Of a stretch of 60,741 bases of DNA, positions 1 to 60,741 are shown in pieces; the first letter of the stretch is position 1; every line of letters starts with the position of its first letter. A model generated the notes under the pieces. That model had not been told where the DNA came from. It ran no database searches and saw nothing but the letters and a program-made list of their open reading frames with translations. The stretch comes from Gammaproteobacteria bacterium. Its GTDB lineage: Bacteria > Pseudomonadota > Gammaproteobacteria > UBA9214. The stretch is taken from the NCBI GenBank assembly GCA_029860045.1, contig JAOUBY010000005.1, positions 1 to 60,741 on the forward strand, read 5' to 3'. The translations under genes were made by a program, and so were the position numbers.

Positions 1-640
1 GGCAGTCCTCGCAGGCACCGGTGGTCTGGATATGACTGGTCGACTTGCCGGTCGCAATGGTGCCGTTGTGACAGGATGAACAGTTGCCGGTCACCGTAGC
101 GTGGTCAAACAGGGCCGGGGTCCAGGCGTTGCTCGTGTGGCAATCGTCACAGGTATTGCTACTGGTGATGTGGGTTGCTGTCTTGCCAACCGCCGTGGTG
201 CCGTTGTGGCAGCTGAAGCAGGTACCCAGCACAGCGGCGTGGTTGACCTGCAGCACCGGGCTCCAGCTGGTCGTACCGTGGCAATCCTCGCAGGCACCGG
301 TGGTCTGGATATGGCTGGTCGACTTGCCAGTCGCTGTGGTGCCGTTGTGACAGGAAGAGCAGCTACCGGTCACCGTAGCGTGATCGAACAAAGCCGGCGT
401 CCAGGCATTGGTCGCATGACAATCATCACAGGTGTCATCACTGGGAATGTGATTGATCGTTTTACCCGTTGCAACCGTGCCATTGTGACAGGAGAAACAA
501 CTGCCGGTGACCGTATTGTGGTCGAACAGGGCCGGCGTCCAGGCATTGCTTGTATGGCAATCGTCACAGCTGTTGCCACTGACAATGTGATTGATCGTTT
601 TACCCGTTGCAACCGTACCATCATGGCAACTGAAACAGCT
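1..640 (-). repeat. Coding tandem repeat, ~138-141 bp period (di-heme unit)
   Basis: Near-identical blocks recur, e.g. 'ttgatcgttttacccgttgcaaccgt' at 453 and 591 (138 bp) and 'tggtctggatatg.ctggtcgacttgcc' at 22 and 301 (279 bp, two units). Confidence 0.85.
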
Positions 641-1171
641 GCCGGGTGACACGCTGTCATGCACAAACAGCGCGCCGGACCAGCTCGTTGTGTTATGGCA
701 GTCCTCGCACAGAGTGCCGGCTTCTACATGACTGGTCGACTTGCCAGTGGCCTGGCCGCCATCGTGACAGCTGACACAACTTCCGGTAACGACATCGTGA
801 TTCATACGCACCAGCGGCATCCACTGTGCACTGGAATGACATTCCCCGCACAGGGGCATGGTCTTGATGTGGTCGGCCGGCAGTGTTTGCCCGGTCATCC
901 GGCTGCTGTCGGCATGACAGACATTACACTCTGCCGGCGTTCCCTCGAACACGCCACGCAAATGACAACTGGAACAGTCGGCAGCCTCGTGTGCACCTTC
1001 AAGCGCAAACCCGGTCGACAGGTGCTCAAAGCTGACAGGATTGCGTTCCGCAGCGGCCTGCGGACTGGTAAACATGGCGACGATAGCTACCAGCATCAGG
1101 GCCACACCTGCCCGCAACATAATAGCCGTCATATTTGCGGACATGCTTCGTTCCCGTGTCTTGCTGTTCAT
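1..1171 (-). CDS. Multiheme c-type cytochrome, 3' end truncated by window start; tandem di-heme repeats
   Basis: Absent from the ORF track because no stop lies inside the window. Reverse-strand translation from ATG at 1171: MNSKTRERSMSANMTAIMLRAGVALMLVAIVAMFTSPQAAAERNPVSFEHL... followed by at least 14 complete CxxCH motifs in a 46-47 aa repeat (CDDCHTSNAWTPALFDHxTVTGxCxSCHNGTxATGK...). Confidence 0.93.
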   Translation of the reverse strand, partial: MNSKTRERSMSANMTAIMLRAGVALMLVAIVAMFTSPQAAAERNPVSFEHLSTGFALEGAHEAADCSSCHLRGVFEGTPAECNVCHADSSRMTGQTLPADHIKTMPLCGECHSSAQWMPLVRMNHDVVTGSCVSCHDGGQATGKSTSHVEAGTLCEDCHNTTSWSGALFVHDSVSPGSCFSCHDGTVATGKTINHIVSGNSCDDCHTSNAWTPALFDHNTVTGSCFSCHNGTVATGKTINHIPSDDTCDDCHATNAWTPALFDHATVTGSCSSCHNGTTATGKSTSHIQTTGACEDCHGTTSWSPVLQVNHAAVLGTCFSCHNGTTAVGKTATHITSSNTCDDCHTSNAWTPALFDHATVTGNCSSCHNGTIATGKSTSHIQTTGACEDC

Positions 1172-1196
1172 GGCTTCATACCCGTCATCACCCGCT

Positions 1197-2783
1197 TCAG
1201 CGCATCTCTGCCGATTCAAATGACTCTGCGTCATGGCAGCGCTCACAGTGACGACCGAACTGTCCATCGTGGATGTCATCCTGGCGGTGACATCCGTCGC
1301 AGCTTGTTGTCATGCTGATACGGCGTTTGGCCGGCTGCTTGTGACAGGCGTGGCAATCGATGCCCTGATGCCCTCCATCCAGACGGAAATCGGTACCTGC
1401 ATCATGATCGAACTCCCACAATGACCAGGCGTTCGGGTTGTGGCAGGTCTCACAGTTCGGACCGAGCCGTTGCCGGTGCACATCGCCGTCCTGGTGACAG
1501 GTGTTGCAGTCGCCCGGCGCATCGGTAAACAACGCGGACAAATGACACTCCTCACAGGGAGTAACTGCGTGCAGTCCGATCAGCGGAAAGTTCGTCAGGT
1601 CATGATCGAATCGCAGCTGTCCCGCCCAGCCACTCTCGTTATGGCAACTACCGCACTGCTCGCCCAACTTGCCCGCATGCACGTCATCCGGCTTGTGGCA
1701 GTCCTGACACTGCGTACCCAGTTTCTCCTCTTCCAGCTCACCGCGGTGGCATGCACTGCAGAGCAACTCATCGTGCCGCCCGCGCAGCAGAAAATCCGTC
1801 TTGGCATCATGATCAAAAACCATTTTTTCCCATCCGCTGGTTCGGTGACAGGAATCACAACGCTCACCATATCGCTCCCTGTGCACGTCATCATCGCGGT
1901 GACAGGAAACACAATCGGTTCCCAGTTCACGATCAAATGAACCATCACTGTGGCAGGTGTCGCAGGCAACCTTCCGGTGTTTTCCGGTTAACGGATAATC
2001 AGTATTCCTGTCATGATTGAAGCTGATACGTTTCCAGCCCTTTTCTTGATGACAGTCAGCACACTCCGCACCATAACGGCCTGCATGCACATCATTGAAA
2101 CGGTGACAGGCATGGCACTCCGTAGCCGTATCTTCATACTGTTGGTCAACATGGCAGCTATTGCAGGCCACCTCGGCGTGCTCACCATGCAAGGCGAAAT
2201 CTGTCTCGTTATGGTCGAAGTCCTGTCTGCGCCAACCCTGTGCGGTATGGCAGTCATCGCATTGCTCGCCAAGGTTTTCCCGGTGAATATCATCTTTGCT
2301 GTGACATGAAATACAGCGGTGTTCTGCACTGCGATACTTTTTTCCGATTGCATGGCATGCCACGCAATCTGTTCCGGCATGCGCTCCTTTCAGCGCATAA
2401 TCCGTCTGTTCGTGATCAAACGTTTCCCTGCTGAACTGCACGACAATTGCATCGCGACCCTCGTGATCATCGTGGCAGCTACTGCAGCTTTCCTTGCCTG
2501 CCCGGGTGCGACCGTGAAACCCCTTGTTTTCCTTCACATCGTCAGCCACATCCTCGTGACAATCCAGGCACAGCACATTCTGGCTTCCCTTGCTGAATGG
2601 ACGATGGCAGCGACTGCATTCACTCTCGTACTTCGCATGCCCCTGAATGAGCTTCCCGGGCATCACCAGCGATTCAATGCCGGCGGCATATGCCTTGTCA
2701 CTGTTAGCAAACATCATTACAGGCATGGACATCACCAGAATCAGGACCAGTCTCTTCACAACTACCGTCGTCACACGTGTCAA
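1197..2783 (-). CDS. Multiheme c-type cytochrome with 21 CxxCH motifs
   Basis: 528 aa, N-terminal hydrophobic signal; 21 CxxCH counted by eye; repeated HxxxxCxxCH...CxxCHxxDDVHxxxxGxxCxxCHxxxGW...FDHDxxTDFxL unit. Confidence 0.93.
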   Translation of the reverse strand: MTRVTTVVVKRLVLILVMSMPVMMFANSDKAYAAGIESLVMPGKLIQGHAKYESECSRCHRPFSKGSQNVLCLDCHEDVADDVKENKGFHGRTRAGKESCSSCHDDHEGRDAIVVQFSRETFDHEQTDYALKGAHAGTDCVACHAIGKKYRSAEHRCISCHSKDDIHRENLGEQCDDCHTAQGWRRQDFDHNETDFALHGEHAEVACNSCHVDQQYEDTATECHACHRFNDVHAGRYGAECADCHQEKGWKRISFNHDRNTDYPLTGKHRKVACDTCHSDGSFDRELGTDCVSCHRDDDVHRERYGERCDSCHRTSGWEKMVFDHDAKTDFLLRGRHDELLCSACHRGELEEEKLGTQCQDCHKPDDVHAGKLGEQCGSCHNESGWAGQLRFDHDLTNFPLIGLHAVTPCEECHLSALFTDAPGDCNTCHQDGDVHRQRLGPNCETCHNPNAWSLWEFDHDAGTDFRLDGGHQGIDCHACHKQPAKRRISMTTSCDGCHRQDDIHDGQFGRHCERCHDAESFESAEMR

Positions 2784-3739
2784 TACATATGAACTGCATA
2801 GACATGAATGACACCCGACAGCAACAACATCACGAATAATGGCAGGTGCAGCACATGCCAGAGTGCAAACAGGCGTTCATAAAATGTGAAGCCGGCAACC
2901 CGCCGGATGGTTTCCAGGTAACTTCGCAGATAAAAGCGGCTGCTCTGGCGCAGAGAGTGGAGCTGCCTGTTATCAATCCCGCCCTGCCGCTTGAGAATTC
3001 CGAGTGCACGACGCAGGCGGATACCGGCAACAAGACCGCACCAGCGGGACTTGACCCAGGTTGCAAGCACATGGACAAGACTGCCAATCAGCCCGTGCGG
3101 AAGCTGCAGTGTCTGACGTTCGAGCCGAACCAGGTTTTCACTCAGGGCTGGCATGACATCAAACACAACTTGCATGGATTTCCTCAGTGCTACGGCGTCG
3201 CTGCCCAGGTGCGCAAGATCGGCCTTCCTGCCATACAGACCGTAGTGCACCCGTGTATAAAAATACCTTCCCACCAACCCGCTGGAAGCCACCAGCAGCA
3301 TGCTGAACAGCGCCACATTCCCGTTCATGGAACCCAGCTGGAAGTTACAATGATAAAGAATACAAACCGGTCCAATAATTCCCATCAGCATGTGCATGCG
3401 AAACCAGTGCCGTACACGACCCAGGCGCCGCATCCAGCCGGCATGCTTTCGCAACGGATACAGAAGCAGTAGCAGCATCATGATCGCCCCGGCTATTCCC
3501 AGTGCATATCCCGCGCCCTGCTCCGGTGACAGATAGACATCACCCCGCCGCTGCCAGCCGGCTGCCAATACCGCTGCTACCGCGGCATAGAACAACAGGG
3601 TTCGCCAACCCCGGACCGCCATCGAGCGCAAGCGCTCGTTACGACCCGGATCTGCCTCGTTTGCGGCGGCCCGCGGCAGCTCAACGAGCTGTTCCGCAAC
3701 CAGGCTTCCGGTGCCCGATGATACGTTTTCCGGCTTCAT
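2780..3739 (-). CDS. Polytopic membrane protein, possible heme b/quinol-interacting membrane subunit
   Basis: Several TM segments with His residues (FRMHMLMGIIGPVCILYHCNF, LFALWHVLHLPLFVMLLLSGVIHVYAVH). Overlaps the start of the 21-heme CDS. Likely start MKPENVSS at 3739. Confidence 0.6.
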   Translation of the reverse strand: MKPENVSSGTGSLVAEQLVELPRAAANEADPGRNERLRSMAVRGWRTLLFYAAVAAVLAAGWQRRGDVYLSPEQGAGYALGIAGAIMMLLLLLYPLRKHAGWMRRLGRVRHWFRMHMLMGIIGPVCILYHCNFQLGSMNGNVALFSMLLVASSGLVGRYFYTRVHYGLYGRKADLAHLGSDAVALRKSMQVVFDVMPALSENLVRLERQTLQLPHGLIGSLVHVLATWVKSRWCGLVAGIRLRRALGILKRQGGIDNRQLHSLRQSSRFYLRSYLETIRRVAGFTFYERLFALWHVLHLPLFVMLLLSGVIHVYAVHMY

Positions 3740-3960
3740 GTCAGTTTCACCCAGGGTCCACAGCAAACCGGTTTACGCACTGAATTCCGTGAACCCCATC
3801 ACGGATACAGCCCTGTACCACCTCATTAATCGCTGCATATTGACCGTCACTCTGTGTCATTACATGTCCCTGCCAGGCATACGGATCAGACCGTCGCATC
3901 AGTATCCGTGTGCTGCCGACCGGTTTCTGAGAAACGAGTCAAAAATACGTCGCCCGTAAC

Positions 3961-3976
3961 TGTGACCGCCATCACA
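3961..3976. promoter_or_regulatory. CRP/Vfr-like palindrome TGTGA-N6-TCACA
   Basis: TGTGACCGCCATCACA in the divergent intergenic region between 3739(-) and 4098(+). Confidence 0.55.
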
Positions 3977-4097
3977 TTTTGGGAATATATTCCCATTTAT
4001 TGTAGAATGCAATCCATCGTTACATGCCGGTAATCCACTGCCGGCACATTGAGCCCCGGAGCAGAAATCCGGGAGAAAACCGGATCGCTTCCCTGCC

Positions 4098-5399
4098 ATG
4101 ACCGAACACCTGATCATTGTTTATGGCCTTCCGATGCTGTTGATATGGGCCGGCTACCTGACATTGCGCAACCTGAAACAGTCCAGGGCGCATTCACAGA
4201 TGCTGGCCGCGCAGGCAGCCGGACTCACCCAACCGGCATCACTGCATCCCGTGATCAATAGCACTGTGTGTATCGGCTGCAGCTCCTGCATCAGTGCATG
4301 CCCGGAACAGAACGTGCTGGGCCTGATCCGCGACAAGGCCGAACTGATCAACCCCACGCACTGTATCGGACACGGCGCCTGCAATACTGCCTGCCCGATG
4401 AATGCCATCAGCCTGGTATTCGGTACCGCAGAACGCGGCGTGGACATTCCACTAGTGTCTCCGGATTTCGAAACCAACGTACCGGGCATCTATATCGCCG
4501 GTGAACTCGGTGGCATGGGGCTGATACGCAACGCGGTGGAACAGGGGCGCCAGGCAATGGCATCTATTATCCGTTCACGCCGGCAGCAAACCGGGCAGCA
4601 GCTCGATGTGCTGATTGTCGGTGCCGGACCGGCCGGACTGTCGGCCAGCCTGGCCGCACACGAGCAGGGCCTGCGCTACATCACCGTTGAACAGGACTCG
4701 CTGGGCGGCACGGTTGCGCACTTCCCGCGCGGCAAGGTAGTCATGACTGCACCGGTCAAGCTGCCAATCGTCGGGAAAATGAATTTCAGGGAGGTATCCA
4801 AGGAAGCCTTGCTGGAATTCTGGGAGAAAGTCATAGCTGACACTGGCGTTGACATCAATTTCAGCGAACGCGTCGAAACGATCAGTCCGGAAGGTAAAGG
4901 ATTTGCGGTAAAGACGGCATGCAATAGTTACCAGGCCGCGTCCGTGCTGATTGCCATTGGCCGGCGCGGCACACCACGCAGGCTTGGCGTGCCTGGTGAA
5001 GATTCTGCCAAGGTCGTGTACCGGCTGGTTGACCCGGAACAGTATCGCGGGCAAAGCGTGCTGGTCGTTGGCGGGGGCGACAGTGCACTGGAAGCCGCGG
5101 CAAGTATTGCCGAACAACCCGGAACCTGTGTCAGCCTGTCCTACCGCAGCGCATCATTCTCTCGGGCCAAGGAGAAAAACCGTATCCGCGTGGCTGAACT
5201 CAGCGACAGTGGCAGACTGAAAGTGCTGATGTCCTCCAATGTCATGTCCATTAACGATGCTGATGTTGTCATCGAGCAACAGGGCACACAGATACAACTG
5301 GGAAACGACGCGGTTATTGTCTGCGCAGGCGGCATACTGCCCACCGCATTTCTTCAAAAGACCGGCATCGAGGTAGAAACAAAATATGGCACCAGCTGA
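4098..5399 (+). CDS. Membrane-anchored 2x[4Fe-4S] ferredoxin / FAD-NAD(P) pyridine nucleotide-disulfide oxidoreductase-like protein
   Basis: N-terminal TM; CIGCSSCISACP and CIGHGACNTACP; GAGPAGLSAS (FAD) and VVGGGDSALEAA (NAD(P)) Rossmann motifs. Confidence 0.85.
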   Translation: MTEHLIIVYGLPMLLIWAGYLTLRNLKQSRAHSQMLAAQAAGLTQPASLHPVINSTVCIGCSSCISACPEQNVLGLIRDKAELINPTHCIGHGACNTACPMNAISLVFGTAERGVDIPLVSPDFETNVPGIYIAGELGGMGLIRNAVEQGRQAMASIIRSRRQQTGQQLDVLIVGAGPAGLSASLAAHEQGLRYITVEQDSLGGTVAHFPRGKVVMTAPVKLPIVGKMNFREVSKEALLEFWEKVIADTGVDINFSERVETISPEGKGFAVKTACNSYQAASVLIAIGRRGTPRRLGVPGEDSAKVVYRLVDPEQYRGQSVLVVGGGDSALEAAASIAEQPGTCVSLSYRSASFSRAKEKNRIRVAELSDSGRLKVLMSSNVMSINDADVVIEQQGTQIQLGNDAVIVCAGGILPTAFLQKTGIEVETKYGTS

Positions 5400-7449
5400 C
5401 ATGACCAGGAGCACCTGGCATACATTCCCCCTGGGCGTCATGGCGACGCTGGCGCGTGTCTGCCTGCTTTGCATGCTGTCAGCACTGTGCAACCCGTCAG
5501 TTACGCTTGCGGACACTACCAAACTGGATGAATACCATGCCGCGGTACGTGTGCGCGACATGGACAGGGCAGCGAAAATTCTCTTGCCGCTGGCCAGGGA
5601 CGGCATGGCGGAGGCCCAGTACCAGCTGGCCGCGCTGTACCGCTCGGGCAATGGAGTAGAAAAGGACCACCGTATGGCATTCCAGTGGCTGCAGAAGGCA
5701 GCTGCACAGGACCATGCACAGGCACAGTACAACCTTGGTGTCATGTACGAACAGGGCTGGGGTACCGAAGCAGATTCGAAGAATGCCTTGCACTGGTACC
5801 GGCTTGCCGCCAGCCACGGACACAAAATGGCTGTCCGTAAACTGGAAGACACTCCTGCAGACAATGCAATTCAGAGTGATGTCAGCGCAGAAGAATTGTT
5901 ACGCCGCGCGGTCATCAGGGACGACCTGTCATCCACCCGTTCCCTGCTTGTGGCCGGCGCGGATGTCGATAGTAGCGACGATTACCAGAGAACAATCCTG
6001 ATGGATGCCGCAGAACTGGGTAACCCCGAGATCTTCGCACTGCTGGTTAGCCACAGCAGAAAACCGGACTTACAGGATGCCAGCGGCGAAACCGCTCTGC
6101 ATATCGCAGTCAGTAACGACCGCCAGCCGATCGTAAAACTACTGCTTTCAGCGGGGGCCAGCGCCGGCATCGCGGATCAACGCGGTAACACGCCACTTAT
6201 GATTGCCGCCGGCAGAAACCAGCTCACCATTTTCAGAGCACTGCTTGACAGTCACTCACGCCCCGAAGCCAGTAACAGCGCCGGACTGACGGCTGCTGAT
6301 ATTGCTGCGCGCAAGCAAAACGAAAAAATCCTGAAACTGTTGTCGGGGCATGGCATATACCCTGCCCGAAGCCATACAAAGTCACCCGCACATGCCTCGG
6401 AACTGCTCGCTCTGCAGGAAGAAACAGCGGCAGACAGACCTTCACCGCAGCATGCCATGTCTCCACTAAACGAGGCAGCATGGCGCGGACAGGAAAACAT
6501 CGTGCGCGAACTCATCAGGCAAGACGCCAGCATCAACAGCCGTGATAGCGAAGGTCATACCGCATTGTCGCGCGCCGCATGGAAGGGACACAGTGCAATT
6601 GTCGAATTACTCCTGGACAGTGGAGCCCGCGCGGACATTGTACTCGATGGCGGCATAACGCCGCTGATGTACGGCACGCTCTCGGGTGATGATGCTACGG
6701 TTGTTGCATTACTGGATAGCGGCGTTGATACCAACGCCCGACAGCACGACGGACGCACCGCATTACACCTGGCTGTAGCCGGCGACTACACAGATATTGT
6801 CCGGCTACTGCTGTTACATCAGGCCGACATCGCGCTGGCCGATTCAGATGACAGAACCGTGCTGATGCTGGCAGCGCAGCTCGACAGTCCGCACATACTG
6901 GGAGACCTGCTGGACCGCAACCCCGCCATCAATGCCCGCGACCGCAATGCACATACGGCACTCTGGCACGCAACCCGCAATGGGCTGCCACGTAACACCG
7001 GTTTACTGCTGCAGCGGGGCGCCGATCCGGAGGTTAGTGACCGCAAGGGTCATACCGCGCTGACACTGGCTGCCTCACGGGCAGACAAGGTAATCGCCAA
7101 GCAGCTGGTCAGGCACAAGGCCGATATCAACGTCCGCACCCATGATGAAAACACGCCCCTGATGCTGGCCGCACAGGCGGGTGCTGACGGGCTTGCACAA
7201 CACCTGATCGATTCCGGCGCCGAGGTGAATGCCAGGAACCGGCAGGGCGATACCGCGCTGATGCTGGCCGTCGCCCGTGGCGAGACGGTAACTGTCCGCA
7301 CCCTGCTGGAAGGCGGCGCGGATCTGCGCATCCGTAACAACAGCCGCGCACGGGCACGCGATATTGCCACCGCCGGGGGTTACGACAATATATTAGATCT
7401 GCTGAATAAACATGAGTCCCGGTCCAGCTGGAAGGCCAAATGGTTCTGA
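5386..7449 (+). CDS. Sel1-like TPR plus ankyrin-repeat exported protein
   Basis: Signal-like N-terminus; AEAQYQLAALYRSGNGVEKD and AQAQYNLGVMYEQGWG Sel1 repeats; many ankyrin units (DxxGxTALxxAxxxGxxxIVxLLL). Start overlaps the upstream CDS (alternative ATG 5401). Confidence 0.88.
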   Translation: MAPADMTRSTWHTFPLGVMATLARVCLLCMLSALCNPSVTLADTTKLDEYHAAVRVRDMDRAAKILLPLARDGMAEAQYQLAALYRSGNGVEKDHRMAFQWLQKAAAQDHAQAQYNLGVMYEQGWGTEADSKNALHWYRLAASHGHKMAVRKLEDTPADNAIQSDVSAEELLRRAVIRDDLSSTRSLLVAGADVDSSDDYQRTILMDAAELGNPEIFALLVSHSRKPDLQDASGETALHIAVSNDRQPIVKLLLSAGASAGIADQRGNTPLMIAAGRNQLTIFRALLDSHSRPEASNSAGLTAADIAARKQNEKILKLLSGHGIYPARSHTKSPAHASELLALQEETAADRPSPQHAMSPLNEAAWRGQENIVRELIRQDASINSRDSEGHTALSRAAWKGHSAIVELLLDSGARADIVLDGGITPLMYGTLSGDDATVVALLDSGVDTNARQHDGRTALHLAVAGDYTDIVRLLLLHQADIALADSDDRTVLMLAAQLDSPHILGDLLDRNPAINARDRNAHTALWHATRNGLPRNTGLLLQRGADPEVSDRKGHTALTLAASRADKVIAKQLVRHKADINVRTHDENTPLMLAAQAGADGLAQHLIDSGAEVNARNRQGDTALMLAVARGETVTVRTLLEGGADLRIRNNSRARARDIATAGGYDNILDLLNKHESRSSWKAKWF

Positions 7450-7450
7450 A

Positions 7451-7464
7451 TTGATCTATGTCAA
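7451..7464. promoter_or_regulatory. FNR/DNR-like palindrome TTGATCTATGTCAA
   Basis: TTGAT-N4-GTCAA immediately after the stop at 7449. Confidence 0.5.
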
Positions 7465-7501
7465 TGTCTCAGCAGCGCGCACCTGACAGTATGTACCCAT
7501 G

Positions 7502-7561
7502 TTGTGACATTGAGCTTGCAACATCTCCCACACTTCGCGGGCCTTGTGCCCGCGTCTTTTT
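7502..7561 (+). ncRNA. Candidate FNR-family-regulated small RNA (~60 nt)
   Basis: FNR-like box 7451-7464, TATGTA (7490-7495) as possible -10, C-rich linker 'catctcccacac', intrinsic terminator 7536-7561, no ORF in the convergent intergenic gap. Inference only. Confidence 0.3.
7536..7561 (+). terminator. Intrinsic terminator
   Basis: cgcgggc-cttgt-gcccgcg perfect 7-bp stem followed by tcttttt. Confidence 0.8.
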
Positions 7562-7606
7562 GCCTGTTGACCTGCTCTGGCACACAGGAATCCTTAAGAA
7601 AACCGG

Positions 7607-8065
7607 TTAGCGCGCACTGAGAACGTCGTGAAAGATCGATCGCAGATCGCTCTCCCAGCGCGCAAAGAAAACAGGATCAATCGCATCACCTGCAATCCGG
7701 GCATACACTCCCGGGTTAATCGTCACCAGCACTGTCTGTCCGCCCTCGGCAAAAATGGAGATTTTCGGGGGCATGTAGGGGATCAGCTGCGGCGCCTTCT
7801 CTGTCAACATGCGGATTTCATCGATCTTGCCGGCAAACACGATACGGTACTTGTCAGTCGGGTAACCCATGCCGGTCAGCCCGATATCAATACGCTGCAC
7901 CCGTGATACCGTGTAGCCATGTCCGGTAATGGATTCCTGCAATGCCAGCATGGTCTCGGGAAACGGTAACACCGAACGTATCATGATCATGTCTTCAGCC
8001 GCTGCCGTCACCGTGACCTGTAGTAACAGCCACACCAGCAGCACTTGCAGAGTACTTTTTCTCAC
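7607..8065 (-). CDS. DUF302-type exported protein
   Basis: GTG start overlapping upstream TGA; signal peptide; FPETMLALQESITGHGYTVSRVQRIDIGLTGMGY...YRIVFAGK typical of DUF302. Confidence 0.7.
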   Translation of the reverse strand: MRKSTLQVLLVWLLLQVTVTAAAEDMIMIRSVLPFPETMLALQESITGHGYTVSRVQRIDIGLTGMGYPTDKYRIVFAGKIDEIRMLTEKAPQLIPYMPPKISIFAEGGQTVLVTINPGVYARIAGDAIDPVFFARWESDLRSIFHDVLSAR

Positions 8066-9096
8066 AGCGTCGCCTCCTCCATGATCTCCAGGTACACCGC
8101 GCGCATGCGCCTGCAATATTCATCCAGATCGGAATTGTTAAACAGGTGACTGAGGTACGGGGGGTTAAGGGTACTGATGGTCACCTTGCCGCCCTGCTCC
8201 GTTACCGTGACCCGGCAGGGCAGGAATATACCCACACGCGGGTCAACTGCCAGCGCCTCATACAGGAACCTGAAATTACAGAAATGCAGGATGACCTGCT
8301 GCTGGTTCTCCTGCGCTTTCTCTACCAGTCCGTGTTCCAGGGTATCGGACCGGATCAGGACGAAATTCTGGCTGATGATGGCCTGTTTGAGGTTTTCGAC
8401 GGTTTCCTCAATCGAGTAAGGTGAGTCAACCGTTATTGTCGCCAGTTCACCGGTTTTATCTGCTGCCTTGACGGGGTCCTTGCTCTCGAAGGACCTCACG
8501 TAACTGACCAGGTCATCGATATCGCGCTCGGACAGGCCCTGCTCAAGGAAGGAACGCATTGGCGAGCCTTTACGCCCGAACTGCAAGGTGTGCTTTATCA
8601 TGGCGTCTGTCGCGGCGCGCAGGAAGCCGCTGTTGTTGAGCGCCGGCGCAATAATTGGCTGGTCCCGATGACGTGAAAGGGTAATACCTGTCCCTCTCCC
8701 CCCCTCGCCACTGGCCCCGTGACAACCTGCACAACGGGTGGCAAACAGTGCCTTGCCATGCTGCGCATCGCCCGACACCGGTGTCGACGCGTAAACCGGA
8801 GCCGGTTGCTTCGACCAGCTACGTATGAAGGCCACAATCGCGTTGGTCTGCGCATCACTCAATGCACTGAAGGCAGGCATGACCCGGCCGGGGCGTCCGT
8901 AACGTATGCTGATAGCCAGAAACCGGTCATCGACGCTGTCGAGAAAGGACGGCAACGACAGCGGCACACCGACACCACCACCGCCCTTGTCGCCATGACA
9001 GGCCGCACAGTGGCTTGCATACAGGGCCGTGCCATCCGGCGCAGCAACGGCAACCAGGCTAACAGCAAGTAAAAAAAGTCCAATAATCAAACGCAT
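8062..9096 (-). CDS. Di-heme cytochrome c fused to a C-terminal DUF302-like domain
   Basis: MRLIIGLFLLAVSL signal; CAACHGDKGGGG and CAGCHGASGEGG; C-terminal SIEETVENLKQAIISQNFVLIRSDTLEHGL...ILHFCNFRFLYEALAVDPRVGIFLPCRVTV. Confidence 0.85.
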   Translation of the reverse strand: MRLIIGLFLLAVSLVAVAAPDGTALYASHCAACHGDKGGGGVGVPLSLPSFLDSVDDRFLAISIRYGRPGRVMPAFSALSDAQTNAIVAFIRSWSKQPAPVYASTPVSGDAQHGKALFATRCAGCHGASGEGGRGTGITLSRHRDQPIIAPALNNSGFLRAATDAMIKHTLQFGRKGSPMRSFLEQGLSERDIDDLVSYVRSFESKDPVKAADKTGELATITVDSPYSIEETVENLKQAIISQNFVLIRSDTLEHGLVEKAQENQQQVILHFCNFRFLYEALAVDPRVGIFLPCRVTVTEQGGKVTISTLNPPYLSHLFNNSDLDEYCRRMRAVYLEIMEEATL

Positions 9097-9181
9097 AATC
9101 AGGATAATCTCCCGTGGGCGCACACCTTTAATAATAAGAAATCAACGTTATAATAATATTATCATATATATGTATGTTTTT

Positions 9182-9195
9182 TTGACGCAGGTCAA
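9182..9195. promoter_or_regulatory. FNR/DNR-like palindrome TTGACGCAGGTCAA
   Basis: Upstream of the sulfur globule-like gene; TATAAT at 9233-9238. Confidence 0.45.
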
Positions 9196-9272
9196 TGCTC
9201 CTTGGATCCAATTCAGCAATCATAATGCTGTCTATAATTCTGTATGGACTCATTGTAAAGGAGGATTTACCG

Positions 9273-9698
9273 ATGAAAAGCTTGAAAATGACAATTGCAA
9301 TTGCCGCAATCGCCGGACTGGCCGCACTGCCGATGACATCTGCCCATGCATGGGGTGGTTGGGGTCCGTGGAGCGGTAATAATGGCTGGGGCAACGACGG
9401 TTGGGGCGACGGCAGTGGCGACTTCGACGGCGACTTCAACATGGGCTTCAGCGGCGGCGGCCGGGGTTCCGGCTACGGTCGCGGTTACGGTCGTGGTTAT
9501 GGTCGAGGCTATGGTTATGACGGTTATGGGCCGGGTTACGGCTACGGCGGCTATCCGGGCTACGGCTACGGTGGTGGCTACCCGGGCTACGGCTACGGTG
9601 GTGGCTACCCGGGCTACGGCTATGCGCCGTACGGCGGTGTTCCCTATGGCGCACCAGCAGCTCCGGCCGCTCCGGCCGCTCCGGCCGCCAGCCAGTAA
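9273..9698 (+). CDS. Sulfur globule protein-like (Gly/Tyr-rich, secreted)
   Basis: AAAGGAGG RBS at 9257; [26 protein letters not shown] signal; [42 protein letters not shown] repeats resembling Allochromatium SgpA/SgpB. Confidence 0.75.
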
Positions 9699-9761
9699 GC
9701 ACGACCTGCCGTGTCATGCACAGGGATGTGCATGCGCTGGCAAGCCAGCTCTGCGTAAGGT

Positions 9762-9799
9762 ATAAAACAGGTCTGTTTTACAGGCCTGTTTTATTTTTC
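9762..9799 (+). terminator. Probable intrinsic terminator after the sulfur globule-like gene
   Basis: ataaaacagg...cctgttttat inverted repeat followed by ttttt. Confidence 0.65.
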
Positions 9800-9827
9800 A
9801 CACCCCGACTCACTTACCGAGGTCGCA

Positions 9828-10448
9828 ATGAAAATACACCGACTCGCTGTTTTTCTTCTTGCTGTATTCGCGGCAACACAAACTGCCACGGCAGCACCCT
9901 ACCCGTCCGGCCACCAGGCCCCCTGGCAAGCCCCGGCGGCAGATAAAATTGATTCAACCCATCCCGGCGCCATTGTCAGGGCCGGCGTCACCAAGCTCAC
10001 CAATTTCATCAAGAGTGGACGCGCACAGAATCGTGAGCAGGCACTGGCATTCATGGCCACGGAAATCGAGCCCTATTTTGACTTCGGCTACATGACGCGC
10101 TGGGCAGCAGGCCCCGCCTGGAGACGCATGTCTCCGCAGCAACGCGCGGGTATGGAGACCAAGCTGAAAACATCGTTCATGGACACACTGGCGCAAAAAC
10201 TGGTGACCTACACCAACCAGTCGATCCGTTACTTCACGCCACGCGGCCAGGGTAGCAACGATGTCCGTGTCAGTGCCTGGATCATGCAGCCGAATGGCAT
10301 CCCGACCAAGCTGGAATTCCGCTTTTACAGAAGCCAGGACGGATGGAAGATTTTTGACGTCAAGGCCGAGGGTAACAGCGCCGTGGTCTATTACCGCAAG
10401 CAGTTCCGCAACCTGATGCAGCCGGAGCGCCGCTCCCCTTACTACTAG
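9828..10448 (+). CDS. MlaC/Ttg2D-family phospholipid-binding protein
   Basis: Signal peptide; EPYFDFGYMTRWAAGPAWRRMSPQQRAGMETKLKTSFMDTLAQKLVTYTNQSIRYF...VSAWIMQPNGIPTKLEFRFYRSQDGWKIFDVKAEG. Confidence 0.85.
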   Translation: MKIHRLAVFLLAVFAATQTATAAPYPSGHQAPWQAPAADKIDSTHPGAIVRAGVTKLTNFIKSGRAQNREQALAFMATEIEPYFDFGYMTRWAAGPAWRRMSPQQRAGMETKLKTSFMDTLAQKLVTYTNQSIRYFTPRGQGSNDVRVSAWIMQPNGIPTKLEFRFYRSQDGWKIFDVKAEGNSAVVYYRKQFRNLMQPERRSPYY

Positions 10449-10699
10449 TTTGCACTGAAAATGCCGCTCGCATGAGACATGCGGGCGGCGCCTGCCGTCC
10501 GGCAACCCCCTGATTCCCATCCACTCTTCTGAATTTCCTACCGGCACTTAATAGATGACGGACAGGTGCCGTTATATATCAGTGTTGTTTGCATAGTCAG
10601 TATTTGACAGGGTCCATGTCGACCCCTGCAGGCACACCTCATCATCAAGACACGCAGGCCCGCACAAGGCAACAGGCCTGCCAAAACAAGGTACCGACG

Positions 10700-12355
10700 A
10701 TGACACCGTATACGAAAACACTGGTTGGCCATCTCACAAACGTCGAGACCGGGTCGCTTTCCGCGCGCCTGGTCGAGGACAACGAGGGCAGACTGCCACG
10801 CATTTCGGCCGATGGAGATGACGATATGAGGGCCCAGCCCGGCTCCTACGTCGCCATCATCCAGGGCGACATCCGGATACTGGCCGTCATCACCTCGATC
10901 TGTGAAATGCCGGACCCGAACGGCTCGGGTAGCTGCAGGAGCATTCAGCTCATCCCGCTGGGCGAAATTGTACGCAGCGGCACCTTTCAGAACGGTATCA
11001 AGAGCTACCCGGTCACCGGCGCCGAAGTACACACCGTCGACAAGGAAGATGTTGAATCGATCTTCATCAAGTTTCGCTCACAGGGTTACGCAGTTGGCAA
11101 TGCCACCGCTGATGAAAGCATTGATGTCTGCCTCGACCCGGCCGCACTGTTTGGCCGTCACTTTGCGATCCTGGGCCAGTCAGGTGCAGGTAAATCCTGG
11201 ACTGTAGCCAACCTGTTGCAACGCGCCGTCAAGACCATGCCCAATGCGCACATCGTCCTGCTCGACCTGCATGGCGAATACAGCTGGCTGAATAATGAGG
11301 GCAAACGGCAGTATGCATTTACTCAGGATACCGCCCGCTATATCGATGCACGCGACCTGGAAATTCCCTACTGGCTGATGACCTTCTCCGAGCTGGTCGA
11401 CCTGCTGATCGATCGCGCCGATGCGTCAGCCTCATCACAGATTTCTTTTCTGCGCGACAGCGTGCATGAGCTGCGCAACAAGGCGAACAAGGACCTCGGC
11501 ATCGGCGATTTATCAATCGACGCGCCGGTCTTCTTCGACCTGCAGGAGTTGTATAAACACTTCGAGGCCGCCAACAAGATGACCTCGAACTTCGGCAAGG
11601 ACAAGGGTCCGCTGGCCGGCCTGTTTGACCAGTTCCTCATGCGCCTGCAGAGCCGCATGAACGATGTGCGTTATGACTTCCTGCTCAATCCGAAGCATCG
11701 CACCTCGTCTGATACGCTGCCCGGCCTGTTGCGGGACTTTGTCGGCCTGGGTGAGCCACGCGCACAGATCACCATTATCGACATGAGTTCGGTGCCGTTT
11801 GATGTGCGCCCTGTAGTAACTGCGCAGGTCGGACGTGTTGCGTTCGAATTCAACTACTGGAACCCGATGTTCAAGGAATTCCCGCTGTTGCTGGTCTGCG
11901 AAGAGGCACATGCCTACATTCCGCGCGATGGCAACTCGCAGTTCGAGGGTACCCGACAGTCCATGCAACGTATCGCCAAGGAGGGACGCAAGTACGGTGT
12001 AGGCCTTGCCGTGGTGACACAGCGTCCGCATGACCTGTCCGAAACGGTACTGGCCCAGTGCAATACCTTCGTTTGCCTGCGCCTGACCAACCCGGACGAC
12101 CAGGATTACGTGCGTGATCTGGTACCGGAAGCCGAGCGTGACTTTATCGACATCCTGTCATCGCTTGGCCAGGGTGAGGCCATGATCATGGGGTTGGCAG
12201 TACCTCTGCCGACTCGCGTACAACTGTTCAAGCCGGACCCGCCACCGAACAGTTCCAGCGTGGATTTCTACCAACACTGGAGCTCCGGGCTGGAAGATCT
12301 CGATGTGGATGATATTGTGAATCGCTGGCGCCGGCAGGACCGCCTGCACCGCTAG
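10700..12355 (+). CDS. HerA-like/DUF87 AAA ATPase
   Basis: Walker A LGQSGAGKSWTVANLL; HIVLLDLHGEYSWL; LLLVCEEAHAYIP Walker B-like; start MTPYTKTLVGHLTNVETG. Confidence 0.82.
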   Translation: MTPYTKTLVGHLTNVETGSLSARLVEDNEGRLPRISADGDDDMRAQPGSYVAIIQGDIRILAVITSICEMPDPNGSGSCRSIQLIPLGEIVRSGTFQNGIKSYPVTGAEVHTVDKEDVESIFIKFRSQGYAVGNATADESIDVCLDPAALFGRHFAILGQSGAGKSWTVANLLQRAVKTMPNAHIVLLDLHGEYSWLNNEGKRQYAFTQDTARYIDARDLEIPYWLMTFSELVDLLIDRADASASSQISFLRDSVHELRNKANKDLGIGDLSIDAPVFFDLQELYKHFEAANKMTSNFGKDKGPLAGLFDQFLMRLQSRMNDVRYDFLLNPKHRTSSDTLPGLLRDFVGLGEPRAQITIIDMSSVPFDVRPVVTAQVGRVAFEFNYWNPMFKEFPLLLVCEEAHAYIPRDGNSQFEGTRQSMQRIAKEGRKYGVGLAVVTQRPHDLSETVLAQCNTFVCLRLTNPDDQDYVRDLVPEAERDFIDILSSLGQGEAMIMGLAVPLPTRVQLFKPDPPPNSSSVDFYQHWSSGLEDLDVDDIVNRWRRQDRLHR

Positions 12356-12372
12356 GGAAAACTACCCGGCGG

Positions 12373-13569
12373 CTATCCGGCCGCCTCTTCCTCGATCAGT
12401 TCGTCGCGCCCGATCAGGCGCAGGATCTGCTCGCGCGCGGCAAGCCCGTCCTTGTATCCAAGTTCCATCAGTTCCTTGCAGAACGGCGCGTCAAACATCA
12501 GGTAACTCATCAGTGGTCGGCCCTCGCGCGTCAATGCGCCAATCCCCTTGAGCAGGACGCGTACCGAGCGAGGGAAGTCACCCACGTGCCGGGCCACGAT
12601 CTCGCGCACGTCGGTACTCGGTGAAATTACCAGGTAATCGATCTGGCGCAGCGCTGTATCCTTGTACTCGACGCGGTTGTCCTTTGTTTCGGAGATGGTG
12701 TGGTTGATGCGCCGCATCCGTTCGATGTCAGCATCCAGGCTGTCCATGAACAGGCTGTCAAAGATATAACCGGAAATCTGCCCAAAGGAAGGATATTTGA
12801 CATCACGGTCGTCTTCCGGCGGCATGTCCTGTTTCGGGTTCCTGACACCGATAATCAGCAGGCGGTTGGCACCCATGTGCAAGGCCGGGCTCAGTGGCGC
12901 GGTCTGGCGCATTGAACCATCCCCGAAGAATTCATTGCGCAACTTGACGGCAGGAAACAGCACCGGGATTGCCGAAGACGCCATCAGGTGGTTGAGAGTC
13001 AACTCGGTTGGTTGCCCGATGCGGCGGGTACGCTTCCAGGGCTGCAGCTCCTTCAGCCCCTGGTAGAAGGTGACCGAGTTGTCACTGGTATAGCCGGATG
13101 TAGTTACTGACACGGCGCGCAAGGCGCCGCTGTCTATTGCCTGCTGGATTCTGGCAAAACGGATATGCCGTTCCATCAACTCGCGCAACGGTGAATTGTC
13201 CAGTACCGACCGGGGCTGCTTTTTTGTCAGCCCGCCGAGCAGGAACGTGGTGGCCCAGCGCCAGGCGCTGACGAAGGCCGTCCAGCCATCGGTCTTGAAT
13301 ACCTTGCCGATATGAAAGTTGGCCCAGATCCCCCACAGGCGGTCGACACCTTCCCTGAAACGGTTTGCACTGCTGGCCAGCAAGACGGCATTCAGCGCCC
13401 CTGACGAGGTGCCGCAAATCACCGGAAACGGGTTTTCCGCGTCTTCCGGCAGCATGTCGGCAATCGCCTTCAGTACCCCGGCCTGGTAGGCATTACGCGC
13501 ACCACCGCCCGGCAGGATCAGCCCCGTGACCTGCTCTTCCTGCTTCTTTTTAAATGAAATCCAGTACAT
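12373..13569 (-). CDS. Patatin-like phospholipase
   Basis: GLILPGGGARNAYQAGVLKA, CGTSSGALNA (GxSxG), FGDGSMRQTAPLSPAL (DGx). Confidence 0.9.
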   Translation of the reverse strand: MYWISFKKKQEEQVTGLILPGGGARNAYQAGVLKAIADMLPEDAENPFPVICGTSSGALNAVLLASSANRFREGVDRLWGIWANFHIGKVFKTDGWTAFVSAWRWATTFLLGGLTKKQPRSVLDNSPLRELMERHIRFARIQQAIDSGALRAVSVTTSGYTSDNSVTFYQGLKELQPWKRTRRIGQPTELTLNHLMASSAIPVLFPAVKLRNEFFGDGSMRQTAPLSPALHMGANRLLIIGVRNPKQDMPPEDDRDVKYPSFGQISGYIFDSLFMDSLDADIERMRRINHTISETKDNRVEYKDTALRQIDYLVISPSTDVREIVARHVGDFPRSVRVLLKGIGALTREGRPLMSYLMFDAPFCKELMELGYKDGLAAREQILRLIGRDELIEEEAAG

Positions 13570-13702
13570 AGAGCAGTATTTTTTTCCACTTGATTGCTAT
13601 CATATCGGCCTTATACACCATATATATAATGCAAATGGTGAATATTTTCGAATCCCTGGCCGACGTGAAGGCAACGCCAGGCAGCTGCCGGGAAACATAT
13701 CC

Positions 13703-14938
13703 ATGGAAACACACGTATTTTTCCTGCACCTGCTGATTATCCTGCTTAGTGCACGCCTGCTGGCCGAAGTCGCATTAACGCTCGGGGCGCCCGCAGTCAT
13801 AGGTGAACTGACTGCGGGAATCATCCTGGGACCGAGCCTGCTCGGCATACTGGAGCCGAATGAGGTGCTCCGCATGCTGGCCGAGATCGGTATCATCCTG
13901 CTGCTGTTTGAGGTTGGCCTGGAAACCGACGTACGAAAGCTGGCACATGCCGGCAACAAGTCACTGTTAGTGGCAATCGGCGGGTTTGCAGTACCGTTCC
14001 TGCTCGGCTTTATCCTGGCATATCAGTTCTTCGGCCTTTCGCTGCTGGTGTCGCTGTTCATTGGTGGCACGCTCACCGCCACCAGTATCGGCATCACGGT
14101 GCGCGTGCTGTCAGACCTGATGCGCCATAATGAAAAAGAAGGGCAAATTGTCATTGGTGCCGCGGTCGTTGACGACGTACTGGGCGTGGTATTACTCGCA
14201 TTGCTCTATGAGTTTTCCATTGGTGGTGGCATTAATCTGATAAATGCCGGCAAGGTACTGATGTTTATCACGGCATTCTTTGTGCTTGCGCCAATTGCTG
14301 CGAAATTAATTTCGATTTTAATCCACTGGGTCGACCGGACGCACAGGCGACCGGGCCTCATCCCAACGATGATCATATCACTGGTGTTGTTCTTCGCGTG
14401 GCTGGCACACGTCATTGGCGCACCCGAGATACTCGGCGGGTTTGCTGCCGGTCTGGCGCTGTCACGACGTTTCTTTCTACCCTTCGGTATCGCATTAAGT
14501 ACCAGTCGCGCCTTCTCTGACCGCATCGATCTCAAGATGCGGCCCATCATCCAGCTGTTCACCCCCATCTTCTTTGTCATGGTCGGACTGTCCATGAACC
14601 TGAATGAAATCGACTGGTCATCGCCATTTATATGGCAGTTCTCTCTGGTGTTTTTTGGAATTGCGGTACTGGGAAAATTTTCCGGTGCCCTGTTAATCAA
14701 TGAGCCATGGCGCATGCGTTTTATTACCGGACTGGCCATGGTTCCACGCGGTGAAGTCGGACTGATCTTTGCGGAACTGGGCCGTACCGGCGGTATCTTC
14801 AACAATGAAGTCTACGCCGCTATCATTATAGTAATCGCATTGACGACATTGCTTCCGCCTTTTCTGATCAAATGGTTTTATAGCCACTATGGATCAGCCC
14901 TGCCCACGGAACCGACAGGCAGTCGTACAGACAAGTGA
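13703..14938 (+). CDS. CPA2-family cation:proton antiporter (Kef/NapA-like)
   Basis: METHVFFLHLLIILLSARLLAEVALTLGAPAVIGELTAGIILGPSLLG; VIGAAVVDDVLGVVLLALL; ITGLAMVPRGEVGLIFAELG. Confidence 0.9.
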   Translation: METHVFFLHLLIILLSARLLAEVALTLGAPAVIGELTAGIILGPSLLGILEPNEVLRMLAEIGIILLLFEVGLETDVRKLAHAGNKSLLVAIGGFAVPFLLGFILAYQFFGLSLLVSLFIGGTLTATSIGITVRVLSDLMRHNEKEGQIVIGAAVVDDVLGVVLLALLYEFSIGGGINLINAGKVLMFITAFFVLAPIAAKLISILIHWVDRTHRRPGLIPTMIISLVLFFAWLAHVIGAPEILGGFAAGLALSRRFFLPFGIALSTSRAFSDRIDLKMRPIIQLFTPIFFVMVGLSMNLNEIDWSSPFIWQFSLVFFGIAVLGKFSGALLINEPWRMRFITGLAMVPRGEVGLIFAELGRTGGIFNNEVYAAIIIVIALTTLLPPFLIKWFYSHYGSALPTEPTGSRTDK

Positions 14939-14941
14939 TTG

Positions 14942-14955
14942 TTGATCTGGATCAA
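14942..14955. promoter_or_regulatory. FNR/DNR-like palindrome TTGATCTGGATCAA
   Basis: Perfect TTGAT-N4-ATCAA upstream of the CBS gene. Confidence 0.65.
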
Positions 14956-15041
14956 CTACTGCCAGACAACGATGAAACTATACTGCACCAGAGGCATCAC
15001 CAGACCGGTGGATAACACCGGAAATAAGGAGGGAAGCGCCG

Positions 15042-15500
15042 GTGAAAGCAGCAGAACTCTGTATACGTGAAGTAATCGTCGCGAGTCGGGAAACCTCCAT
15101 AGTGGATGCTGCCCGCCTGATGCGTGAACATCACATCGGCTGCCTGGTTATAACCGACGATATCGCCGGTCATCCCAGTCCGGTCGGGATCCTGACTGAC
15201 CGCGATATCGTGATCGAGGTCATTGCAAAAGACATCCCGCTGAATGACGTCACGGTGGGTGATGTGATGACCTTTGCCCTGCTCAAGGTATCGGAAGACG
15301 AAGAACTCTTTGATGTTGCACAGCGCATGCGTGCGCGCGGTGTGCGACGGGTGCCGGTCATTACTGCCGACACCGGCGCACTGGCCGGCATCATTGCCAT
15401 GGACGACATACTCAGTCTGCTCAGTCAGGAGCTGTCACTGCTGTCCACCCTGACCTCTCGCGAGGCCGAACAGGAAGCCAGAAAACGCCCCCGGGGCTGA
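15042..15500 (+). CDS. CBS-domain protein
   Basis: Two CBS units: ETSIVDAARLMREHHIGCLVITD and DVAQRMRARGVRRVPVITADTGALAGIIAMDDIL. Confidence 0.9.
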   Translation: MKAAELCIREVIVASRETSIVDAARLMREHHIGCLVITDDIAGHPSPVGILTDRDIVIEVIAKDIPLNDVTVGDVMTFALLKVSEDEELFDVAQRMRARGVRRVPVITADTGALAGIIAMDDILSLLSQELSLLSTLTSREAEQEARKRPRG

Positions 15501-15545
15501 CTTATACCGCTCCACGGTCCATCCACTGCCCGACCACGTGTCGCC

Positions 15546-15559
15546 TTGACAGGCGTCAA
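15546..15559. promoter_or_regulatory. FNR/DNR-like palindrome TTGACAGGCGTCAA
   Basis: TTGAC-N4-GTCAA upstream of the Hsp20 gene. Confidence 0.5.
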
Positions 15560-15617
15560 TGCACGCCTGCATGAAATGGTCTATATGTAGTAATGGAAAG
15601 GTAGAGACTAAAAGGAG

Positions 15618-16130
15618 GTGAGTAGCGTGGTAATCGCAACTGAAAAAGAGCAGGGCAAACAGCCACTGGAGCAGCAACCAGTGGAGCGTGGGCTGGGTCC
15701 ACAGGGTGAGCTTGGACGCCGACCAGGGATGTTCGGTCGGCGCGGCTGGTTTGATCCATTCAATCATGACTGGCTGCATGAGTTGGAATCGTTCAGTCCG
15801 TTTGGAGGCAAGGCGCCGAAAGTCGACATGCTGGACAGAAAAGGAGAGATTGTCGTGCGCGCTGAGTTACCCGGTGTCAGCAAGGATGACGTGGAGATCA
15901 CCGTTAGCGGACAACATGTGACGATAAGGGCACAGACGCAGCATGAGGAAAAGACAGAGGAAGACCGCTACTATCACTATGAAATGAGCCATGGTGAGTA
16001 CCAGCGCACCCTGTACCTTCCGGCTGAGGTAGACGACAGCGAGGCAAGGACAAGCTTTGAGGATGGCGTGCTTGAGCTGACCCTCCCAAAGCTGAAAAAG
16101 ACCGAAGAGCACGTCATCAAGGTCAAGTAA
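15618..16130 (+). CDS. Hsp20/alpha-crystallin family chaperone
   Basis: KVDMLDRKGEIVVRAELPGVSKDDVEITVSGQHVTIRAQTQHEEKTEEDRYYHYEMSHGEYQRTLYLP; GTG start with GGAGG upstream. Confidence 0.93.
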   Translation: MSSVVIATEKEQGKQPLEQQPVERGLGPQGELGRRPGMFGRRGWFDPFNHDWLHELESFSPFGGKAPKVDMLDRKGEIVVRAELPGVSKDDVEITVSGQHVTIRAQTQHEEKTEEDRYYHYEMSHGEYQRTLYLPAEVDDSEARTSFEDGVLELTLPKLKKTEEHVIKVK

Positions 16131-16147
16131 GCCTACTCAACACGCAA

Positions 16148-16168
16148 GCGCCCGGCCTGGCCGGGCGC
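16148..16168. terminator. GC-rich hairpin, possible terminator
   Basis: gcgcccggc-ctg-gccgggcgc between convergent CDSs; poor U-tract. Confidence 0.4.
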
Positions 16169-16193
16169 ACTTCCCAGCGCAGACAATTACAAC

Positions 16194-16949
16194 TTATTCA
16201 GCTACAGGTGGCCCTGCATATGGCGGGCGGGGTGGCGGCACGACACGTCGGGGATTTGCCGTTTCGCCAAACAGTTCCGTGCGATATTTTTCGAGCTCTA
16301 CCCAGCGTTCCTCCGGCGTCATGTCTTTTATGTTTGCACGGAAAATCGCCAGTTGCTTGCGGCGTTCCTCTGCCTGCTCGCGCATCTCTTCGTGTCGATT
16401 GGCGAAGTCAATCTGTTGCTGCAGCGTGTTCTCCAGCAACGTTTCATGATTCTTGACCAGATAGTTATGCCGTTCTTCCGCCTGGTTGCGCAAGGCCTCG
16501 TGGCGGCTGATATCGTGCGCCTGTCGATCCTCGGCCTGTTTCAGCCAGGTTTCCATCTGGGCCTCGCGATATTTCTTCCTTGCCTCACGCCACTTCGCTG
16601 CCAGCGCACGACGTTCCTCACGCTGCTTGATATAGGCCTGCCGGTGCGCCTCCATTTGCGCCTGGATCTCCTGCTGATACCTGCTGAGGACTTTATCATT
16701 CGCAGGGAGATTTTCCTGCCGGCGATCAAACGTCTCGCGATAGGCACGGATACGCTGCTCTATCGGGCTTGCCGGTGCTTCCGGTCGTGCATCTGCTGCC
16801 ACCGCATCGGCCGGCGCCGCATCCTCCGCGTACAGTGGAGAAATCGTAATCAGCAGCATCAGTACTGCAGATAGGGGTTTAAGAAACATATATCCTCCCG
16901 TGATGATGTACATCTGTACTGCACAGAATATCTTCAGTATAGCCAGCAC
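16194..16949 (-). CDS. Exported Glu/Arg-rich coiled-coil protein of unknown function
   Basis: 251 aa with signal peptide-like segment and long charged helical region. Confidence 0.6.
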   Translation of the reverse strand: MLAILKIFCAVQMYIITGGYMFLKPLSAVLMLLITISPLYAEDAAPADAVAADARPEAPASPIEQRIRAYRETFDRRQENLPANDKVLSRYQQEIQAQMEAHRQAYIKQREERRALAAKWREARKKYREAQMETWLKQAEDRQAHDISRHEALRNQAEERHNYLVKNHETLLENTLQQQIDFANRHEEMREQAEERRKQLAIFRANIKDMTPEERWVELEKYRTELFGETANPRRVVPPPRPPYAGPPVAE

Positions 16950-16983
16950 ATCCGTGACCGCAATCGGGGCCAGGCAGGCAACA

Positions 16984-17580
16984 TCAGGTTTCCCCGTCGC
17001 GCGCCCGGTTAATAAAAAACATCCTGCGCCACTTGTGCCGGCCTAGCAGTGCGTGTAATACCACCGCACCGACGTGCAACACCAGGTATAACGGTATCAA
17101 GCCCTCACCCACCTCGTGCAATTCCTCAACCAGGTGCAGGATGCCCCCGGCCTCCCTGCCTGGAACAAGGCTGAAGTACAACCAGGTACCGGTTGCAGCC
17201 ATCCATGCAAACAACAGCAGGCCGGCTGCCTGCACCAGCCCGGCCAGCCCGTGATGCAGTGGGCCGTCCGGCAACTTCAGCAACAACATGGCACGAATAT
17301 CATCCCACACCACAGACAGCCTGGGACCGGTCACCGGGAACCAGCTGGAAAACCGGATATTGGCCGGACCGACCAGACCGTACACCAGCCGCAGTGCAAT
17401 AATCACCGCCAGCGCCAGCCCAAGCCAGCTGTGGATGTTATAACCAAACGTCTCACCTTCCTCGACGTCTTCGGCCAGTTCACCGCTCAACCAGGCCGTG
17501 ATCCCGAACAGGACAAGACCAAGGTGAATGATCCGCGTCGTAACATCCAGTTCGCGACCGTTGTTGGGTGACATGTGCAT
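16984..17580 (-). CDS. Cytochrome b561 family protein
   Basis: TRIIHLGLVLFGITAWLSGELAE; YNIHSWLGLALAVIIALRLVYGLVGP; HHGLAGLVQAAGLLL; HVGAVVLHALLGRHKWRRMFF. Confidence 0.85.
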   Translation of the reverse strand: MHMSPNNGRELDVTTRIIHLGLVLFGITAWLSGELAEDVEEGETFGYNIHSWLGLALAVIIALRLVYGLVGPANIRFSSWFPVTGPRLSVVWDDIRAMLLLKLPDGPLHHGLAGLVQAAGLLLFAWMAATGTWLYFSLVPGREAGGILHLVEELHEVGEGLIPLYLVLHVGAVVLHALLGRHKWRRMFFINRARDGET

Positions 17581-17632
17581 GGGGAAATTTCTTCAACCGC
17601 GACCATGCTAGCGCATGGTCTGGACACAGGTA

Positions 17633-17646
17633 TTAACCTGGATCAA
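17633..17646. promoter_or_regulatory. Imperfect FNR/DNR-like site TTAACCTGGATCAA
   Basis: One-mismatch palindrome upstream of the b561 gene (-). Confidence 0.35.
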
Positions 17647-17726
17647 ATTATACGGCACAACGCTGCCAGTGGCTGGTACCGGCCGAGCGATTGATCTTGT
17701 TATAGACATTGTACTAGCCGGAGGGT

Positions 17727-18068
17727 TTATACATCGGGACCTGCACCGCCCGTAGCATCCTGCCCCTGCGGTAGCAGTCGCCCATTAACATCACGCTGGT
17801 AATCGATGACGCCTTTCGCCTTGCCCTGAATGTATTCAGTGACACTCAGTCGGGAACCGCCCTGTGAATAGACGATGGCGTAATAGCGGTAGTTCTTGAA
17901 GACTTCCTCGATGTTTTTTTCTTCACCGGCTACCCAGGGCACCCGCTGCGGATCGAATTCATCGTAGAAATAGGGCGTATCGCGGTATACCTGTTCGCCG
18001 GCCAGGGAAAGAAGGGGGAAACAGGCAAGCAGCAGGAGAATGCGTGGCAATAATCCTTTCCCTACCAC
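17727..18068 (-). CDS. Small exported protein of unknown function in the nir operon
   Basis: 113 aa with signal peptide; overlaps the upstream CDS by 7 bp. Confidence 0.65.
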   Translation of the reverse strand: MVGKGLLPRILLLLACFPLLSLAGEQVYRDTPYFYDEFDPQRVPWVAGEEKNIEEVFKNYRYYAIVYSQGGSRLSVTEYIQGKAKGVIDYQRDVNGRLLPQGQDATGGAGPDV

Positions 18069-18592
18069 GGCACAAAGTTGTTCATGAAGTTCATCGGTTG
18101 CAGGCTCTGACCCATTCTACCCACTTCATGACGCATACCCTCGCCGGTCATTGTCATGCGTTGCATATTGTAGTTCATGCCGGCCATCGAGGAATTCATG
18201 CCGCGCATGTTGACGAGCATCGGCTCCAGGTGTTCCAGTGAATCCATTTTTTGGGACATGTACTCAACCGACTCGGACATATTGTGTACGCGCCGGGTCA
18301 TGGTACGAATATTCTCGGACAGGTAGACCACGCTCTCGGAGATATGCGAAAGGTTTTTTCCCATCTGCGGATCCATGCCCTGCGCCAGGGTATGGATATC
18401 CTTGCTCAGGCTATAGATAAGGAAGAAGCCATAGGCCGCCAGCACCACGAAGGCCAGCATGGCCGGGTAAATAATCAGCTCCCAGCGCCTGGCGCTAGCC
18501 TCGAAGACATTGGCAAAACGCGCCATTGCATCGCCTTCGATAACGATGTCCTTGTTTTTCTTGTCGTCAATACTTACAACCTTGTCACTCAT
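18062..18592 (-). CDS. Single-TM coiled-coil protein of unknown function in the nir operon
   Basis: MLAFVVLAAYGFFLIYSL TM followed by Met/Ser-rich heptad-like helix; begins 5 bp after the nirJ stop. Confidence 0.7.
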   Translation of the reverse strand: MSDKVVSIDDKKNKDIVIEGDAMARFANVFEASARRWELIIYPAMLAFVVLAAYGFFLIYSLSKDIHTLAQGMDPQMGKNLSHISESVVYLSENIRTMTRRVHNMSESVEYMSQKMDSLEHLEPMLVNMRGMNSSMAGMNYNMQRMTMTGEGMRHEVGRMGQSLQPMNFMNNFVPW

Positions 18593-18597
18593 CTATC

Positions 18598-19806
18598 TCA
18601 CCGTCTGGTCATGGAAACAGGCGCCGCCTCCATAATTATATCACCATTAACTTCTATACTTTCGTTATCTGCCTTTATTTCAGCGTCGGTCAAATAGCAT
18701 GCAGGGTCCTCTGCCCACGGGTCACCGCTCAACTGCAGCGCACGCACACGCGTATTCCCCCCGCATATATCGAAGTAACGGCATGATTTACAACGGCCTT
18801 TAATTTTCCTGGGGGACTGTTTCAGGCCCGCCATGATCGGGTCCGAGGTATCCATCCAGATCTCCGAGAATGCCCTCTCACGTACATTCCCCAGTGAATA
18901 ATGCCACCAGAAGGTATCCGGATGCACATCCCCCAGGTTGTCGATGTTGGCGATATTCACACCGGAACTGTTGCCGCCCCACAGACGCAGTTTCCCGGCA
19001 ATATGACCGGCGCTTTCCGGGTGATGTTCTTTTACCCATTCCAGCAGATAGGCGCCATCGGCATCATTATTGCCGGTCACGAACTCCAGGCTATCACCGC
19101 GCTGCGCATGCTGGTAGGCAGTCTCGAACAGCAGGTCCATGGCATTGCGGGTAATATCGAGTTGCACATCACTGTCACGATTACGGTTACCGCGCCCGGC
19201 ATAATTCAGGTGTGACAGGTAAAACTTGTCGACACCTTCGTCTTTCATCAACTGCAACATGTCCGGCAACTCCGGCGCATTGTCCTCGGTCATGGTGAAA
19301 CGCAGGCCAACCTTGATGTCATGCTCACGACAGCGACGGATACCGTCGAGTGACGCATCGAACGCACCTTGCTTGCGCCGGAATTCATCGTGAGTCTCGC
19401 GCATGCCGTCAATGCTGATACCGACATAGTCATAACCCACGGCGGCGATTTCATTAATATTACTCGCATCGATCAGGGTGCCGTTGCTCGACAAGCCCAC
19501 ATAAAACCCCATGTCTTTTGCGCGTCTGGAGATATCGAAAATATCCGGACGCAACAGCGGCTCGCCGCCGGACAGGATTAATACCGGCACCCCAAACGCC
19601 TTCAGGTCATCCATCACCGTGAACACTTCCGCGGTCGACAACTCACCCTTGAAGTCGATGTCGGCCGATATTGAATAGCAATGCTTGCAGGTCAGGTTGC
19701 AGCGCCGGATCAGGTTCCAGATCACCACCGGACCGGGAGGATTGCGTTTTATGCCAAGTGGTCCCGGATTGACCAGTTCATTCATGAATTGTGAAATACG
19801 GAACAT
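18598..19806 (-). CDS. nirJ: Radical SAM heme d1 biosynthesis protein NirJ
   Basis: WNLIRRCNLTCKHCYSISADIDFKGELSTAEVF (CxxxCxxC), C-terminal CKSCRYFDICGGNTRVRAL; adjacent to nirFDLGH. Confidence 0.93.
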   Translation of the reverse strand: MFRISQFMNELVNPGPLGIKRNPPGPVVIWNLIRRCNLTCKHCYSISADIDFKGELSTAEVFTVMDDLKAFGVPVLILSGGEPLLRPDIFDISRRAKDMGFYVGLSSNGTLIDASNINEIAAVGYDYVGISIDGMRETHDEFRRKQGAFDASLDGIRRCREHDIKVGLRFTMTEDNAPELPDMLQLMKDEGVDKFYLSHLNYAGRGNRNRDSDVQLDITRNAMDLLFETAYQHAQRGDSLEFVTGNNDADGAYLLEWVKEHHPESAGHIAGKLRLWGGNSSGVNIANIDNLGDVHPDTFWWHYSLGNVRERAFSEIWMDTSDPIMAGLKQSPRKIKGRCKSCRYFDICGGNTRVRALQLSGDPWAEDPACYLTDAEIKADNESIEVNGDIIMEAAPVSMTRR

Positions 19807-19810
19807 AATC

Positions 19811-20329
19811 CTATCCTGTGATGCGCAGCCCGGTTTTCTTCAGGATACGCTTGCTATACAGCACTTCGTGGCCACGGCAGTATTCACCCAGCAGCAGTGC
19901 AATCTGTTCGACGCCCTGCTCGACAGCATCCTGTGTCTTGCCATGTACCATGGCAAACAGGTTGTACGGCCATAACGGCAGGTGGCGCGGTCGCTGGTAA
20001 CAGTGACTGACGAACTCCAGCGCACCGACCCTGGCACCCAGTTCGCCAACAATCTCATCGGGAACATTCCATACTGACATGCCGTTGGCACGATAGCCCA
20101 GCGCATAATGGTTCGGTACTGCTGCGATACGCCGGATCACACCACTTTGCTGCATGGCACGCAGCCGCTCCATGAGTTCCTCCACGGCAAGGTCCAGCTG
20201 CCGCGCCAGCACATCATACGGTTGCTCGGCCAGTGGCAGACCGGCCTGCGTGGCCAGGATAATACGGCGGTCAACCTCGTCTATTGGCCGGTTGTCCTGC
20301 TGCTCCATGGATATGTCTTGTTGTTGCAT
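19811..20329 (-). CDS. nirH: AsnC-like siroheme decarboxylase subunit, heme d1 biosynthesis (NirH-like)
   Basis: DEVDRRIILATQAGLPLAEQPYDVLARQL...SGVIRRIAAVPNHYALGYRANGMSVWNVPDE; position in cluster. Confidence 0.85.
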   Translation of the reverse strand: MQQQDISMEQQDNRPIDEVDRRIILATQAGLPLAEQPYDVLARQLDLAVEELMERLRAMQQSGVIRRIAAVPNHYALGYRANGMSVWNVPDEIVGELGARVGALEFVSHCYQRPRHLPLWPYNLFAMVHGKTQDAVEQGVEQIALLLGEYCRGHEVLYSKRILKKTGLRITG

Positions 20330-20336
20330 ATAGCTC

Positions 20337-20822
20337 TCACACCGCCAGTTTCAAACCGATATAAAATTCCTGCTGCTTGGGCATATCGTAAACCCGGCAG
20401 GCAGTTTCCTGCTCGATGCCCCTGATAACACGTGCAAGCTGTTCGGGATGTTCTGCCGCCACCACGAACCACATATTCAACGGGTGTTCGCGCTCGTAGT
20501 TATGTGCCACCTCGGGGTGCGCATTGACCATCTCCGCCACGGCATCAAACTGTTCTCCGGCAACCTGCATGGCACACAGGGTGACCGCCCCTCCCAGTTG
20601 CTCGGCGTTATACATGGGACCGAAACGGCTCAGCAGCTTTTCATCGAGCAATTTCTGGATGCGCGTCAGCACCTCTGTAACCGTTACTCCAGTCTGGTCA
20701 GCCAGCGCATCAAACGGACGATCGCACACCGGCAGGCCATCCTGCAGGGAGTTGACCAGCTTGCGGTCAAGCTCATCCACGTGCAGCTCCTGCCTGATCT
20801 GCCGGCGACGCGTAACGTGCAC
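20337..20822 (-). CDS. nirG: AsnC-like heme d1 biosynthesis protein (NirG-like)
   Basis: VDELDRKLVNSLQDGLPVCDRPFDALADQTGVTVTEVLTRIQKLLDEKLLSRFGPMYNAEQLGG...CAMQV; likely GTG start near 20822 (track ORF begins further upstream). Confidence 0.8.
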   Translation of the reverse strand: MHVTRRRQIRQELHVDELDRKLVNSLQDGLPVCDRPFDALADQTGVTVTEVLTRIQKLLDEKLLSRFGPMYNAEQLGGAVTLCAMQVAGEQFDAVAEMVNAHPEVAHNYEREHPLNMWFVVAAEHPEQLARVIRGIEQETACRVYDMPKQQEFYIGLKLAV

Positions 20823-21282
20823 CGCACTGCTTGAAACCGCGTGTACTGAACAACACATCGTGGTCAACGTCATGCAGCCCGTGTCTATCGATGATTCGCT
20901 CGATACAGCGCAGTACACTGTCGCGCGCACGGCCATGAATCATGCAAAACAGGTTATAGGGCCAGTCCGGCAGGCGGCGGGGGCGCTGATAACACAGTGT
21001 GACGCAGGTTTCGTCGGCCAGTAGTTTTCCAATGCGCTCAATGTCCGCCTCCGGCACATCCCACACCACCATGGCGTTCGCGTCATAACCCAGGGCACGA
21101 TGCCTGACCACGACACCCATACGCTTGATGAGCCCGCTGTCCTGCAATGCCTGCAGGCGCGTGATAACCGCTTGCTGCGTGATACCGAGCTGATCGGCAA
21201 TCACGGCATACGGTTGCGATGCCAGGGGCAAGCCATCCTGGATGGCTGCAATCAGTTGCCGGTCCGTCTCGTTCAACACCAT
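20773..21282 (-). CDS. nirL: AsnC-like heme d1 biosynthesis protein (NirL-like)
   Basis: LNETDRQLIAAIQDGLPLASQPYAVIADQLGITQQAVITRLQALQDSGLIKRMGVVVRHRALGYDANAMVVWDVPE. Confidence 0.82.
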   Translation of the reverse strand: MVLNETDRQLIAAIQDGLPLASQPYAVIADQLGITQQAVITRLQALQDSGLIKRMGVVVRHRALGYDANAMVVWDVPEADIERIGKLLADETCVTLCYQRPRRLPDWPYNLFCMIHGRARDSVLRCIERIIDRHGLHDVDHDVLFSTRGFKQCGARYASPADQAGAARG

Positions 21283-21776
21283 AGCGGGAACCCCAGGTCG
21301 ATATAGAATGAACGCTCCAGCGGCAAATCAAGCACCGCCAGGCCAGTAGCCACTTCGACTTCCCCGAGCACCTCCCTGATGCGCGCATCATCCGGTGCTG
21401 TCACAACGAACCACAGGTTCCAGGCATGCTCACGCTGGTAGTTGTGATTTACCTCGGCAAACCCGTTTACAATGGCAGCAACCGCCTCCAGGTCCTGTTC
21501 GGGAACCGCCAGCGCAGCCAGTGTGCTGCTGCCGGCACGGCGCGGCGCGAACACCGGACCAACCCGGCTGATCAGGCCACGCTGTTGCAGCGATGCCAGG
21601 GTTGCCAGCACCTCTGCTTCACTGACTTCCAGTTGCCGCGCGATTTCCGCATACGGCTGCTCACACAGTGGAAAACCACGCTGGTATTCATTCAGCAGGC
21701 ATTTTTCCAGTGCGCTCAATGACAGCGGGATATCCAGCACTGACAGCTTGCCCGTTTTCGGTAGTCTGTTGGTCAT
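21273..21776 (-). CDS. nirD: AsnC-like heme d1 biosynthesis protein (NirD-like)
   Basis: LSALEKCLLNEYQRGFPLCEQPYAEIARQLEVSEAEVLATLASLQQRGLISRVGPVFAPRRAG; start MTNRLPKTG. Confidence 0.82.
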   Translation of the reverse strand: MTNRLPKTGKLSVLDIPLSLSALEKCLLNEYQRGFPLCEQPYAEIARQLEVSEAEVLATLASLQQRGLISRVGPVFAPRRAGSSTLAALAVPEQDLEAVAAIVNGFAEVNHNYQREHAWNLWFVVTAPDDARIREVLGEVEVATGLAVLDLPLERSFYIDLGFPLWC

Positions 21777-21777
21777 G

Positions 21778-23028
21778 TTATAACCCCGTCCGGTGCGCAC
21801 GCGCACTGAAAAAGATGCCGCTTGGTTTTTCAGCAGCAAGTGTCGCCACCTGCGTCAGGCTGCTGGTATCGTAAACCTGCACGGCATCGGCATCGCGCAC
21901 CGAAATCCAGACTGCCTCGCCACGCGGAGTGAATTCCATGTGCAGCACGCCCTTGCCAGGCTTGAAAGTATGCACGATCTGCCTCGAGTGCGTATCGATA
22001 ACCTGTACCGTGTCATTACGCGGGTGCGCAAAATTTACCCACACCCGCCGTCCACCCGGTTCGGCCACGACAAATACCGGCTGTCCGTGCACGGGAATCC
22101 GTGCCACCTGTTGCCAGTCTTCACTGTCAACCACCAGCACTGCATGCTGCCCAACCGCCGGCAGGAAGGCCTCCCGGCCGGCCATCGCCCAGCCTTCCAG
22201 GTGCGGCATCTTGTAGACCGGCAGTTTCTGCTGTCCCCGACCGTAACCATCGAGGATACGCCGGGCAGTTTTCTGCGAACCCCACAGGTCCACCAGCGCC
22301 AGACCATCTTCGCCAAACAGGCCGGCAATGTAAAAACGGCCATCCGGCGAGATCAGTGCATCGTAGGGTAGCCGGCCGATATTGCGGAACACCTGGACAG
22401 CCGGCTTTGCCGGATCAGACAGGTCGGCGATACGAATCTCGCCGGCATCATACAGGGTATAGACAAAGCGCTGGCCGGGCGCATCTACCAGGCCAACCAC
22501 TTTTGATGTGCCACCCTTCGCATCGTGTGCCGGCAAATCGGCAACCAGTTTCAGGCTGCCGGCATCGAACACCTTGACGCCACCCGGTTCATAGTTGGAC
22601 ACCGCGACCAGGCTGCCATCCTGCGAGATTGCGCCGCCGATGCTGTTGCCGGCCTGGACCACACGCTTGACCAGTTCACCGCACAACAGGTCGATCTTGG
22701 ACAGGCCGCCGTCACGGCCGAAAATGTATGCGTAGCGGGCATCGCGTGAAAATACTGCCGAGGCATGCGACAGGTCACCCAGGCCCTCGACCAGGAACAG
22801 GCGCGTCCGCGCCGTGGTATCGACAACCTGCACACTGCCGCTGGCGCGCTCGATGACAACACCAAGGTCACCTGTGCCACGCGTGAGGCACTCGGCATGC
22901 ACAGTAAACGTCAGGCCTGTCAGCAACAGAATGAATAGAAACCATCCAACAAATCGCGCCTGCAAGGCGCTCCTACGCAGGTAGAAACATCCGTAGGAGC
23001 GCCTTGCAGGCGCGATCAACACACTCAC
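21778..23028 (-). CDS. nirF: Heme d1 biosynthesis protein NirF (d1-type beta-propeller)
   Basis: TRGTGDLGVVIERASGSVQVVDTTARTRLFLVEGLGDLSHASAVFSRDARYAYIFGRDGGLSKIDL; GTG start overlapping the nirC TGA (GTGA) behind GGAAAGGA. Confidence 0.92.
   Translation of the reverse strand: MSVLIAPARRSYGCFYLRRSALQARFVGWFLFILLLTGLTFTVHAECLTRGTGDLGVVIERASGSVQVVDTTARTRLFLVEGLGDLSHASAVFSRDARYAYIFGRDGGLSKIDLLCGELVKRVVQAGNSIGGAISQDGSLVAVSNYEPGGVKVFDAGSLKLVADLPAHDAKGGTSKVVGLVDAPGQRFVYTLYDAGEIRIADLSDPAKPAVQVFRNIGRLPYDALISPDGRFYIAGLFGEDGLALVDLWGSQKTARRILDGYGRGQQKLPVYKMPHLEGWAMAGREAFLPAVGQHAVLVVDSEDWQQVARIPVHGQPVFVVAEPGGRRVWVNFAHPRNDTVQVIDTHSRQIVHTFKPGKGVLHMEFTPRGEAVWISVRDADAVQVYDTSSLTQVATLAAEKPSGIFFSARAHRTGL
22953..23016. 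repeat. REP-like inverted pair: 24-bp perfect inverted repeat, 16-bp spacer
   Basis: atcgcgcctgcaaggcgctcctac (22953-22976) / gtaggagcgccttgcaggcgcgat (22993-23016). Confidence 0.9.
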
Positions 23029-23348
23029 AATCCTTTCCCCTGGCGCAAGGCCTCGACCAGCCAGTGCACATCCTGCTCACTAAGTAAGCCGCGCCACGGC
23101 GGCATCGGCGTGCCAGGCCTGCCTTCGAGTACCGTGTTTACCAGTAGCGCCTGCGGGCGCGCACGCAGCTTGTCAGGTAACAGCGACGGGCCCAGCCCAC
23201 CCTTGCGGGTCATACCATGGCAGGAACCACAATCGTGCTTGAGGAGATGCAGCAGCTCAGCCTGTCTCGCTGCGTCAACGCCAGCTGAAAGCGCGGGCAG
23301 GTTGACCATCATGACCAGGACAAACAGCAGCTTGCTAGTTTTTCTCAC
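23025..23348 (-). CDS. nirC: Monoheme cytochrome c (NirC-like)
   Basis: CGSCHGMTRKGGLGPSLLPDKLR...MPPWRGLLSEQDVHWLVEAL; start of nir operon. Confidence 0.87.
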   Translation of the reverse strand: MRKTSKLLFVLVMMVNLPALSAGVDAARQAELLHLLKHDCGSCHGMTRKGGLGPSLLPDKLRARPQALLVNTVLEGRPGTPMPPWRGLLSEQDVHWLVEALRQGKGL

Positions 23349-23409
23349 ACCTAGTGTCTCGTTGATAATATTATCGATCCTTAATATAACAAGCCGATTA
23401 CTGCACCCC

Positions 23410-23423
23410 TTGATCTATATCAA
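23410..23423. promoter_or_regulatory. FNR/DNR-like palindrome TTGATCTATATCAA
   Basis: Perfect TTGAT-N4-ATCAA upstream of nirC (-). Confidence 0.75.
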
Positions 23424-23566
23424 TTTCGGACAAGGGCAAGAACCTTGCTCATCCTGATGAACTGGTTAACCATCCAAATGGCTCCTGCCGGTCGGCCCGG
23501 ATCGCTTTCAGAAACCCTGGTAGAGCGTTGGCAATCCCTGCAACCGGCCATAAAATTTGCCCACGG

Positions 23567-23580
23567 TTGATCTACATCAA
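23567..23580. promoter_or_regulatory. FNR/DNR-like palindrome TTGATCTACATCAA
   Basis: Perfect TTGAT-N4-ATCAA upstream of nirS (+). Confidence 0.75.
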
Positions 23581-23780
23581 GAAGGCAATTAAGTCCGGGT
23601 TTAATAATCACACCGCACTGCGAAATTATCCTGACCGTAGCGGGCGTCAAATTTCTGCCTGAACTGGCTACAACCCGTTACCATCAAACCATAGTAAAAG
23701 TAAGCATTCTCTTCAGAACACAGAAGTCAGTATTATACGCAACGAAATTTACTTTCAGCACTAACTAAGGAGTTTAACCA

Positions 23781-25451
23781 ATGAGCGTGAAGCGCATAAC
23801 AAGGTACGGGGTGGCACTGCTCGCCTCGTGCATGGGCCTGGCAACGACAACCGGTATTGCGTTTGCCAAAAAAGAGGCATTTGTTCCCCTTAACGAAGCA
23901 GAATTCGAACAGGCAAAAAGCATGTATTTCCAGCGCTGTGCCGGCTGCCATGGTGTTCTGCGCAAGGGCGCGACCGGTAAAAGCCTGTTACCACAGCCAA
24001 ACAAAGCCAAAAAGTCCAAGGGCACTCTCAAACTGGGGACGAAACGGCTTACCAAGATCATCAAGCTGGGCACCGAAGGTGGCATGAACAACTTCGATGA
24101 TGTCTTCTCGGACAAGCAAATCGACCTGCTGGCCCGGTATATCCAGATGGAACCGCCGATTCCGCCTGAAATGCCTCTTTCACTAATGAAGGAACGTCAC
24201 AAGGTATACATCGAACCGAAAGATTACCCGAAGAAGCCGCTGCATGGCCGCAACTGGGAGAATTTCTTCGTGGTCATCGAGCGTGATGCCGGCAAGATTG
24301 CCATTATCGATGGTGACAAGCATGAAATTGTTGACCATATTGACACCGGCTATGCGGTACACGTTATCAAGGCGACAGAACATCACGACAAGGAAAAACC
24401 GGTCGGCGGTGTTGCCGGCCGCTTCTGGTATACCCAGGGCCGTGATGGCAAGATGACCAAGATCGATCTGTGGCAAAAGCCTGGCAGTATGCTGGTGGCT
24501 GAGGCGCAGATGGCCTACGATGCACGCGACGTTGCCGTATCCGGTGATGGCAAGTATGTCATCGGTGGCGGGTACTGGCCCCCACACTTCGTAATTCTCG
24601 ACGCAATTACCATGGAGCCACTGAAAGTAGTTTCAACCCGTGGCATCAATATCGATGGTGACTACGTCAACGAGTCTCGCGTGGCCGCGATCTACACCAC
24701 GCCGGGCCAGTCTTCCTTCTGGGTTGCCATGAAGGAACTGGGGCAGATGTGGCAGGTCAACTACACCGACCTCGACAACCTCGCGATCAAACAGGTCAAT
24801 TCGGCGAAGTTCCTGCACGATGGATTCTTCGACCCGACCGGCCGTTACTTCCAGATAGCCGCCAACGCATCGAACAAGATGGTTATCGTCGACTCCAACA
24901 CCGGTAAGCTGGAAGCAATGATCGACACCGCCAAGTTGCCGCACCCGGGTCCGGGCGCCAACTGGAACGACCCGCAATGCGGACCTGTAGGTGGCACCAC
25001 CCACCTCGGCGAAGGCAAGGTCACCGTCTGGGGTAACGATCCCAAGGGTCACAAGAAAGAGGCCTGGAAGATCTGCTACGAAGTTGAAACGGACGGTGCC
25101 GGAGTATTTATCCGTACCCATCCGACATCTGACTTTGTCTGGGCAGACCAGACCAAGCACCCGGAACCTGTAATCCAGCAGAGCGTCAAGGTCATTGACA
25201 AGAAGACACGGAAAGTTGTCAAAACCATTCGGGTGACCGAGGAAGAAGGCAAGGCCGCAGTGCACATGGAGTTCAACAAGGATGGCTCAGAGGTGTGGGT
25301 TTCGGTCTGGAACCGCAAGGACAACAAGAACCCCACTGGTGAAATCGTGGTCTACGATGCCAAGACTCTCAAGGAGAAGAAACGCATCAAGGGCCTGACG
25401 ACACCAACTGGCAAGTTCAATGTTTACAATCGTACCAACCACGTAACGTGA
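23781..25451 (+). CDS. nirS: Cytochrome cd1 nitrite reductase
   Basis: N-terminal CAGCHGVLRKGATGKSLLP c domain; d1 propeller NWENFFVVIERDAGKIAIIDGDKHEIVDHIDTGYAVH...RFWYTQGRDGKMTKIDLW...HPGPGANW. Confidence 0.96.
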   Translation: MSVKRITRYGVALLASCMGLATTTGIAFAKKEAFVPLNEAEFEQAKSMYFQRCAGCHGVLRKGATGKSLLPQPNKAKKSKGTLKLGTKRLTKIIKLGTEGGMNNFDDVFSDKQIDLLARYIQMEPPIPPEMPLSLMKERHKVYIEPKDYPKKPLHGRNWENFFVVIERDAGKIAIIDGDKHEIVDHIDTGYAVHVIKATEHHDKEKPVGGVAGRFWYTQGRDGKMTKIDLWQKPGSMLVAEAQMAYDARDVAVSGDGKYVIGGGYWPPHFVILDAITMEPLKVVSTRGINIDGDYVNESRVAAIYTTPGQSSFWVAMKELGQMWQVNYTDLDNLAIKQVNSAKFLHDGFFDPTGRYFQIAANASNKMVIVDSNTGKLEAMIDTAKLPHPGPGANWNDPQCGPVGGTTHLGEGKVTVWGNDPKGHKKEAWKICYEVETDGAGVFIRTHPTSDFVWADQTKHPEPVIQQSVKVIDKKTRKVVKTIRVTEEEGKAAVHMEFNKDGSEVWVSVWNRKDNKNPTGEIVVYDAKTLKEKKRIKGLTTPTGKFNVYNRTNHVT

Positions 25452-25490
25452 TGTGAGCTTCAGACATCCTGTTACGATGTAAGCAATAAC

Positions 25491-25532
25491 AAGGGCGGAC
25501 ATAATCTAAACATTGTGTCCGCCCTTTTTTCT
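25491..25532 (+). terminator. Intrinsic terminator after nirS
   Basis: aagggcggaca...tgtccgccctt followed by tttt. Confidence 0.88.
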
Positions 25533-25670
25533 CCAGAATTACCTGTTACATGCAAAGTTCGTCCGGTGGATTATTGTCAGGCAGTTTGAGAATCAGCTGA
25601 ATCGCTCATCAACAGATCACTAAACCATGAAAAGACTAGCGGACCATAATTGCAGGCGATTTTTTTCTTT

Positions 25671-25706
25671 CATTTTCAATGGCCGCCAAGCCATTGAAAA
25701 TGGCGG
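25671..25706. repeat. 13-bp perfect inverted repeat with alternative pairings in the leader
   Basis: cattttcaatggc-cgccaa-gccattgaaaatg; alternative gccatt-gaa-aatggc and ccgcca/tggcgg; no U-tract in either direction. Confidence 0.75.
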
Positions 25707-25776
25707 TACGCCCTTGTTCCACAAGACTCTATAATCTGATATTCCCTGACAACGAACCTTAAGGTAATAAATATCA

Positions 25777-27561
25777 ATGGCCAGTCAGAAACCCATCTTC
25801 GGCTTGATGTCGCGCAAGGTTCTGTTCGGAACCACTCTCGCTGCGGCCCTGTTTTTCATGATAGTCGGTGTCATCTTCTGGGGCGGCTTCAATACGGTTA
25901 TGGAGGCCACCAACACCCTGTCATTCTGTATTTCCTGTCATGAAATGGAAGAAAACGTTTATCAGGAATACACAAAAACCATTCACTACACCAACCGCAG
26001 TGGTGTACGCGCCACCTGCTCCGATTGTCACGTACCTGATCCATGGGTGCACAAGGTTGTGCGTAAAATCCAGGCCAGTAACGAGGTAGTACATAAAGTA
26101 CTGGGTTCGATTAATACCCCGGAGAAGTTCGATAAAAAACGCCTTAAACTGGCAAAAAATGTCTGGCGTGCAATGAAAACGACGGACTCGCGCGAATGCC
26201 GCAACTGTCATGATTTCGATTCCATGAATCCGGAAGATCAGAAAAAACGTTCGCGCAAGCAGCATATCAACGGCATGGAAGCAGGCAATACCTGTATCGA
26301 CTGCCACAAGGGGATAGCGCATACAAAGGTGCACGACCAGCTGACTGATGAAGAATTGACGGCACTGGAACAGCCGCACCCGGAGAACAAGCGCCCGATA
26401 CCGCCACAGTGGCAGGCGTTTATCGATGCCCAGGCCGCCGGCAAGGCCCCTGCAAAAGAAGAGGAAGAAGTCGAGGAAGAGGTCGATGAAACGACCTCCA
26501 CGGCTGTGGAACAGGCCCCTGAAGCCACAACAGAAAGCGCAGCTGCTGCTCCAGCCGCTGCCGCCGCAGCAGCTGCGTCTACCGGCCCTGCAGCGAACAT
26601 CGACTGGTCAGGCATCGAGCCAAGGGAAGTTGTCCTGTTCTACCCCGGCCAGGCTTCAATGGAATGGACCCTGAAAGGCAGTGACCATGGTGGTAAACGT
26701 GCCTTTGTAACGGGTGACCGTTGCTTTGAGTGTCACGAAGATGAGGAAGTTGATATCGGTGATCTGATCATATCCGGTGACAAGGCCGAAGCTACGCCTA
26801 TTCCCGGCAAGCGTGGCAGCATCGCGGTCAACATTCAGGCGGCGCACGACGCCAGTAACCTGTACATGCGCTTCCAGTGGGAAGACGGTGAGCACGCGCC
26901 CATTCCGTTTGCCGACGGTGGCAAGATGGATCCGGACAACCCGGTCAAGCTGGCCATCATGCTGGCCACAGACAATGAAGATGATCCGAAAGTGGAATAT
27001 GCAGAACGTGCAGGTTGCTGGCAGTCCTGTCACCACGATGCCAATTACATGCCTCACCAGCCTGACAAGGCCACCCTGGCGGACAGTCCGCTGGCTGCGC
27101 GACTCGATCTGAGCATGGGCTTCACCAAGTACCTCAAAGAAAGTCGCACTTCAATCGAGATTGAAGGCAAGGAAGGCAAGATGCGCGGTGGCTGGGGCAA
27201 TCTGAAAGATGAAGCCGCGATCCGGGCAGCGCTGGAGAACGGTTCGTTCATGGACCTGCTGCGCTACAAGTCCGGCACCGGTGAATCCGAAGATGGTTAT
27301 ATCCTGGCCGAGCGCGTCATGACCGGCGGTCAGGGGGTGAATTTCACGGGCAGCCTCAAGGATGGTGTATGGACGGTTGAAATGACCCGCAAGCTGACCT
27401 CGGACAAGCCCGGCGACATCAGCATGAGCACTGATGAGTGGTATAACATTGGTTTCGCGATTCACGATGATTACAGCAACAGCCGCTTCCATCATGTGTC
27501 ACTGGGGCTGAAGCTGGGCTTTGATGATGAAGATGCAGAAATCAATGCAATAGGGAAGTAA
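25777..27561 (+). CDS. NapC/NirT-type tetraheme cytochrome fused to an ethylbenzene dehydrogenase-like heme-binding domain
   Basis: N-terminal TM; CISCH, CSDCH, CRNCH, CIDCH; Ala/Glu-rich linker; C-terminal part with CFECH, CX3CH (CWQSCH), VNIQAAHDASNLYMRFQWED and WTVEMTRKLTSDKPGDISMSTDEWYNIGFAIHDD. Confidence 0.85.
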   Translation: MASQKPIFGLMSRKVLFGTTLAAALFFMIVGVIFWGGFNTVMEATNTLSFCISCHEMEENVYQEYTKTIHYTNRSGVRATCSDCHVPDPWVHKVVRKIQASNEVVHKVLGSINTPEKFDKKRLKLAKNVWRAMKTTDSRECRNCHDFDSMNPEDQKKRSRKQHINGMEAGNTCIDCHKGIAHTKVHDQLTDEELTALEQPHPENKRPIPPQWQAFIDAQAAGKAPAKEEEEVEEEVDETTSTAVEQAPEATTESAAAAPAAAAAAAASTGPAANIDWSGIEPREVVLFYPGQASMEWTLKGSDHGGKRAFVTGDRCFECHEDEEVDIGDLIISGDKAEATPIPGKRGSIAVNIQAAHDASNLYMRFQWEDGEHAPIPFADGGKMDPDNPVKLAIMLATDNEDDPKVEYAERAGCWQSCHHDANYMPHQPDKATLADSPLAARLDLSMGFTKYLKESRTSIEIEGKEGKMRGGWGNLKDEAAIRAALENGSFMDLLRYKSGTGESEDGYILAERVMTGGQGVNFTGSLKDGVWTVEMTRKLTSDKPGDISMSTDEWYNIGFAIHDDYSNSRFHHVSLGLKLGFDDEDAEINAIGK

Positions 27562-27583
27562 GTACAACCTGACTCGTACCAGG

Positions 27584-27617
27584 GCCGCAGGGACGCATTT
27601 GTCCCTGCGGCTTTTTT
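27584..27617 (+). terminator. Intrinsic terminator
   Basis: gccgcagggac-gcattt-gtccctgcggc followed by tttttt. Confidence 0.92.
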
Positions 27618-27675
27618 GCGAACTGAGCCTCGGTTATGATTGTCTCAACCACGATCATATGAAGAGAACAAGCCC

Positions 27676-28008
27676 ATGAAGCGTCAATCATTGCTACTGG
27701 TTATTTTGCTGGCAGTTTTTAATCATGGCGTATTCGCCAATGGTGATGATAGCCAGCTGGTGATTATCAAGGATTACAAGTTTGTCCCGCAGGAAGTTAC
27801 CATCAAGCGTGGCCAGACCCTGCGCTGGGAAAATCGTGAAAAACGCCAGTATCACAGCGTCTGGTTCGAGGCGCTGGGCGAAGATGAGCCCGAAGACTAC
27901 CTGTTCCCCGATGATTCCTATGAGCGTGAATTCACGCAAGCGGGTTCTTTTCCCTACCGTTGTGGTCCACACCCTGAAATGACGGGTACGGTACACGTAG
28001 CAGAGTAA
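27676..28008 (+). CDS. Cupredoxin (plastocyanin/azurin-like type 1 Cu protein)
   Basis: VIIKDYKFVPQEVTIKRGQTLRWEN...YHSVWFE...FPYRCGPHPEMTGTVHV (H...C..H..M). Confidence 0.87.
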   Translation: MKRQSLLLVILLAVFNHGVFANGDDSQLVIIKDYKFVPQEVTIKRGQTLRWENREKRQYHSVWFEALGEDEPEDYLFPDDSYEREFTQAGSFPYRCGPHPEMTGTVHVAE

Positions 28009-28011
28009 TTC

Positions 28012-29577
28012 ATGCCATACAAAGAAATTTTGTCAAAAGCTGTATTGTTGGGCCTTGCGCTCGCAATAACATCTGTGACTTTCGCGGATGATGTTGCAAA
28101 ACACTATAAAGACAACTGTGCCGTTTGCCACAACGAACATCGCCTGGGCGGCATAGGACCTGCGCTGCTGCCTGGCAATCTTAAACGTCTGCGCAAAAAA
28201 ACCGCTGTTGATGTCATCTCAAATGGTCGCGCTGCTACCCAGATGCCCGCCTTTGCAGAAAAGCTGTCAGAAACAGACATCAAGGCACTGGTTGAATACA
28301 TTTATACGCCGCCTGAAGAAATGCCTGTCTGGGGTCTGGACAAAATAAGTGCCAGTCACATCATCCACAATCATGAATCCGAACTGCCGAACAAGCCGGT
28401 GTTCAAGGTCGATGATCTGTTGAACATGTTCCTGGTCGTGGAACTCGGCGACCACCACGTCACCCTGCTCGATGGGGACCGTATGGAGCCCATACACAGG
28501 TTCAAATCACGCTTTGCCTTGCACGGAGGCCCAAAATATTCATCATCAGGACGTTTTGTCTATTTCGCCTCGCGTGACGGCTGGATCAGCAAGTACGATA
28601 TTTACAATCTAAAACTGGTAGCCGAGATCCGCGCCGGCATCAACACCCGCAACCTCGCGGTATCTGCTGATGGCCGTTATGTGATGGTGGCAAATTACCT
28701 GCCGCATTCACTGGTACTTCTGGATGCGTCCGACCTGAGACCGATCAAGCTGTACGATGTCAGGGACAGCAATGGAAATACTTCCCGCGTCAGTGCCGTT
28801 TATACAGCACCACCGCGCAACAGTTTTATCGCGGCACTCAAGGACATCCAGGAAGTCTGGGAAATATCATACGATAATGACCCGCCAATCGGTTTCGACG
28901 GCTGGGTGCACGATTACCGCACCGATTCCGGCGAAAACGTCGAACCTGAGCCTTTCCCGGTTCGGAAAATCAAGGTTAATGATTACATCGACGATTTCTT
29001 CTTCGACCAGGAGTACGTATCCCTGATCGGGGCCTCTCGCGAAGGCAAGGGACAAGTGGTCGATATGGATATCGGCAGGGTCATCGTCACAGACCTGGAA
29101 CTGCCGGGTATGCCGCACCTTGGCTCGGGAATAACCTGGGAATACAAGGGTCGGCCTGTACTGGCAACGCCGAACCTGAAAAAAGGCGATGTCAGCGTAA
29201 TCGATATGGAAACATGGAAGGCCATCAAACATATTGAAACCCTTGGCCCCGGCTTTTTCATGCGCAGTCATGAAAACACACCTTACGCCTGGGTCGATGT
29301 ATTCTTTGGCCCCAACAAGGATGCGATGCACGTGATTGACAAGAGTACGCTGGAAATCGTCAAGACGCTGCGCCCCGTACCGGGCAAAACAGCGGCACAC
29401 ATCGAGTTCACCCGTGATGGGAAATATGCCCTGCTCAGCATCTGGGACCCGGACGGCGCCGTGATTGTGTACGACGCGGCAACACTGGAGGAAGTAAAGC
29501 GCATACCGATGAACAAACCGTCGGGCAAATACAATGTATACAACAAGACCCGCTATTCAGCGGGGACAAGCCACTGA
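28012..29577 (+). CDS. nirN: NirN-like cytochrome c / d1-type propeller protein (NirS paralogue)
   Basis: CAVCHNEHRLGGIGPALLPGNLKRLRKK; d1 propeller with MFLVVELGDHHVTLLDGDRMEPIHRFKSRFALHGGPKYSSSGRFVYFASRDGWISKYDIY. Confidence 0.75.
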   Translation: MPYKEILSKAVLLGLALAITSVTFADDVAKHYKDNCAVCHNEHRLGGIGPALLPGNLKRLRKKTAVDVISNGRAATQMPAFAEKLSETDIKALVEYIYTPPEEMPVWGLDKISASHIIHNHESELPNKPVFKVDDLLNMFLVVELGDHHVTLLDGDRMEPIHRFKSRFALHGGPKYSSSGRFVYFASRDGWISKYDIYNLKLVAEIRAGINTRNLAVSADGRYVMVANYLPHSLVLLDASDLRPIKLYDVRDSNGNTSRVSAVYTAPPRNSFIAALKDIQEVWEISYDNDPPIGFDGWVHDYRTDSGENVEPEPFPVRKIKVNDYIDDFFFDQEYVSLIGASREGKGQVVDMDIGRVIVTDLELPGMPHLGSGITWEYKGRPVLATPNLKKGDVSVIDMETWKAIKHIETLGPGFFMRSHENTPYAWVDVFFGPNKDAMHVIDKSTLEIVKTLRPVPGKTAAHIEFTRDGKYALLSIWDPDGAVIVYDAATLEEVKRIPMNKPSGKYNVYNKTRYSAGTSH

Positions 29578-30567
29578 TTATTTAATGTACTGTTCCCTGT
29601 TTTTGTCCGTCAACGCCTTCAGGAAACTTGTAATATCACTCACCTGCTGATCATCGAGGTCTTCGTCCAGTTGCAGCTTTCCCATCTGGCGCACGGCTTC
29701 ATCTAGCGTTTTTATTTTTCCGTCATGGAAATAGGGCGCCGTCAGTGCCACGTTACGAAGTGGTGCCACCTTGAAAACCATGCGGTCACTCTCATCCCTG
29801 GTGAGCGCGTACATTCCAGGGTCAGTCTGGTTTTCGTAGGGGTTTTCCCTGCCAAGCGGTTCATACGCATCGCCACCGAGCAGTACTCCATAGTGACATT
29901 CCTTGCAGTCAACCTTGATAAAGGTTTTCAGGCCCCGTTGTTCTGCCTCGCTTAATGCATCGGCCTCGCCATTCATGAAATCATCGAAACGACCTGGCGT
30001 GATCAGCGTTCGCTCGAAGGCCGCGATGGCCTCTGCAATATTCTGGTAGGTAACGGCCGGCTCATCACCAGGGAATGCCTCGGCGAAAGCATCCCGGTAT
30101 TCTGCAATACTCCGTATCTTCTCTTCCACCGCCTGTTCGTCAGGCATTCCCATTTCGATCGGATTAAGAATCGGCGCCTTGGCCTGCTCGACCAGGTCCT
30201 CGGCACGGCCGTCCCAGAACTGGCTGTCCTGCCAGCCCGCATTCAGTACCGTTGGGCTGTTACGGGTCCCCTGCTCGCCTCTGGCGCCGGGTGAGGCATG
30301 CAGGTTATCGACGCCGGCGAAACCATCCTCGAGACGGTGACAGGATGCACAGGACTGGGTGTCATTGATAGACAGGCGTTTCTCAAAATAGAGCTGCTTG
30401 CCCAGTGCAATACGCTCCGGCTTGTCATTTTCTGAACCCGGCATGGCGCCCGGCAATGGTGAAAAAAAGCGGTTAGCGCGGCGGATCAGCAGGTCGGCAT
30501 CATCAGCGAATACAGTAGTTGCCGCCAGTAACAGGAAGGTTATAACGATCCAGGCTATGTGTTTCAT
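29578..30567 (-). CDS. Di-heme cytochrome c peroxidase / MauG family
   Basis: LGKQLYFEKRLSINDTQSCASCHRLEDGFAG; CKECHYG; FKVAPLRNVALTAPYFHDGKIKTLDEAVRQMG. Confidence 0.92.
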   Translation of the reverse strand: MKHIAWIVITFLLLAATTVFADDADLLIRRANRFFSPLPGAMPGSENDKPERIALGKQLYFEKRLSINDTQSCASCHRLEDGFAGVDNLHASPGARGEQGTRNSPTVLNAGWQDSQFWDGRAEDLVEQAKAPILNPIEMGMPDEQAVEEKIRSIAEYRDAFAEAFPGDEPAVTYQNIAEAIAAFERTLITPGRFDDFMNGEADALSEAEQRGLKTFIKVDCKECHYGVLLGGDAYEPLGRENPYENQTDPGMYALTRDESDRMVFKVAPLRNVALTAPYFHDGKIKTLDEAVRQMGKLQLDEDLDDQQVSDITSFLKALTDKNREQYIK

Positions 30568-30611
30568 GCTTACTCAGAAGGTGCCCATTCAGGCTGGAAG
30601 CTGCCGGCCGG

Positions 30612-31178
30612 CTACTGCACACCCTTGCTGATCAGGAAGCTGCTGTATTGCTTGTCGGTACCGTTGATATGGTCGATCAGCCAGCTCTTTAAGTAATTGA
30701 AGCCATGGCGCATGGCCAGGTCATGGTCTTCCTCATACTCGGCCAGCACTGCATCGACCTCTCTAATCATCGCATTATGCTGGGCCTTGTGAGCCTCAAA
30801 ATCAGGATAGCCATTCTCCTCCATCAACCCTTCCTCGTAGGAGAAATGTGTCTTGGTATAGTCGACCAGTTCAGCCAGTGCCTCCCGTTCAAATTCCTCA
30901 CCGGTGGAATAATCCACGGCAGTCGCCAGCTGGTTGATCAGATTGATGAGTTTTCTGTGCTGCTGATCGATGGAATCGATGCCAACACTGTACTCATCCC
31001 TCCATTCAATATAGGGTTTTGACGACAGCTTTCTGTAAATAAATGGAATAGCCACCAGGATGGCCACCAGGGCCCAGGTCAGGGGACTGGTGGGTCCGGC
31101 CATGAACCCCAGGATCACTGCTGTGATGAGACTCAGCATGAGCAGCGCAAGCCCGAACATACCCAGATTTTTATTCAT
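30612..31178 (-). CDS. Membrane-anchored bacteriohemerythrin
   Basis: Two N-terminal TM helices; WRDEYSVGIDSIDQQHRKLINLINQL...HFSYEEGLMEENGYPDFEAHKAQHNAMIREVDAV...WLIDHINGTDKQYSSFL. Confidence 0.88.
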   Translation of the reverse strand: MNKNLGMFGLALLMLSLITAVILGFMAGPTSPLTWALVAILVAIPFIYRKLSSKPYIEWRDEYSVGIDSIDQQHRKLINLINQLATAVDYSTGEEFEREALAELVDYTKTHFSYEEGLMEENGYPDFEAHKAQHNAMIREVDAVLAEYEEDHDLAMRHGFNYLKSWLIDHINGTDKQYSSFLISKGVQ

Positions 31179-31358
31179 GGAAACACCCTAGCATAATTGT
31201 CGATCTACACAGAGGCCGGCCTCTCCCGTTCGACTGTGGACCTTGCATTAAATAAAACAACTATTGGTAAGAAATTAATCTTTGGTTATAGCAACATCCC
31301 GTTATCATCAGCCCACAACAGGCAACCCGAAATGTACAGGCTTAAGCACCCCCACAAC

Positions 31359-31372
31359 TTGATCTCCATCAA
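31359..31372. promoter_or_regulatory. FNR/DNR-like palindrome TTGATCTCCATCAA
   Basis: Perfect TTGAT-N4-ATCAA in the intergenic region between the hemerythrin gene (-) and the small ORF at 31490 (+). Confidence 0.65.
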
Positions 31373-31489
31373 AGCAAATCCCTCCAGAATATCAACCGCA
31401 CAGAATATAGCCCTCAATCCCATGCTGAATGGCGCCTGAATTGAATACCTGGTGTTATTTTCCCCGCTAATTGGGTTAAGATTTCGCTG

Positions 31490-31669
31490 ATGGAAATCCT
31501 GTATTTCACACTTGCGGCCATCTTACTGTATTTCGGAGCCGACTGGATACTCAATCGTGCTGAGAAGGCAGCCGGTAAGCGTTTTGAATACCGCAGCCTG
31601 ATATTTTTTGCCATTCTGCTGGTGATGGCTCTGACCTCCTTTGCGTTGGTCAGACAACTGACCGGCTAG
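31490..31669 (+). CDS. Small (59 aa) two-TM protein, below the ORF-track cutoff
   Basis: MEILYFTLAAILLYFGADWILNRAEKAAGKRFEYRSLIFFAILLVMALTSFALVRQLTG*. Confidence 0.5.
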   Translation: MEILYFTLAAILLYFGADWILNRAEKAAGKRFEYRSLIFFAILLVMALTSFALVRQLTG

Positions 31670-31753
31670 CTTTTTTTTCAAATACCCCCTGTGGGTCGAT
31701 CACCAGCCAAATACTTGACCGGAGAGGGCTAAAATAACCAATTACAGGCGTTC

Positions 31754-31767
31754 TTGATCCAGATCAA
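31754..31767. promoter_or_regulatory. FNR/DNR-like palindrome TTGATCCAGATCAA
   Basis: Perfect TTGAT-N4-ATCAA upstream of the CuA oxidase/NOR-like operon. Confidence 0.72.
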
Positions 31768-31853
31768 GGCACCAGACCACCGACAAGGGTTCTCATACGC
31801 AGAGTACAGGCCGCGGCTTACCATCGCGTGCGCAAATATAAACCAAAAGGGAG

Positions 31854-32036
31854 ATGGCCAGTATGTCCGATGCAGAGCACAGCAACCCACCAGACGACGA
31901 AAATGAACGCATACCAGCCATGCAGCAGCTGCTGGACAATCCATTTCTGTTGCTATTCCTCGGAGTTGTCATGCCAACGGTCTTCTACCTGATCTGGGGG
32001 ATCATGGAAATCATCTCCATTCCAATCGCAAAATAA
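31854..32036 (+). CDS. Small single-TM subunit of heme-copper oxidase operon (subunit IIa-like)
   Basis: 60 aa: ...PAMQQLLDNPFLLLFLGVVMPTVFYLIWGIMEIISIPIAK; directly upstream of subunit II. Confidence 0.6.
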   Translation: MASMSDAEHSNPPDDENERIPAMQQLLDNPFLLLFLGVVMPTVFYLIWGIMEIISIPIAK

Positions 32037-32053
32037 CCAAGGGAAACAAAACC

Positions 32054-32587
32054 ATGGCCATTACTCCTCCTCCCGAGCGTGTCTGGTGGAATATACCGAT
32101 CGCGCGTACCGAGATTACCTGGATTGTTATCGCCTTCGCCTGGGGACTGTTGATGTTCTCGGCAATGATCTACTGGCACATCGAGGGTGAACAAAACCTT
32201 TCCAATGAATCCTATCGCACCACACCGGCCGCCTTTTCAGAAAAGGCTAATGCCATGGTGGAGCAATACCAGGTGCGCGAGGAGGCCGGCATGCCTGTCG
32301 TGCACCCGCCACCCGGCAGCGATGTCTACATGATCGCACGCCTGTGGCAGTGGTGGCCTATCCTGGAATTCGAGAAAGACCAGACCTATCGTCTGCATCT
32401 CTCCTCCATGGACTGGCAACACGGATTCTCACTACAGCCGGTCAACATCAACCTGCAGGTCCATCCCAACTACGACATGGTCGTAACACTGACACCCAAT
32501 GAGTCAGGCGAATTCGGGGTGGTGTGTAACGAATTCTGCGGCATTGGCCACCACAACATGATCGGCAAGATCTACGTTACGGAATAA
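32054..32587 (+). CDS. Heme-copper oxidase subunit II with CuA site
   Basis: N-terminal TM; MDWQHGFSLQP ... GVVCNEFCGIGHHNMIGKIYV (CxxxCxxxHxxM). Confidence 0.92.
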   Translation: MAITPPPERVWWNIPIARTEITWIVIAFAWGLLMFSAMIYWHIEGEQNLSNESYRTTPAAFSEKANAMVEQYQVREEAGMPVVHPPPGSDVYMIARLWQWWPILEFEKDQTYRLHLSSMDWQHGFSLQPVNINLQVHPNYDMVVTLTPNESGEFGVVCNEFCGIGHHNMIGKIYVTE

Positions 32588-32599
32588 GGGAGACACGAG

Positions 32600-34276
32600 A
32601 TGTCAGACTTCAATCATCGCGTTTGCCCGGCCACCGGGTTACGTATTCACAAGTCCGCTGAAAATCTAATCAAGGCAAATGCCGTTGTAGCCATTGTATT
32701 CCTTGCCGTGGGTGGTTTATTCGGCCTGATGGTCGCACTGACCCGCTGGCCCGGCGTGCACCTGCTGCCGGCCGACTGGTTCTATCTGGTACTCACCGGT
32801 CACGGTCTGGATGTGCTGCTGGTGTGGATTATCTTTTTCGAGATGGCGGTACTGTATTTTGCCTCGGCAATATTGCTCAATTCGCGACTGGCGGGGCCAC
32901 GCTGGGGCTGGGCCGCGTTTGCACTCATGCTGGTCGGCGCCATCATGACAAATGTTGCTGTTTTACAAGGCAATTCCAGTGTCATGTTCACCTCCTACGT
33001 GCCGATGCAGGCCGCGCCACATTTCTACCTGGGGCTGGTGCTGTTCGCGGTCGGTGCCCTGATCGGCTGTTTCGTGTTCTTCGGCACGCTGGTCGTCGCC
33101 AAGCAGGAAAAGACCTACAAGGGCTCGATACCACTGGTCACCTTTGGCGCCATGACCGCAGCCATCATTGCGGTATTTACTATTGCTTCGGGTGCAATCA
33201 TCCTGGTCCCGACCTTCCTGTGGTCGGTAGGCATCATCGGAAATATTGATACCCTGATGTACAAGACCATCTGGTGGGCCATGGGTCATTCCTCCCAGCA
33301 GATCAATGTTGCAGCCCATGTCTCGCTCTGGTATCTGATAGCAGCCGTTGTACTGGGTTCCAAACCGCTGTCCGAAAAAGTCAGCCGCATGGCATTCCTG
33401 ATGTATATCCTGTTCCTGCAACTTGCCAGTGCGCATCACCTGCTGGTTGAGCCGGGCATCAGTTCCTCGTGGAAAATCTTCAACACCAGTTATGCCATGT
33501 ACCTCGCGGTACTCGGCAGCATGATCCATGGCATGTCTATACCGGGTGCAATCGAGTCCGCCCAGCGTGCCCGTGGTTTCACCAACGGCCTGTTCGAGTG
33601 GTTACGCAAGGCACCGTGGGGTAACCCGGCCTTCTCCGGCATGTTCATGTCGCTGGTTATGTTCGGCTTCCTCGGTGGCATCACCGGCGTGGTGTTGGGC
33701 ACCGAACAGATCAACCTGATCATGCACAACACCCTGTATGTCCCGGGTCATTTCCATGCAACCGTGGTAGCCGGCACCACCCTGACCTTCATGGCGGCTA
33801 CCTACCTGATTGTTCCACTGATCTTTCAACGTGAGTTGATCATGAAGGGCCTGGCCAGGTGGCAACCCTACCTGTTCGGTCTCGGAGTGATGGGTATCTC
33901 GGTGTTCATGATGGGTGCCGGTACGCTGGGTGTACCCAGGCGTGTCTGGGACATCACCGGAGCTGACGCCCTGATCAAGTATGACTACTCCGGCGCAGCC
34001 TACCTGATGATGGGCCTGAACGGCATCAGCGCGATTATGGCAGCCCTTGGTGGCCTACTCTTTGTCATCATCATTGTCGGCTCAGTACTGTTTGGCAAAC
34101 GCACCGGTGACAAGCCGCTGGAAGGCATGACCATGACCACCGCCGCCAATTATGGCAGTGATGAACATCCCAAGATTCCAGGGACTGTCGTGCTGGTCGC
34201 GATATTCTTCACGGCCTTTATCCTTTACTACTTCGTCAACTGGAAGTACCTGGCCGAAGTATGGCCACTGCGCTAA
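32600..34276 (+). CDS. B-family heme-copper oxidase subunit I, NOR-like (Gln at cross-linked Tyr position)
   Basis: WWAMGHSSQQINVAAH aligns by eye to ba3 WWTGHPIVYFWLLP; SAHHLLVEPGISSSWKIFN (CuB HH); HNTLYVPGHFHATVVAGTTLTFMA (heme ligands). Confidence 0.85.
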   Translation: MSDFNHRVCPATGLRIHKSAENLIKANAVVAIVFLAVGGLFGLMVALTRWPGVHLLPADWFYLVLTGHGLDVLLVWIIFFEMAVLYFASAILLNSRLAGPRWGWAAFALMLVGAIMTNVAVLQGNSSVMFTSYVPMQAAPHFYLGLVLFAVGALIGCFVFFGTLVVAKQEKTYKGSIPLVTFGAMTAAIIAVFTIASGAIILVPTFLWSVGIIGNIDTLMYKTIWWAMGHSSQQINVAAHVSLWYLIAAVVLGSKPLSEKVSRMAFLMYILFLQLASAHHLLVEPGISSSWKIFNTSYAMYLAVLGSMIHGMSIPGAIESAQRARGFTNGLFEWLRKAPWGNPAFSGMFMSLVMFGFLGGITGVVLGTEQINLIMHNTLYVPGHFHATVVAGTTLTFMAATYLIVPLIFQRELIMKGLARWQPYLFGLGVMGISVFMMGAGTLGVPRRVWDITGADALIKYDYSGAAYLMMGLNGISAIMAALGGLLFVIIIVGSVLFGKRTGDKPLEGMTMTTAANYGSDEHPKIPGTVVLVAIFFTAFILYYFVNWKYLAEVWPLR

Positions 34277-35163
34277 TCAGCAATGGAAATGGCATCCCGG
34301 TGAAGGAGACCCTGGCACTCGTCTACTCGGTGTTCAAGGTCCGCATCGGGACTGCCATCATGCTGACCGCGCTGGCGGGCATCGCCGTGGCGCCCGGGCC
34401 GGCACCGGAGGCATGGCAGATTGCAGTGCTTGCCCTTGCCGTACTGCTGTCCTCGGCCAGTGCCGGCGCCTTCAACATGTACATGGAACGTGACCTCGAT
34501 GCGCGCATGAACCGTACCCGCAACCGGCCGTTTGTAACCGGCCGGTTTGTGGCAAACGGTTACTGGCTATCCGGGATTGTCCTGTTGCTGGTGGTTGCCA
34601 TCGCGGCGGCGGCACTCGCCACCAACGCCATTGCTGCGTTCTACGTGTTCCTGGGCGCCTTTGTCTATGGCGTGGTGTACACCGTCTGGCTGAAACGGCG
34701 CACCTGGATGAATATTGTCGTTGGCGGGCTGGCCGGCAGCTTTGCCATTCTTGCCGGGGCCGCAGCAGTGGACCCCGGACTGGCGCCGGCGCCCCTGATA
34801 CTGGCAGTCGTACTGTTCCTGTGGACCCCGCCCCACTTCTGGAGCCTGGCCTTCAAGTACAAGGATGACTACGCAGCGGCCGGCGTACCCATGTTACCGG
34901 TTGTGGTGAATGACAAGACAGCTGCGAACATCATCCTTGGTCATACTGTCCTGCTGGTTGCACTGTCACTGGCACCCGTCATGTATGGCATGGGCTGGAT
35001 TTACCTGCTGGGCGCCATTACCGGTGGCGGCTGGTTTGTCCGCACCAGCATTGGCCTGGCACGCAACCCGTCAGCAAAGACCGCGATGACCAATTTTCAT
35101 GCCTCGCTGTTACAACTGAGCCTGCTGCTGGTCGGTGCGATCCTTGATGCGTGGCTGGTCTAG
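34261..35163 (+). CDS. ctaB: Protoheme IX farnesyltransferase (heme O synthase)
   Basis: SAGAFNMYMERDLDARMNRTRNRPFVTGR; LFLWTPPHFWSLAFKYKDDYAAAGVPMLPVV. Confidence 0.93.
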   Translation: MATALISNGNGIPVKETLALVYSVFKVRIGTAIMLTALAGIAVAPGPAPEAWQIAVLALAVLLSSASAGAFNMYMERDLDARMNRTRNRPFVTGRFVANGYWLSGIVLLLVVAIAAAALATNAIAAFYVFLGAFVYGVVYTVWLKRRTWMNIVVGGLAGSFAILAGAAAVDPGLAPAPLILAVVLFLWTPPHFWSLAFKYKDDYAAAGVPMLPVVVNDKTAANIILGHTVLLVALSLAPVMYGMGWIYLLGAITGGGWFVRTSIGLARNPSAKTAMTNFHASLLQLSLLLVGAILDAWLV

Positions 35164-35292
35164 CATCGTGTCTGCATACACCACTGCGTTACTTTAGTCG
35201 AAACCTAACCAAACACCGGTTTAAGGTAGCATAGTCATGCCAGCATGACATGCCCGCCAGATGATTGTCGAGTCCGATTGCAATACTTACCA

Positions 35293-36123
35293 ATGCGTTC
35301 ATATCAGAAAATATTAAGCCTTGTTCTCACGGTCCTGCTAATAACCGGCGCAGCCTCTGCTGCTGCACAGGAAGCTGCGGCAACTTATGACGAGAAACAG
35401 TCACTCGCGCGCAGCCAGGCCGTGCAGGGCCATACCGTTGGTGATTACACCTTCCTCGATGGCAACGGAAATTCAGTATCGCTGGGCGCGTTGCGTGGCA
35501 AGCCGGTTATCATCAGCCTGATCTACACCAGCTGCTACCATGTCTGCCCGACTGTAACCACCAACCTGGCAAAGGTTATCGGAATCGCACGGGATGCCCT
35601 GGGCAATGACAGCTTCTCGGTGCTGACCATCGGCTTTGACACGGCAGCTGATACGCCGGATCGGATGCGACTGTTCGCCAAACAGAGAAATATTGATCTC
35701 GATAACTGGCATTTTGTCAGCGTAGATACCGACACCCTGCAACGGCTGTCCGATGATGTCGGCTTCAGCTATTTCAGCACCCCCAAGGGTTTTGACCACA
35801 TGATCCAGGCCACCCTGCTTGATGGCGAGGGCAAGGTCTATCGACAGATCTACGGCATGGCCCCGGAACCACCGGCACTGGTCGAGCCGCTCAAGGAACT
35901 GCTGTACGGCAAACAGGTGGCCGCCACACCGATCGAGGGCATGCTGAACAACATCAAGCTGTTCTGTGTCGTGTACGACCCGACCACCGGGATGTACCGT
36001 TTTGACTATTCGATTTTCATCGGCCTGGCCATCGGGCTACTGACGCTGGGTGGCACTGCCTGGTTCATTGTCCGCGCCTGGCGCAGGTCCGCTCCGGGCG
36101 GTCCGGCACGGGGGAACTCATGA
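35293..36123 (+). CDS. SCO1/SenC family copper chaperone with C-terminal TM helix
   Basis: GKPVIISLIYTSCYHVCPTVTTNLAKVIG (CxxxC); FDHMIQATLLDGEGKVYRQIYG. Confidence 0.9.
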   Translation: MRSYQKILSLVLTVLLITGAASAAAQEAAATYDEKQSLARSQAVQGHTVGDYTFLDGNGNSVSLGALRGKPVIISLIYTSCYHVCPTVTTNLAKVIGIARDALGNDSFSVLTIGFDTAADTPDRMRLFAKQRNIDLDNWHFVSVDTDTLQRLSDDVGFSYFSTPKGFDHMIQATLLDGEGKVYRQIYGMAPEPPALVEPLKELLYGKQVAATPIEGMLNNIKLFCVVYDPTTGMYRFDYSIFIGLAIGLLTLGGTAWFIVRAWRRSAPGGPARGNS

Positions 36124-37703
36124 CTGGCCTGCGCACCGCTGCCCGATCGGTATTTGAATTCGCCGAAAAACTGTTTGACCGGGCCTTTGGTCCTGACTGG
36201 AACCCGCTCTACCACCTGGGCACACTGGGCTGGTTTTTTTACTGGATTGTGATTGTCAGTGGCATCTATCTCTATATCTTTTTTGACACCGGGATCACCC
36301 AGGCCTACGAATCACTGGAATACATCACCAATGTGCAGTGGTATGCCGGGGGGGTCATGCGCAGCCTGCATCGCTATGCCTCGGATGCACTGATCATTGT
36401 CATGATGTTGCACCTGGTGCGTGAATTCGTCATGGACCGTTACCGCGGCGCACGCTGGTTCAGCTGGTTTACCGGGGTGCCATTGATATGGCTGGTATTT
36501 GCCTGCGGCATCAGCGGCTACTGGATGGTATGGGACGTGCTCGCTCAATACATCGCCATTGCCTCGACCGAATGGCTCGATTCACTGGGCATCTTCGGCC
36601 AGTCTATTGCACGCAACTTCCTGAATGAAGAAACATTGAGCGGCCGCTTCTTCACACTCATGGTATTCATTCACATTGCCGTTCCGCTATTCATGCTGCT
36701 GGTCATGTGGATACACATCCAGCGACAGAGAAATGCCCGGGTCAATCCACCCGTCGGCCTGGCTGTCGGCACACTGGGCATGCTACTGGTACTTTCCCTC
36801 ATCGAGCCAGCAGTCAGTCAGGCACCCGCCAACCTGAATATCGCACCGGCCGTTATCGACTTTGACTGGTTCTACCTGGCAGGCTATCCGTTACTGGACT
36901 GGCTGCCCGGCCTGGTTGTCTGGGCACTGGGTGGCGGGGCTACACTGTTACTGCTGGTGATGCCCTGGCTGCCGCCCGGACGTCGCCGCACGGCCGCACA
37001 GGTTGACCTCGACAACTGCAATGGCTGTGGCCGCTGTGTGGAAGACTGCCCGTTCAGCGCCGTGGACCTGCAACAACGTACCGACGGGGCCGCCTTTAGC
37101 GAGGAAGCGATTGTCAGCAATAATCTGTGCACCGGCTGCGGCATCTGTGTCGGCGCCTGCCCCACTTCAACACCCTTCCGGCGCAGCGGCAAACTGGTGC
37201 CCGGGATCAACCTGCCCGACACGGACCTGCACACCCTGCGCGAACAGACGCTGGCCGCGACATCGCCACTGAGCGGGATTGGACGCGTCATGGTATACGG
37301 CTGCGAGCACGGACCGGACCTGGAGAAACTGCGGGACGCAGACACGGCCGTATTGAAACTGCCGTGTATTGCCATGCTGCCGCCCTCTTTTATCGATTTT
37401 CTGATTTCACGCAAGCATGTCGATGGCGTTTTACTGACCGGTTGCGCTGAAGGGGACTGTCACTACCGGCTCGGCCAGCAGTGGGCAGGACAGCGTCTGG
37501 CCGGAGAGCGCGATCCGTACCTGCGTGCGCGGGTGCCGCGCGAGCGGGTCGACACTTTCTGGGCCGGCCTCACCAGCAACAGGAAACTCAGGGACGAGCT
37601 GAAAAACTTCCGCACCCGCCTGTCAGTACTGCCCGCTATCGAGCGCAACAAACGCCAGCCCGTGATCAAACGAGTTATCGAGGGTGACGAAAGCCATGAA
37701 TAG
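36120..37703 (+). CDS. Cytochrome b (b6-like) - 2x[4Fe-4S] ferredoxin - MvhD/FlpD-like fusion protein
   Basis: TM region with SLHRYASDALIIVMMLHLVREFV and FFTLMVFIHIAVPLFMLLVMWIHI; CNGCGRCVEDCP and CTGCGICVGACP; C-terminal MVYGCEHGPDL...VLKLPCIAMLPPSFIDFLISRKHVDGVLLTGCAEGDCHYRLG (MvhD/FlpD signature). Confidence 0.85.
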   Translation: MTGLRTAARSVFEFAEKLFDRAFGPDWNPLYHLGTLGWFFYWIVIVSGIYLYIFFDTGITQAYESLEYITNVQWYAGGVMRSLHRYASDALIIVMMLHLVREFVMDRYRGARWFSWFTGVPLIWLVFACGISGYWMVWDVLAQYIAIASTEWLDSLGIFGQSIARNFLNEETLSGRFFTLMVFIHIAVPLFMLLVMWIHIQRQRNARVNPPVGLAVGTLGMLLVLSLIEPAVSQAPANLNIAPAVIDFDWFYLAGYPLLDWLPGLVVWALGGGATLLLLVMPWLPPGRRRTAAQVDLDNCNGCGRCVEDCPFSAVDLQQRTDGAAFSEEAIVSNNLCTGCGICVGACPTSTPFRRSGKLVPGINLPDTDLHTLREQTLAATSPLSGIGRVMVYGCEHGPDLEKLRDADTAVLKLPCIAMLPPSFIDFLISRKHVDGVLLTGCAEGDCHYRLGQQWAGQRLAGERDPYLRARVPRERVDTFWAGLTSNRKLRDELKNFRTRLSVLPAIERNKRQPVIKRVIEGDESHE

Positions 37704-38199
37704 GGTACTCGCCTACATCGGCCAGGCTATCGCCTACACGCTGTTTGCTTTTGTGATCGGCTATCTAGCCACCTCGCCTCCCTACACCCACCTGGAGCCG
37801 GGCATGGCAGTCATCAAGCTGAGCTTCAGTCACGCAGGTGAGCACATCAAGGAATGCCGGCGGTTAACCCAGGAGGAACTGAATGCGCTGCCACCCAATA
37901 TGCGCAGGCCAACAGACTGCCCACGCGAACGGGTACCGCTACTGGTCGAACTTGAACTGGATGGTGAAACCATTTACCACGAGCTGCTACCCCCCTCCGG
38001 CCTGGCCAGTGACGGTGCCTCAACGGCATATAAAAAATTCCCGATAAGCGCGGGGGAACACCGTATCGTGGCAAGATTGCGTGAAAGAAGGGAGACCGAC
38101 GGTTTTGATTATGAGAAAGCGGGAGAGATCAGCCTGGCACCCCAACAGAATTTTGTAATTGATTTTCGACCCGAACTGGGCGGCTTCCTGTTCCTATGA
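37696..38199 (+). CDS. Hypothetical single-TM protein at the end of the NOR-like operon
   Basis: MNRVLAYIGQAIAYTLFAFVIGYLATSPPYTHLEPGMAVIKLSFSHAGEHIKECRRL...; overlaps upstream CDS. Confidence 0.75.
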   Translation: MNRVLAYIGQAIAYTLFAFVIGYLATSPPYTHLEPGMAVIKLSFSHAGEHIKECRRLTQEELNALPPNMRRPTDCPRERVPLLVELELDGETIYHELLPPSGLASDGASTAYKKFPISAGEHRIVARLRERRETDGFDYEKAGEISLAPQQNFVIDFRPELGGFLFL

Positions 38200-38206
38200 G
38201 GTTTCC

Positions 38207-38602
38207 ATGTCGATGATTGAATGGAAAGATGAATTCTCGGTCGGCATCCCCGATGTTGACCACGAACACCAACAGCTTATCGGGCTGATCAACGAACTGC
38301 ACAACGCCATGTCAGGCAAAAACGCCGCCATGACCGTGACAGATTTTCTCGGCGAGATTCACGCGCATGTCGCAGCACACTTCGCGCTGGAAGAAAAAAT
38401 AATGCGCGAGAAGAAATATGACCAGTACGAAGACCACAAGCGAGACCACGAACGTCTGCTCGATGAAATCAGTGACATCATGGATGACTACGAAGAAAAC
38501 GCCTTTTACAGTGACGAGGTGTTTACAAGCACCCTCGAACACTGGTTTAGTGATCACTTCAAGACCAGGGACGCACGCCTGCATAAGCACCTGGGTGTAT
38601 AA
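38207..38602 (+). CDS. Bacteriohemerythrin
   Basis: MSMIEWKDEFSVGIPDVDHEHQQLIGLINELHNAM...HFALEEKIMREKKYDQYEDHKRDHERLLDEI...WFSDHFKTRDARLHKHL. Confidence 0.93.
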   Translation: MSMIEWKDEFSVGIPDVDHEHQQLIGLINELHNAMSGKNAAMTVTDFLGEIHAHVAAHFALEEKIMREKKYDQYEDHKRDHERLLDEISDIMDDYEENAFYSDEVFTSTLEHWFSDHFKTRDARLHKHLGV

Positions 38603-38710
38603 GCTGCCTATCTGCACACAGCACCGCGCCACAAAAGATAGCGACCCCAACCGGGCATCAATAGCGTCCAAAAGCAGCAACCTGAAAGAGCCCGCTTCTC
38701 CAGGCGAGGT

Positions 38711-39124
38711 TTACAGAAATAGCGGGAACAACTTGCTCTTCTCCAGGTTGATGCGATCACTTACAAGAGCAAATATCTCACGCGTCTCCTGCGTGAACTC
38801 ATCATGCCCGGTCGCGTCACCCCCACGGGTGGCATGACACCAGCGCTTTATATAGCTCGATAAAATCGTCCTGAGCTGGTGGGTGTTATTGATAAACCTG
38901 GTGGCAACTTCATTGATGCTCTTGTCCTCATGCGAGAGCAGTTCCGCGTACATCGCCCGGTCCTCATGGTCCAGGTGCGCGCGTATCTTTTCACTGAATC
39001 TTGACAGCAACTCGCAGAACACCGGATTACCCCTCATGTCCGGGTCGGCAATCAATACATCCAGCACCGCACACAAATCAGTGAGCTCCTGGTTTTCCCT
39101 GCTGAATTCCGCAACATCCACCAT
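38711..39124 (-). CDS. Hemerythrin (HHE) domain protein
   Basis: RAHLDHEDRAMYAELLSHEDKSINEVATRFINNTHQLRTILSSYIKRWCHATR; start MVDVAEFSREN behind AAGGAGGAG. Confidence 0.75.
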   Translation of the reverse strand: MVDVAEFSRENQELTDLCAVLDVLIADPDMRGNPVFCELLSRFSEKIRAHLDHEDRAMYAELLSHEDKSINEVATRFINNTHQLRTILSSYIKRWCHATRGGDATGHDEFTQETREIFALVSDRINLEKSKLFPLFL

Positions 39125-39204
39125 GATTATCTCCTCCTTAACTAAATCCTGAATATTTGTTATCTGTGGGACTCTGAAGCTAGGCAATCAGGCGCGCAAA
39201 ATCA

Positions 39205-39218
39205 ATGATGTAAATCAA
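39205..39218. promoter_or_regulatory. Near-consensus FNR/DNR-like site ATGATGTAAATCAA
   Basis: One mismatch from TTGAT-N4-ATCAA; upstream of the HHE gene (-). Confidence 0.45.
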
Positions 39219-39269
39219 CTATCATGAATTTGTCCGCTTGGCCTGAGCTGCGCCAATCAGACACACCTG

Positions 39270-39335
39270 CAGGAGCGCTTCGCAAGTGCGGTCTTTGCCA
39301 CGATATTGGAATCGCGGATGAGATCCGCTCCTACA
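39270..39335. repeat. REP-like element related to the one in nirF
   Basis: Minus strand reads TTGTAGGAGCGGATCTCATCCGCGATTCC...CGCACTTGCGAAGCGCTCCT; shares the GTAGGAGCG...CGCGAT frame. Confidence 0.75.
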
Positions 39336-40719
39336 ATTGATACTCCTGGTGTAACTCCGGCATCTCTACCTGCGTATTTTTCAATAACCGGCTGAATGCC
39401 GTCATGCTGTCCTTCTCGCCATGCACCAGGAAAGTCTTCCCCGGCGTGCCGGTCTGTGCATGCCATGCGCGTAATTCGCTCTGCCCGGCATGTGCTGAAA
39501 ACCCGCCAATGGTGTAGACCTGCGCACGCACCGCGTAGTCCTCGCCATAGATATCCACACTCTTCGCGCCATCGACAATACGCCGTGCCAGCGTGCCATG
39601 GGCCGCATAACCAACGAATACGACACTGCTGTTCTCCCGACCCAGGTTGTACTTCAGGTGATGACGAATGCGGCCGCCGGTACACATGCCGGACCCCGCC
39701 ATGATCACTGCACCGCCGGTGATCTGGTTGATCGCCATCGACTCGGCGGTCTCGCGTGTGAAGTGCAGGCCGGGAAAGTCAAATGGATCGCGGCCGGTAC
39801 GGAACAGTTCATGTGTGTGCTCGTCGTAACAGTCCGGATGACGCTGGAAAATCCGGGTAGCGGAAATGGCCATGGGTGAATCGAGAAATACCTGCAGAAA
39901 CTGTGGCAGGACACCCTGTTCCTTGCCAGCATGCAGGTAGAACAGGATCTCCTGCGAACGCTCCAGTGCAAATGTCGGGATGATCACGTTACCACCGCGT
40001 TGAATGGTGGTATTGATGGCCTCGTACAACTCCTCGACAGACGGCAGCAACTGCTTGTGCTGACGGTCACCGTAGGTCGTCTCCATGACCACCACGTCAA
40101 CTTCCGGCGGGCTGGCCGGGTCACGCAGGATCGGGCGACCACCAAGGCCCAGATCACCTGAAAACAGCAGACGTCGATCACGTCCATCCTCGGACAATTC
40201 CAGCAGGATACTGGCCGAGCCAAGGATATGACCGGCATCGATGAAAGTCGCACGAATACCCGGCGCCAGTTGCAACGGCTGATCGTAATGCGCAACGCGC
40301 CCGAAATTCTCCAGTGCATTGAGTGCATCCAGCGTGGTGTAAAGCGGAACAACTTCCTCACCCGTCTTGCCGCGACGTCGCGCACGACGGTTCCGGTAGC
40401 GCGCCTCTTCCTCCTGCAGGCCGGCCGAATCCATCATGATCAGCCGCGCCAGTTCCCGGCTGGCCGCCGTGGTGATGATCTCGCCGGTAAAACCGCGATT
40501 GACCAGCAGCGGGATACGCCCGCAGTGATCAAGATGGGCGTGGGTCAGCAACAGGTAGTCAACCGATGCAGGATCGAAGCCGAAGTCGCTGGCATTATCC
40601 TCGACCAGCTCGCGGCTACCCTGGTACAACCCACAGTCGACCAGGATGCGCTTGCCCGCGCACTGCAGCAAATGGCATGACCCGGTCACATCCTGCGCGG
40701 CACCATGAAATGACAACTT
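39331..40719 (-). CDS. MBL-fold beta-CASP (CPSF/RNA-specificity exonuclease-like) protein
   Basis: MKLSFHGAAQDVTGSCHLLQ; LLTHAHLDHCGRIPLLV; SGDLG; MAGSGMCTGGRIRHHLK; FLVHGEKDSM. Start inferred at MKLSFHG. Confidence 0.93.
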   Translation of the reverse strand, partial: KLSFHGAAQDVTGSCHLLQCAGKRILVDCGLYQGSRELVEDNASDFGFDPASVDYLLLTHAHLDHCGRIPLLVNRGFTGEIITTAASRELARLIMMDSAGLQEEEARYRNRRARRRGKTGEEVVPLYTTLDALNALENFGRVAHYDQPLQLAPGIRATFIDAGHILGSASILLELSEDGRDRRLLFSGDLGLGGRPILRDPASPPEVDVVVMETTYGDRQHKQLLPSVEELYEAINTTIQRGGNVIIPTFALERSQEILFYLHAGKEQGVLPQFLQVFLDSPMAISATRIFQRHPDCYDEHTHELFRTGRDPFDFPGLHFTRETAESMAINQITGGAVIMAGSGMCTGGRIRHHLKYNLGRENSSVVFVGYAAHGTLARRIVDGAKSVDIYGEDYAVRAQVYTIGGFSAHAGQSELRAWHAQTGTPGKTFLVHGEKDSMTAFSRLLKNTQVEMPELHQEYQL

Positions 40720-41693
40720 CATACTTCCGTTTCTCCAGAGAGCATTGGGCGGTTGCACTTGATATACCAGTGCTCTATTCCCTGCCACGCCTCCAGTGCC
40801 GTCTCTGCAAACCAGAAGATGTCACGATCCTCCAGGTCGATGGCACCCTGCTCGAGCAGAAAGTCGAAGTCGATGACCCTTTCCCAGTAGGCCTGGCCAA
40901 CCAGCACGACCGGTAGCGGCTTGATGGTGCGCGTCTGGATCAGGGTCAGCGCCTCGAACAGTTCATCCATCGTGCCGAACCCCCCCGGAAACGCAACCAA
41001 TGCGCGTGCGCGCTGCATAAAGTGCAGCTTGCGCAGGGCGAAGTATCGAAAGCGGAAGCACAGCTCCTGTGAAATATAGGGGTTCGGAAACTGCTCTTCT
41101 GGCAGGTCGATGTTCATGCCGACCGTTTTGGCGCCATGCTCGAACGCACCGCGATTGGTGGCCTCCATAATGCCGGGACCACCACCGGTCATCACCACCA
41201 GTTCACAGTCCAGAGGGCCCTTGCCGAATTCGGCCACGAGGCGGCCAAATTCGCGAGCTTCCGAATAGTAGTGGCTGTTGTCGAGGATATGCCGTGCTAC
41301 CTTGAGGCGCCGCTGCAGGTCTGCATCGTCTGGAGTTTCTGCCAACGCACGCTCGAGCATGTCGATCCTGCGCTGTGCCGCTGACGGCTCGGCTATCCGG
41401 GTGCTGCCAAAAACAACGATGGTGTTATTCACCGAATGTTCACAAAGCAGCAGTTCCGGCTTCAGGTATTCAAGCTGGAGACGCAGCCCACGCGCCTCGT
41501 CACGCTCAAGAAAGGCAACGTCCCGGTCGGCACGACGATAGCTGGGTGCCTCGAGCAGGGCCTGGATACGGTCTGGCGCATGGGGGTCTTCCGCGCCAGC
41601 CTTAGGTTGCGACTCCGGCAGCGGCTCGCGCCGTCGCTCCGGGTCCGGCGGCGGCGGTATATCCGGTGGTGCCTTTTTCCCGATATCACTCAT
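40719..41693 (-). CDS. LOG/TIGR00730-family Rossmann-fold protein
   Basis: VVMTGGGPGIMEATNRGAFEHG; ARALVAFPGGFGTMDELFEALTLIQT. Confidence 0.93.
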   Translation of the reverse strand: MSDIGKKAPPDIPPPPDPERRREPLPESQPKAGAEDPHAPDRIQALLEAPSYRRADRDVAFLERDEARGLRLQLEYLKPELLLCEHSVNNTIVVFGSTRIAEPSAAQRRIDMLERALAETPDDADLQRRLKVARHILDNSHYYSEAREFGRLVAEFGKGPLDCELVVMTGGGPGIMEATNRGAFEHGAKTVGMNIDLPEEQFPNPYISQELCFRFRYFALRKLHFMQRARALVAFPGGFGTMDELFEALTLIQTRTIKPLPVVLVGQAYWERVIDFDFLLEQGAIDLEDRDIFWFAETALEAWQGIEHWYIKCNRPMLSGETEV

Positions 41694-41762
41694 TCACTTA
41701 CTCCAGCTGACAAGACTCTGCTCATTCACGACCATGGTAGCGGCCATCAACAGTCTGAAACA

Positions 41763-42371
41763 CTACTCCCGGGGCTTGCTCCTGTCTGGTTTCGGGGTCA
41801 ACTTCCGGCGCATCTCTTCGATACCCGTCTGATAGGCCTCTGCATCACCGTAGTCGAAGAAACGCGGATAGCGCGCATGCGCACCGCGCACCCTGCGTGC
41901 ATGACGGATCGGACACCAGTATTGCTCGGTACGCGCAATGATTTCACGCGCATAGGCGACCACGCCGTTGGCATAGCCGCAGTAGGCACAGTTCACCTTC
42001 TCAATGGTATTCAGGTAGGCCAGCTTGTGTCGATCATTGACAAGATAATCGCGGCGACGCACGCGCGTCACGCCGTAGGCACGAAAACAAATATGTTGGT
42101 ACAGTGTAAATGTCAAATCAACCGTGACCAGCGGCACCAGCATGCTGTAGATAACCGGCGCGCTCAGAACCGATGCCAGGCGGGCAGTGAGAATATAGTT
42201 CAGTGAGCTGACACGGAAGCGGCGCTGAAAATCCTGCACCTCCCGGGTAAAACGCACCCTCCCCCCTTCAAAGGTATAACGAAAGCGCTCGCGTGCATCA
42301 TCAAACTGCGTCTCCATCTGCTCCTGGAGATCACGCATATCATCAAGCAGTTCATTGATATCTTTATACAT
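41763..42371 (-). CDS. Conserved-looking hypothetical protein with Cys motifs and TM segment
   Basis: VNCAYCGYANGVVAYAREIIARTEQYWCPIRHARR; N-terminal helical region. Confidence 0.7.
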   Translation of the reverse strand: MYKDINELLDDMRDLQEQMETQFDDARERFRYTFEGGRVRFTREVQDFQRRFRVSSLNYILTARLASVLSAPVIYSMLVPLVTVDLTFTLYQHICFRAYGVTRVRRRDYLVNDRHKLAYLNTIEKVNCAYCGYANGVVAYAREIIARTEQYWCPIRHARRVRGAHARYPRFFDYGDAEAYQTGIEEMRRKLTPKPDRSKPRE

Positions 42372-42599
42372 AAGCGGCCACCCTGCTACCTGTACTGCCT
42401 CAATCTAACTATAGCGCAGCCGGCTGCACTGATGACAGCCGTTGATACACATGAGTGAGTACAACATGAAATTGATGGGGGCAGACTTCCTGTGGATTTC
42501 AGATTTAAACTGTCCCGTCACAGGACGCTGCTGACAATCGGCAGGATGGCATATGCTTAAATTTCATGACCGGGCCTCATGGTAAGGCCGGCGTACTTA

Positions 42600-43172
42600 T
42601 TATTTTTTTCCAGGGGGATAACTCGACAGGATGTCGCTGACCAGTTTATTCACAATGTTGGTCATTGTTTCCGGGGTGCTGCTCTCGCCCAGGCGCTCGG
42701 TGCTGGAGCCGCGCCACAGCATGGCATTATCCGGGACATCGAGAATATCGATGGTAAGTACGAACTCATCATAGGAATCGACATCGTAGCCCGGGAATCC
42801 GTATCCGACGCCAACCGCACTGTGCCTGCCGAAGGTACCCATACCGATCGAAAAACCGCTGTTGCTCCCCTCCAGATCGGTACGCGTACCTACCTGGTAG
42901 GCAAGACTGGCATCGGCATTGCTATCCACCACGGCAATGCCGCGTGTTGCCAGGTAGTCGGTAATCGCATTCCTGATGCGTTCATCGACCAGCGGGCTGT
43001 TAACCCGGGTATCGCTGCTTTCCGATTGCGCCGGCGGCGCGATTTGAACGCTTTTTATAGAGGAAAAGTCATAGCCCGCCCGGTAGTCCACGTTGGTCGC
43101 GGTTGCGCAGGCAACCAGCATCGCCGCGAGTACAGGCACGGACATTTTCCCGAAAATATTCTGAAGCTTCAT
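42600..43172 (-). CDS. DUF4136-like lipoprotein
   Basis: MKLQNIFGKMSVPVLAAMLVACATATNVDYRAGYDFSSIKSVQI... lipobox-like LVAC; AITDYLATRGIAVVDSNADASLAYQVGT. Confidence 0.78.
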   Translation of the reverse strand: MKLQNIFGKMSVPVLAAMLVACATATNVDYRAGYDFSSIKSVQIAPPAQSESSDTRVNSPLVDERIRNAITDYLATRGIAVVDSNADASLAYQVGTRTDLEGSNSGFSIGMGTFGRHSAVGVGYGFPGYDVDSYDEFVLTIDILDVPDNAMLWRGSSTERLGESSTPETMTNIVNKLVSDILSSYPPGKK

Positions 43173-43286
43173 GGATACCTCCTCTATGACAGCATATTCA
43201 TGCATCGGCCCGTAGCTGGCAATAACCGGCCTTAAAGCGTTGGACAGCCGGGAAACCAGGTGATTCCCGTACCGTTAACTACCCGG

Positions 43287-44489
43287 TTATTTTTCCACCA
43301 CACGTACACCGTCCGCAATCCGGTCGTCCGGATGCAGAATCACCCGCTCACCCGGCCCGATACCATCAAGAATCTGTGTAGCAAGCCCGTTGCTGCGCCC
43401 TTCACCAACAGTGACAAGACGTGCCTTGCCGGCATCAATGGTGAATACCGACCAGCTATCATCGTGGCGAAACAGGGCGCTTGCCGGCACCTGCAACACA
43501 TCATCATCCTGCCAAAGAACAAACTGCGCCTCGACACGGTAACCATCACCCAGCTGCTGCCAGTCCGAATACGGTGAAACCAGGTCGGCAATTACCCAGA
43601 CACGCTGCTCCTCGACACCCAGCGCAGATATATGCGTGAAACCGGTCGGCTCAATGGTACGCACCACGGCCTCCAGCACCCGGGGACCACCCCATCGTAA
43701 CAGTTGCACCCTGGTACCGGGCTGAATTCGCACGGCATCTGCAGACAGTACGTCGACGGCGACCTCCAGCGCGGAAGGATCACCGATTTCGAGCAACGGC
43801 TCACCGGTTGCCACCACGCCCTCACTCTTGTGGTGAATCTGCAGCACCTGGCTTGCGACCGGCGCCTTTAACGCCACTGTCTCAAGCCCCTCATCGCCGT
43901 CACTGCCTATTGAATACTGGAGTGCTGTCTGCGCTGCCTCTAACTCGTAGCGCGCCACCTCGACGCTAAACTCCGCGGAGCGCAATTGCGCTGCAGCTTC
44001 CCGGGAACGCGTGGCTGCCTGTTCCAGCGCATCGCGCGAAACCAGCGACTGTTCCTGCAATTGCTGCTTGCGCTTGAAGTCATTACTTGCGAACCCGGCC
44101 TCGGCACGCGCCGCGCTCACCTTTTGTTCCGCACTCTTTATCGCGGCATTGGCTGCTGCGACCTGCGCCTCGGCACGTGCGCGGCTGCGCGGATCGAGCA
44201 CCTCTGGACGCAGCGGTTCCATAAATGCCAGCGCCTGTCCCCGTGTTACCGAATCCCCGACTTCCAGCACTATACGCTGCAGGTAGCCGGCAACCGGCGC
44301 CGATATAACAAAGCGGTCCTTGACACGAGTCTGTCCCTCCTCATCGACCGTCACACTGAGTGGCGCACGAACCACCGTCGCGCTCTCAACCAGCAGTGGT
44401 GCCGGCCAGAAGCCCCACGCCAGTGCGGCAGCAATAGCCACGGCCAGCAATATAAACCCGGTTTTTCTTTTCATTGACATCATGTGCAA
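43287..44489 (-). CDS. HlyD-family periplasmic adaptor subunit
   Basis: Single N-terminal TM; VVRAPLSVTVDEEGQTRVKDRFVISAPVAGYLQRIVLEVGDSVTRGQALAFM; coiled-coil; LKAPVASQVLQIHHKSEGVVATGEPLLEIGD. Confidence 0.9.
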   Translation of the reverse strand: MHMMSMKRKTGFILLAVAIAAALAWGFWPAPLLVESATVVRAPLSVTVDEEGQTRVKDRFVISAPVAGYLQRIVLEVGDSVTRGQALAFMEPLRPEVLDPRSRARAEAQVAAANAAIKSAEQKVSAARAEAGFASNDFKRKQQLQEQSLVSRDALEQAATRSREAAAQLRSAEFSVEVARYELEAAQTALQYSIGSDGDEGLETVALKAPVASQVLQIHHKSEGVVATGEPLLEIGDPSALEVAVDVLSADAVRIQPGTRVQLLRWGGPRVLEAVVRTIEPTGFTHISALGVEEQRVWVIADLVSPYSDWQQLGDGYRVEAQFVLWQDDDVLQVPASALFRHDDSWSVFTIDAGKARLVTVGEGRSNGLATQILDGIGPGERVILHPDDRIADGVRVVEK

Positions 44490-44514
44490 TTCCGATTGCC
44501 GTCTGTTCCGGCCA

Positions 44515-46878
44515 TTACTCCCGCGTCTTCAGGACACCGATCAGGTCCAGCCGGTTCAGTTTACGCCAAAGCAGCGCTCCGGAGACAATGGCTGAGGCCA
44601 GCACCACGCTGGCAGCGAACGCGACCGTGTCGGCCTCCAGCACCAGCGGCACACGATACAGGTCGGAGCGGAATGCGTTTGACAGGTAGCGGCACAACTC
44701 GCGACCAAACAGGTAACCCAGCGGCAGCGCCAGCAGGGTGGCTACTGCCAGTTCGCCCAGCAGGATGTAGGCAACCTCGCCACGGGTAAACCCGAGTACA
44801 CGCAGGCTGGCCAGCTCACGATCGCGCTCTGACAGTGCGATGCGGGCACTGTTATAGACCACACCAAAGGCAATGGCAGCCCCCAGCAGGGCCGTCACAA
44901 AGGAAAAAAACAGGATGGTCTCTTCCATGGTCTTGTGGAAGCTGCGGATCGCCGTCTCACGCACAACCGTGCCGGCAACCCGCGGCATGCCGTCCAGCTC
45001 GCGATAGATACGCTCACTGTGTCGCTCATCGATATCGAGGTAGGCCGCGTTGATTGCATCCCCCTCTTTCAGCAGGCGGTTGACGCTCGCACGCCGCATG
45101 TAGGCCGAGACACCCAGGTATTCGCTGGTCAGCCCGACCACCGGAACTTCCAGTACCGGCCGGTTACCTTCCAGCACTTCCACGGTCAGCTGTTCACCTG
45201 GTTCAATATCCAGCAGCTCGGCAAGAAAATCGGTCAGCACCACCCCCTGTTCCGGCAGCTCCACACGATCGAGGTCGGCATCAAGGATACGACGCAATGT
45301 GCCATCCGGCTCCATGCCCTGAATCGAACCACGGTAGCTGCGGTGTTCGAAACGAAGACGGGCCGGAACCGCGCGCATACCCTCTGCATGCAGTACGCCT
45401 TCCAGACCGGCAAGCGAGTACAGGGCATGTTGCGAGGTCGGTTCGGAAAAACTCACCGTCAGGTCCTGGCTCTGGCTCATGGCGTACTGCACGTCGATCA
45501 TGTAGCTCACTGCATCCTTCTGGAAGTTGGCCACCATGATAATGCCGCAAGCTGCTGCAATACCGCCGACCGACAGCAGGGACTTCAACGGACGTCGCTC
45601 CATGTGGCGTGCGATCATGCGCGTGGGCTGGGAAAACAGGCGTTGCAGGCCAAGCCGCTCGATGAGGGTTTCGTGGTAAACGGTCGGCATTTCCGGACGC
45701 ATGGCTTCCGCCGGTGGTAACTGCACCGCACGACGCACCGCCAGTACCGTACCGGTCATGCCCGCAACGAGACTGACAAGGGTCGCCAGCAAGACTACGT
45801 CGGTATGCAGATGGTAGACGGTAAACGGAAACTTGTAAAATTCCATGTACAGCGTACTCAGCCCCTTGCCCATCCAGGCACCTGCGGCAACCCCACCAGC
45901 GAGTCCGAGCATCACAATCACCAGGACCAGCGCGGCGTAGTGCCGTCCGACAGACAGGTTGCTGTAACCGAATGCCTTGAGTATCGCGATCTGATTGCGC
46001 TGGGTATTGACCAGCCGGGTAATGACCACGTTCAGCAGGAATGCAGCAACACCGAGAAAAATGACCGGAAACACAGCCGCCATGGTCTCAAGGCCCTTGA
46101 GTTCCTCGGAAAGAAAGCGGTGAGAAATCTGGTCCTTGCGCGCATAGGCACCCTGCCCGCCATTACGTGCGATGATCTGGTCAATGTGCTGGATCACATT
46201 TTCGGCATTCGCACCTTCTGCCAGCGTGAAGCTGACATCGTTGAAAGCGCCCTCCATGTTGTAGGCCGCAGCCAGCGCCGCACGACCCATCCATACAATG
46301 CCGTAACGCTTGAAATCCGGGAATACCGCCCCCGGTGCAATTGCATACATGTATTCAGGAGACATGGCCACGCCGACAATGGTCAGTTGCTTGCGCCGAC
46401 CATTGATTGTCGCCGTCAGGTAATCGCCCGGCTGCAAACCGTGTTCACCGGCAAAGCTGTCATTGATCAGGACTTCATCATCACGGCCCGCCTCGACCAG
46501 GCGGCCGCGGCGCAGGTGCAGTGAATTCAGTTCCGGTGGCCGATTTTCAGGTATCGACACCAGTGTCCCGATGACCGGGTCGGCGAACCCGGGCACCTTG
46601 ATGCGCGCCGCGGCTACCACGCGCGTCTGCACACGCTCTACACCGGGAACTGCCAGCAGGCGGCCGACGAGCGTGTCGGGGGCCCGTTTTAACAAGGCAA
46701 ATACGTCTGCAAAGCGCTGCTCACGGTAATAGTCGTCGCGAGCTATCAGCAGCGTATCGTAAGTTGACAGCGACATTACAAACGTAGCAACACCACCGAC
46801 CTGCACCAGGGCAATCGCCAGCACCATGCCGCGCATCTCCAGCAGGTCACGCCACAGTTTCCAGTTCAGGGCGCGCAT
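44515..46878 (-). CDS. FtsX/MacB-type ABC transporter permease
   Basis: 787 aa, two FtsX-like cores; LLNVVITRLVNTQRNQIAILKAFGYSN; RIALSERDRELASLRVLGFTRGEVAYILL. Confidence 0.9.
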   Translation of the reverse strand: MRALNWKLWRDLLEMRGMVLAIALVQVGGVATFVMSLSTYDTLLIARDDYYREQRFADVFALLKRAPDTLVGRLLAVPGVERVQTRVVAAARIKVPGFADPVIGTLVSIPENRPPELNSLHLRRGRLVEAGRDDEVLINDSFAGEHGLQPGDYLTATINGRRKQLTIVGVAMSPEYMYAIAPGAVFPDFKRYGIVWMGRAALAAAYNMEGAFNDVSFTLAEGANAENVIQHIDQIIARNGGQGAYARKDQISHRFLSEELKGLETMAAVFPVIFLGVAAFLLNVVITRLVNTQRNQIAILKAFGYSNLSVGRHYAALVLVIVMLGLAGGVAAGAWMGKGLSTLYMEFYKFPFTVYHLHTDVVLLATLVSLVAGMTGTVLAVRRAVQLPPAEAMRPEMPTVYHETLIERLGLQRLFSQPTRMIARHMERRPLKSLLSVGGIAAACGIIMVANFQKDAVSYMIDVQYAMSQSQDLTVSFSEPTSQHALYSLAGLEGVLHAEGMRAVPARLRFEHRSYRGSIQGMEPDGTLRRILDADLDRVELPEQGVVLTDFLAELLDIEPGEQLTVEVLEGNRPVLEVPVVGLTSEYLGVSAYMRRASVNRLLKEGDAINAAYLDIDERHSERIYRELDGMPRVAGTVVRETAIRSFHKTMEETILFFSFVTALLGAAIAFGVVYNSARIALSERDRELASLRVLGFTRGEVAYILLGELAVATLLALPLGYLFGRELCRYLSNAFRSDLYRVPLVLEADTVAFAASVVLASAIVSGALLWRKLNRLDLIGVLKTRE

Positions 46879-46880
46879 GC

Positions 46881-47636
46881 CTACCAGCTCAGCTCGCTGG
46901 CCTGCTTGCGCGTCACGTTACGCTGCTCGGAGCCGATCCGGCCATCCATGATATGCACCACACGGTCGGCCATGTCGGCAATACCGGCATTGTGCGTAAT
47001 CAGCGCCGTGGTAGTGCCGAGTTCACGATTGGCACGTTCCAGCGCCTCCAGCACCAGCACACCGGTCTCCGAGTCGAGTGCGCCGGTCGGCTCATCACAC
47101 AGCAACACGGCCGGGTTCTTGGCAACGGCACGGGCAATTGCTACACGCTGCTGCTCACCACCGGACAGCTGCGCCGGGAAGTGATCCATTCGATCCTGCA
47201 GGTTCACCAGCGCCAGTGCATCCTCCGGCGTCATCGGGTCACGTGCAATCTCGGTCACGGCCGCGACATTCTCACGCGCCGTCAGGCTGGGCATCAGGTT
47301 ATAGAACTGGAATACAAAACCGACATGGTAACGACGATACTCGGTCAGGCGGCGCTCATCGGCATGGGTCAGGTCCTGATCACGGTAGTGGACTGAGCCG
47401 TCACTGGCAGTATCCAGGCCACCGAGGATATTCAGCAGGGTGGACTTGCCACTGCCGGACGGACCCAGCAAGACCATCAGCTCACCGGCAAGCAGATCAA
47501 GGTCGACACCGCGCAGTGCATGCACGTCGACCTCGCCCATGTGATAGACCTTGGTCAGGCCACGCACCCGAAACACGGTCTGCGCATCGGACTCCGCAGC
47601 TACTGGAGTACTGTTCATTGCACACATATTCGCCAC
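46881..47636 (-). CDS. ABC transporter ATP-binding protein (LolD/MacB-like)
   Basis: [53 protein letters not shown]. Confidence 0.95.
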
Positions 47637-47680
47637 TGTTGACTACCCGACCAGCATAGTCAACTGCAGCGGGAACGTGT

Positions 47681-47694
47681 TTGAGGCAGATCAA
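47681..47694. promoter_or_regulatory. Near-consensus FNR-like site TTGAGGCAGATCAA
   Basis: TTGAG-N4-ATCAA upstream of likely rhomboid start at 47744. Confidence 0.35.
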
Positions 47695-47743
47695 TACCGG
47701 GGCATACTGGAAAAAGGGATACCCAGCCGCTACCGTGGCGGTC

Positions 47744-48391
47744 ATGTCACACTGGAAACAACCACCGGGCAAACACCCCTCTTTTCGCCGCAGCGCACTG
47801 GCCGCACTGGCATTTATCGCCTTGCTCTGGCTATTCGAGCTACTTGACCGCACGCTCGGTCTGCAGCTTTACCGCTTCGGCGTGTACCCGCATGCGCTCG
47901 AAGGTCTTGTCGGAATCCTGTTCGCGCCACTGATTCATGGCTCGTGGGGTCACCTGCTGTCCAACAGCTTTGCACTGCTGATCCTGCTGACTGCGCTGTT
48001 GTACGGCTACCCGCGCTCGGCACGGCCGGCACTGACGTTCATCTACGCGGGCTCGGGACTGGGCGTATGGCTGTTTGCCCGCGAGAGCTATCACTTCGGA
48101 GCCAGCGGGCTGACACATGGCATCATGTTTTATGTCTTCACCAGTGGCATCCTGCGCCGTGACCGGCCCTCGATTGCACTGTCTCTGATCGTGTTTTTCA
48201 TCTACGGCAGCATGATCTGGAGCATCTTCCCGCAGGAGCCGGGCATCTCCTACGAAAGTCATTTCTTCGGTGCGCTATGCGGCGTGCTTGCCGCATTCCT
48301 GTTCGCCCGGCGCGATCCGCCAGCAGCGGAGAAGCACTATGACTGGGAGGATGAAGAAGACCCGGACGAAGCCGGCGAACAACGGCACTAG
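47744..48391 (+). CDS. Rhomboid-family intramembrane serine protease
   Basis: HGSWGHLLSNSFALLIL; FGASGLTHG (GxSG); YESHFFGALCGVLAAF; start MSHWKQPPGKH. Confidence 0.88.
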   Translation: MSHWKQPPGKHPSFRRSALAALAFIALLWLFELLDRTLGLQLYRFGVYPHALEGLVGILFAPLIHGSWGHLLSNSFALLILLTALLYGYPRSARPALTFIYAGSGLGVWLFARESYHFGASGLTHGIMFYVFTSGILRRDRPSIALSLIVFFIYGSMIWSIFPQEPGISYESHFFGALCGVLAAFLFARRDPPAAEKHYDWEDEEDPDEAGEQRH

Positions 48392-49575
48392 CCCGGCTGA
48401 CCGTCGACGCGCGGCCGCAACCACATCGGCAGGTAGACCAACAGCAACAGCGTAAAGGACAGCATCCACAGCACCTGCGAAATTCCGATCCACAGCGTGT
48501 AATGGCCTGCATCCAGCAACGGCAACAGGACACGTACCAGTGTGCCAATCAACATAATACTGATCACCTGCGCCACCACCGGCGGCGCCTTGAGACTGCG
48601 GCCGGTATGGCCCAGCGTGACGCGTGCCATCATGCCCAGCGTGAACAGGCCAATGCCACCATAGGTGAAGGCATGCAGGGCAATAAACGGGGAAATACCG
48701 GTTACGAACACGGCGGCCTTGAGCGCAAAACCCACCACCAGCCAGCCGTAACCGAGGTACAACACAGCCAGCAGCGGCACCTTGAAGATACCACTGACAT
48801 ACCAGCCCGTCAGGCGCAGCACATGCAGGAAAAACAGCGCCCCCGCCAGTACCGCGACCAGCAGGCTGTCCGGTTGCAGCACATCCGCGAGCCAGAACAC
48901 CACGAACAGCAGCAGGCTGGTGATATCAAGCCAGGCACGATTGGTGAGTGTGACCGGATGCCCCATGCCGTTTTCGATAAAAAATGGCAGCACGCGGCGC
49001 GCCATGACAAAGATCAGCGCCATCACCAGGTAGACGCCCGAGTAGAGACCGATCTGCACCCCATCGGGGTAGTACCCCAGCAGTCCGGCATAGAACAGCA
49101 GGTTGCTGCACAGTAACAGCACGATCTTGGACAGTATCCCCAGCTGCTTCCACTGGCGCACCTTGAATATCGGGCAGGCCAGCGCCAGCACCAGACCCAC
49201 ACCAAAGGCACAGTCGGCCATAGCGGCCCAGTACAACGGCACATGACTACCGGCCAGCAACAACACGCGTCCCGCCAACCACGCCACCACCAGCAGCAAC
49301 AGGGGCAAACCACGCAGGGTCTGCACACCGGTCCAGTTTTTCACGGCGGTTAGCAGGAAACCGGCGATAACAGCCATGGCATAGCCAAACACCATTTCAT
49401 GGGCATGCCAGACAAGGGGGGACAGTTGCTGCTGCGGCCACGGCCAATCCAGCACGTACACGCCCAGCCAGATCAGCACCGCGACCACGGAAAACACGGT
49501 GGCAACAGTAAAAAACGGGCGGAAACCGAGATTCAGCAGGGCCGTGTTACGGGAAGCAGACGACACGTCAGGCAC
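48388..49575 (-). CDS. nnrS: NnrS family heme-copper membrane protein
   Basis: LGFRPFFTVATVFSVVAVLIWLGV; LVWHAHEMVFGYAMAVIAGFLLTAVKNWTG; ALHAFTYGGIGLFTLGMMARVTLGHTGR. Confidence 0.93.
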   Translation of the reverse strand: MPDVSSASRNTALLNLGFRPFFTVATVFSVVAVLIWLGVYVLDWPWPQQQLSPLVWHAHEMVFGYAMAVIAGFLLTAVKNWTGVQTLRGLPLLLLVVAWLAGRVLLLAGSHVPLYWAAMADCAFGVGLVLALACPIFKVRQWKQLGILSKIVLLLCSNLLFYAGLLGYYPDGVQIGLYSGVYLVMALIFVMARRVLPFFIENGMGHPVTLTNRAWLDITSLLLFVVFWLADVLQPDSLLVAVLAGALFFLHVLRLTGWYVSGIFKVPLLAVLYLGYGWLVVGFALKAAVFVTGISPFIALHAFTYGGIGLFTLGMMARVTLGHTGRSLKAPPVVAQVISIMLIGTLVRVLLPLLDAGHYTLWIGISQVLWMLSFTLLLLVYLPMWLRPRVDGQPG

Positions 49576-49712
49576 TGGGCGCCTGTGGCCCCGGTTTGCA
49601 GGCAACCTGCACCGACAGGGCATATCCGAAATCGGGGGAACTGTAACGCATGGCGCTCATCACCAGCCTGGAGACCGCCGCATGCAGGGCGATACCGCCA
49701 GTACAAACACTA

Positions 49713-50255
49713 TCAGGCGCTTTTATGACCCGCATGCGGCCTGCGCGTCACCACCACCTGGCGCAGGATCATGCCAAAAATCATCAACACCCCGGTGGCA
49801 ATCAGCAAACCAAGCGCAAACCCGCCCATGCCGGCATGCGCCGGTGTCAGCAGCAGGTGCGACATGCCCTGATAGATCGCAAGACTGCCAAAGGCAGCAT
49901 GGCCGAGCCAGGCGTTGTACCCGATTGCCACGGCAATCACCACCACGGCCAGCAGGAACAGGATCGCGCCGACAACAGGCAGTTGCGGAATAGCGAAGCT
50001 CAACATGCCCAGCAGACTGCCGGCAGCAAACAACGCCAGGAAGAACAGTACATCGCGCACACCATGATCGCCGCCGCGTGCCGCCCAGTAACCGGCAGCA
50101 ATCGCCACCAGCAGGTGATCCAGACCAGAGGCCGGATGCATGAAGCCATCAATCAGTCCGGTGCTGGTATGCAGCCCGCCATGTGCAAGTGCATAGGGCG
50201 CGACCAACAGGATAAACAGTGCCAGTACAGTAGTGTGAATGATTCTCAGTTGCAT
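49713..50255 (-). CDS. hupE: HupE/UreJ family protein
   Basis: GFMHPASGLDHLLVAIAAGYWAA; repeated TM helices; C-terminal HAGMGGFALGLLIATGVLMIFGM. Confidence 0.88.
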   Translation of the reverse strand: MQLRIIHTTVLALFILLVAPYALAHGGLHTSTGLIDGFMHPASGLDHLLVAIAAGYWAARGGDHGVRDVLFFLALFAAGSLLGMLSFAIPQLPVVGAILFLLAVVVIAVAIGYNAWLGHAAFGSLAIYQGMSHLLLTPAHAGMGGFALGLLIATGVLMIFGMILRQVVVTRRPHAGHKSA

Positions 50256-50332
50256 CAGGTACTCCGGTTGCTGTGCTTGTTATCGGGCCAGGCCGTCTTC
50301 GCGCTCAAACACCTATATATCGGGCAACCCGG

Positions 50333-52054
50333 TTAGCGCACCTTGACCTGGATCAATTCCTCGCCATTCGGGTCCGTCACATGTACCGCACAGGCGATAC
50401 AGGGATCAAAACTGTGAATGGTGCGCAGGATCTCGATCGGCTGCTGCGGATCATGCAGGGTATGGTTGTCCTGCAGGGCCGCCTCGTAGGCCCCGGGCTG
50501 ACCGCTCTGGTCGCGCGGCCCCGCATTCCAGGTACTTGGTACGACCGCCTGGTAATTCTTGATCTTTTGATCCTCGATCACGATCCAGTGTGCCAGGCCA
50601 CCGCGCGGCGCCTCCATGAAGCCGACGCCTTTCGCCTGGGCCGGCCACGTCTCCGGCTCCCACAGTTTCTCGTTGAAGGTCTTCGTGTCACCGGCCTTGA
50701 TATTGGCCACCAGGTTGTTGAACCAGGTCTGCATCATGTCACCAATAACCTTGGTCTCCAGTCCGCGCGCAGCAGTGCGGCCGAGTGTCGAGAACAGCGC
50801 CTCAACCGGCACGTCTAGCTTGTTCAGGGTCATGTGAACCAGTTCCTTTGTCTGGTCGTGACCGTTGGCGTACAGCATGAGGACCCGCGCCAGCGGACCG
50901 ACCTCCATGGCGTGCCCCTTCCAGCGTGGCGACTTCAGCCAGGAATAGGACTGATCCACATCGAGTTGGTCGTATGGCGGCGTCGGTCCGGAGTAATTCA
51001 GGTTGGTTTCACCGTCATAGGGGTGCAGTGAGCCGTCCTTGCCATTGCTGTAGTCATAGTACGAGTGCGCAACCTGTTCCTGGATCTCTTCGGCGGCATT
51101 CATATCCACCTCGTGAATGGTGGAAAGATCGCGATTGAGGATAGCACCGCCGGGAATCAGGAAACTGGCCGGGTCGTCCATACCCTTCTCGGGGAAATCG
51201 CCATAGGTGAGGAAATTGCCCAGACCCTCGCCGCGTGCGCCCCAGTCCTTGTAAAAACCGGCGATCGCGAGCAGATCCGGTATGTAGACCTGCTCGACAA
51301 AGGTATTCATCTTGTTGATGATCTCCTGCACCTGCGCCAGCCGCTTCGCGTTAATGGCAGAATCGGAATTGAGATCAATCGGACAGGCTACACCACCAAC
51401 CAGGAAATTCGGATGTGGATTCTTGCCGCCAAAGATGGCATGCAACTTGGCCACATCACGCTGCCATGTCAGCGCCTCCAGGTAATGCGACACCGCCATC
51501 AGGTTGGCCTCCGGCGGCAACTTGTAGGCCGGATGCCCCCAGTATCCCTGCGCGAAAATACCCAGCTGACCGGCCTCGACGAAGTCCTTGAGCTTCTTCT
51601 TCATGTCGGCGAAATAGCCGGGTGAGGACTTCGGATAACTGCTGAGGGACTGTGCCAGCGTGGAAGTCGCAGCCGGGTCGGCATTCAGTGCGGACACCAC
51701 GTCCACCCAGTCCAGCGCATGCAGGTGATAGAAGTGCATCACATGATCGTGCACATACTGTGCGCCGTTCATGAGATTGCGAATCAATTGTGCATTCGGT
51801 GGAATGGTGTAGTTCAGCGCATTTTCCACCGATCGAATCGAGGCCAGCCCGTGCACCAGCGTACACACGCCGCAGATGCGTTGCGCAAAAGCCCAGGCGT
51901 CACGTGGATCGCGCCCCTGCAGAATGATCTCGATGCCGCGCACCATGGTGCCGGCCGAGTAGGCCTGGGCAATGCGATTGCCTTCCATCTGCGCCTCGAT
52001 GCGCAGGTGGCCCTCGATGCGGGTAATCGGATCAACGACGACACGTTCACTCAT
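50333..52054 (-). CDS. hynL: [NiFe] hydrogenase large subunit (Isp-type, HynL/HydL-like)
   Basis: DPITRIEGHLRIEAQ; RICGVCTLVHGLASIRSVENAL; C-terminal DPCIACAVHVTDPNGEELIQVKVR. Confidence 0.95.
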   Translation of the reverse strand: MSERVVVDPITRIEGHLRIEAQMEGNRIAQAYSAGTMVRGIEIILQGRDPRDAWAFAQRICGVCTLVHGLASIRSVENALNYTIPPNAQLIRNLMNGAQYVHDHVMHFYHLHALDWVDVVSALNADPAATSTLAQSLSSYPKSSPGYFADMKKKLKDFVEAGQLGIFAQGYWGHPAYKLPPEANLMAVSHYLEALTWQRDVAKLHAIFGGKNPHPNFLVGGVACPIDLNSDSAINAKRLAQVQEIINKMNTFVEQVYIPDLLAIAGFYKDWGARGEGLGNFLTYGDFPEKGMDDPASFLIPGGAILNRDLSTIHEVDMNAAEEIQEQVAHSYYDYSNGKDGSLHPYDGETNLNYSGPTPPYDQLDVDQSYSWLKSPRWKGHAMEVGPLARVLMLYANGHDQTKELVHMTLNKLDVPVEALFSTLGRTAARGLETKVIGDMMQTWFNNLVANIKAGDTKTFNEKLWEPETWPAQAKGVGFMEAPRGGLAHWIVIEDQKIKNYQAVVPSTWNAGPRDQSGQPGAYEAALQDNHTLHDPQQPIEILRTIHSFDPCIACAVHVTDPNGEELIQVKVR

Positions 52055-52150
52055 AACAACTCCTCGATTAATGCAGGGGCCACAGCTGCCCCTGTAAATA
52101 TTTGCGCCTGCAGAGCCTTTTCTCGCAAAGGCGAGAGCGTTCCTCTTTGC

Positions 52151-53410
52151 TCAATCTTCCGCCAGGTGCTCCGCCAGTGTTTCCGTCAGGCTCAGTACCG
52201 TGATATCCATGCCATTTTCTTCCAGCCCTTCCTCCAGGTGAATACGGCAGTTGGAGCAGGCCGACACCAGCGCATCCGGCTTCACCGCATCCAGCTGCGC
52301 CTGCTTGCGCCTGAATACCTTAAGGCGCAGATCATCGGCACGCTCGTTACTGCTGACACCACCGCCGGCGCCGCAACACCAGTTCATGGTGCCTGAGTCC
52401 GGCATCTCGACGAAATCATCTGCAATCATGTCTATCAGGTTGCGCGGCTGCTCCACCACACCACCACGGCGCGAGATCTGGCAGGGATCGTGATAGGTCA
52501 GGCGCTGTGATTCCTTACCGGTTGTCTTCAGACGTCCCTGCTTGCGCAGGTCATCGAGCAACTCCAGGATATGCACCACCTTGAAGTTATACGGCTTGCC
52601 CACCAGGTTAGGACCTTCCCAGCGTATCGCCATGTAGGCATGGCCACATTCAGGGCTGATGACATTTTTCACCTTGAGCTTGTCTGCTGCATCTACAATG
52701 CGCTGCACCAGCTCCGCGGCAATCTCGGACACACCGATCTGGATACCGCTATTGGTGGCCTCGAAGGCCTCGGAGGAAATCGTCCAGCTCACCCCTGCCT
52801 TGTTGAATATTTTCGCAACAGCACCAATGAACTCCGGGAAATTCATGATCTCCATGGACGACAGTAGCAACATGTAGTCCGCGCCTTCCACATCCACCGG
52901 GATCTCCAGGCCGATGTCCTTTTCCGCATGGCGGATCTGGGCCTGCAGCGCCGGCAGTTTCACACCCATCGGACTGCCGATGGTCACCGCACGCTTGGTG
53001 GCACCGATCAGACCTTCCGGTGCATGTCCCGAGGCGGCCATGCCCTCACGCATCTTGCGAATCATGTAGGTAATGTCATTGCCGACCGGACATACCATGG
53101 AACAGCGCCCGCACATGGTGCAGCTGTCGTAGACCAGGGTTTCCCACTTCTCCAGCTCTTCATCGGTCACCGGCTTGCTGAGGCCGAATGCCTTCGCATA
53201 ACGCCCCCAGAAGGTATATTCCTGCTGCCAGACGCGGCGCAGGGGCTCCAGCTTGTGAATCGGCGTGCGTGTCGGGCATCCGGTCTCGGTATAGAACAGG
53301 CAGGCGTCCGCACACAATCCACAACGCACGCAACTGCTGAAGAATGCGGCCACCGGTGCGTCGATCTGTTCCTTGAACGCATCAATACCTCGTTGCAGAC
53401 TTGCGCTCAT
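52151..53410 (-). CDS. isp2: Isp2-like heterodisulfide reductase-type Fe-S protein
   Basis: CVRCGLCADACLFY; CTMCGRCSMVCPVG; CCG-type cysteine-rich motifs (YHDPCQISRRGGVVEQPR...NWCCGAGGG). Confidence 0.9.
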   Translation of the reverse strand: MSASLQRGIDAFKEQIDAPVAAFFSSCVRCGLCADACLFYTETGCPTRTPIHKLEPLRRVWQQEYTFWGRYAKAFGLSKPVTDEELEKWETLVYDSCTMCGRCSMVCPVGNDITYMIRKMREGMAASGHAPEGLIGATKRAVTIGSPMGVKLPALQAQIRHAEKDIGLEIPVDVEGADYMLLLSSMEIMNFPEFIGAVAKIFNKAGVSWTISSEAFEATNSGIQIGVSEIAAELVQRIVDAADKLKVKNVISPECGHAYMAIRWEGPNLVGKPYNFKVVHILELLDDLRKQGRLKTTGKESQRLTYHDPCQISRRGGVVEQPRNLIDMIADDFVEMPDSGTMNWCCGAGGGVSSNERADDLRLKVFRRKQAQLDAVKPDALVSACSNCRIHLEEGLEENGMDITVLSLTETLAEHLAED

Positions 53411-54075
53411 GAGTTGACCCCCCTGTAACCGGAAATTGCCCCGTTGTAATAACGTGCCAGAAACAGCGTGAATGCATGCATCAGCTTGGTGAACGGAAAC
53501 ACCACCATCAGTAACTCCACACTGGCAATGTGAACGGCAATCAGCAGCGGCGGCGTCAGCCCGATGCGATGAAATGCGAAATAACCGGTCACCAGCGGCA
53601 GGATCGTCACCAGCCAGACCAGGTAATCCTGGAAGCGCGACAGGTAACGCATCACCTTGTGGTTGATACGATGCAGCAGCACGGCGACCAGCGCGATCAT
53701 GGTGACCACGGTCACCGCATCAATGAACTGCGTCGGCAGGGCTGGCCAACTGACCCCGAAGGCATCGTCAAACAGCAGGATATGGGGTGCGAAGAAGAAC
53801 AGCGCAATGAAGAACCCGATATGAAAGATATACCCGGCCACAACATTGAAAGTCGAACGCTGCAGCGTATCGCGATTTGGAAACGACCTTGTAATGATGG
53901 TTCGCAGCCCCCCGGCCAGCGCAGAGCCGCGCGGCTCTGCAAGATTCGGCTTGCGGCCCAGCGCCAGTATTTCAAATATCCTCAGCACCCCGCCAAGCAG
54001 AAAAACCACCGTGGCAATCTGCAGCGCCGGCCCGCGTACCCAGATCAACAGTTCAGTCTCAGACATGTCAGCCAT
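53407..54075 (-). CDS. isp1: Isp1-like NarI-type cytochrome b membrane subunit
   Basis: Five TM segments; FNVVAGYIFHIGFFIALFFFAPH; IALVAVLLHRINHKVMRYL; AVHIASVELLMVVFPFTKLMHAF. Confidence 0.88.
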   Translation of the reverse strand: MADMSETELLIWVRGPALQIATVVFLLGGVLRIFEILALGRKPNLAEPRGSALAGGLRTIITRSFPNRDTLQRSTFNVVAGYIFHIGFFIALFFFAPHILLFDDAFGVSWPALPTQFIDAVTVVTMIALVAVLLHRINHKVMRYLSRFQDYLVWLVTILPLVTGYFAFHRIGLTPPLLIAVHIASVELLMVVFPFTKLMHAFTLFLARYYNGAISGYRGVNS

Positions 54076-55231
54076 CCTTCTCCAGGTCATCAATACCGAC
54101 CTTCTGATGCGCCTTCACGGCGCGGGTTTTCTTGGCACGGTTGAGTGCGCCAAGCGCCACGCCGGCTGCAGCACCGGCACCGATGGCATACACGGCGGTG
54201 CGCGAAATATCCTCGGTTGACGTGGAAATGGCCTTGTAGAAACCGCCACCGTCCCAGAAGTCGGGCTCGGAGCAACCCAGGCACGGGTGTCCGGCCTCGA
54301 TCGGGAAGCTGGTGCCTTCGTTCCACTTGGTGGTGGCACATGCGTTGTAGGTAGTGGGTCCCTTGCAGCCCAGCTTGTACAGGCACCAGCCCTTCTTCGC
54401 GCCCTCGTCATCAAAGGTCTCTGCGAACAGGCCCTTGTCATAGTACGGCCTGCGATAACAGCGGTCGTGAATGCTCTTGCCGTAGTAGGCCATCGGTCGG
54501 CCCAGTTCGTCCAGCTCCGGAATAGTCCCGAAGGTCAGGAAGTGCGCCAGCACGCCGGTAATCACTACCGGTATGGGCGGACAACCGGGCACATTGATAA
54601 TCGGCTTGTTCTTTACATCGACATCGGTGCTGTGTGCAGTATATACGGCTGAATGGGTATCCGGCTTCCTGTCACCGTATTGCTGCAGGAGATCGCGTAC
54701 CGACAGTGCGCCAGTCGGGTTCGGATCAGCATGCGGAATACCGCCAAATGCCGCACAGCTGCCGACCGAAACAATCGCTGCTGCACCGGCGGCAGTCTCC
54801 AGCAACATGTCCATGTTGCTGATACCGGCAATGGTGGAATAACCCGGGTCACCCACTGGAATGGAGCCGTCCACCACCAGGATGTACTTGCCCCAGTTTT
54901 CCTCCATCGCGGCCTCGCGCGCCGCCTCGGCCGCGGCACCTGAGGCGGCCTGTAGCGTGTGGTGATAGTCCAGCGAAATAGTATCGAAGATCAGACCTTC
55001 CACGGTTGGCGAATGCGAACGGGTCAACGATTCGGTGCAACCCGTGCATTCCTGGAACGACATCCAGATTACCGAGGGACGGCTGGCCTTTTCCAGTGCT
55101 GCGGCAATCACCGGTACCATCGATGGTGGCAAGGCCATCATGGATGCAGTTGCCGCACAAAATTTCAGGAACCCGCGCCGGGAAACGCCGCGCGCGCGCA
55201 GTGCTTCGCCTATGGTCTGGTCTTTCGACAT
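54068..55231 (-). CDS. hynS: [NiFe] hydrogenase small subunit with Tat signal
   Basis: SRRGFLKFCAA; WMSFQECTGCTESLTRS; NVPGCPPIPVVITGVLAHF; HPCLGCSEPDFWDGGGFY; C-terminal TM anchor-like segment. Confidence 0.95.
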   Translation of the reverse strand: MSKDQTIGEALRARGVSRRGFLKFCAATASMMALPPSMVPVIAAALEKASRPSVIWMSFQECTGCTESLTRSHSPTVEGLIFDTISLDYHHTLQAASGAAAEAAREAAMEENWGKYILVVDGSIPVGDPGYSTIAGISNMDMLLETAAGAAAIVSVGSCAAFGGIPHADPNPTGALSVRDLLQQYGDRKPDTHSAVYTAHSTDVDVKNKPIINVPGCPPIPVVITGVLAHFLTFGTIPELDELGRPMAYYGKSIHDRCYRRPYYDKGLFAETFDDEGAKKGWCLYKLGCKGPTTYNACATTKWNEGTSFPIEAGHPCLGCSEPDFWDGGGFYKAISTSTEDISRTAVYAIGAGAAAGVALGALNRAKKTRAVKAHQKVGIDDLEKDG

Positions 55232-55261
55232 CGTGTGTCTCCTGTATAAATGTATCTGTCG

Positions 55262-55666
55262 CTATTCCGCCAGCTGTACGCTCAAGGCCTGCAGGCCTGC
55301 ACGAATATCCTCGTGCTGCGCGGTAACCAGGCGGGGTATTACACACACTTCGATAAACTTGCCGATAATTTCGCCGTCGTTATTGTGGTGAGTAACCAGC
55401 CACACGCCCGGATAGCGTGTCTCGACAACCTCGCTCGGCCCCAGCGCGGACAGGCGCGCCTGCACCTCGCCACGCCCGAGTTGTTCAGCAATCCGGTCTT
55501 CCTCGCCCGGCCCCATCGGAATACTGCGCAGGTCGATGACCATCTCCTGCCCGCTGTCGAGCAGCTGCTGCAGGGCATGACGCACCTCGTGCAACAGTGG
55601 AATTACATTACCGGTGACGACCTTGCCCGGCGTCGCGCTACAACCACTCTCTGTTTGCGTCTGCAT
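55262..55666 (-). CDS. HupH-like hydrogenase expression/formation protein
   Basis: EVRHALQQLLDSGQEMVIDLRSIPMGPGEEDRIAEQLGRGEVQARLSALGPSEVVETRYPGVWLVTHHN. Confidence 0.8.
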   Translation of the reverse strand: MQTQTESGCSATPGKVVTGNVIPLLHEVRHALQQLLDSGQEMVIDLRSIPMGPGEEDRIAEQLGRGEVQARLSALGPSEVVETRYPGVWLVTHHNNDGEIIGKFIEVCVIPRLVTAQHEDIRAGLQALSVQLAE

Positions 55667-55675
55667 GGAAATACC

Positions 55676-56203
55676 TCAGCCTGCCGGTGCTGTTGAAGCC
55701 AGCGCGTAATCGGGTGACGGTGCAGAGTGAAGCACCGTCCATTGCCGCAACAGCGCCAGCACTTCGTGCGAGGCACGTGGCAACGCTCGCTTGACCGGGT
55801 TGCTCAGGGTATCTCCCCAGTCGACCTGCTGCGGCTGAATGGCAACCAGTGCGCGGTGGGCGGGCAAGGCCTGCGTGAGATGCGCAATGGCAAGCAGGTC
55901 ACCGAGACTGACCTCGTGTACGCTGCGCTTGGTACGCCCGGCAAAGCGGTCCATGGCGGCGTCTTCAAACACCTGCACTGTGCCGGGGGGGCCCGTTAAC
56001 TCGGCGGCATCGATCACCACCAGGTGATCGGCCTCCTCAATCCATGGGGCCAGCGTGAAGCTCAGCGTACCGCCATCAAGGAACGTGGCATTGGACAGTT
56101 CCGGGCAGTGTTGGCGCAGGTAATCCAGCATGTGCACACCGACGCCCTCGTCCGAGAGCAAGGTGTTACCAATACCCAGAATTAATGTCTTTTTGATTGA
56201 CAT
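55676..56203 (-). CDS. [NiFe] hydrogenase maturation protease (HyaD/HupD-like)
   Basis: LILGIGNTLLSDEGVGVHMLDYL; FLDGGTLSFTLAPWIEEADHLVVIDAAEL. Confidence 0.92.
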   Translation of the reverse strand: MSIKKTLILGIGNTLLSDEGVGVHMLDYLRQHCPELSNATFLDGGTLSFTLAPWIEEADHLVVIDAAELTGPPGTVQVFEDAAMDRFAGRTKRSVHEVSLGDLLAIAHLTQALPAHRALVAIQPQQVDWGDTLSNPVKRALPRASHEVLALLRQWTVLHSAPSPDYALASTAPAG

Positions 56204-56258
56204 CTAGCCTCCCCTTCGTCCAGAACCTGATTTCTACAGCATGCATATCATGGCTTTA

Positions 56259-56272
56259 TTGACGGAGGTCAA
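56259..56272. promoter_or_regulatory. FNR/DNR-like palindrome TTGACGGAGGTCAA
   Basis: TTGAC-N4-GTCAA in the divergent hya/hyp intergenic region. Confidence 0.5.
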
Positions 56273-56357
56273 TTCCGCACCCGATTTTTCATGCTTAATT
56301 AGTCCATCACTTAGAGTTGGTGGTGATCTGGCCATTGTGGCCGCGGGGGTAAATCTG

Positions 56358-56588
56358 ATGTGTCTTGGAATTCCAATGCAAATTCAATCAATTGACGGCT
56401 ATACCGCGCGCTGCGAGGCAAAGGGCGTGCAGCGCGATGTCAGCCTGTTCATGCTGCAGGAAGAGGCGCTCGCCATCGACGACTTCGTGGTGGTACACGT
56501 CGGCTATGCCATCCAGAAGATTACCCCGCAGGAAGCCCGCAGCGCCTGGGAACTGTACGACATCATGCTGGAGTCTCCACATGCATGA
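56358..56588 (+). CDS. hypC: Hydrogenase maturation chaperone HypC
   Basis: MCLGIPMQIQSIDGYTARCEAKGVQRDVSLFML...DDFVVVHVGYAIQKI. Confidence 0.93.
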   Translation: MCLGIPMQIQSIDGYTARCEAKGVQRDVSLFMLQEEALAIDDFVVVHVGYAIQKITPQEARSAWELYDIMLESPHA

Positions 56589-56964
56589 ACTAGCCGTTTG
56601 CCAGGCCCTGATTGAGCAAGTCAAATTAGTGGCGCACGAACAGCACGCGCATCGGGTGGTGGAGATCAACATTGACATCGGCCCGCTGTCCGGAGTGGAA
56701 GCGCAGTTGCTGGAGCAGGCCTTCAGCATCGCCAGCGCCGGCACCGTGGCGGACGGGGCGCGATTGATCAGCAAAACCACACCGGTACGCGTAAATTGCC
56801 GCAGCTGCGGCCAGGTCACCGATGCGCTGCCGACACGGCTCATCTGCGCCAACTGCGGCGACTGGCAAACCCGCGTGGTCAGCGGTGATGAGTTGCTGCT
56901 CACCACGGTGGAGGTATCCCGCAACATACCGACGGAAACACCACCAGGAATCACCGAACACTGA
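56581..56964 (+). CDS. hypA: Hydrogenase nickel-insertion protein HypA
   Basis: MHELAVCQALIEQV; CRSCGQ...CANCGDWQTRVVSGDELLLTTVEV. Confidence 0.95.
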   Translation: MHELAVCQALIEQVKLVAHEQHAHRVVEINIDIGPLSGVEAQLLEQAFSIASAGTVADGARLISKTTPVRVNCRSCGQVTDALPTRLICANCGDWQTRVVSGDELLLTTVEVSRNIPTETPPGITEH

Positions 56965-56982
56965 ATTATCCAAGGAGTCCCC

Positions 56983-57780
56983 ATGTGCGATACCTGCGGC
57001 TGTAACGTGACCCATGGCAATGCCCATTTGCTACAACCGGGAGGCAAGCTGGAGCGAACCGACAGCGGTCATGAGTCCGTCTCGGTACTGCGCAACCTGC
57101 TTGCTGAAAATGACCACACTGCGGGTCATAATCGCCAACACTTTGACAGGCATGGTGTGCTGGCTATCAATCTGATGTCCTCGCCGGGTTCCGGCAAGAC
57201 CGCGCTGCTGGAGGCAACCATTGACGCGCTGGGCAAGGAACTCGCCATCGCGGTGATCGAGGGAGACCTGGAAACCGAAAACGATGCAGAGCGCATTCGC
57301 CGCCACGGCGTCAAGGCAATCCAGATCACCACCGGCAGCGCCTGTCATCTGGATGCCCACATGGTGCATGATGCGCTGCACCGGCTCGACCTGGGGCAGC
57401 TGGACATCGTGTTTATCGAGAACGTCGGCAACCTGGTGTGCCCGGCCAGCTTTGACCTCGGCCAGCATCACAACGTCACACTGCTGTCGGTGCCGGAAGG
57501 GGACGACAAACCGGCCAAGTACCCGGTCATGTTCCGCAGCGCCGACCTGGTGCTGCTAAGCAAGAGTGACCTGCTGCCGGTGCTGGATGATTTTCAGCCG
57601 TCCAATGCACGCCGGCATCTGCAGGCACTGGCCAGCAGTGCGCCCATTATCGAAATTTCCTCAAAGACCGGTGCCGGCATGGACGCATGGCTGCACTGGC
57701 TGCTGGAAGAAACGGCGGCACTGGAACACCGTATCGGGGCAATTGACCCGACGACCGCTACCAGCATGCCCGCCCCATGA
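56983..57780 (+). CDS. hypB: Hydrogenase nickel incorporation GTPase HypB
   Basis: MCDTCGCN; NLMSSPGSGKTALLEATI; IEGDLETENDAERIRRHG. Confidence 0.95.
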   Translation: MCDTCGCNVTHGNAHLLQPGGKLERTDSGHESVSVLRNLLAENDHTAGHNRQHFDRHGVLAINLMSSPGSGKTALLEATIDALGKELAIAVIEGDLETENDAERIRRHGVKAIQITTGSACHLDAHMVHDALHRLDLGQLDIVFIENVGNLVCPASFDLGQHHNVTLLSVPEGDDKPAKYPVMFRSADLVLLSKSDLLPVLDDFQPSNARRHLQALASSAPIIEISSKTGAGMDAWLHWLLEETAALEHRIGAIDPTTATSMPAP

Positions 57781-58904
57781 CCGCACTCAGCGCCGCAGAC
57801 TGGCTTGCACGGATCCATGCGCTGGACTTGCCGGAGCGCGTGCGCATTATGAATGTCTGCGGCGGACACGAACGCTCCATTACCATGTCAGGGCTGCGCC
57901 ATGCCCTGCCCGACAACATCGAGTTGATTCCCGGACCCGGCTGCCCGGTATGTATCTGTCCCGAGGAAGACATCTACGAGGCCATCCAGTTGGCCCTGAA
58001 CGAAAATGTCATCCTGGTCGCCTACGGTGACATGCTACGCGTCCCGGTAAACGTACCGCGCGCACAGGCGCGCTCACTGGAGGCCGCACGCACACAGGGC
58101 GCCGATATTCGCCCGGTAGCCTCGCCTACCGAGGCGGCATGCATTGCCCGTGACAATCCGCACCAGCCAGTGGTCTTCTTTGCCGCCGGTTTTGAAACAA
58201 CCACTGCCCCAACCGCTGCGCTGCTGGTTGAAGGCGCGCCGGACAACCTGTTCATCCTGTTGTCCGGACGCCTGACCTGGCCGGCCGTCGCCATGCTGCT
58301 CGACTCCGGTGCCCCCGGGTTTGATGCGCTGGTGGCGCCCGGCCATGTCGCCACCATCATGGGGCCGGAAGAATGGGAGTTTGTCGTCGACAAGCACGGC
58401 ATCCCGGCCGCCGTGGCCGGCTTTACAGCGGAGAGCCTGCTGGCGGCGATGTACTCCACGCTGCGGCAACGCATCGAGGGCCGCTGTTTCCTGGACAACT
58501 GCTATCCCGAGGTGGTGCGCACGGGTGGCAACCGCCTTGCGCAGCAACACATCCGGCACAGCATGGATGTCGGCGATGCCAACTGGCGCGGTGTCGGCGT
58601 GATCCCGGACTCCGGGTTCACGCTCAGGGAAGACTGCAAGGCACACGATGCACGCGTGCACTTCCCGTCCTATGCCGATGACGCACGCAAGCGTGCCGGT
58701 GAAATGCCACCGGGCTGTGATTGTGCAAAAGTGGTGCTGGGCAGGATTTATCCCAATGAATGCCGGCTGTTCGGCGTGGCCTGTCAGCCGCGCCACCCGA
58801 TCGGGCCCTGCATGGTGTCAGATGAAGGTGCCTGCCGCATCTGGTGGTCAGGCGGCATGCGCGAACCGGCCAATACCTCGCAACGCGCACACACGGCAAC
58901 ATGA
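57777..58904 (+). CDS. hypD: Hydrogenase formation protein HypD
   Basis: IMNVCGGHERSITMSGLRHALPDNIELIPGPGCPVC; FFAAGFETTTAPTAALL; C-terminal Cys motifs. Confidence 0.95.
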   Translation: MTALSAADWLARIHALDLPERVRIMNVCGGHERSITMSGLRHALPDNIELIPGPGCPVCICPEEDIYEAIQLALNENVILVAYGDMLRVPVNVPRAQARSLEAARTQGADIRPVASPTEAACIARDNPHQPVVFFAAGFETTTAPTAALLVEGAPDNLFILLSGRLTWPAVAMLLDSGAPGFDALVAPGHVATIMGPEEWEFVVDKHGIPAAVAGFTAESLLAAMYSTLRQRIEGRCFLDNCYPEVVRTGGNRLAQQHIRHSMDVGDANWRGVGVIPDSGFTLREDCKAHDARVHFPSYADDARKRAGEMPPGCDCAKVVLGRIYPNECRLFGVACQPRHPIGPCMVSDEGACRIWWSGGMREPANTSQRAHTAT

Positions 58905-58905
58905 C

Positions 58906-60741
58906 ATGTCAACTTCGGCCACCAGTCTCTCCGCTGTCACACCTGAGGCCCTGCGCCTGCAGGTCAGCGGACAGGTACAGGGTGTCGGATTTCGCCCGTT
59001 CGTCTATCAGCTCGCGCAGGCACTTGGCCTGACCGGCTGGGTACGCAACCGCGTCGGACTGGTGGAAATTCACATCCAGGGCGAACGCGGCACACTGCAA
59101 AGTTTCATGCGCCGACTGTTTGAAAACGCCCCGCCGCTGGCCAGGCCGCAACTGGACAACTGCATGGCCGCGACAACCGCGGACCTGCAGGACTTCCGGA
59201 TTCGCACCAGCTCCGCCCTCGGGCCACGGCGCATTCATATCCCGGTTGACCTGTACACCTGCGATGATTGTCTTGGTGAACTCGAGGATCCGGGGAACCG
59301 GCGCTATCACTACCCGTTTATCAATTGCACCCAGTGTGGCCCGCGCTACACGCTGATACGCAGCATGCCCTATGATCGTCCCGCGACGACCATGGGCGGA
59401 TTTACCCTGTGTGCACAGTGTGAGGCGGAATACTGGCTGCCATCCAACCGGCGTTTTCATGCCGAGCCGGTGGCCTGTCCGGAGTGCGGGCCGTCACTGG
59501 AATTTCATCATGGCGACACCCGCATACATGGCAATGATACTGCGCTCGCAGCAACACTCGCCGCCCTGCGCGCTGGTCAGACTATCGCGATCAAGGGTAT
59601 CGGTGGTTATCACCTCATGTGCGATGCCCGTAATGACCGGGCCATACAGCAACTGCGTACCAGCAAGCCGCGCCCGGACAAGCCGCTGGCGGTAATGTTG
59701 CCGGCGCCGGTCAGCAGGCCGCTGCGATGTGCCAACAACCTGGTATGGCTGTCACGCGACGAGGCCGATCTGCTGCTCTCGCCGCAACGCCCGATCGTAC
59801 TGGCGCGCAAGAAACCGGGCGGCAATGTCTCTGGGCTGGCCGCCCCCGGTCTCGGGGAAATCGGTGTCATGCTGCCTTACAGCCCGCTGCACCACCTGTT
59901 ACTGAATGCATTCGGCGCTCCACTGGTGGCAACCTCTGCCAACATCAGCGGCGAACCGGTGCTGACCGAAAATAGCCAGGTTGAGGACCGGCTTGCACAT
60001 GTCACCGAATGTTTCCTGCATCACAACCGTCCGATTGCGCGCCCGGCAGACGACCCCGTGTATCGCGTCATCCAGGACCGGCCGCGCCTGCTGCGTGGCG
60101 GGCGTGGCTGTGCACCGCTGGAGTACACACTGCCATTTAACCTGCAGCAACCGGTGCTCGCTGTTGGCGGACACATGAAGAACACGGTGGCGCTGGCCTG
60201 GGAAAATCGTATCGTTGTCTCACCGCACATTGGTGATATGGGCAACGCGCGTAGCCTCACGGTATTCAAACAAACCGTTCAGGACCTGCAAACGCTTTAC
60301 CAGGTAGATGCGGCCATCGCGCTGTGTGATGCGCATCCGGGTTATGCAACATCACGCTGGGCAGACACCTGCGGCCTGCCGGTGCAACGCGTATTGCACC
60401 ACCATGCGCATGCCGCGGTCGCCTGTCCGGATGCTGATGCAGCGGCACCTGCGCTGGTGTTTACCTGGGACGGCGTCGGCTATGGGGCAGATGCCACGTT
60501 GTGGGGTGGCGAGGCACTGCTGGGACACCCCGGCCACTGGCAACGTTTTGCCAGCCTGCGGCCATTTTTTCTTCCCGGCGGCGAACGTGCCGGGCGTGAA
60601 CCGTGGCGCAGCGCCGCGGCGCTGTGCTGGGAAACCGGCACATCATGCAATTGCCTGCCCGACAACGCGACACTGGCACAACAGGCCTGGCAACAACGTG
60701 TCAACACACCACAAAGCAGTGCGGCCGGACGACTGTTCGAT
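58906..60741 (+). CDS. hypF: Carbamoyltransferase HypF (3' end truncated by window end)
   Basis: Not in the ORF track (no stop in window). ATG 58906: MSTSATSLSAVTPEALRLQVSGQVQGVGFRPFVYQLAQ (acylphosphatase domain); CDDCLGELEDPGNRRYHYPFINCTQCGPRYT; open to the window end. Confidence 0.94.
   Translation, partial: MSTSATSLSAVTPEALRLQVSGQVQGVGFRPFVYQLAQALGLTGWVRNRVGLVEIHIQGERGTLQSFMRRLFENAPPLARPQLDNCMAATTADLQDFRIRTSSALGPRRIHIPVDLYTCDDCLGELEDPGNRRYHYPFINCTQCGPRYTLIRSMPYDRPATTMGGFTLCAQCEAEYWLPSNRRFHAEPVACPECGPSLEFHHGDTRIHGNDTALAATLAALRAGQTIAIKGIGGYHLMCDARNDRAIQQLRTSKPRPDKPLAVMLPAPVSRPLRCANNLVWLSRDEADLLLSPQRPIVLARKKPGGNVSGLAAPGLGEIGVMLPYSPLHHLLLNAFGAPLVATSANISGEPVLTENSQVEDRLAHVTECFLHHNRPIARPADDPVYRVIQDRPRLLRGGRGCAPLEYTLPFNLQQPVLAVGGHMKNTVALAWENRIVVSPHIGDMGNARSLTVFKQTVQDLQTLYQVDAAIALCDAHPGYATSRWADTCGLPVQRVLHHHAHAAVACPDADAAAPALVFTWDGVGYGADATLWGGEALLGHPGHWQRFASLRPFFLPGGERAGREPWRSAAALCWETGTSCNCLPDNATLAQQAWQQRVNTPQSSAAGRLFD

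Follow-up and report, generated by a model that had tools for sequence, protein, structure and literature searches.

Porin-cytochrome c clusters of the PCC3 type, predicted to conduct electrons across the cell envelope, are widespread in Proteobacteria and are discussed as possible iron-oxidation machinery. They were defined in 2017 by He et al. (PMC5566968). According to the accessible text of that paper, the PCC3 inner membrane protein has about 300 amino acids and five transmembrane segments (TM), with the motif WX3HX13H on TM3 and TM5 and SGXXG on TM4. The periplasmic multiheme cytochrome has a median of 21 hemes and a low ratio of amino acids per heme, while the extracellular cytochrome is repeat-rich, rich in T, S, A and G, and carries many hemes, with an outer-membrane porin encoded adjacent to it.

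The window analyzed here is a stretch of 60,741 nucleotides from a gammaproteobacterial genome of 2.4 Mb in 156 contigs. At its left end lie five ORFs, whose positions and strands in the initial annotation agree with the ORFs of the window. They are listed below together with the elements that belong to them.

2..1279, minus strand: repeat multiheme cytochrome, 5' part, with 14 CXXCH motifs visible; extracellular PCC3 type judged by gene order and composition
Contig C64, L096:2-949: 3' part of the repeat cytochrome, with 12 more CXXCH motifs
1197..2783, minus strand: 21-heme periplasmic cytochrome of PCC3, 528 amino acids, about 25 amino acids per heme
2780..3766, minus strand: PCC3 inner membrane protein, predicted diheme b-type, 328 amino acids; probable start at ATG 3739
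3767..4097: intergenic region of 331 bp separating the two divergent operons
3980..3995: perfect 16-base palindrome TGGGAATATATTCCCA within the divergent region
4098..5399, plus strand: predicted membrane-anchored 2x[4Fe-4S] ferredoxin and FAD/NAD(P) oxidoreductase, 433 amino acids (hereafter the flavoprotein)
5386..7449, plus strand: predicted exported Sel1 and ankyrin repeat protein, 687 amino acids; start possibly at 5401

We found that the membrane protein displays five hydrophobic segments, two WX3HX13H motifs and one SGXXG motif, which is the published PCC3 signature. W121-H125-H139 lies on segment 3, S162-G163-G166 on segment 4 and W303-H307-H321 on segment 5. The motif residues are invariant in an alignment of 41 relatives, the pairs H125/H139 and H307/H321 being present in all 41. 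The protein matched no Pfam family at E 0.01 and no NCBIfam model, and sequence searches against the PDB and plasmids returned no match. The second cytochrome carries exactly 21 CXXCH motifs in its 528 residues, as expected for the PCC3 periplasmic cytochrome, and the same number was counted in 32 of 39 scored relatives. The repeat cytochrome, with 14 and 12 CXXCH motifs on two contigs and with T, S, A and G as its commonest residues, fits the composition and heme content of the PCC3 extracellular cytochrome, and its extracellular location is predicted. Its start is likelier to be near 1171, because the ATG at 1279 overlaps the preceding gene and 1171 gives a clear signal peptide. From the signature motifs and the neighboring 21-CXXCH protein, we assign the locus by sequence to PCC3, as a porin-cytochrome cluster cut by the contig end. 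Like PCC3 in ES-1 (Slit_0867-0870 and Slit_1446-1449), it combines a porin, a repeat-rich extracellular cytochrome, a 21-heme cytochrome and an inner membrane protein, and both the gene order and the two WX3HX13H and one SGXXG motifs of the membrane protein are identical to what the accessible text of the original description gives (PMC5566968).

The first reading of this DNA as an electron-transfer module is supported. Its further statement that the set matches no described type of locus is not supported, since the two cytochromes, the membrane protein and an off-contig porin constitute PCC3 (PMC5566968). Homology to a described complex, which the first reading had itself named as a counter-argument, thus applies to the PCC3 part, and for the flavoprotein/ankyrin pair we found no description.

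The presence and strand of the repeat cytochrome were confirmed, but the gene is incomplete: contig C80 ends at window position 1 and thereby cuts it. Contig C64 of the same genome opens inside a cytochrome with 12 CXXCH motifs, and the repeats of this cytochrome correspond to the ones seen at the window edge. The order on this contig (3' part of the cytochrome, small gene, porin, DUF6502 gene, lipoprotein-like gene) is the same as in the relative G008. Searching the genome of the window with the G008 porin gave a single strong homologue (63% identity), located on contig C64, so that a porin beyond the left end of the window, as the initial annotation had envisaged, is indeed encoded in this genome. 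This homologue of about 816 amino acids ends in a C-terminal Phe, follows the cytochrome 3' part and the small gene, and corresponds by sequence to the PCC3 porin; its adjacency to the window is deduced. A search for a base overlap between the C80 and C64 ends found none, and for this reason their join is likewise deduced. Together, the repeats on C64, the porin and the G008-like order indicate that the PCC3 locus is most likely complete in the genome, with an assembly break within the cytochrome repeats. On the other side of the locus, the flavoprotein and ankyrin genes overlap by 14 bases as annotated, but this overlap is lost if the ankyrin gene begins at its second ATG (5401).

Two other described systems were considered as candidates. 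MtrCAB/MtoAB (MtrAB) was rejected on the basis of the DmsE-family decaheme model TIGR03508, which scored 92.5 bits versus a cut-off of 192.2. PCC4 likewise features a porin, multiheme cytochromes, redox proteins nearby and a membrane protein of five TM that shares the His motifs, but according to the accessible text it has 4-, 5- and 10-heme periplasmic cytochromes and no extracellular cytochrome (PMC5566968); it was rejected as the heme counts of the window locus differ.

In the membrane protein, loops 2-3 and 4-5 are rich in Arg and Lys, which points to an N-in, C-out topology with a cytoplasmic loop 4-5 of 126 residues. With this topology, H125 and H307 would lie towards the cytoplasmic side and H139 and H321 towards the periplasmic side. 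Two HX13H pairs on two helices are also found in ferric reductases and NADPH oxidases (NOX; FRD, PF01794), although the protein does not match PF01794. Foldseek searches of the PDB gave no significant match and only middling helical look-alikes; the comparison with cytochrome b561 (Z 8.7 over 132 residues) is within the range of unrelated helical bundles. The likeness to ferric reductases therefore rests on the motifs. At the level of the whole system, the locus resembles these enzymes in pairing a predicted two-HX13H diheme transmembrane unit with a predicted cytoplasmic FAD/NAD(P)H unit, but differs from them in that the units are two separate proteins, with predicted Fe-S clusters between them and a heme wire as proposed acceptor.

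Across 50 loci around membrane-protein relatives, we found a recurring order, ANK< FeS-FAD< | IMP> MHC21> MHC> (small)> porin>. The flavoprotein gene lies at most 2.5 kb upstream of the membrane-protein gene in 40 of the 50 loci, divergently in 39, and the ankyrin gene adjoins it in 29 of those 40. A porin match was present in 34 loci; of the other 16, 14 have less than 4 kb of sequence past the membrane protein. The flavoprotein gene lies away from the membrane-protein gene in several genomes. Some of these cases are only apparent exceptions, the locus being split; in G103, the flavoprotein gene and the ankyrin gene are found at a different contig end, next to a porin and a cytochrome of PCC3.

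The membrane protein and the flavoprotein were also searched independently in the whole sequences of the same 370 genomes of the class. Both were found in 41 genomes, only the membrane protein in one, only the flavoprotein in one and neither in 327 (Fisher p about 3e-52, 31 families, in a test that takes no account of shared ancestry). Neither exception looks complete: in G203, a flavoprotein with an internal truncation adjoins the membrane protein, and the G114 copy sits on a contig of 3.5 kb together with multiheme fragments and an ankyrin gene. In a phylum-wide draw of 397 genomes, five genomes besides the window genome matched both proteins strongly, none matched only one and 391 matched neither; of these five, G103 was shared with the class draw and another comes from outside the class. 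Strong matches to the membrane protein were defined by more than 100 bits, and in the phylum draw by E <1e-80, cut-offs set after a gap in the scores had been seen; weaker relatives of the membrane protein occur without the flavoprotein. Copy numbers agree as well, with two membrane proteins and two flavoproteins in each of G055, G058, G115 and G304, and the distance matrices of the two families correlate (r 0.78, Mantel p 0.001, without a species-tree control). The grouping of the five families seen at first reading hence goes far beyond chance, with the flavoprotein as a near-obligate companion of the PCC3 membrane protein. With PCC3, the exported Sel1-ankyrin protein is frequent but not universal.

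This partnership distinguishes the present locus and nearly all relatives examined from PCC3 as published, where the text gives four genes, whereas these loci add the Fe-S/FAD/NAD(P) protein and, usually, also the Sel1-ankyrin protein. The accessible text of the PCC3 descriptions mentions neither gene, and genes that are shown only in figures or supplements may exist. A literature search for papers linking PCC3 with ankyrin, ferredoxin or flavoprotein found none, figures and supplements aside. The flavoprotein therefore appears to be a new, undescribed PCC3 partner.

The flavoprotein consists of one N-terminal hydrophobic segment, two Fer4 domains and a Pyr_redox_3 domain (E 5.2e-42). Its mean column identity of 58% is the highest of the three aligned families (membrane protein, 33%; ankyrin protein, 39%). 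Basic residues following the anchor place the redox domain, by prediction, in the cytoplasm. In the ferredoxin part, all 39 sequences share C58, C64, C68, C89, C95, C99 and H92, and 35 of them have C61. H92 stands at the position of a cluster cysteine, the second motif being CxxHxxCxxxCP, and its natural reading is that of a His ligand, which would make one cluster a Cys3His cluster. The flavin part contains GxGPxG and GGGxxALE motifs as well as conserved R350, R356 and K360, and adopts a two-Rossmann FAD/NAD(P) fold. The closest solved folds are YpdA/Bdr and thioredoxin-reductase-like enzymes, the latter including ferredoxin-NADP reductases. In contrast to these, the window protein adds an N-terminal anchor and a 2x[4Fe-4S] ferredoxin and lacks the catalytic cysteine. 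Given where we take the known catalytic residues (the CxxC of thioredoxin reductase, the single active Cys of YpdA) to fall on the flavoprotein, position 179 is Ala or Ser, and C275, C344 and C409 are not conserved. The aligned relatives show no conserved catalytic cysteine or redox disulfide in the flavin domain, and a thiol-reductase role was rejected on this ground. The flavoprotein looks like an adaptor from NAD(P)H to the heme wire. In the single-contig genome G056 (L049:10700-12400), its gene is split by an insert of ~200-240 bases, with both halves otherwise well kept.

The ankyrin protein has a signal-like N terminus followed by Sel1 (E 1.2e-20) and ankyrin repeats (E 8.7e-75). Exported ankyrin proteins help catalase heme loading in the pairs AnkB/KatB and Cj1386/KatA (cited in PMC10294975). 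Like AnkB of P. aeruginosa, which is periplasmic, and Cj1386 of C. jejuni, the window protein is encoded beside a heme protein; their partners, however, are catalases, and the window protein is longer and carries Sel1 repeats. By analogy, it is probably a periplasmic assembly or heme-delivery scaffold, which is the weakest step of our model. Convergent with its gene, at 7607-9123, lie genes for a diheme cytochrome c carrying a fused DUF302 domain and for a small protein resembling DUF302. The same DUF302 pair adjoins the ankyrin gene in L044, the G008 locus, and relatives of the diheme cytochrome are found near PCC3 in L070 and L076. L044 also contains a CcmH/CycH-like TPR gene of the cytochrome c maturation type (8805-9554; Pfam was run on this locus only), with similar genes in L051, L055, L057, L088, L089 and L090; the window has none.

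In the divergent region, we found no convincing shared FNR or Fur site. The palindrome TGGGAATATATTCCCA is the only match to TGGGAANNNNTTCCCA in the genome, is identical in G008 and has a similar counterpart, TGGGAAAATTTTCCCA, in L075; it is a possible candidate for a dedicated operator.

The best reading of the flavoprotein beside PCC3 is the link between NAD(P)H or ferredoxin and heme wires that had already been proposed at first sight. In this circuit, NAD(P)H would reduce the FAD of the anchored flavoprotein, and electrons would exit one at a time via the two Fe-S clusters, one of them the predicted Cys3His cluster, to the cytoplasmic-side heme of the membrane protein and on to its periplasmic-side heme. 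From there they could pass along the 21-heme periplasmic wire to the repeat cytochrome and porin, and to the outside. Membrane protein and flavoprotein would form a two-piece unit resembling an NADPH oxidase or ferric reductase. Electrons leaving NAD(P)H for the outside run downhill with the membrane potential in their favor, whereas both factors oppose uptake to NAD(P)+. Redox potential and membrane potential thus favor outward flow, which is the most likely net direction in this model, and PCC3 here probably serves electron export. Transcript data from ES-1 agree with this direction, PCC3 being less strongly transcribed on Fe(II) than on thiosulfate (PMC8788666).

The main competing explanation, which we regard as rather unlikely, holds that PCC3 is an uptake conduit, for example for Fe(II) oxidation, in which the membrane protein reduces quinones and the flavoprotein is a side enzyme making NAD(P)H or reduced ferredoxin. 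It agrees with the model of He et al., in which an extracellular donor supplies electrons to the quinone pool (PMC5566968), and with the presence of PCC3 in iron oxidizers. In strain CL21, the PCC3 membrane component rises with iron-oxidizing ability and is up during iron oxidation (PMC12442390); these data fit uptake as well. The lower expression on Fe(II) in ES-1 speaks against it, as does the extracellular PCC3 cytochrome going undetected in ES-1 proteomes (PMC12016527). Moreover, the locus encodes no pump, without which reduction of NAD(P)+ from outside against the membrane potential would be a steeply uphill step.

It is less probable still that the flavoprotein/ankyrin pair stands outside the electron path and instead helps the giant cytochromes to mature or protects their redox state, through heme or thiol reduction or through assembly. 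The CcmH/CycH-like gene between flavoprotein and membrane protein in several loci, the exported ankyrin proteins that assist catalase heme loading in other bacteria (PMC10294975) and the resemblance of the flavin domain to thiol-disulfide reductases would suit such a role. Yet that domain has no conserved catalytic cysteine, the redox domain is predicted to be cytoplasmic whereas heme attachment is periplasmic, and the flavoprotein accompanies PCC3 in 41 of 42 cases though many other genomes make c-type cytochromes. Finally, the association might be functionally meaningless and stem from a chance neighborhood or from common descent. Even within the genus the distribution of PCC3 is patchy, by loss or transfer, with the membrane protein in 5 of 12 relatives (G001-G012), so the block could be inherited or transferred as a whole, and the Fisher test ignores ancestry. 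An association that spans 31 families, extends outside the class, includes unlinked genes and is mirrored in copy number renders this explanation very improbable.

Taken as a whole, we consider it somewhat probable that a PCC3-type locus, split by an assembly break, works together with a cytoplasm-facing NAD(P)H/ferredoxin module, its near-obligate and apparently undescribed partner, along the outward path described above. More tentatively, PCC3 might be a split NADPH-oxidase-like machine in proteobacteria of many families, rather than a four-gene conduit linked to quinones; in it, the membrane-anchored Cys3His flavoprotein would pass pyridine-nucleotide electrons straight to the 21-heme wire and on to the exterior, bypassing quinones.

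Regarding the host, ORFs read at 21778-30567 and 50333-58904 of the window include a cd1-type nitrite reductase, NirF/NirN-like genes, a [NiFe] hydrogenase, an HdrB-like gene and HypD, and dsrA is located elsewhere in the genome, on contig C106. The host looks like a hydrogen- and sulfur-oxidizing denitrifier.

Overall, a near-obligate flavoprotein would, in our best model, tie PCC3 to the cytoplasmic pyridine-nucleotide/ferredoxin pool and not only to quinones. With this addition the likely electron partner of PCC3 changes, and therein lies its importance: a flavoprotein of the NAD(P) type that faces the cytoplasm suggests a specific inner-membrane partner and, by energetics, outward flow. 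This bears on whether PCC3 belongs among the iron-oxidation machinery, for which S. lithotrophicus ES-1 offers a cultured PCC3 carrier.

Follow-up and report, generated by a model that had tools for sequence, protein, structure and literature searches.

Several described systems bear on the locus studied here. The closest is eNOR, marked in its subunit I by a Gln at the position of the Tyr of O2 reductases (criterion from PMC8756737) and resembling the present locus in this Gln, in its CuA subunit and in a heme O synthase encoded nearby; the eNOR loci of Thermus and Thermomicrobium are devoid of the fusion gene described below, which is additional here. The product of eNOR is N2O; the enzyme is readily mistaken for an oxidase in annotation, and its electron supply is not settled in the literature searched. 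The Rieske/cytochrome b complexes of Kuenenia stuttgartiensis, for which NAD(P)H formation by bifurcation has been proposed (PMC12954380), likewise link a cytochrome b with an Fe-S/flavin module of the cytoplasm and belong to the context of nitrogen oxides, but they consist of separate subunits with Rieske proteins and multiheme cytochromes c, whereas our fusion is one polypeptide with a CuA heme-copper partner and no Rieske protein in its operon. CcoG/FixG, a Cu(II) reductase encoded behind the cbb3 genes (PMC7558416), is similar in domain layout and in its place behind heme-copper structural genes; it is distinguished from the fusion by the latter's four-His cytochrome b fold, FlpD domain, different periplasmic domain family and lack of a recognised Cu site. 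In QmoABC and HdrA2 modules, a Fer4-FlpD unit links membrane/quinone chemistry to cytoplasmic enzymes, and the C-terminal part of HdrA2 matches residues 292-507 of the fusion (66 bits, far below the cut-off of 1100), but the fusion has no HdrA-type flavin domain and its operon no HdrA, APS reductase or hydrogenase. The methanogen MvhD (solved structures 5odc and 9sw2), whose chains match the FlpD domain with their cysteines aligned, is a soluble small subunit, whereas here FlpD is fused to a cytochrome b. Finally, the cytochrome b of bc1/b6f complexes has the same four His for two hemes b and the same fold of helices A-F.

We analysed a stretch of 60,741 nucleotides (contig JAOUBY010000005.1 of the gammaproteobacterial assembly GCA_029860045.1), hereafter the window. 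Its operon encodes, in this order, a CuA subunit, subunit I, a heme O synthase, SCO, the fusion, a protein that we call p171 and a hemerythrin (Table 1).

Table 1 Genes of the operon and parts of the fusion protein, with their positions in the window
Feature	Coordinates	Strand	Basis
CuA subunit II, 177 aa	32054..32587	+	Weak CoxB/NosZ-type CuA matches; conserved at the head of the cluster
eNOR catalytic subunit I, 558 aa, B-family related	32600..34276	+	PF00115; GHSSQQ
Heme O synthase CyoE/CtaB	34261..35163	+	TIGR01473, 263 bits over a cut-off of 210
SCO/SenC copper chaperone, membrane anchored	35245..36123	+	PF02630; sequence
Fusion protein, cytochrome b + 2x[4Fe-4S] + FlpD, 527 aa	36120..37703	+	ORF, Pfam, AF2 model
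Six-helix cytochrome b part, residues 28-283	36201..36968	+	Foldseek to bc1 cytochrome b; invariant columns
Two [4Fe-4S] motifs, residues 294-350	36999..37169	+	Fer4 families; invariant in 55 aligned members
FlpD/MvhD domain, residues 390-503	37287..37628	+	PF02662; sequence aligns with MvhD chains of known structure
p171, one transmembrane helix + periplasmic beta-sandwich, two conserved Cys	37696..38199	+	Follows 47 of 49 fusion loci, fused forms counted
Bacteriohemerythrin	38207..38602	+	NF033749, 105.9 bits over a cut-off of 84; downstream in 24 of 49 loci

The joining of a cytochrome b, two [4Fe-4S] motifs and a C-terminal MvhD/FlpD domain in one polypeptide, proposed in the initial annotation, is real. 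The motifs quoted there are present, and Pfam matches to Cytochrome_B (PF00033, residues 28-200, E 5.9e-17), Fer4 (PF00037, two stretches, E 9.5e-12) and FlpD (PF02662, residues 409-502, 42.6 bits for a cut-off of 22.3) each exceed the curated cut-off; PF02662 reaches 72.6 bits in the relative L025. The start of the gene and the stop of SCO share the sequence ATGA (36120-36123), an overlap that had also been noted. Four heme-ligand His (H84, H98, H185 and H199) form two bis-His heme sites, and the clusters are liganded by C300, C303, C306 and C310 and by C337, C340, C343 and C347. As all four His and all eight Cys are kept in the 55 aligned family members, the fusion is not a chance product. 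The FlpD cysteines (C395, C416, C442 and C447) are found in the window protein and in all aligned Pseudomonadota members; they are gone in four of the five eNOR-linked Chloroflexota members compared, in which the [4Fe-4S] ligands are never lost, so that the FlpD cluster is not essential everywhere.

An AlphaFold2 model built on the alignment of the 55 members (mean pLDDT 90.3, pTM 0.87) displays six long membrane helices (residues 29-54, 74-104, 110-135, 175-199, 212-228 and 264-283). In a Foldseek search it aligned with the cytochrome b of bc1 at about 20 % identity (E 2.4e-08, some 285 columns), which implies that the membrane part exceeds b6 and takes in the E-F loop of the quinol-oxidation site; the earlier description as b6-like falls short of the actual extent, i.e. 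six helices. At the position of the PEWY Glu, D249 is invariant in the 55 sequences (xDWFY replaces PEWY in most members), and D139 in the cd loop is invariant as well. We infer that the periplasmic side carries a quinone-site-like pocket with D139 and D249. The loops contain 12 Lys/Arg on the cytoplasmic side and one on the periplasmic side (positive-inside count), a distribution that predicts a cytoplasmic location for the Fe-S part and for FlpD. Judged from its sequence, the fusion is a membrane protein joining a two-heme cytochrome b to cytoplasmic iron-sulfur domains, and as a kind it falls among the cytochrome b/Fe-S membrane oxidoreductases.

The next gene product, p171, is the predicted partner of the cytochrome b module. 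It is fused to the C-terminus of the fusion in two loci (L074 and L078), and the C-terminal domain of the Chloroflexota fusions is homologous to it (hhalign, probability 99.4 %). Assignments of p171 to FixG_C/CcoG or to FixH were rejected, with hhalign probabilities under 2 % (0.7-1.4 % for CcoG). Given the cytoplasmic C-terminus of the fusion and the membrane helix at the start of p171, the beta domain of p171 is predicted to be periplasmic. No recognisable cofactor was found in p171, and its two Cys are missing from the Chloroflexota members read. In three loci (L133-L135), a p171-like domain is followed by a CXXCH cytochrome c domain, beside a Tyr-type O2 reductase. The unit is made up of a cytoplasmic redox head, a two-heme membrane core and a periplasmic cap, sometimes with a cytochrome c.

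Subunit I of the window has Thermus ba3 oxidase as its best PDB relatives. Its helix VI motif, GHSSQQ, holds a Gln where O2 reductases have the cross-linked Tyr, and the same Gln is found in every Pseudomonadota cluster member read; the CuA subunit II gene adjoins subunit I in these clusters. This motif makes the operon an eNOR cluster, so that the term NOR-like used at first was right and can be sharpened. By this sequence criterion the CuA heme-copper enzyme of the window is an eNOR, predicted to reduce NO to N2O. Elsewhere, a second heme-copper-like gene, a divergent one of roughly 455-480 aa (helix VI GGGH or similar, HH pair of helix VII missing), often lies downstream of p171 (L016:9592-11016, L067, L068, L069, L072, L073, L089, L094, L096, L097 and L074:11100-12455); it is absent from the window.

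The fusion was found far beyond this contig. Gene order is kept in loci of Gamma-, Alpha-, Beta- and Deltaproteobacteria and on a Defluviimonas plasmid. Within the sequence available around 49 fusion loci, SCO lies upstream in 43, subunit I is present in 39 and CuA in 34. Among 369 gammaproteobacterial genomes, the fusion occurs in 34, eNOR in 34 (excluding a 35th, weak match carrying Tyr in G381, which was therefore not retained as an eNOR genome lacking the fusion) and both in 33. The two apparent exceptions, G021 (eNOR only) and G236 (fusion only), were dismissed as their loci are cut by contig ends. The genes are about 16 kb apart on one contig in G178 and on different contigs in G392. The fusion was also detected in 34 of 399 genomes of a phylum-wide sample and in 10 of 301 genomes of a Chloroflexi sample. 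Chloroflexota fusions form two clades, accompanied in one case by eNOR (Gln, GHPAQQ) and in the other by an O2 reductase of B type (Tyr, GHPLVY); both clades are represented, by one fusion each, in three genomes. The fusion is therefore a family in at least two phyla (Pseudomonadota and Chloroflexota) and not a singular event. Occurrence apart from oxidase/NOR operons, which would have spoken against the initial annotation, is not what we observed, the gene being nearly always with eNOR. In eNOR-linked Chloroflexota loci (L136:4781-7916; equivalents in L137, L140 and L142), the gene is preceded by those of a DsbD_2-type membrane protein and of a large protein that by eye resembles a P-type ATPase for copper, an arrangement shared with maturation operons of cbb3.

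Distances between fusions and between subunits I are correlated (r = 0.91, 41 pairs, 0 of 2000 permutations; 0.85 within Pseudomonadota), a correlation that includes shared host ancestry and alone is no proof of contact. The Gln-containing eNOR of Thermus and Thermomicrobium plasmids have no fusion gene beside them; the module hence belongs to part of the eNOR family, and eNOR can probably work without it. The enzyme of Haloarcula, considered as a further eNOR lacking the fusion, was rejected: it has the Tyr of an O2 reductase and is uninformative. No description of the fusion or of the electron route was found in the literature searched, which did not cover the primary eNOR characterisation paper; the novelty claimed earlier stands in this respect only, the gene itself being widespread. 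As a companion of eNOR in practically every gammaproteobacterial eNOR genome sampled, the fusion is a strong candidate for its missing partner, or for a maturation factor, and it provides a marker for this eNOR lineage.

The cytoplasmic head can be exchanged. On the same cytochrome b, we found a Fer2 + FAD_binding_6 + NAD_binding_1 head in L026 and L076 (Pfam) and in L028 (sequence likeness), and a flavodoxin + FAD_binding_1 + NAD_binding_1 head in L096; a further cytochrome b copy, in L075, lies on a contig that ends before the head. The copies of L026, L096 and L075 sit inside an eNOR cluster, that of L076 belongs to genome G104, with eNOR elsewhere, and that of L028 to G392, with eNOR on another contig. 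The flavin reductase types swapped in normally oxidise NAD(P)H. With such heads (i.e. Fe-S/FlpD, ferredoxin-NAD reductase and diflavin reductase) exchangeable on a single cytochrome b, the direction of flow becomes directly accessible to experiment. The cytochrome b module was observed twice in one genome, frequently as a tandem pair, for L026, L028, L075, L096 and L076 and in G814, G878, G903 and G954; the second copy has an NAD(P)H-flavin head in some genomes, and elsewhere both copies are long Fer4/FlpD-type matches.

The interpretation that we tentatively prefer, while allowing that it may well be wrong, is that the fusion and p171 form a module dedicated to carrying electrons across the membrane for a B-family heme-copper reductase with CuA, mostly eNOR. 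A cytoplasmic reductant, i.e. a ferredoxin or flavoprotein docking on the Fer4/FlpD part, or directly NAD(P)H in the paralogues with a flavin-type head, would reduce the [4Fe-4S] clusters. Electrons would then pass through heme bH and heme bL to the quinone-like pocket (D139/D249) under p171, and would reach CuA either directly or through a carrier (quinone or cytochrome c); the invariant Asp pair speaks for a quinone in the periplasmic pocket. NO (or O2) reduction would in this way be fed by a route by-passing complex bc1. The predicted redox ligands lie in line across the membrane, with a topology given by charge and a gene linkage to the CuA reductase. Flow from cytoplasm to periplasm is suggested by the NAD(P)H-oxidising types of the swapped heads, by the fused cytochrome c, a natural partner of CuA, and by its being downhill in both redox potential and membrane potential. 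The link between the membrane and cytoplasmic Fe-S/FlpD carriers tied to an NO/O2 reductase that had been put forward at the outset is supported. Several observations count against this conduit. No electron donor gene is present in the operon, the eNOR of Thermus and Thermomicrobium do without an adjacent fusion gene, CyoE and SCO next to the fusion serve maturation, and the Chloroflexota members cited above no longer have the FlpD cysteines. Moreover, a conventional cytochrome b gene stands beside a Rieske gene elsewhere in the genome, so that eNOR could be fed conventionally.

These flanking maturation genes, together with the CcoG-like layout (membrane part, two [4Fe-4S], helix and periplasmic beta domain), make the strongest rival a reductase acting outside turnover as the eNOR counterpart of CcoG/FixG, which would reduce copper, a thiol or SCO for CuA/CuB assembly. 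The fusion is placed behind the structural genes, among CyoE and SCO (with CtaA in L074 and DsbD_2 in Chloroflexota), and a heme-b membrane reductase of Bordetella supports heme-copper enzymes and overlaps partly with ccoG (PMC13038864). We nevertheless regard such a role as rather unlikely, since profile comparison relates p171 to the Chloroflexota C-terminal domain and not to FixG_C/CcoG or FixH, no Cys, Met or His is invariant for copper beyond the heme and cluster ligands (the p171 Cys being absent in the Chloroflexota read), and CcoG is already encoded in the genome. A function beyond assembly is also suggested by the cytochrome c fused in some members and by the invariant Asp of the quinone-site-like pocket.

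Less probable again is a bifurcating quinol oxidase, a possibility raised in the initial annotation, in which quinol in the periplasmic pocket would give one electron to CuA/eNOR and the other, via bL and bH, to the [4Fe-4S]/FlpD part or to NAD(P)+. The conserved E-F loop, the invariant Asp at the PEWY position and the Fe-S clusters coming next after the cytochrome b on the cytoplasmic side are in its favour, and the Kuenenia complexes with their NAD(P) oxidoreductase are the closest published concept. Bifurcation specifically was not borne out: the Pfam scan detected no Rieske gene in the operon, the genome's Rieske genes being located on other contigs, the operon encodes no equivalent one-electron gate to a high-potential acceptor, p171 having no recognisable cofactor, and the thermodynamics of ubiquinol are poor. 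With ubiquinol at about +90 mV and an acceptor at +250 to +350 mV, the second electron stays far above -320 mV, and only menaquinol would suffice. No diflavin reductase of the L096 type is known to run towards NADP+. A broader form, i.e. a modular membrane bifurcase with interchangeable heads, whose Rieske-free cytochrome b would split or merge electrons, with a CuA NO/O2 reductase on the periplasmic branch and low-potential carriers (Fe-S or NAD(P)) on the cytoplasmic one, seems to us more doubtful still.

The least probable reading, a redox-loop or reverse-flow enzyme uncoupled from eNOR turnover and linked to the operon by shared regulation under NO (either reducing quinone from a cytoplasmic Fe-S/flavin donor or reducing a cytoplasmic acceptor with quinol, as in Qmo/Nar), draws on a QmoB/HdrA-like protein with an FlpD domain elsewhere in the genome, which indicates that Fe-S/FlpD parts serve related chemistry here, but near-perfect linkage to, and co-divergence with, one heme-copper type exceed the needs of shared regulation, and the operon has no cytoplasmic partner gene. 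As to the partners first envisaged for the FlpD domain, the fusion has no gene for a hydrogenase, a formate dehydrogenase or a heterodisulfide reductase beside it: in the operon genes covered by the profile scans, neither HdrA nor either of the first two enzymes was detected. The QmoB/HdrA-like protein, the genome's only other FlpD protein, is encoded on contig 96 with HdrB/HdrC-like neighbours and was rejected as the partner by its location.

The strand opposite to the eNOR operon encodes, upstream of it, a second hemerythrin-like protein (30612-31178, -) and a probable cytochrome c peroxidase (29578-30567, -), both recognised by eye. Further upstream, one ORF (25777-27561, +) combines a NapC/NirT-type multiheme N-terminus with an ethylbenzene-dehydrogenase-type heme b domain (PF03264 + PF09459); it lies, with a cupredoxin-like ORF, between two cytochrome c-d1 proteins (23781-25451 and 28012-29577). 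The latter (+, cytochrome c + d1) matches the NCBIfam model 'clade III lactonase-type nitrous-oxide reductase' at 56 bits for a cut-off of 700, a match that probably reflects the shared beta-propeller only.
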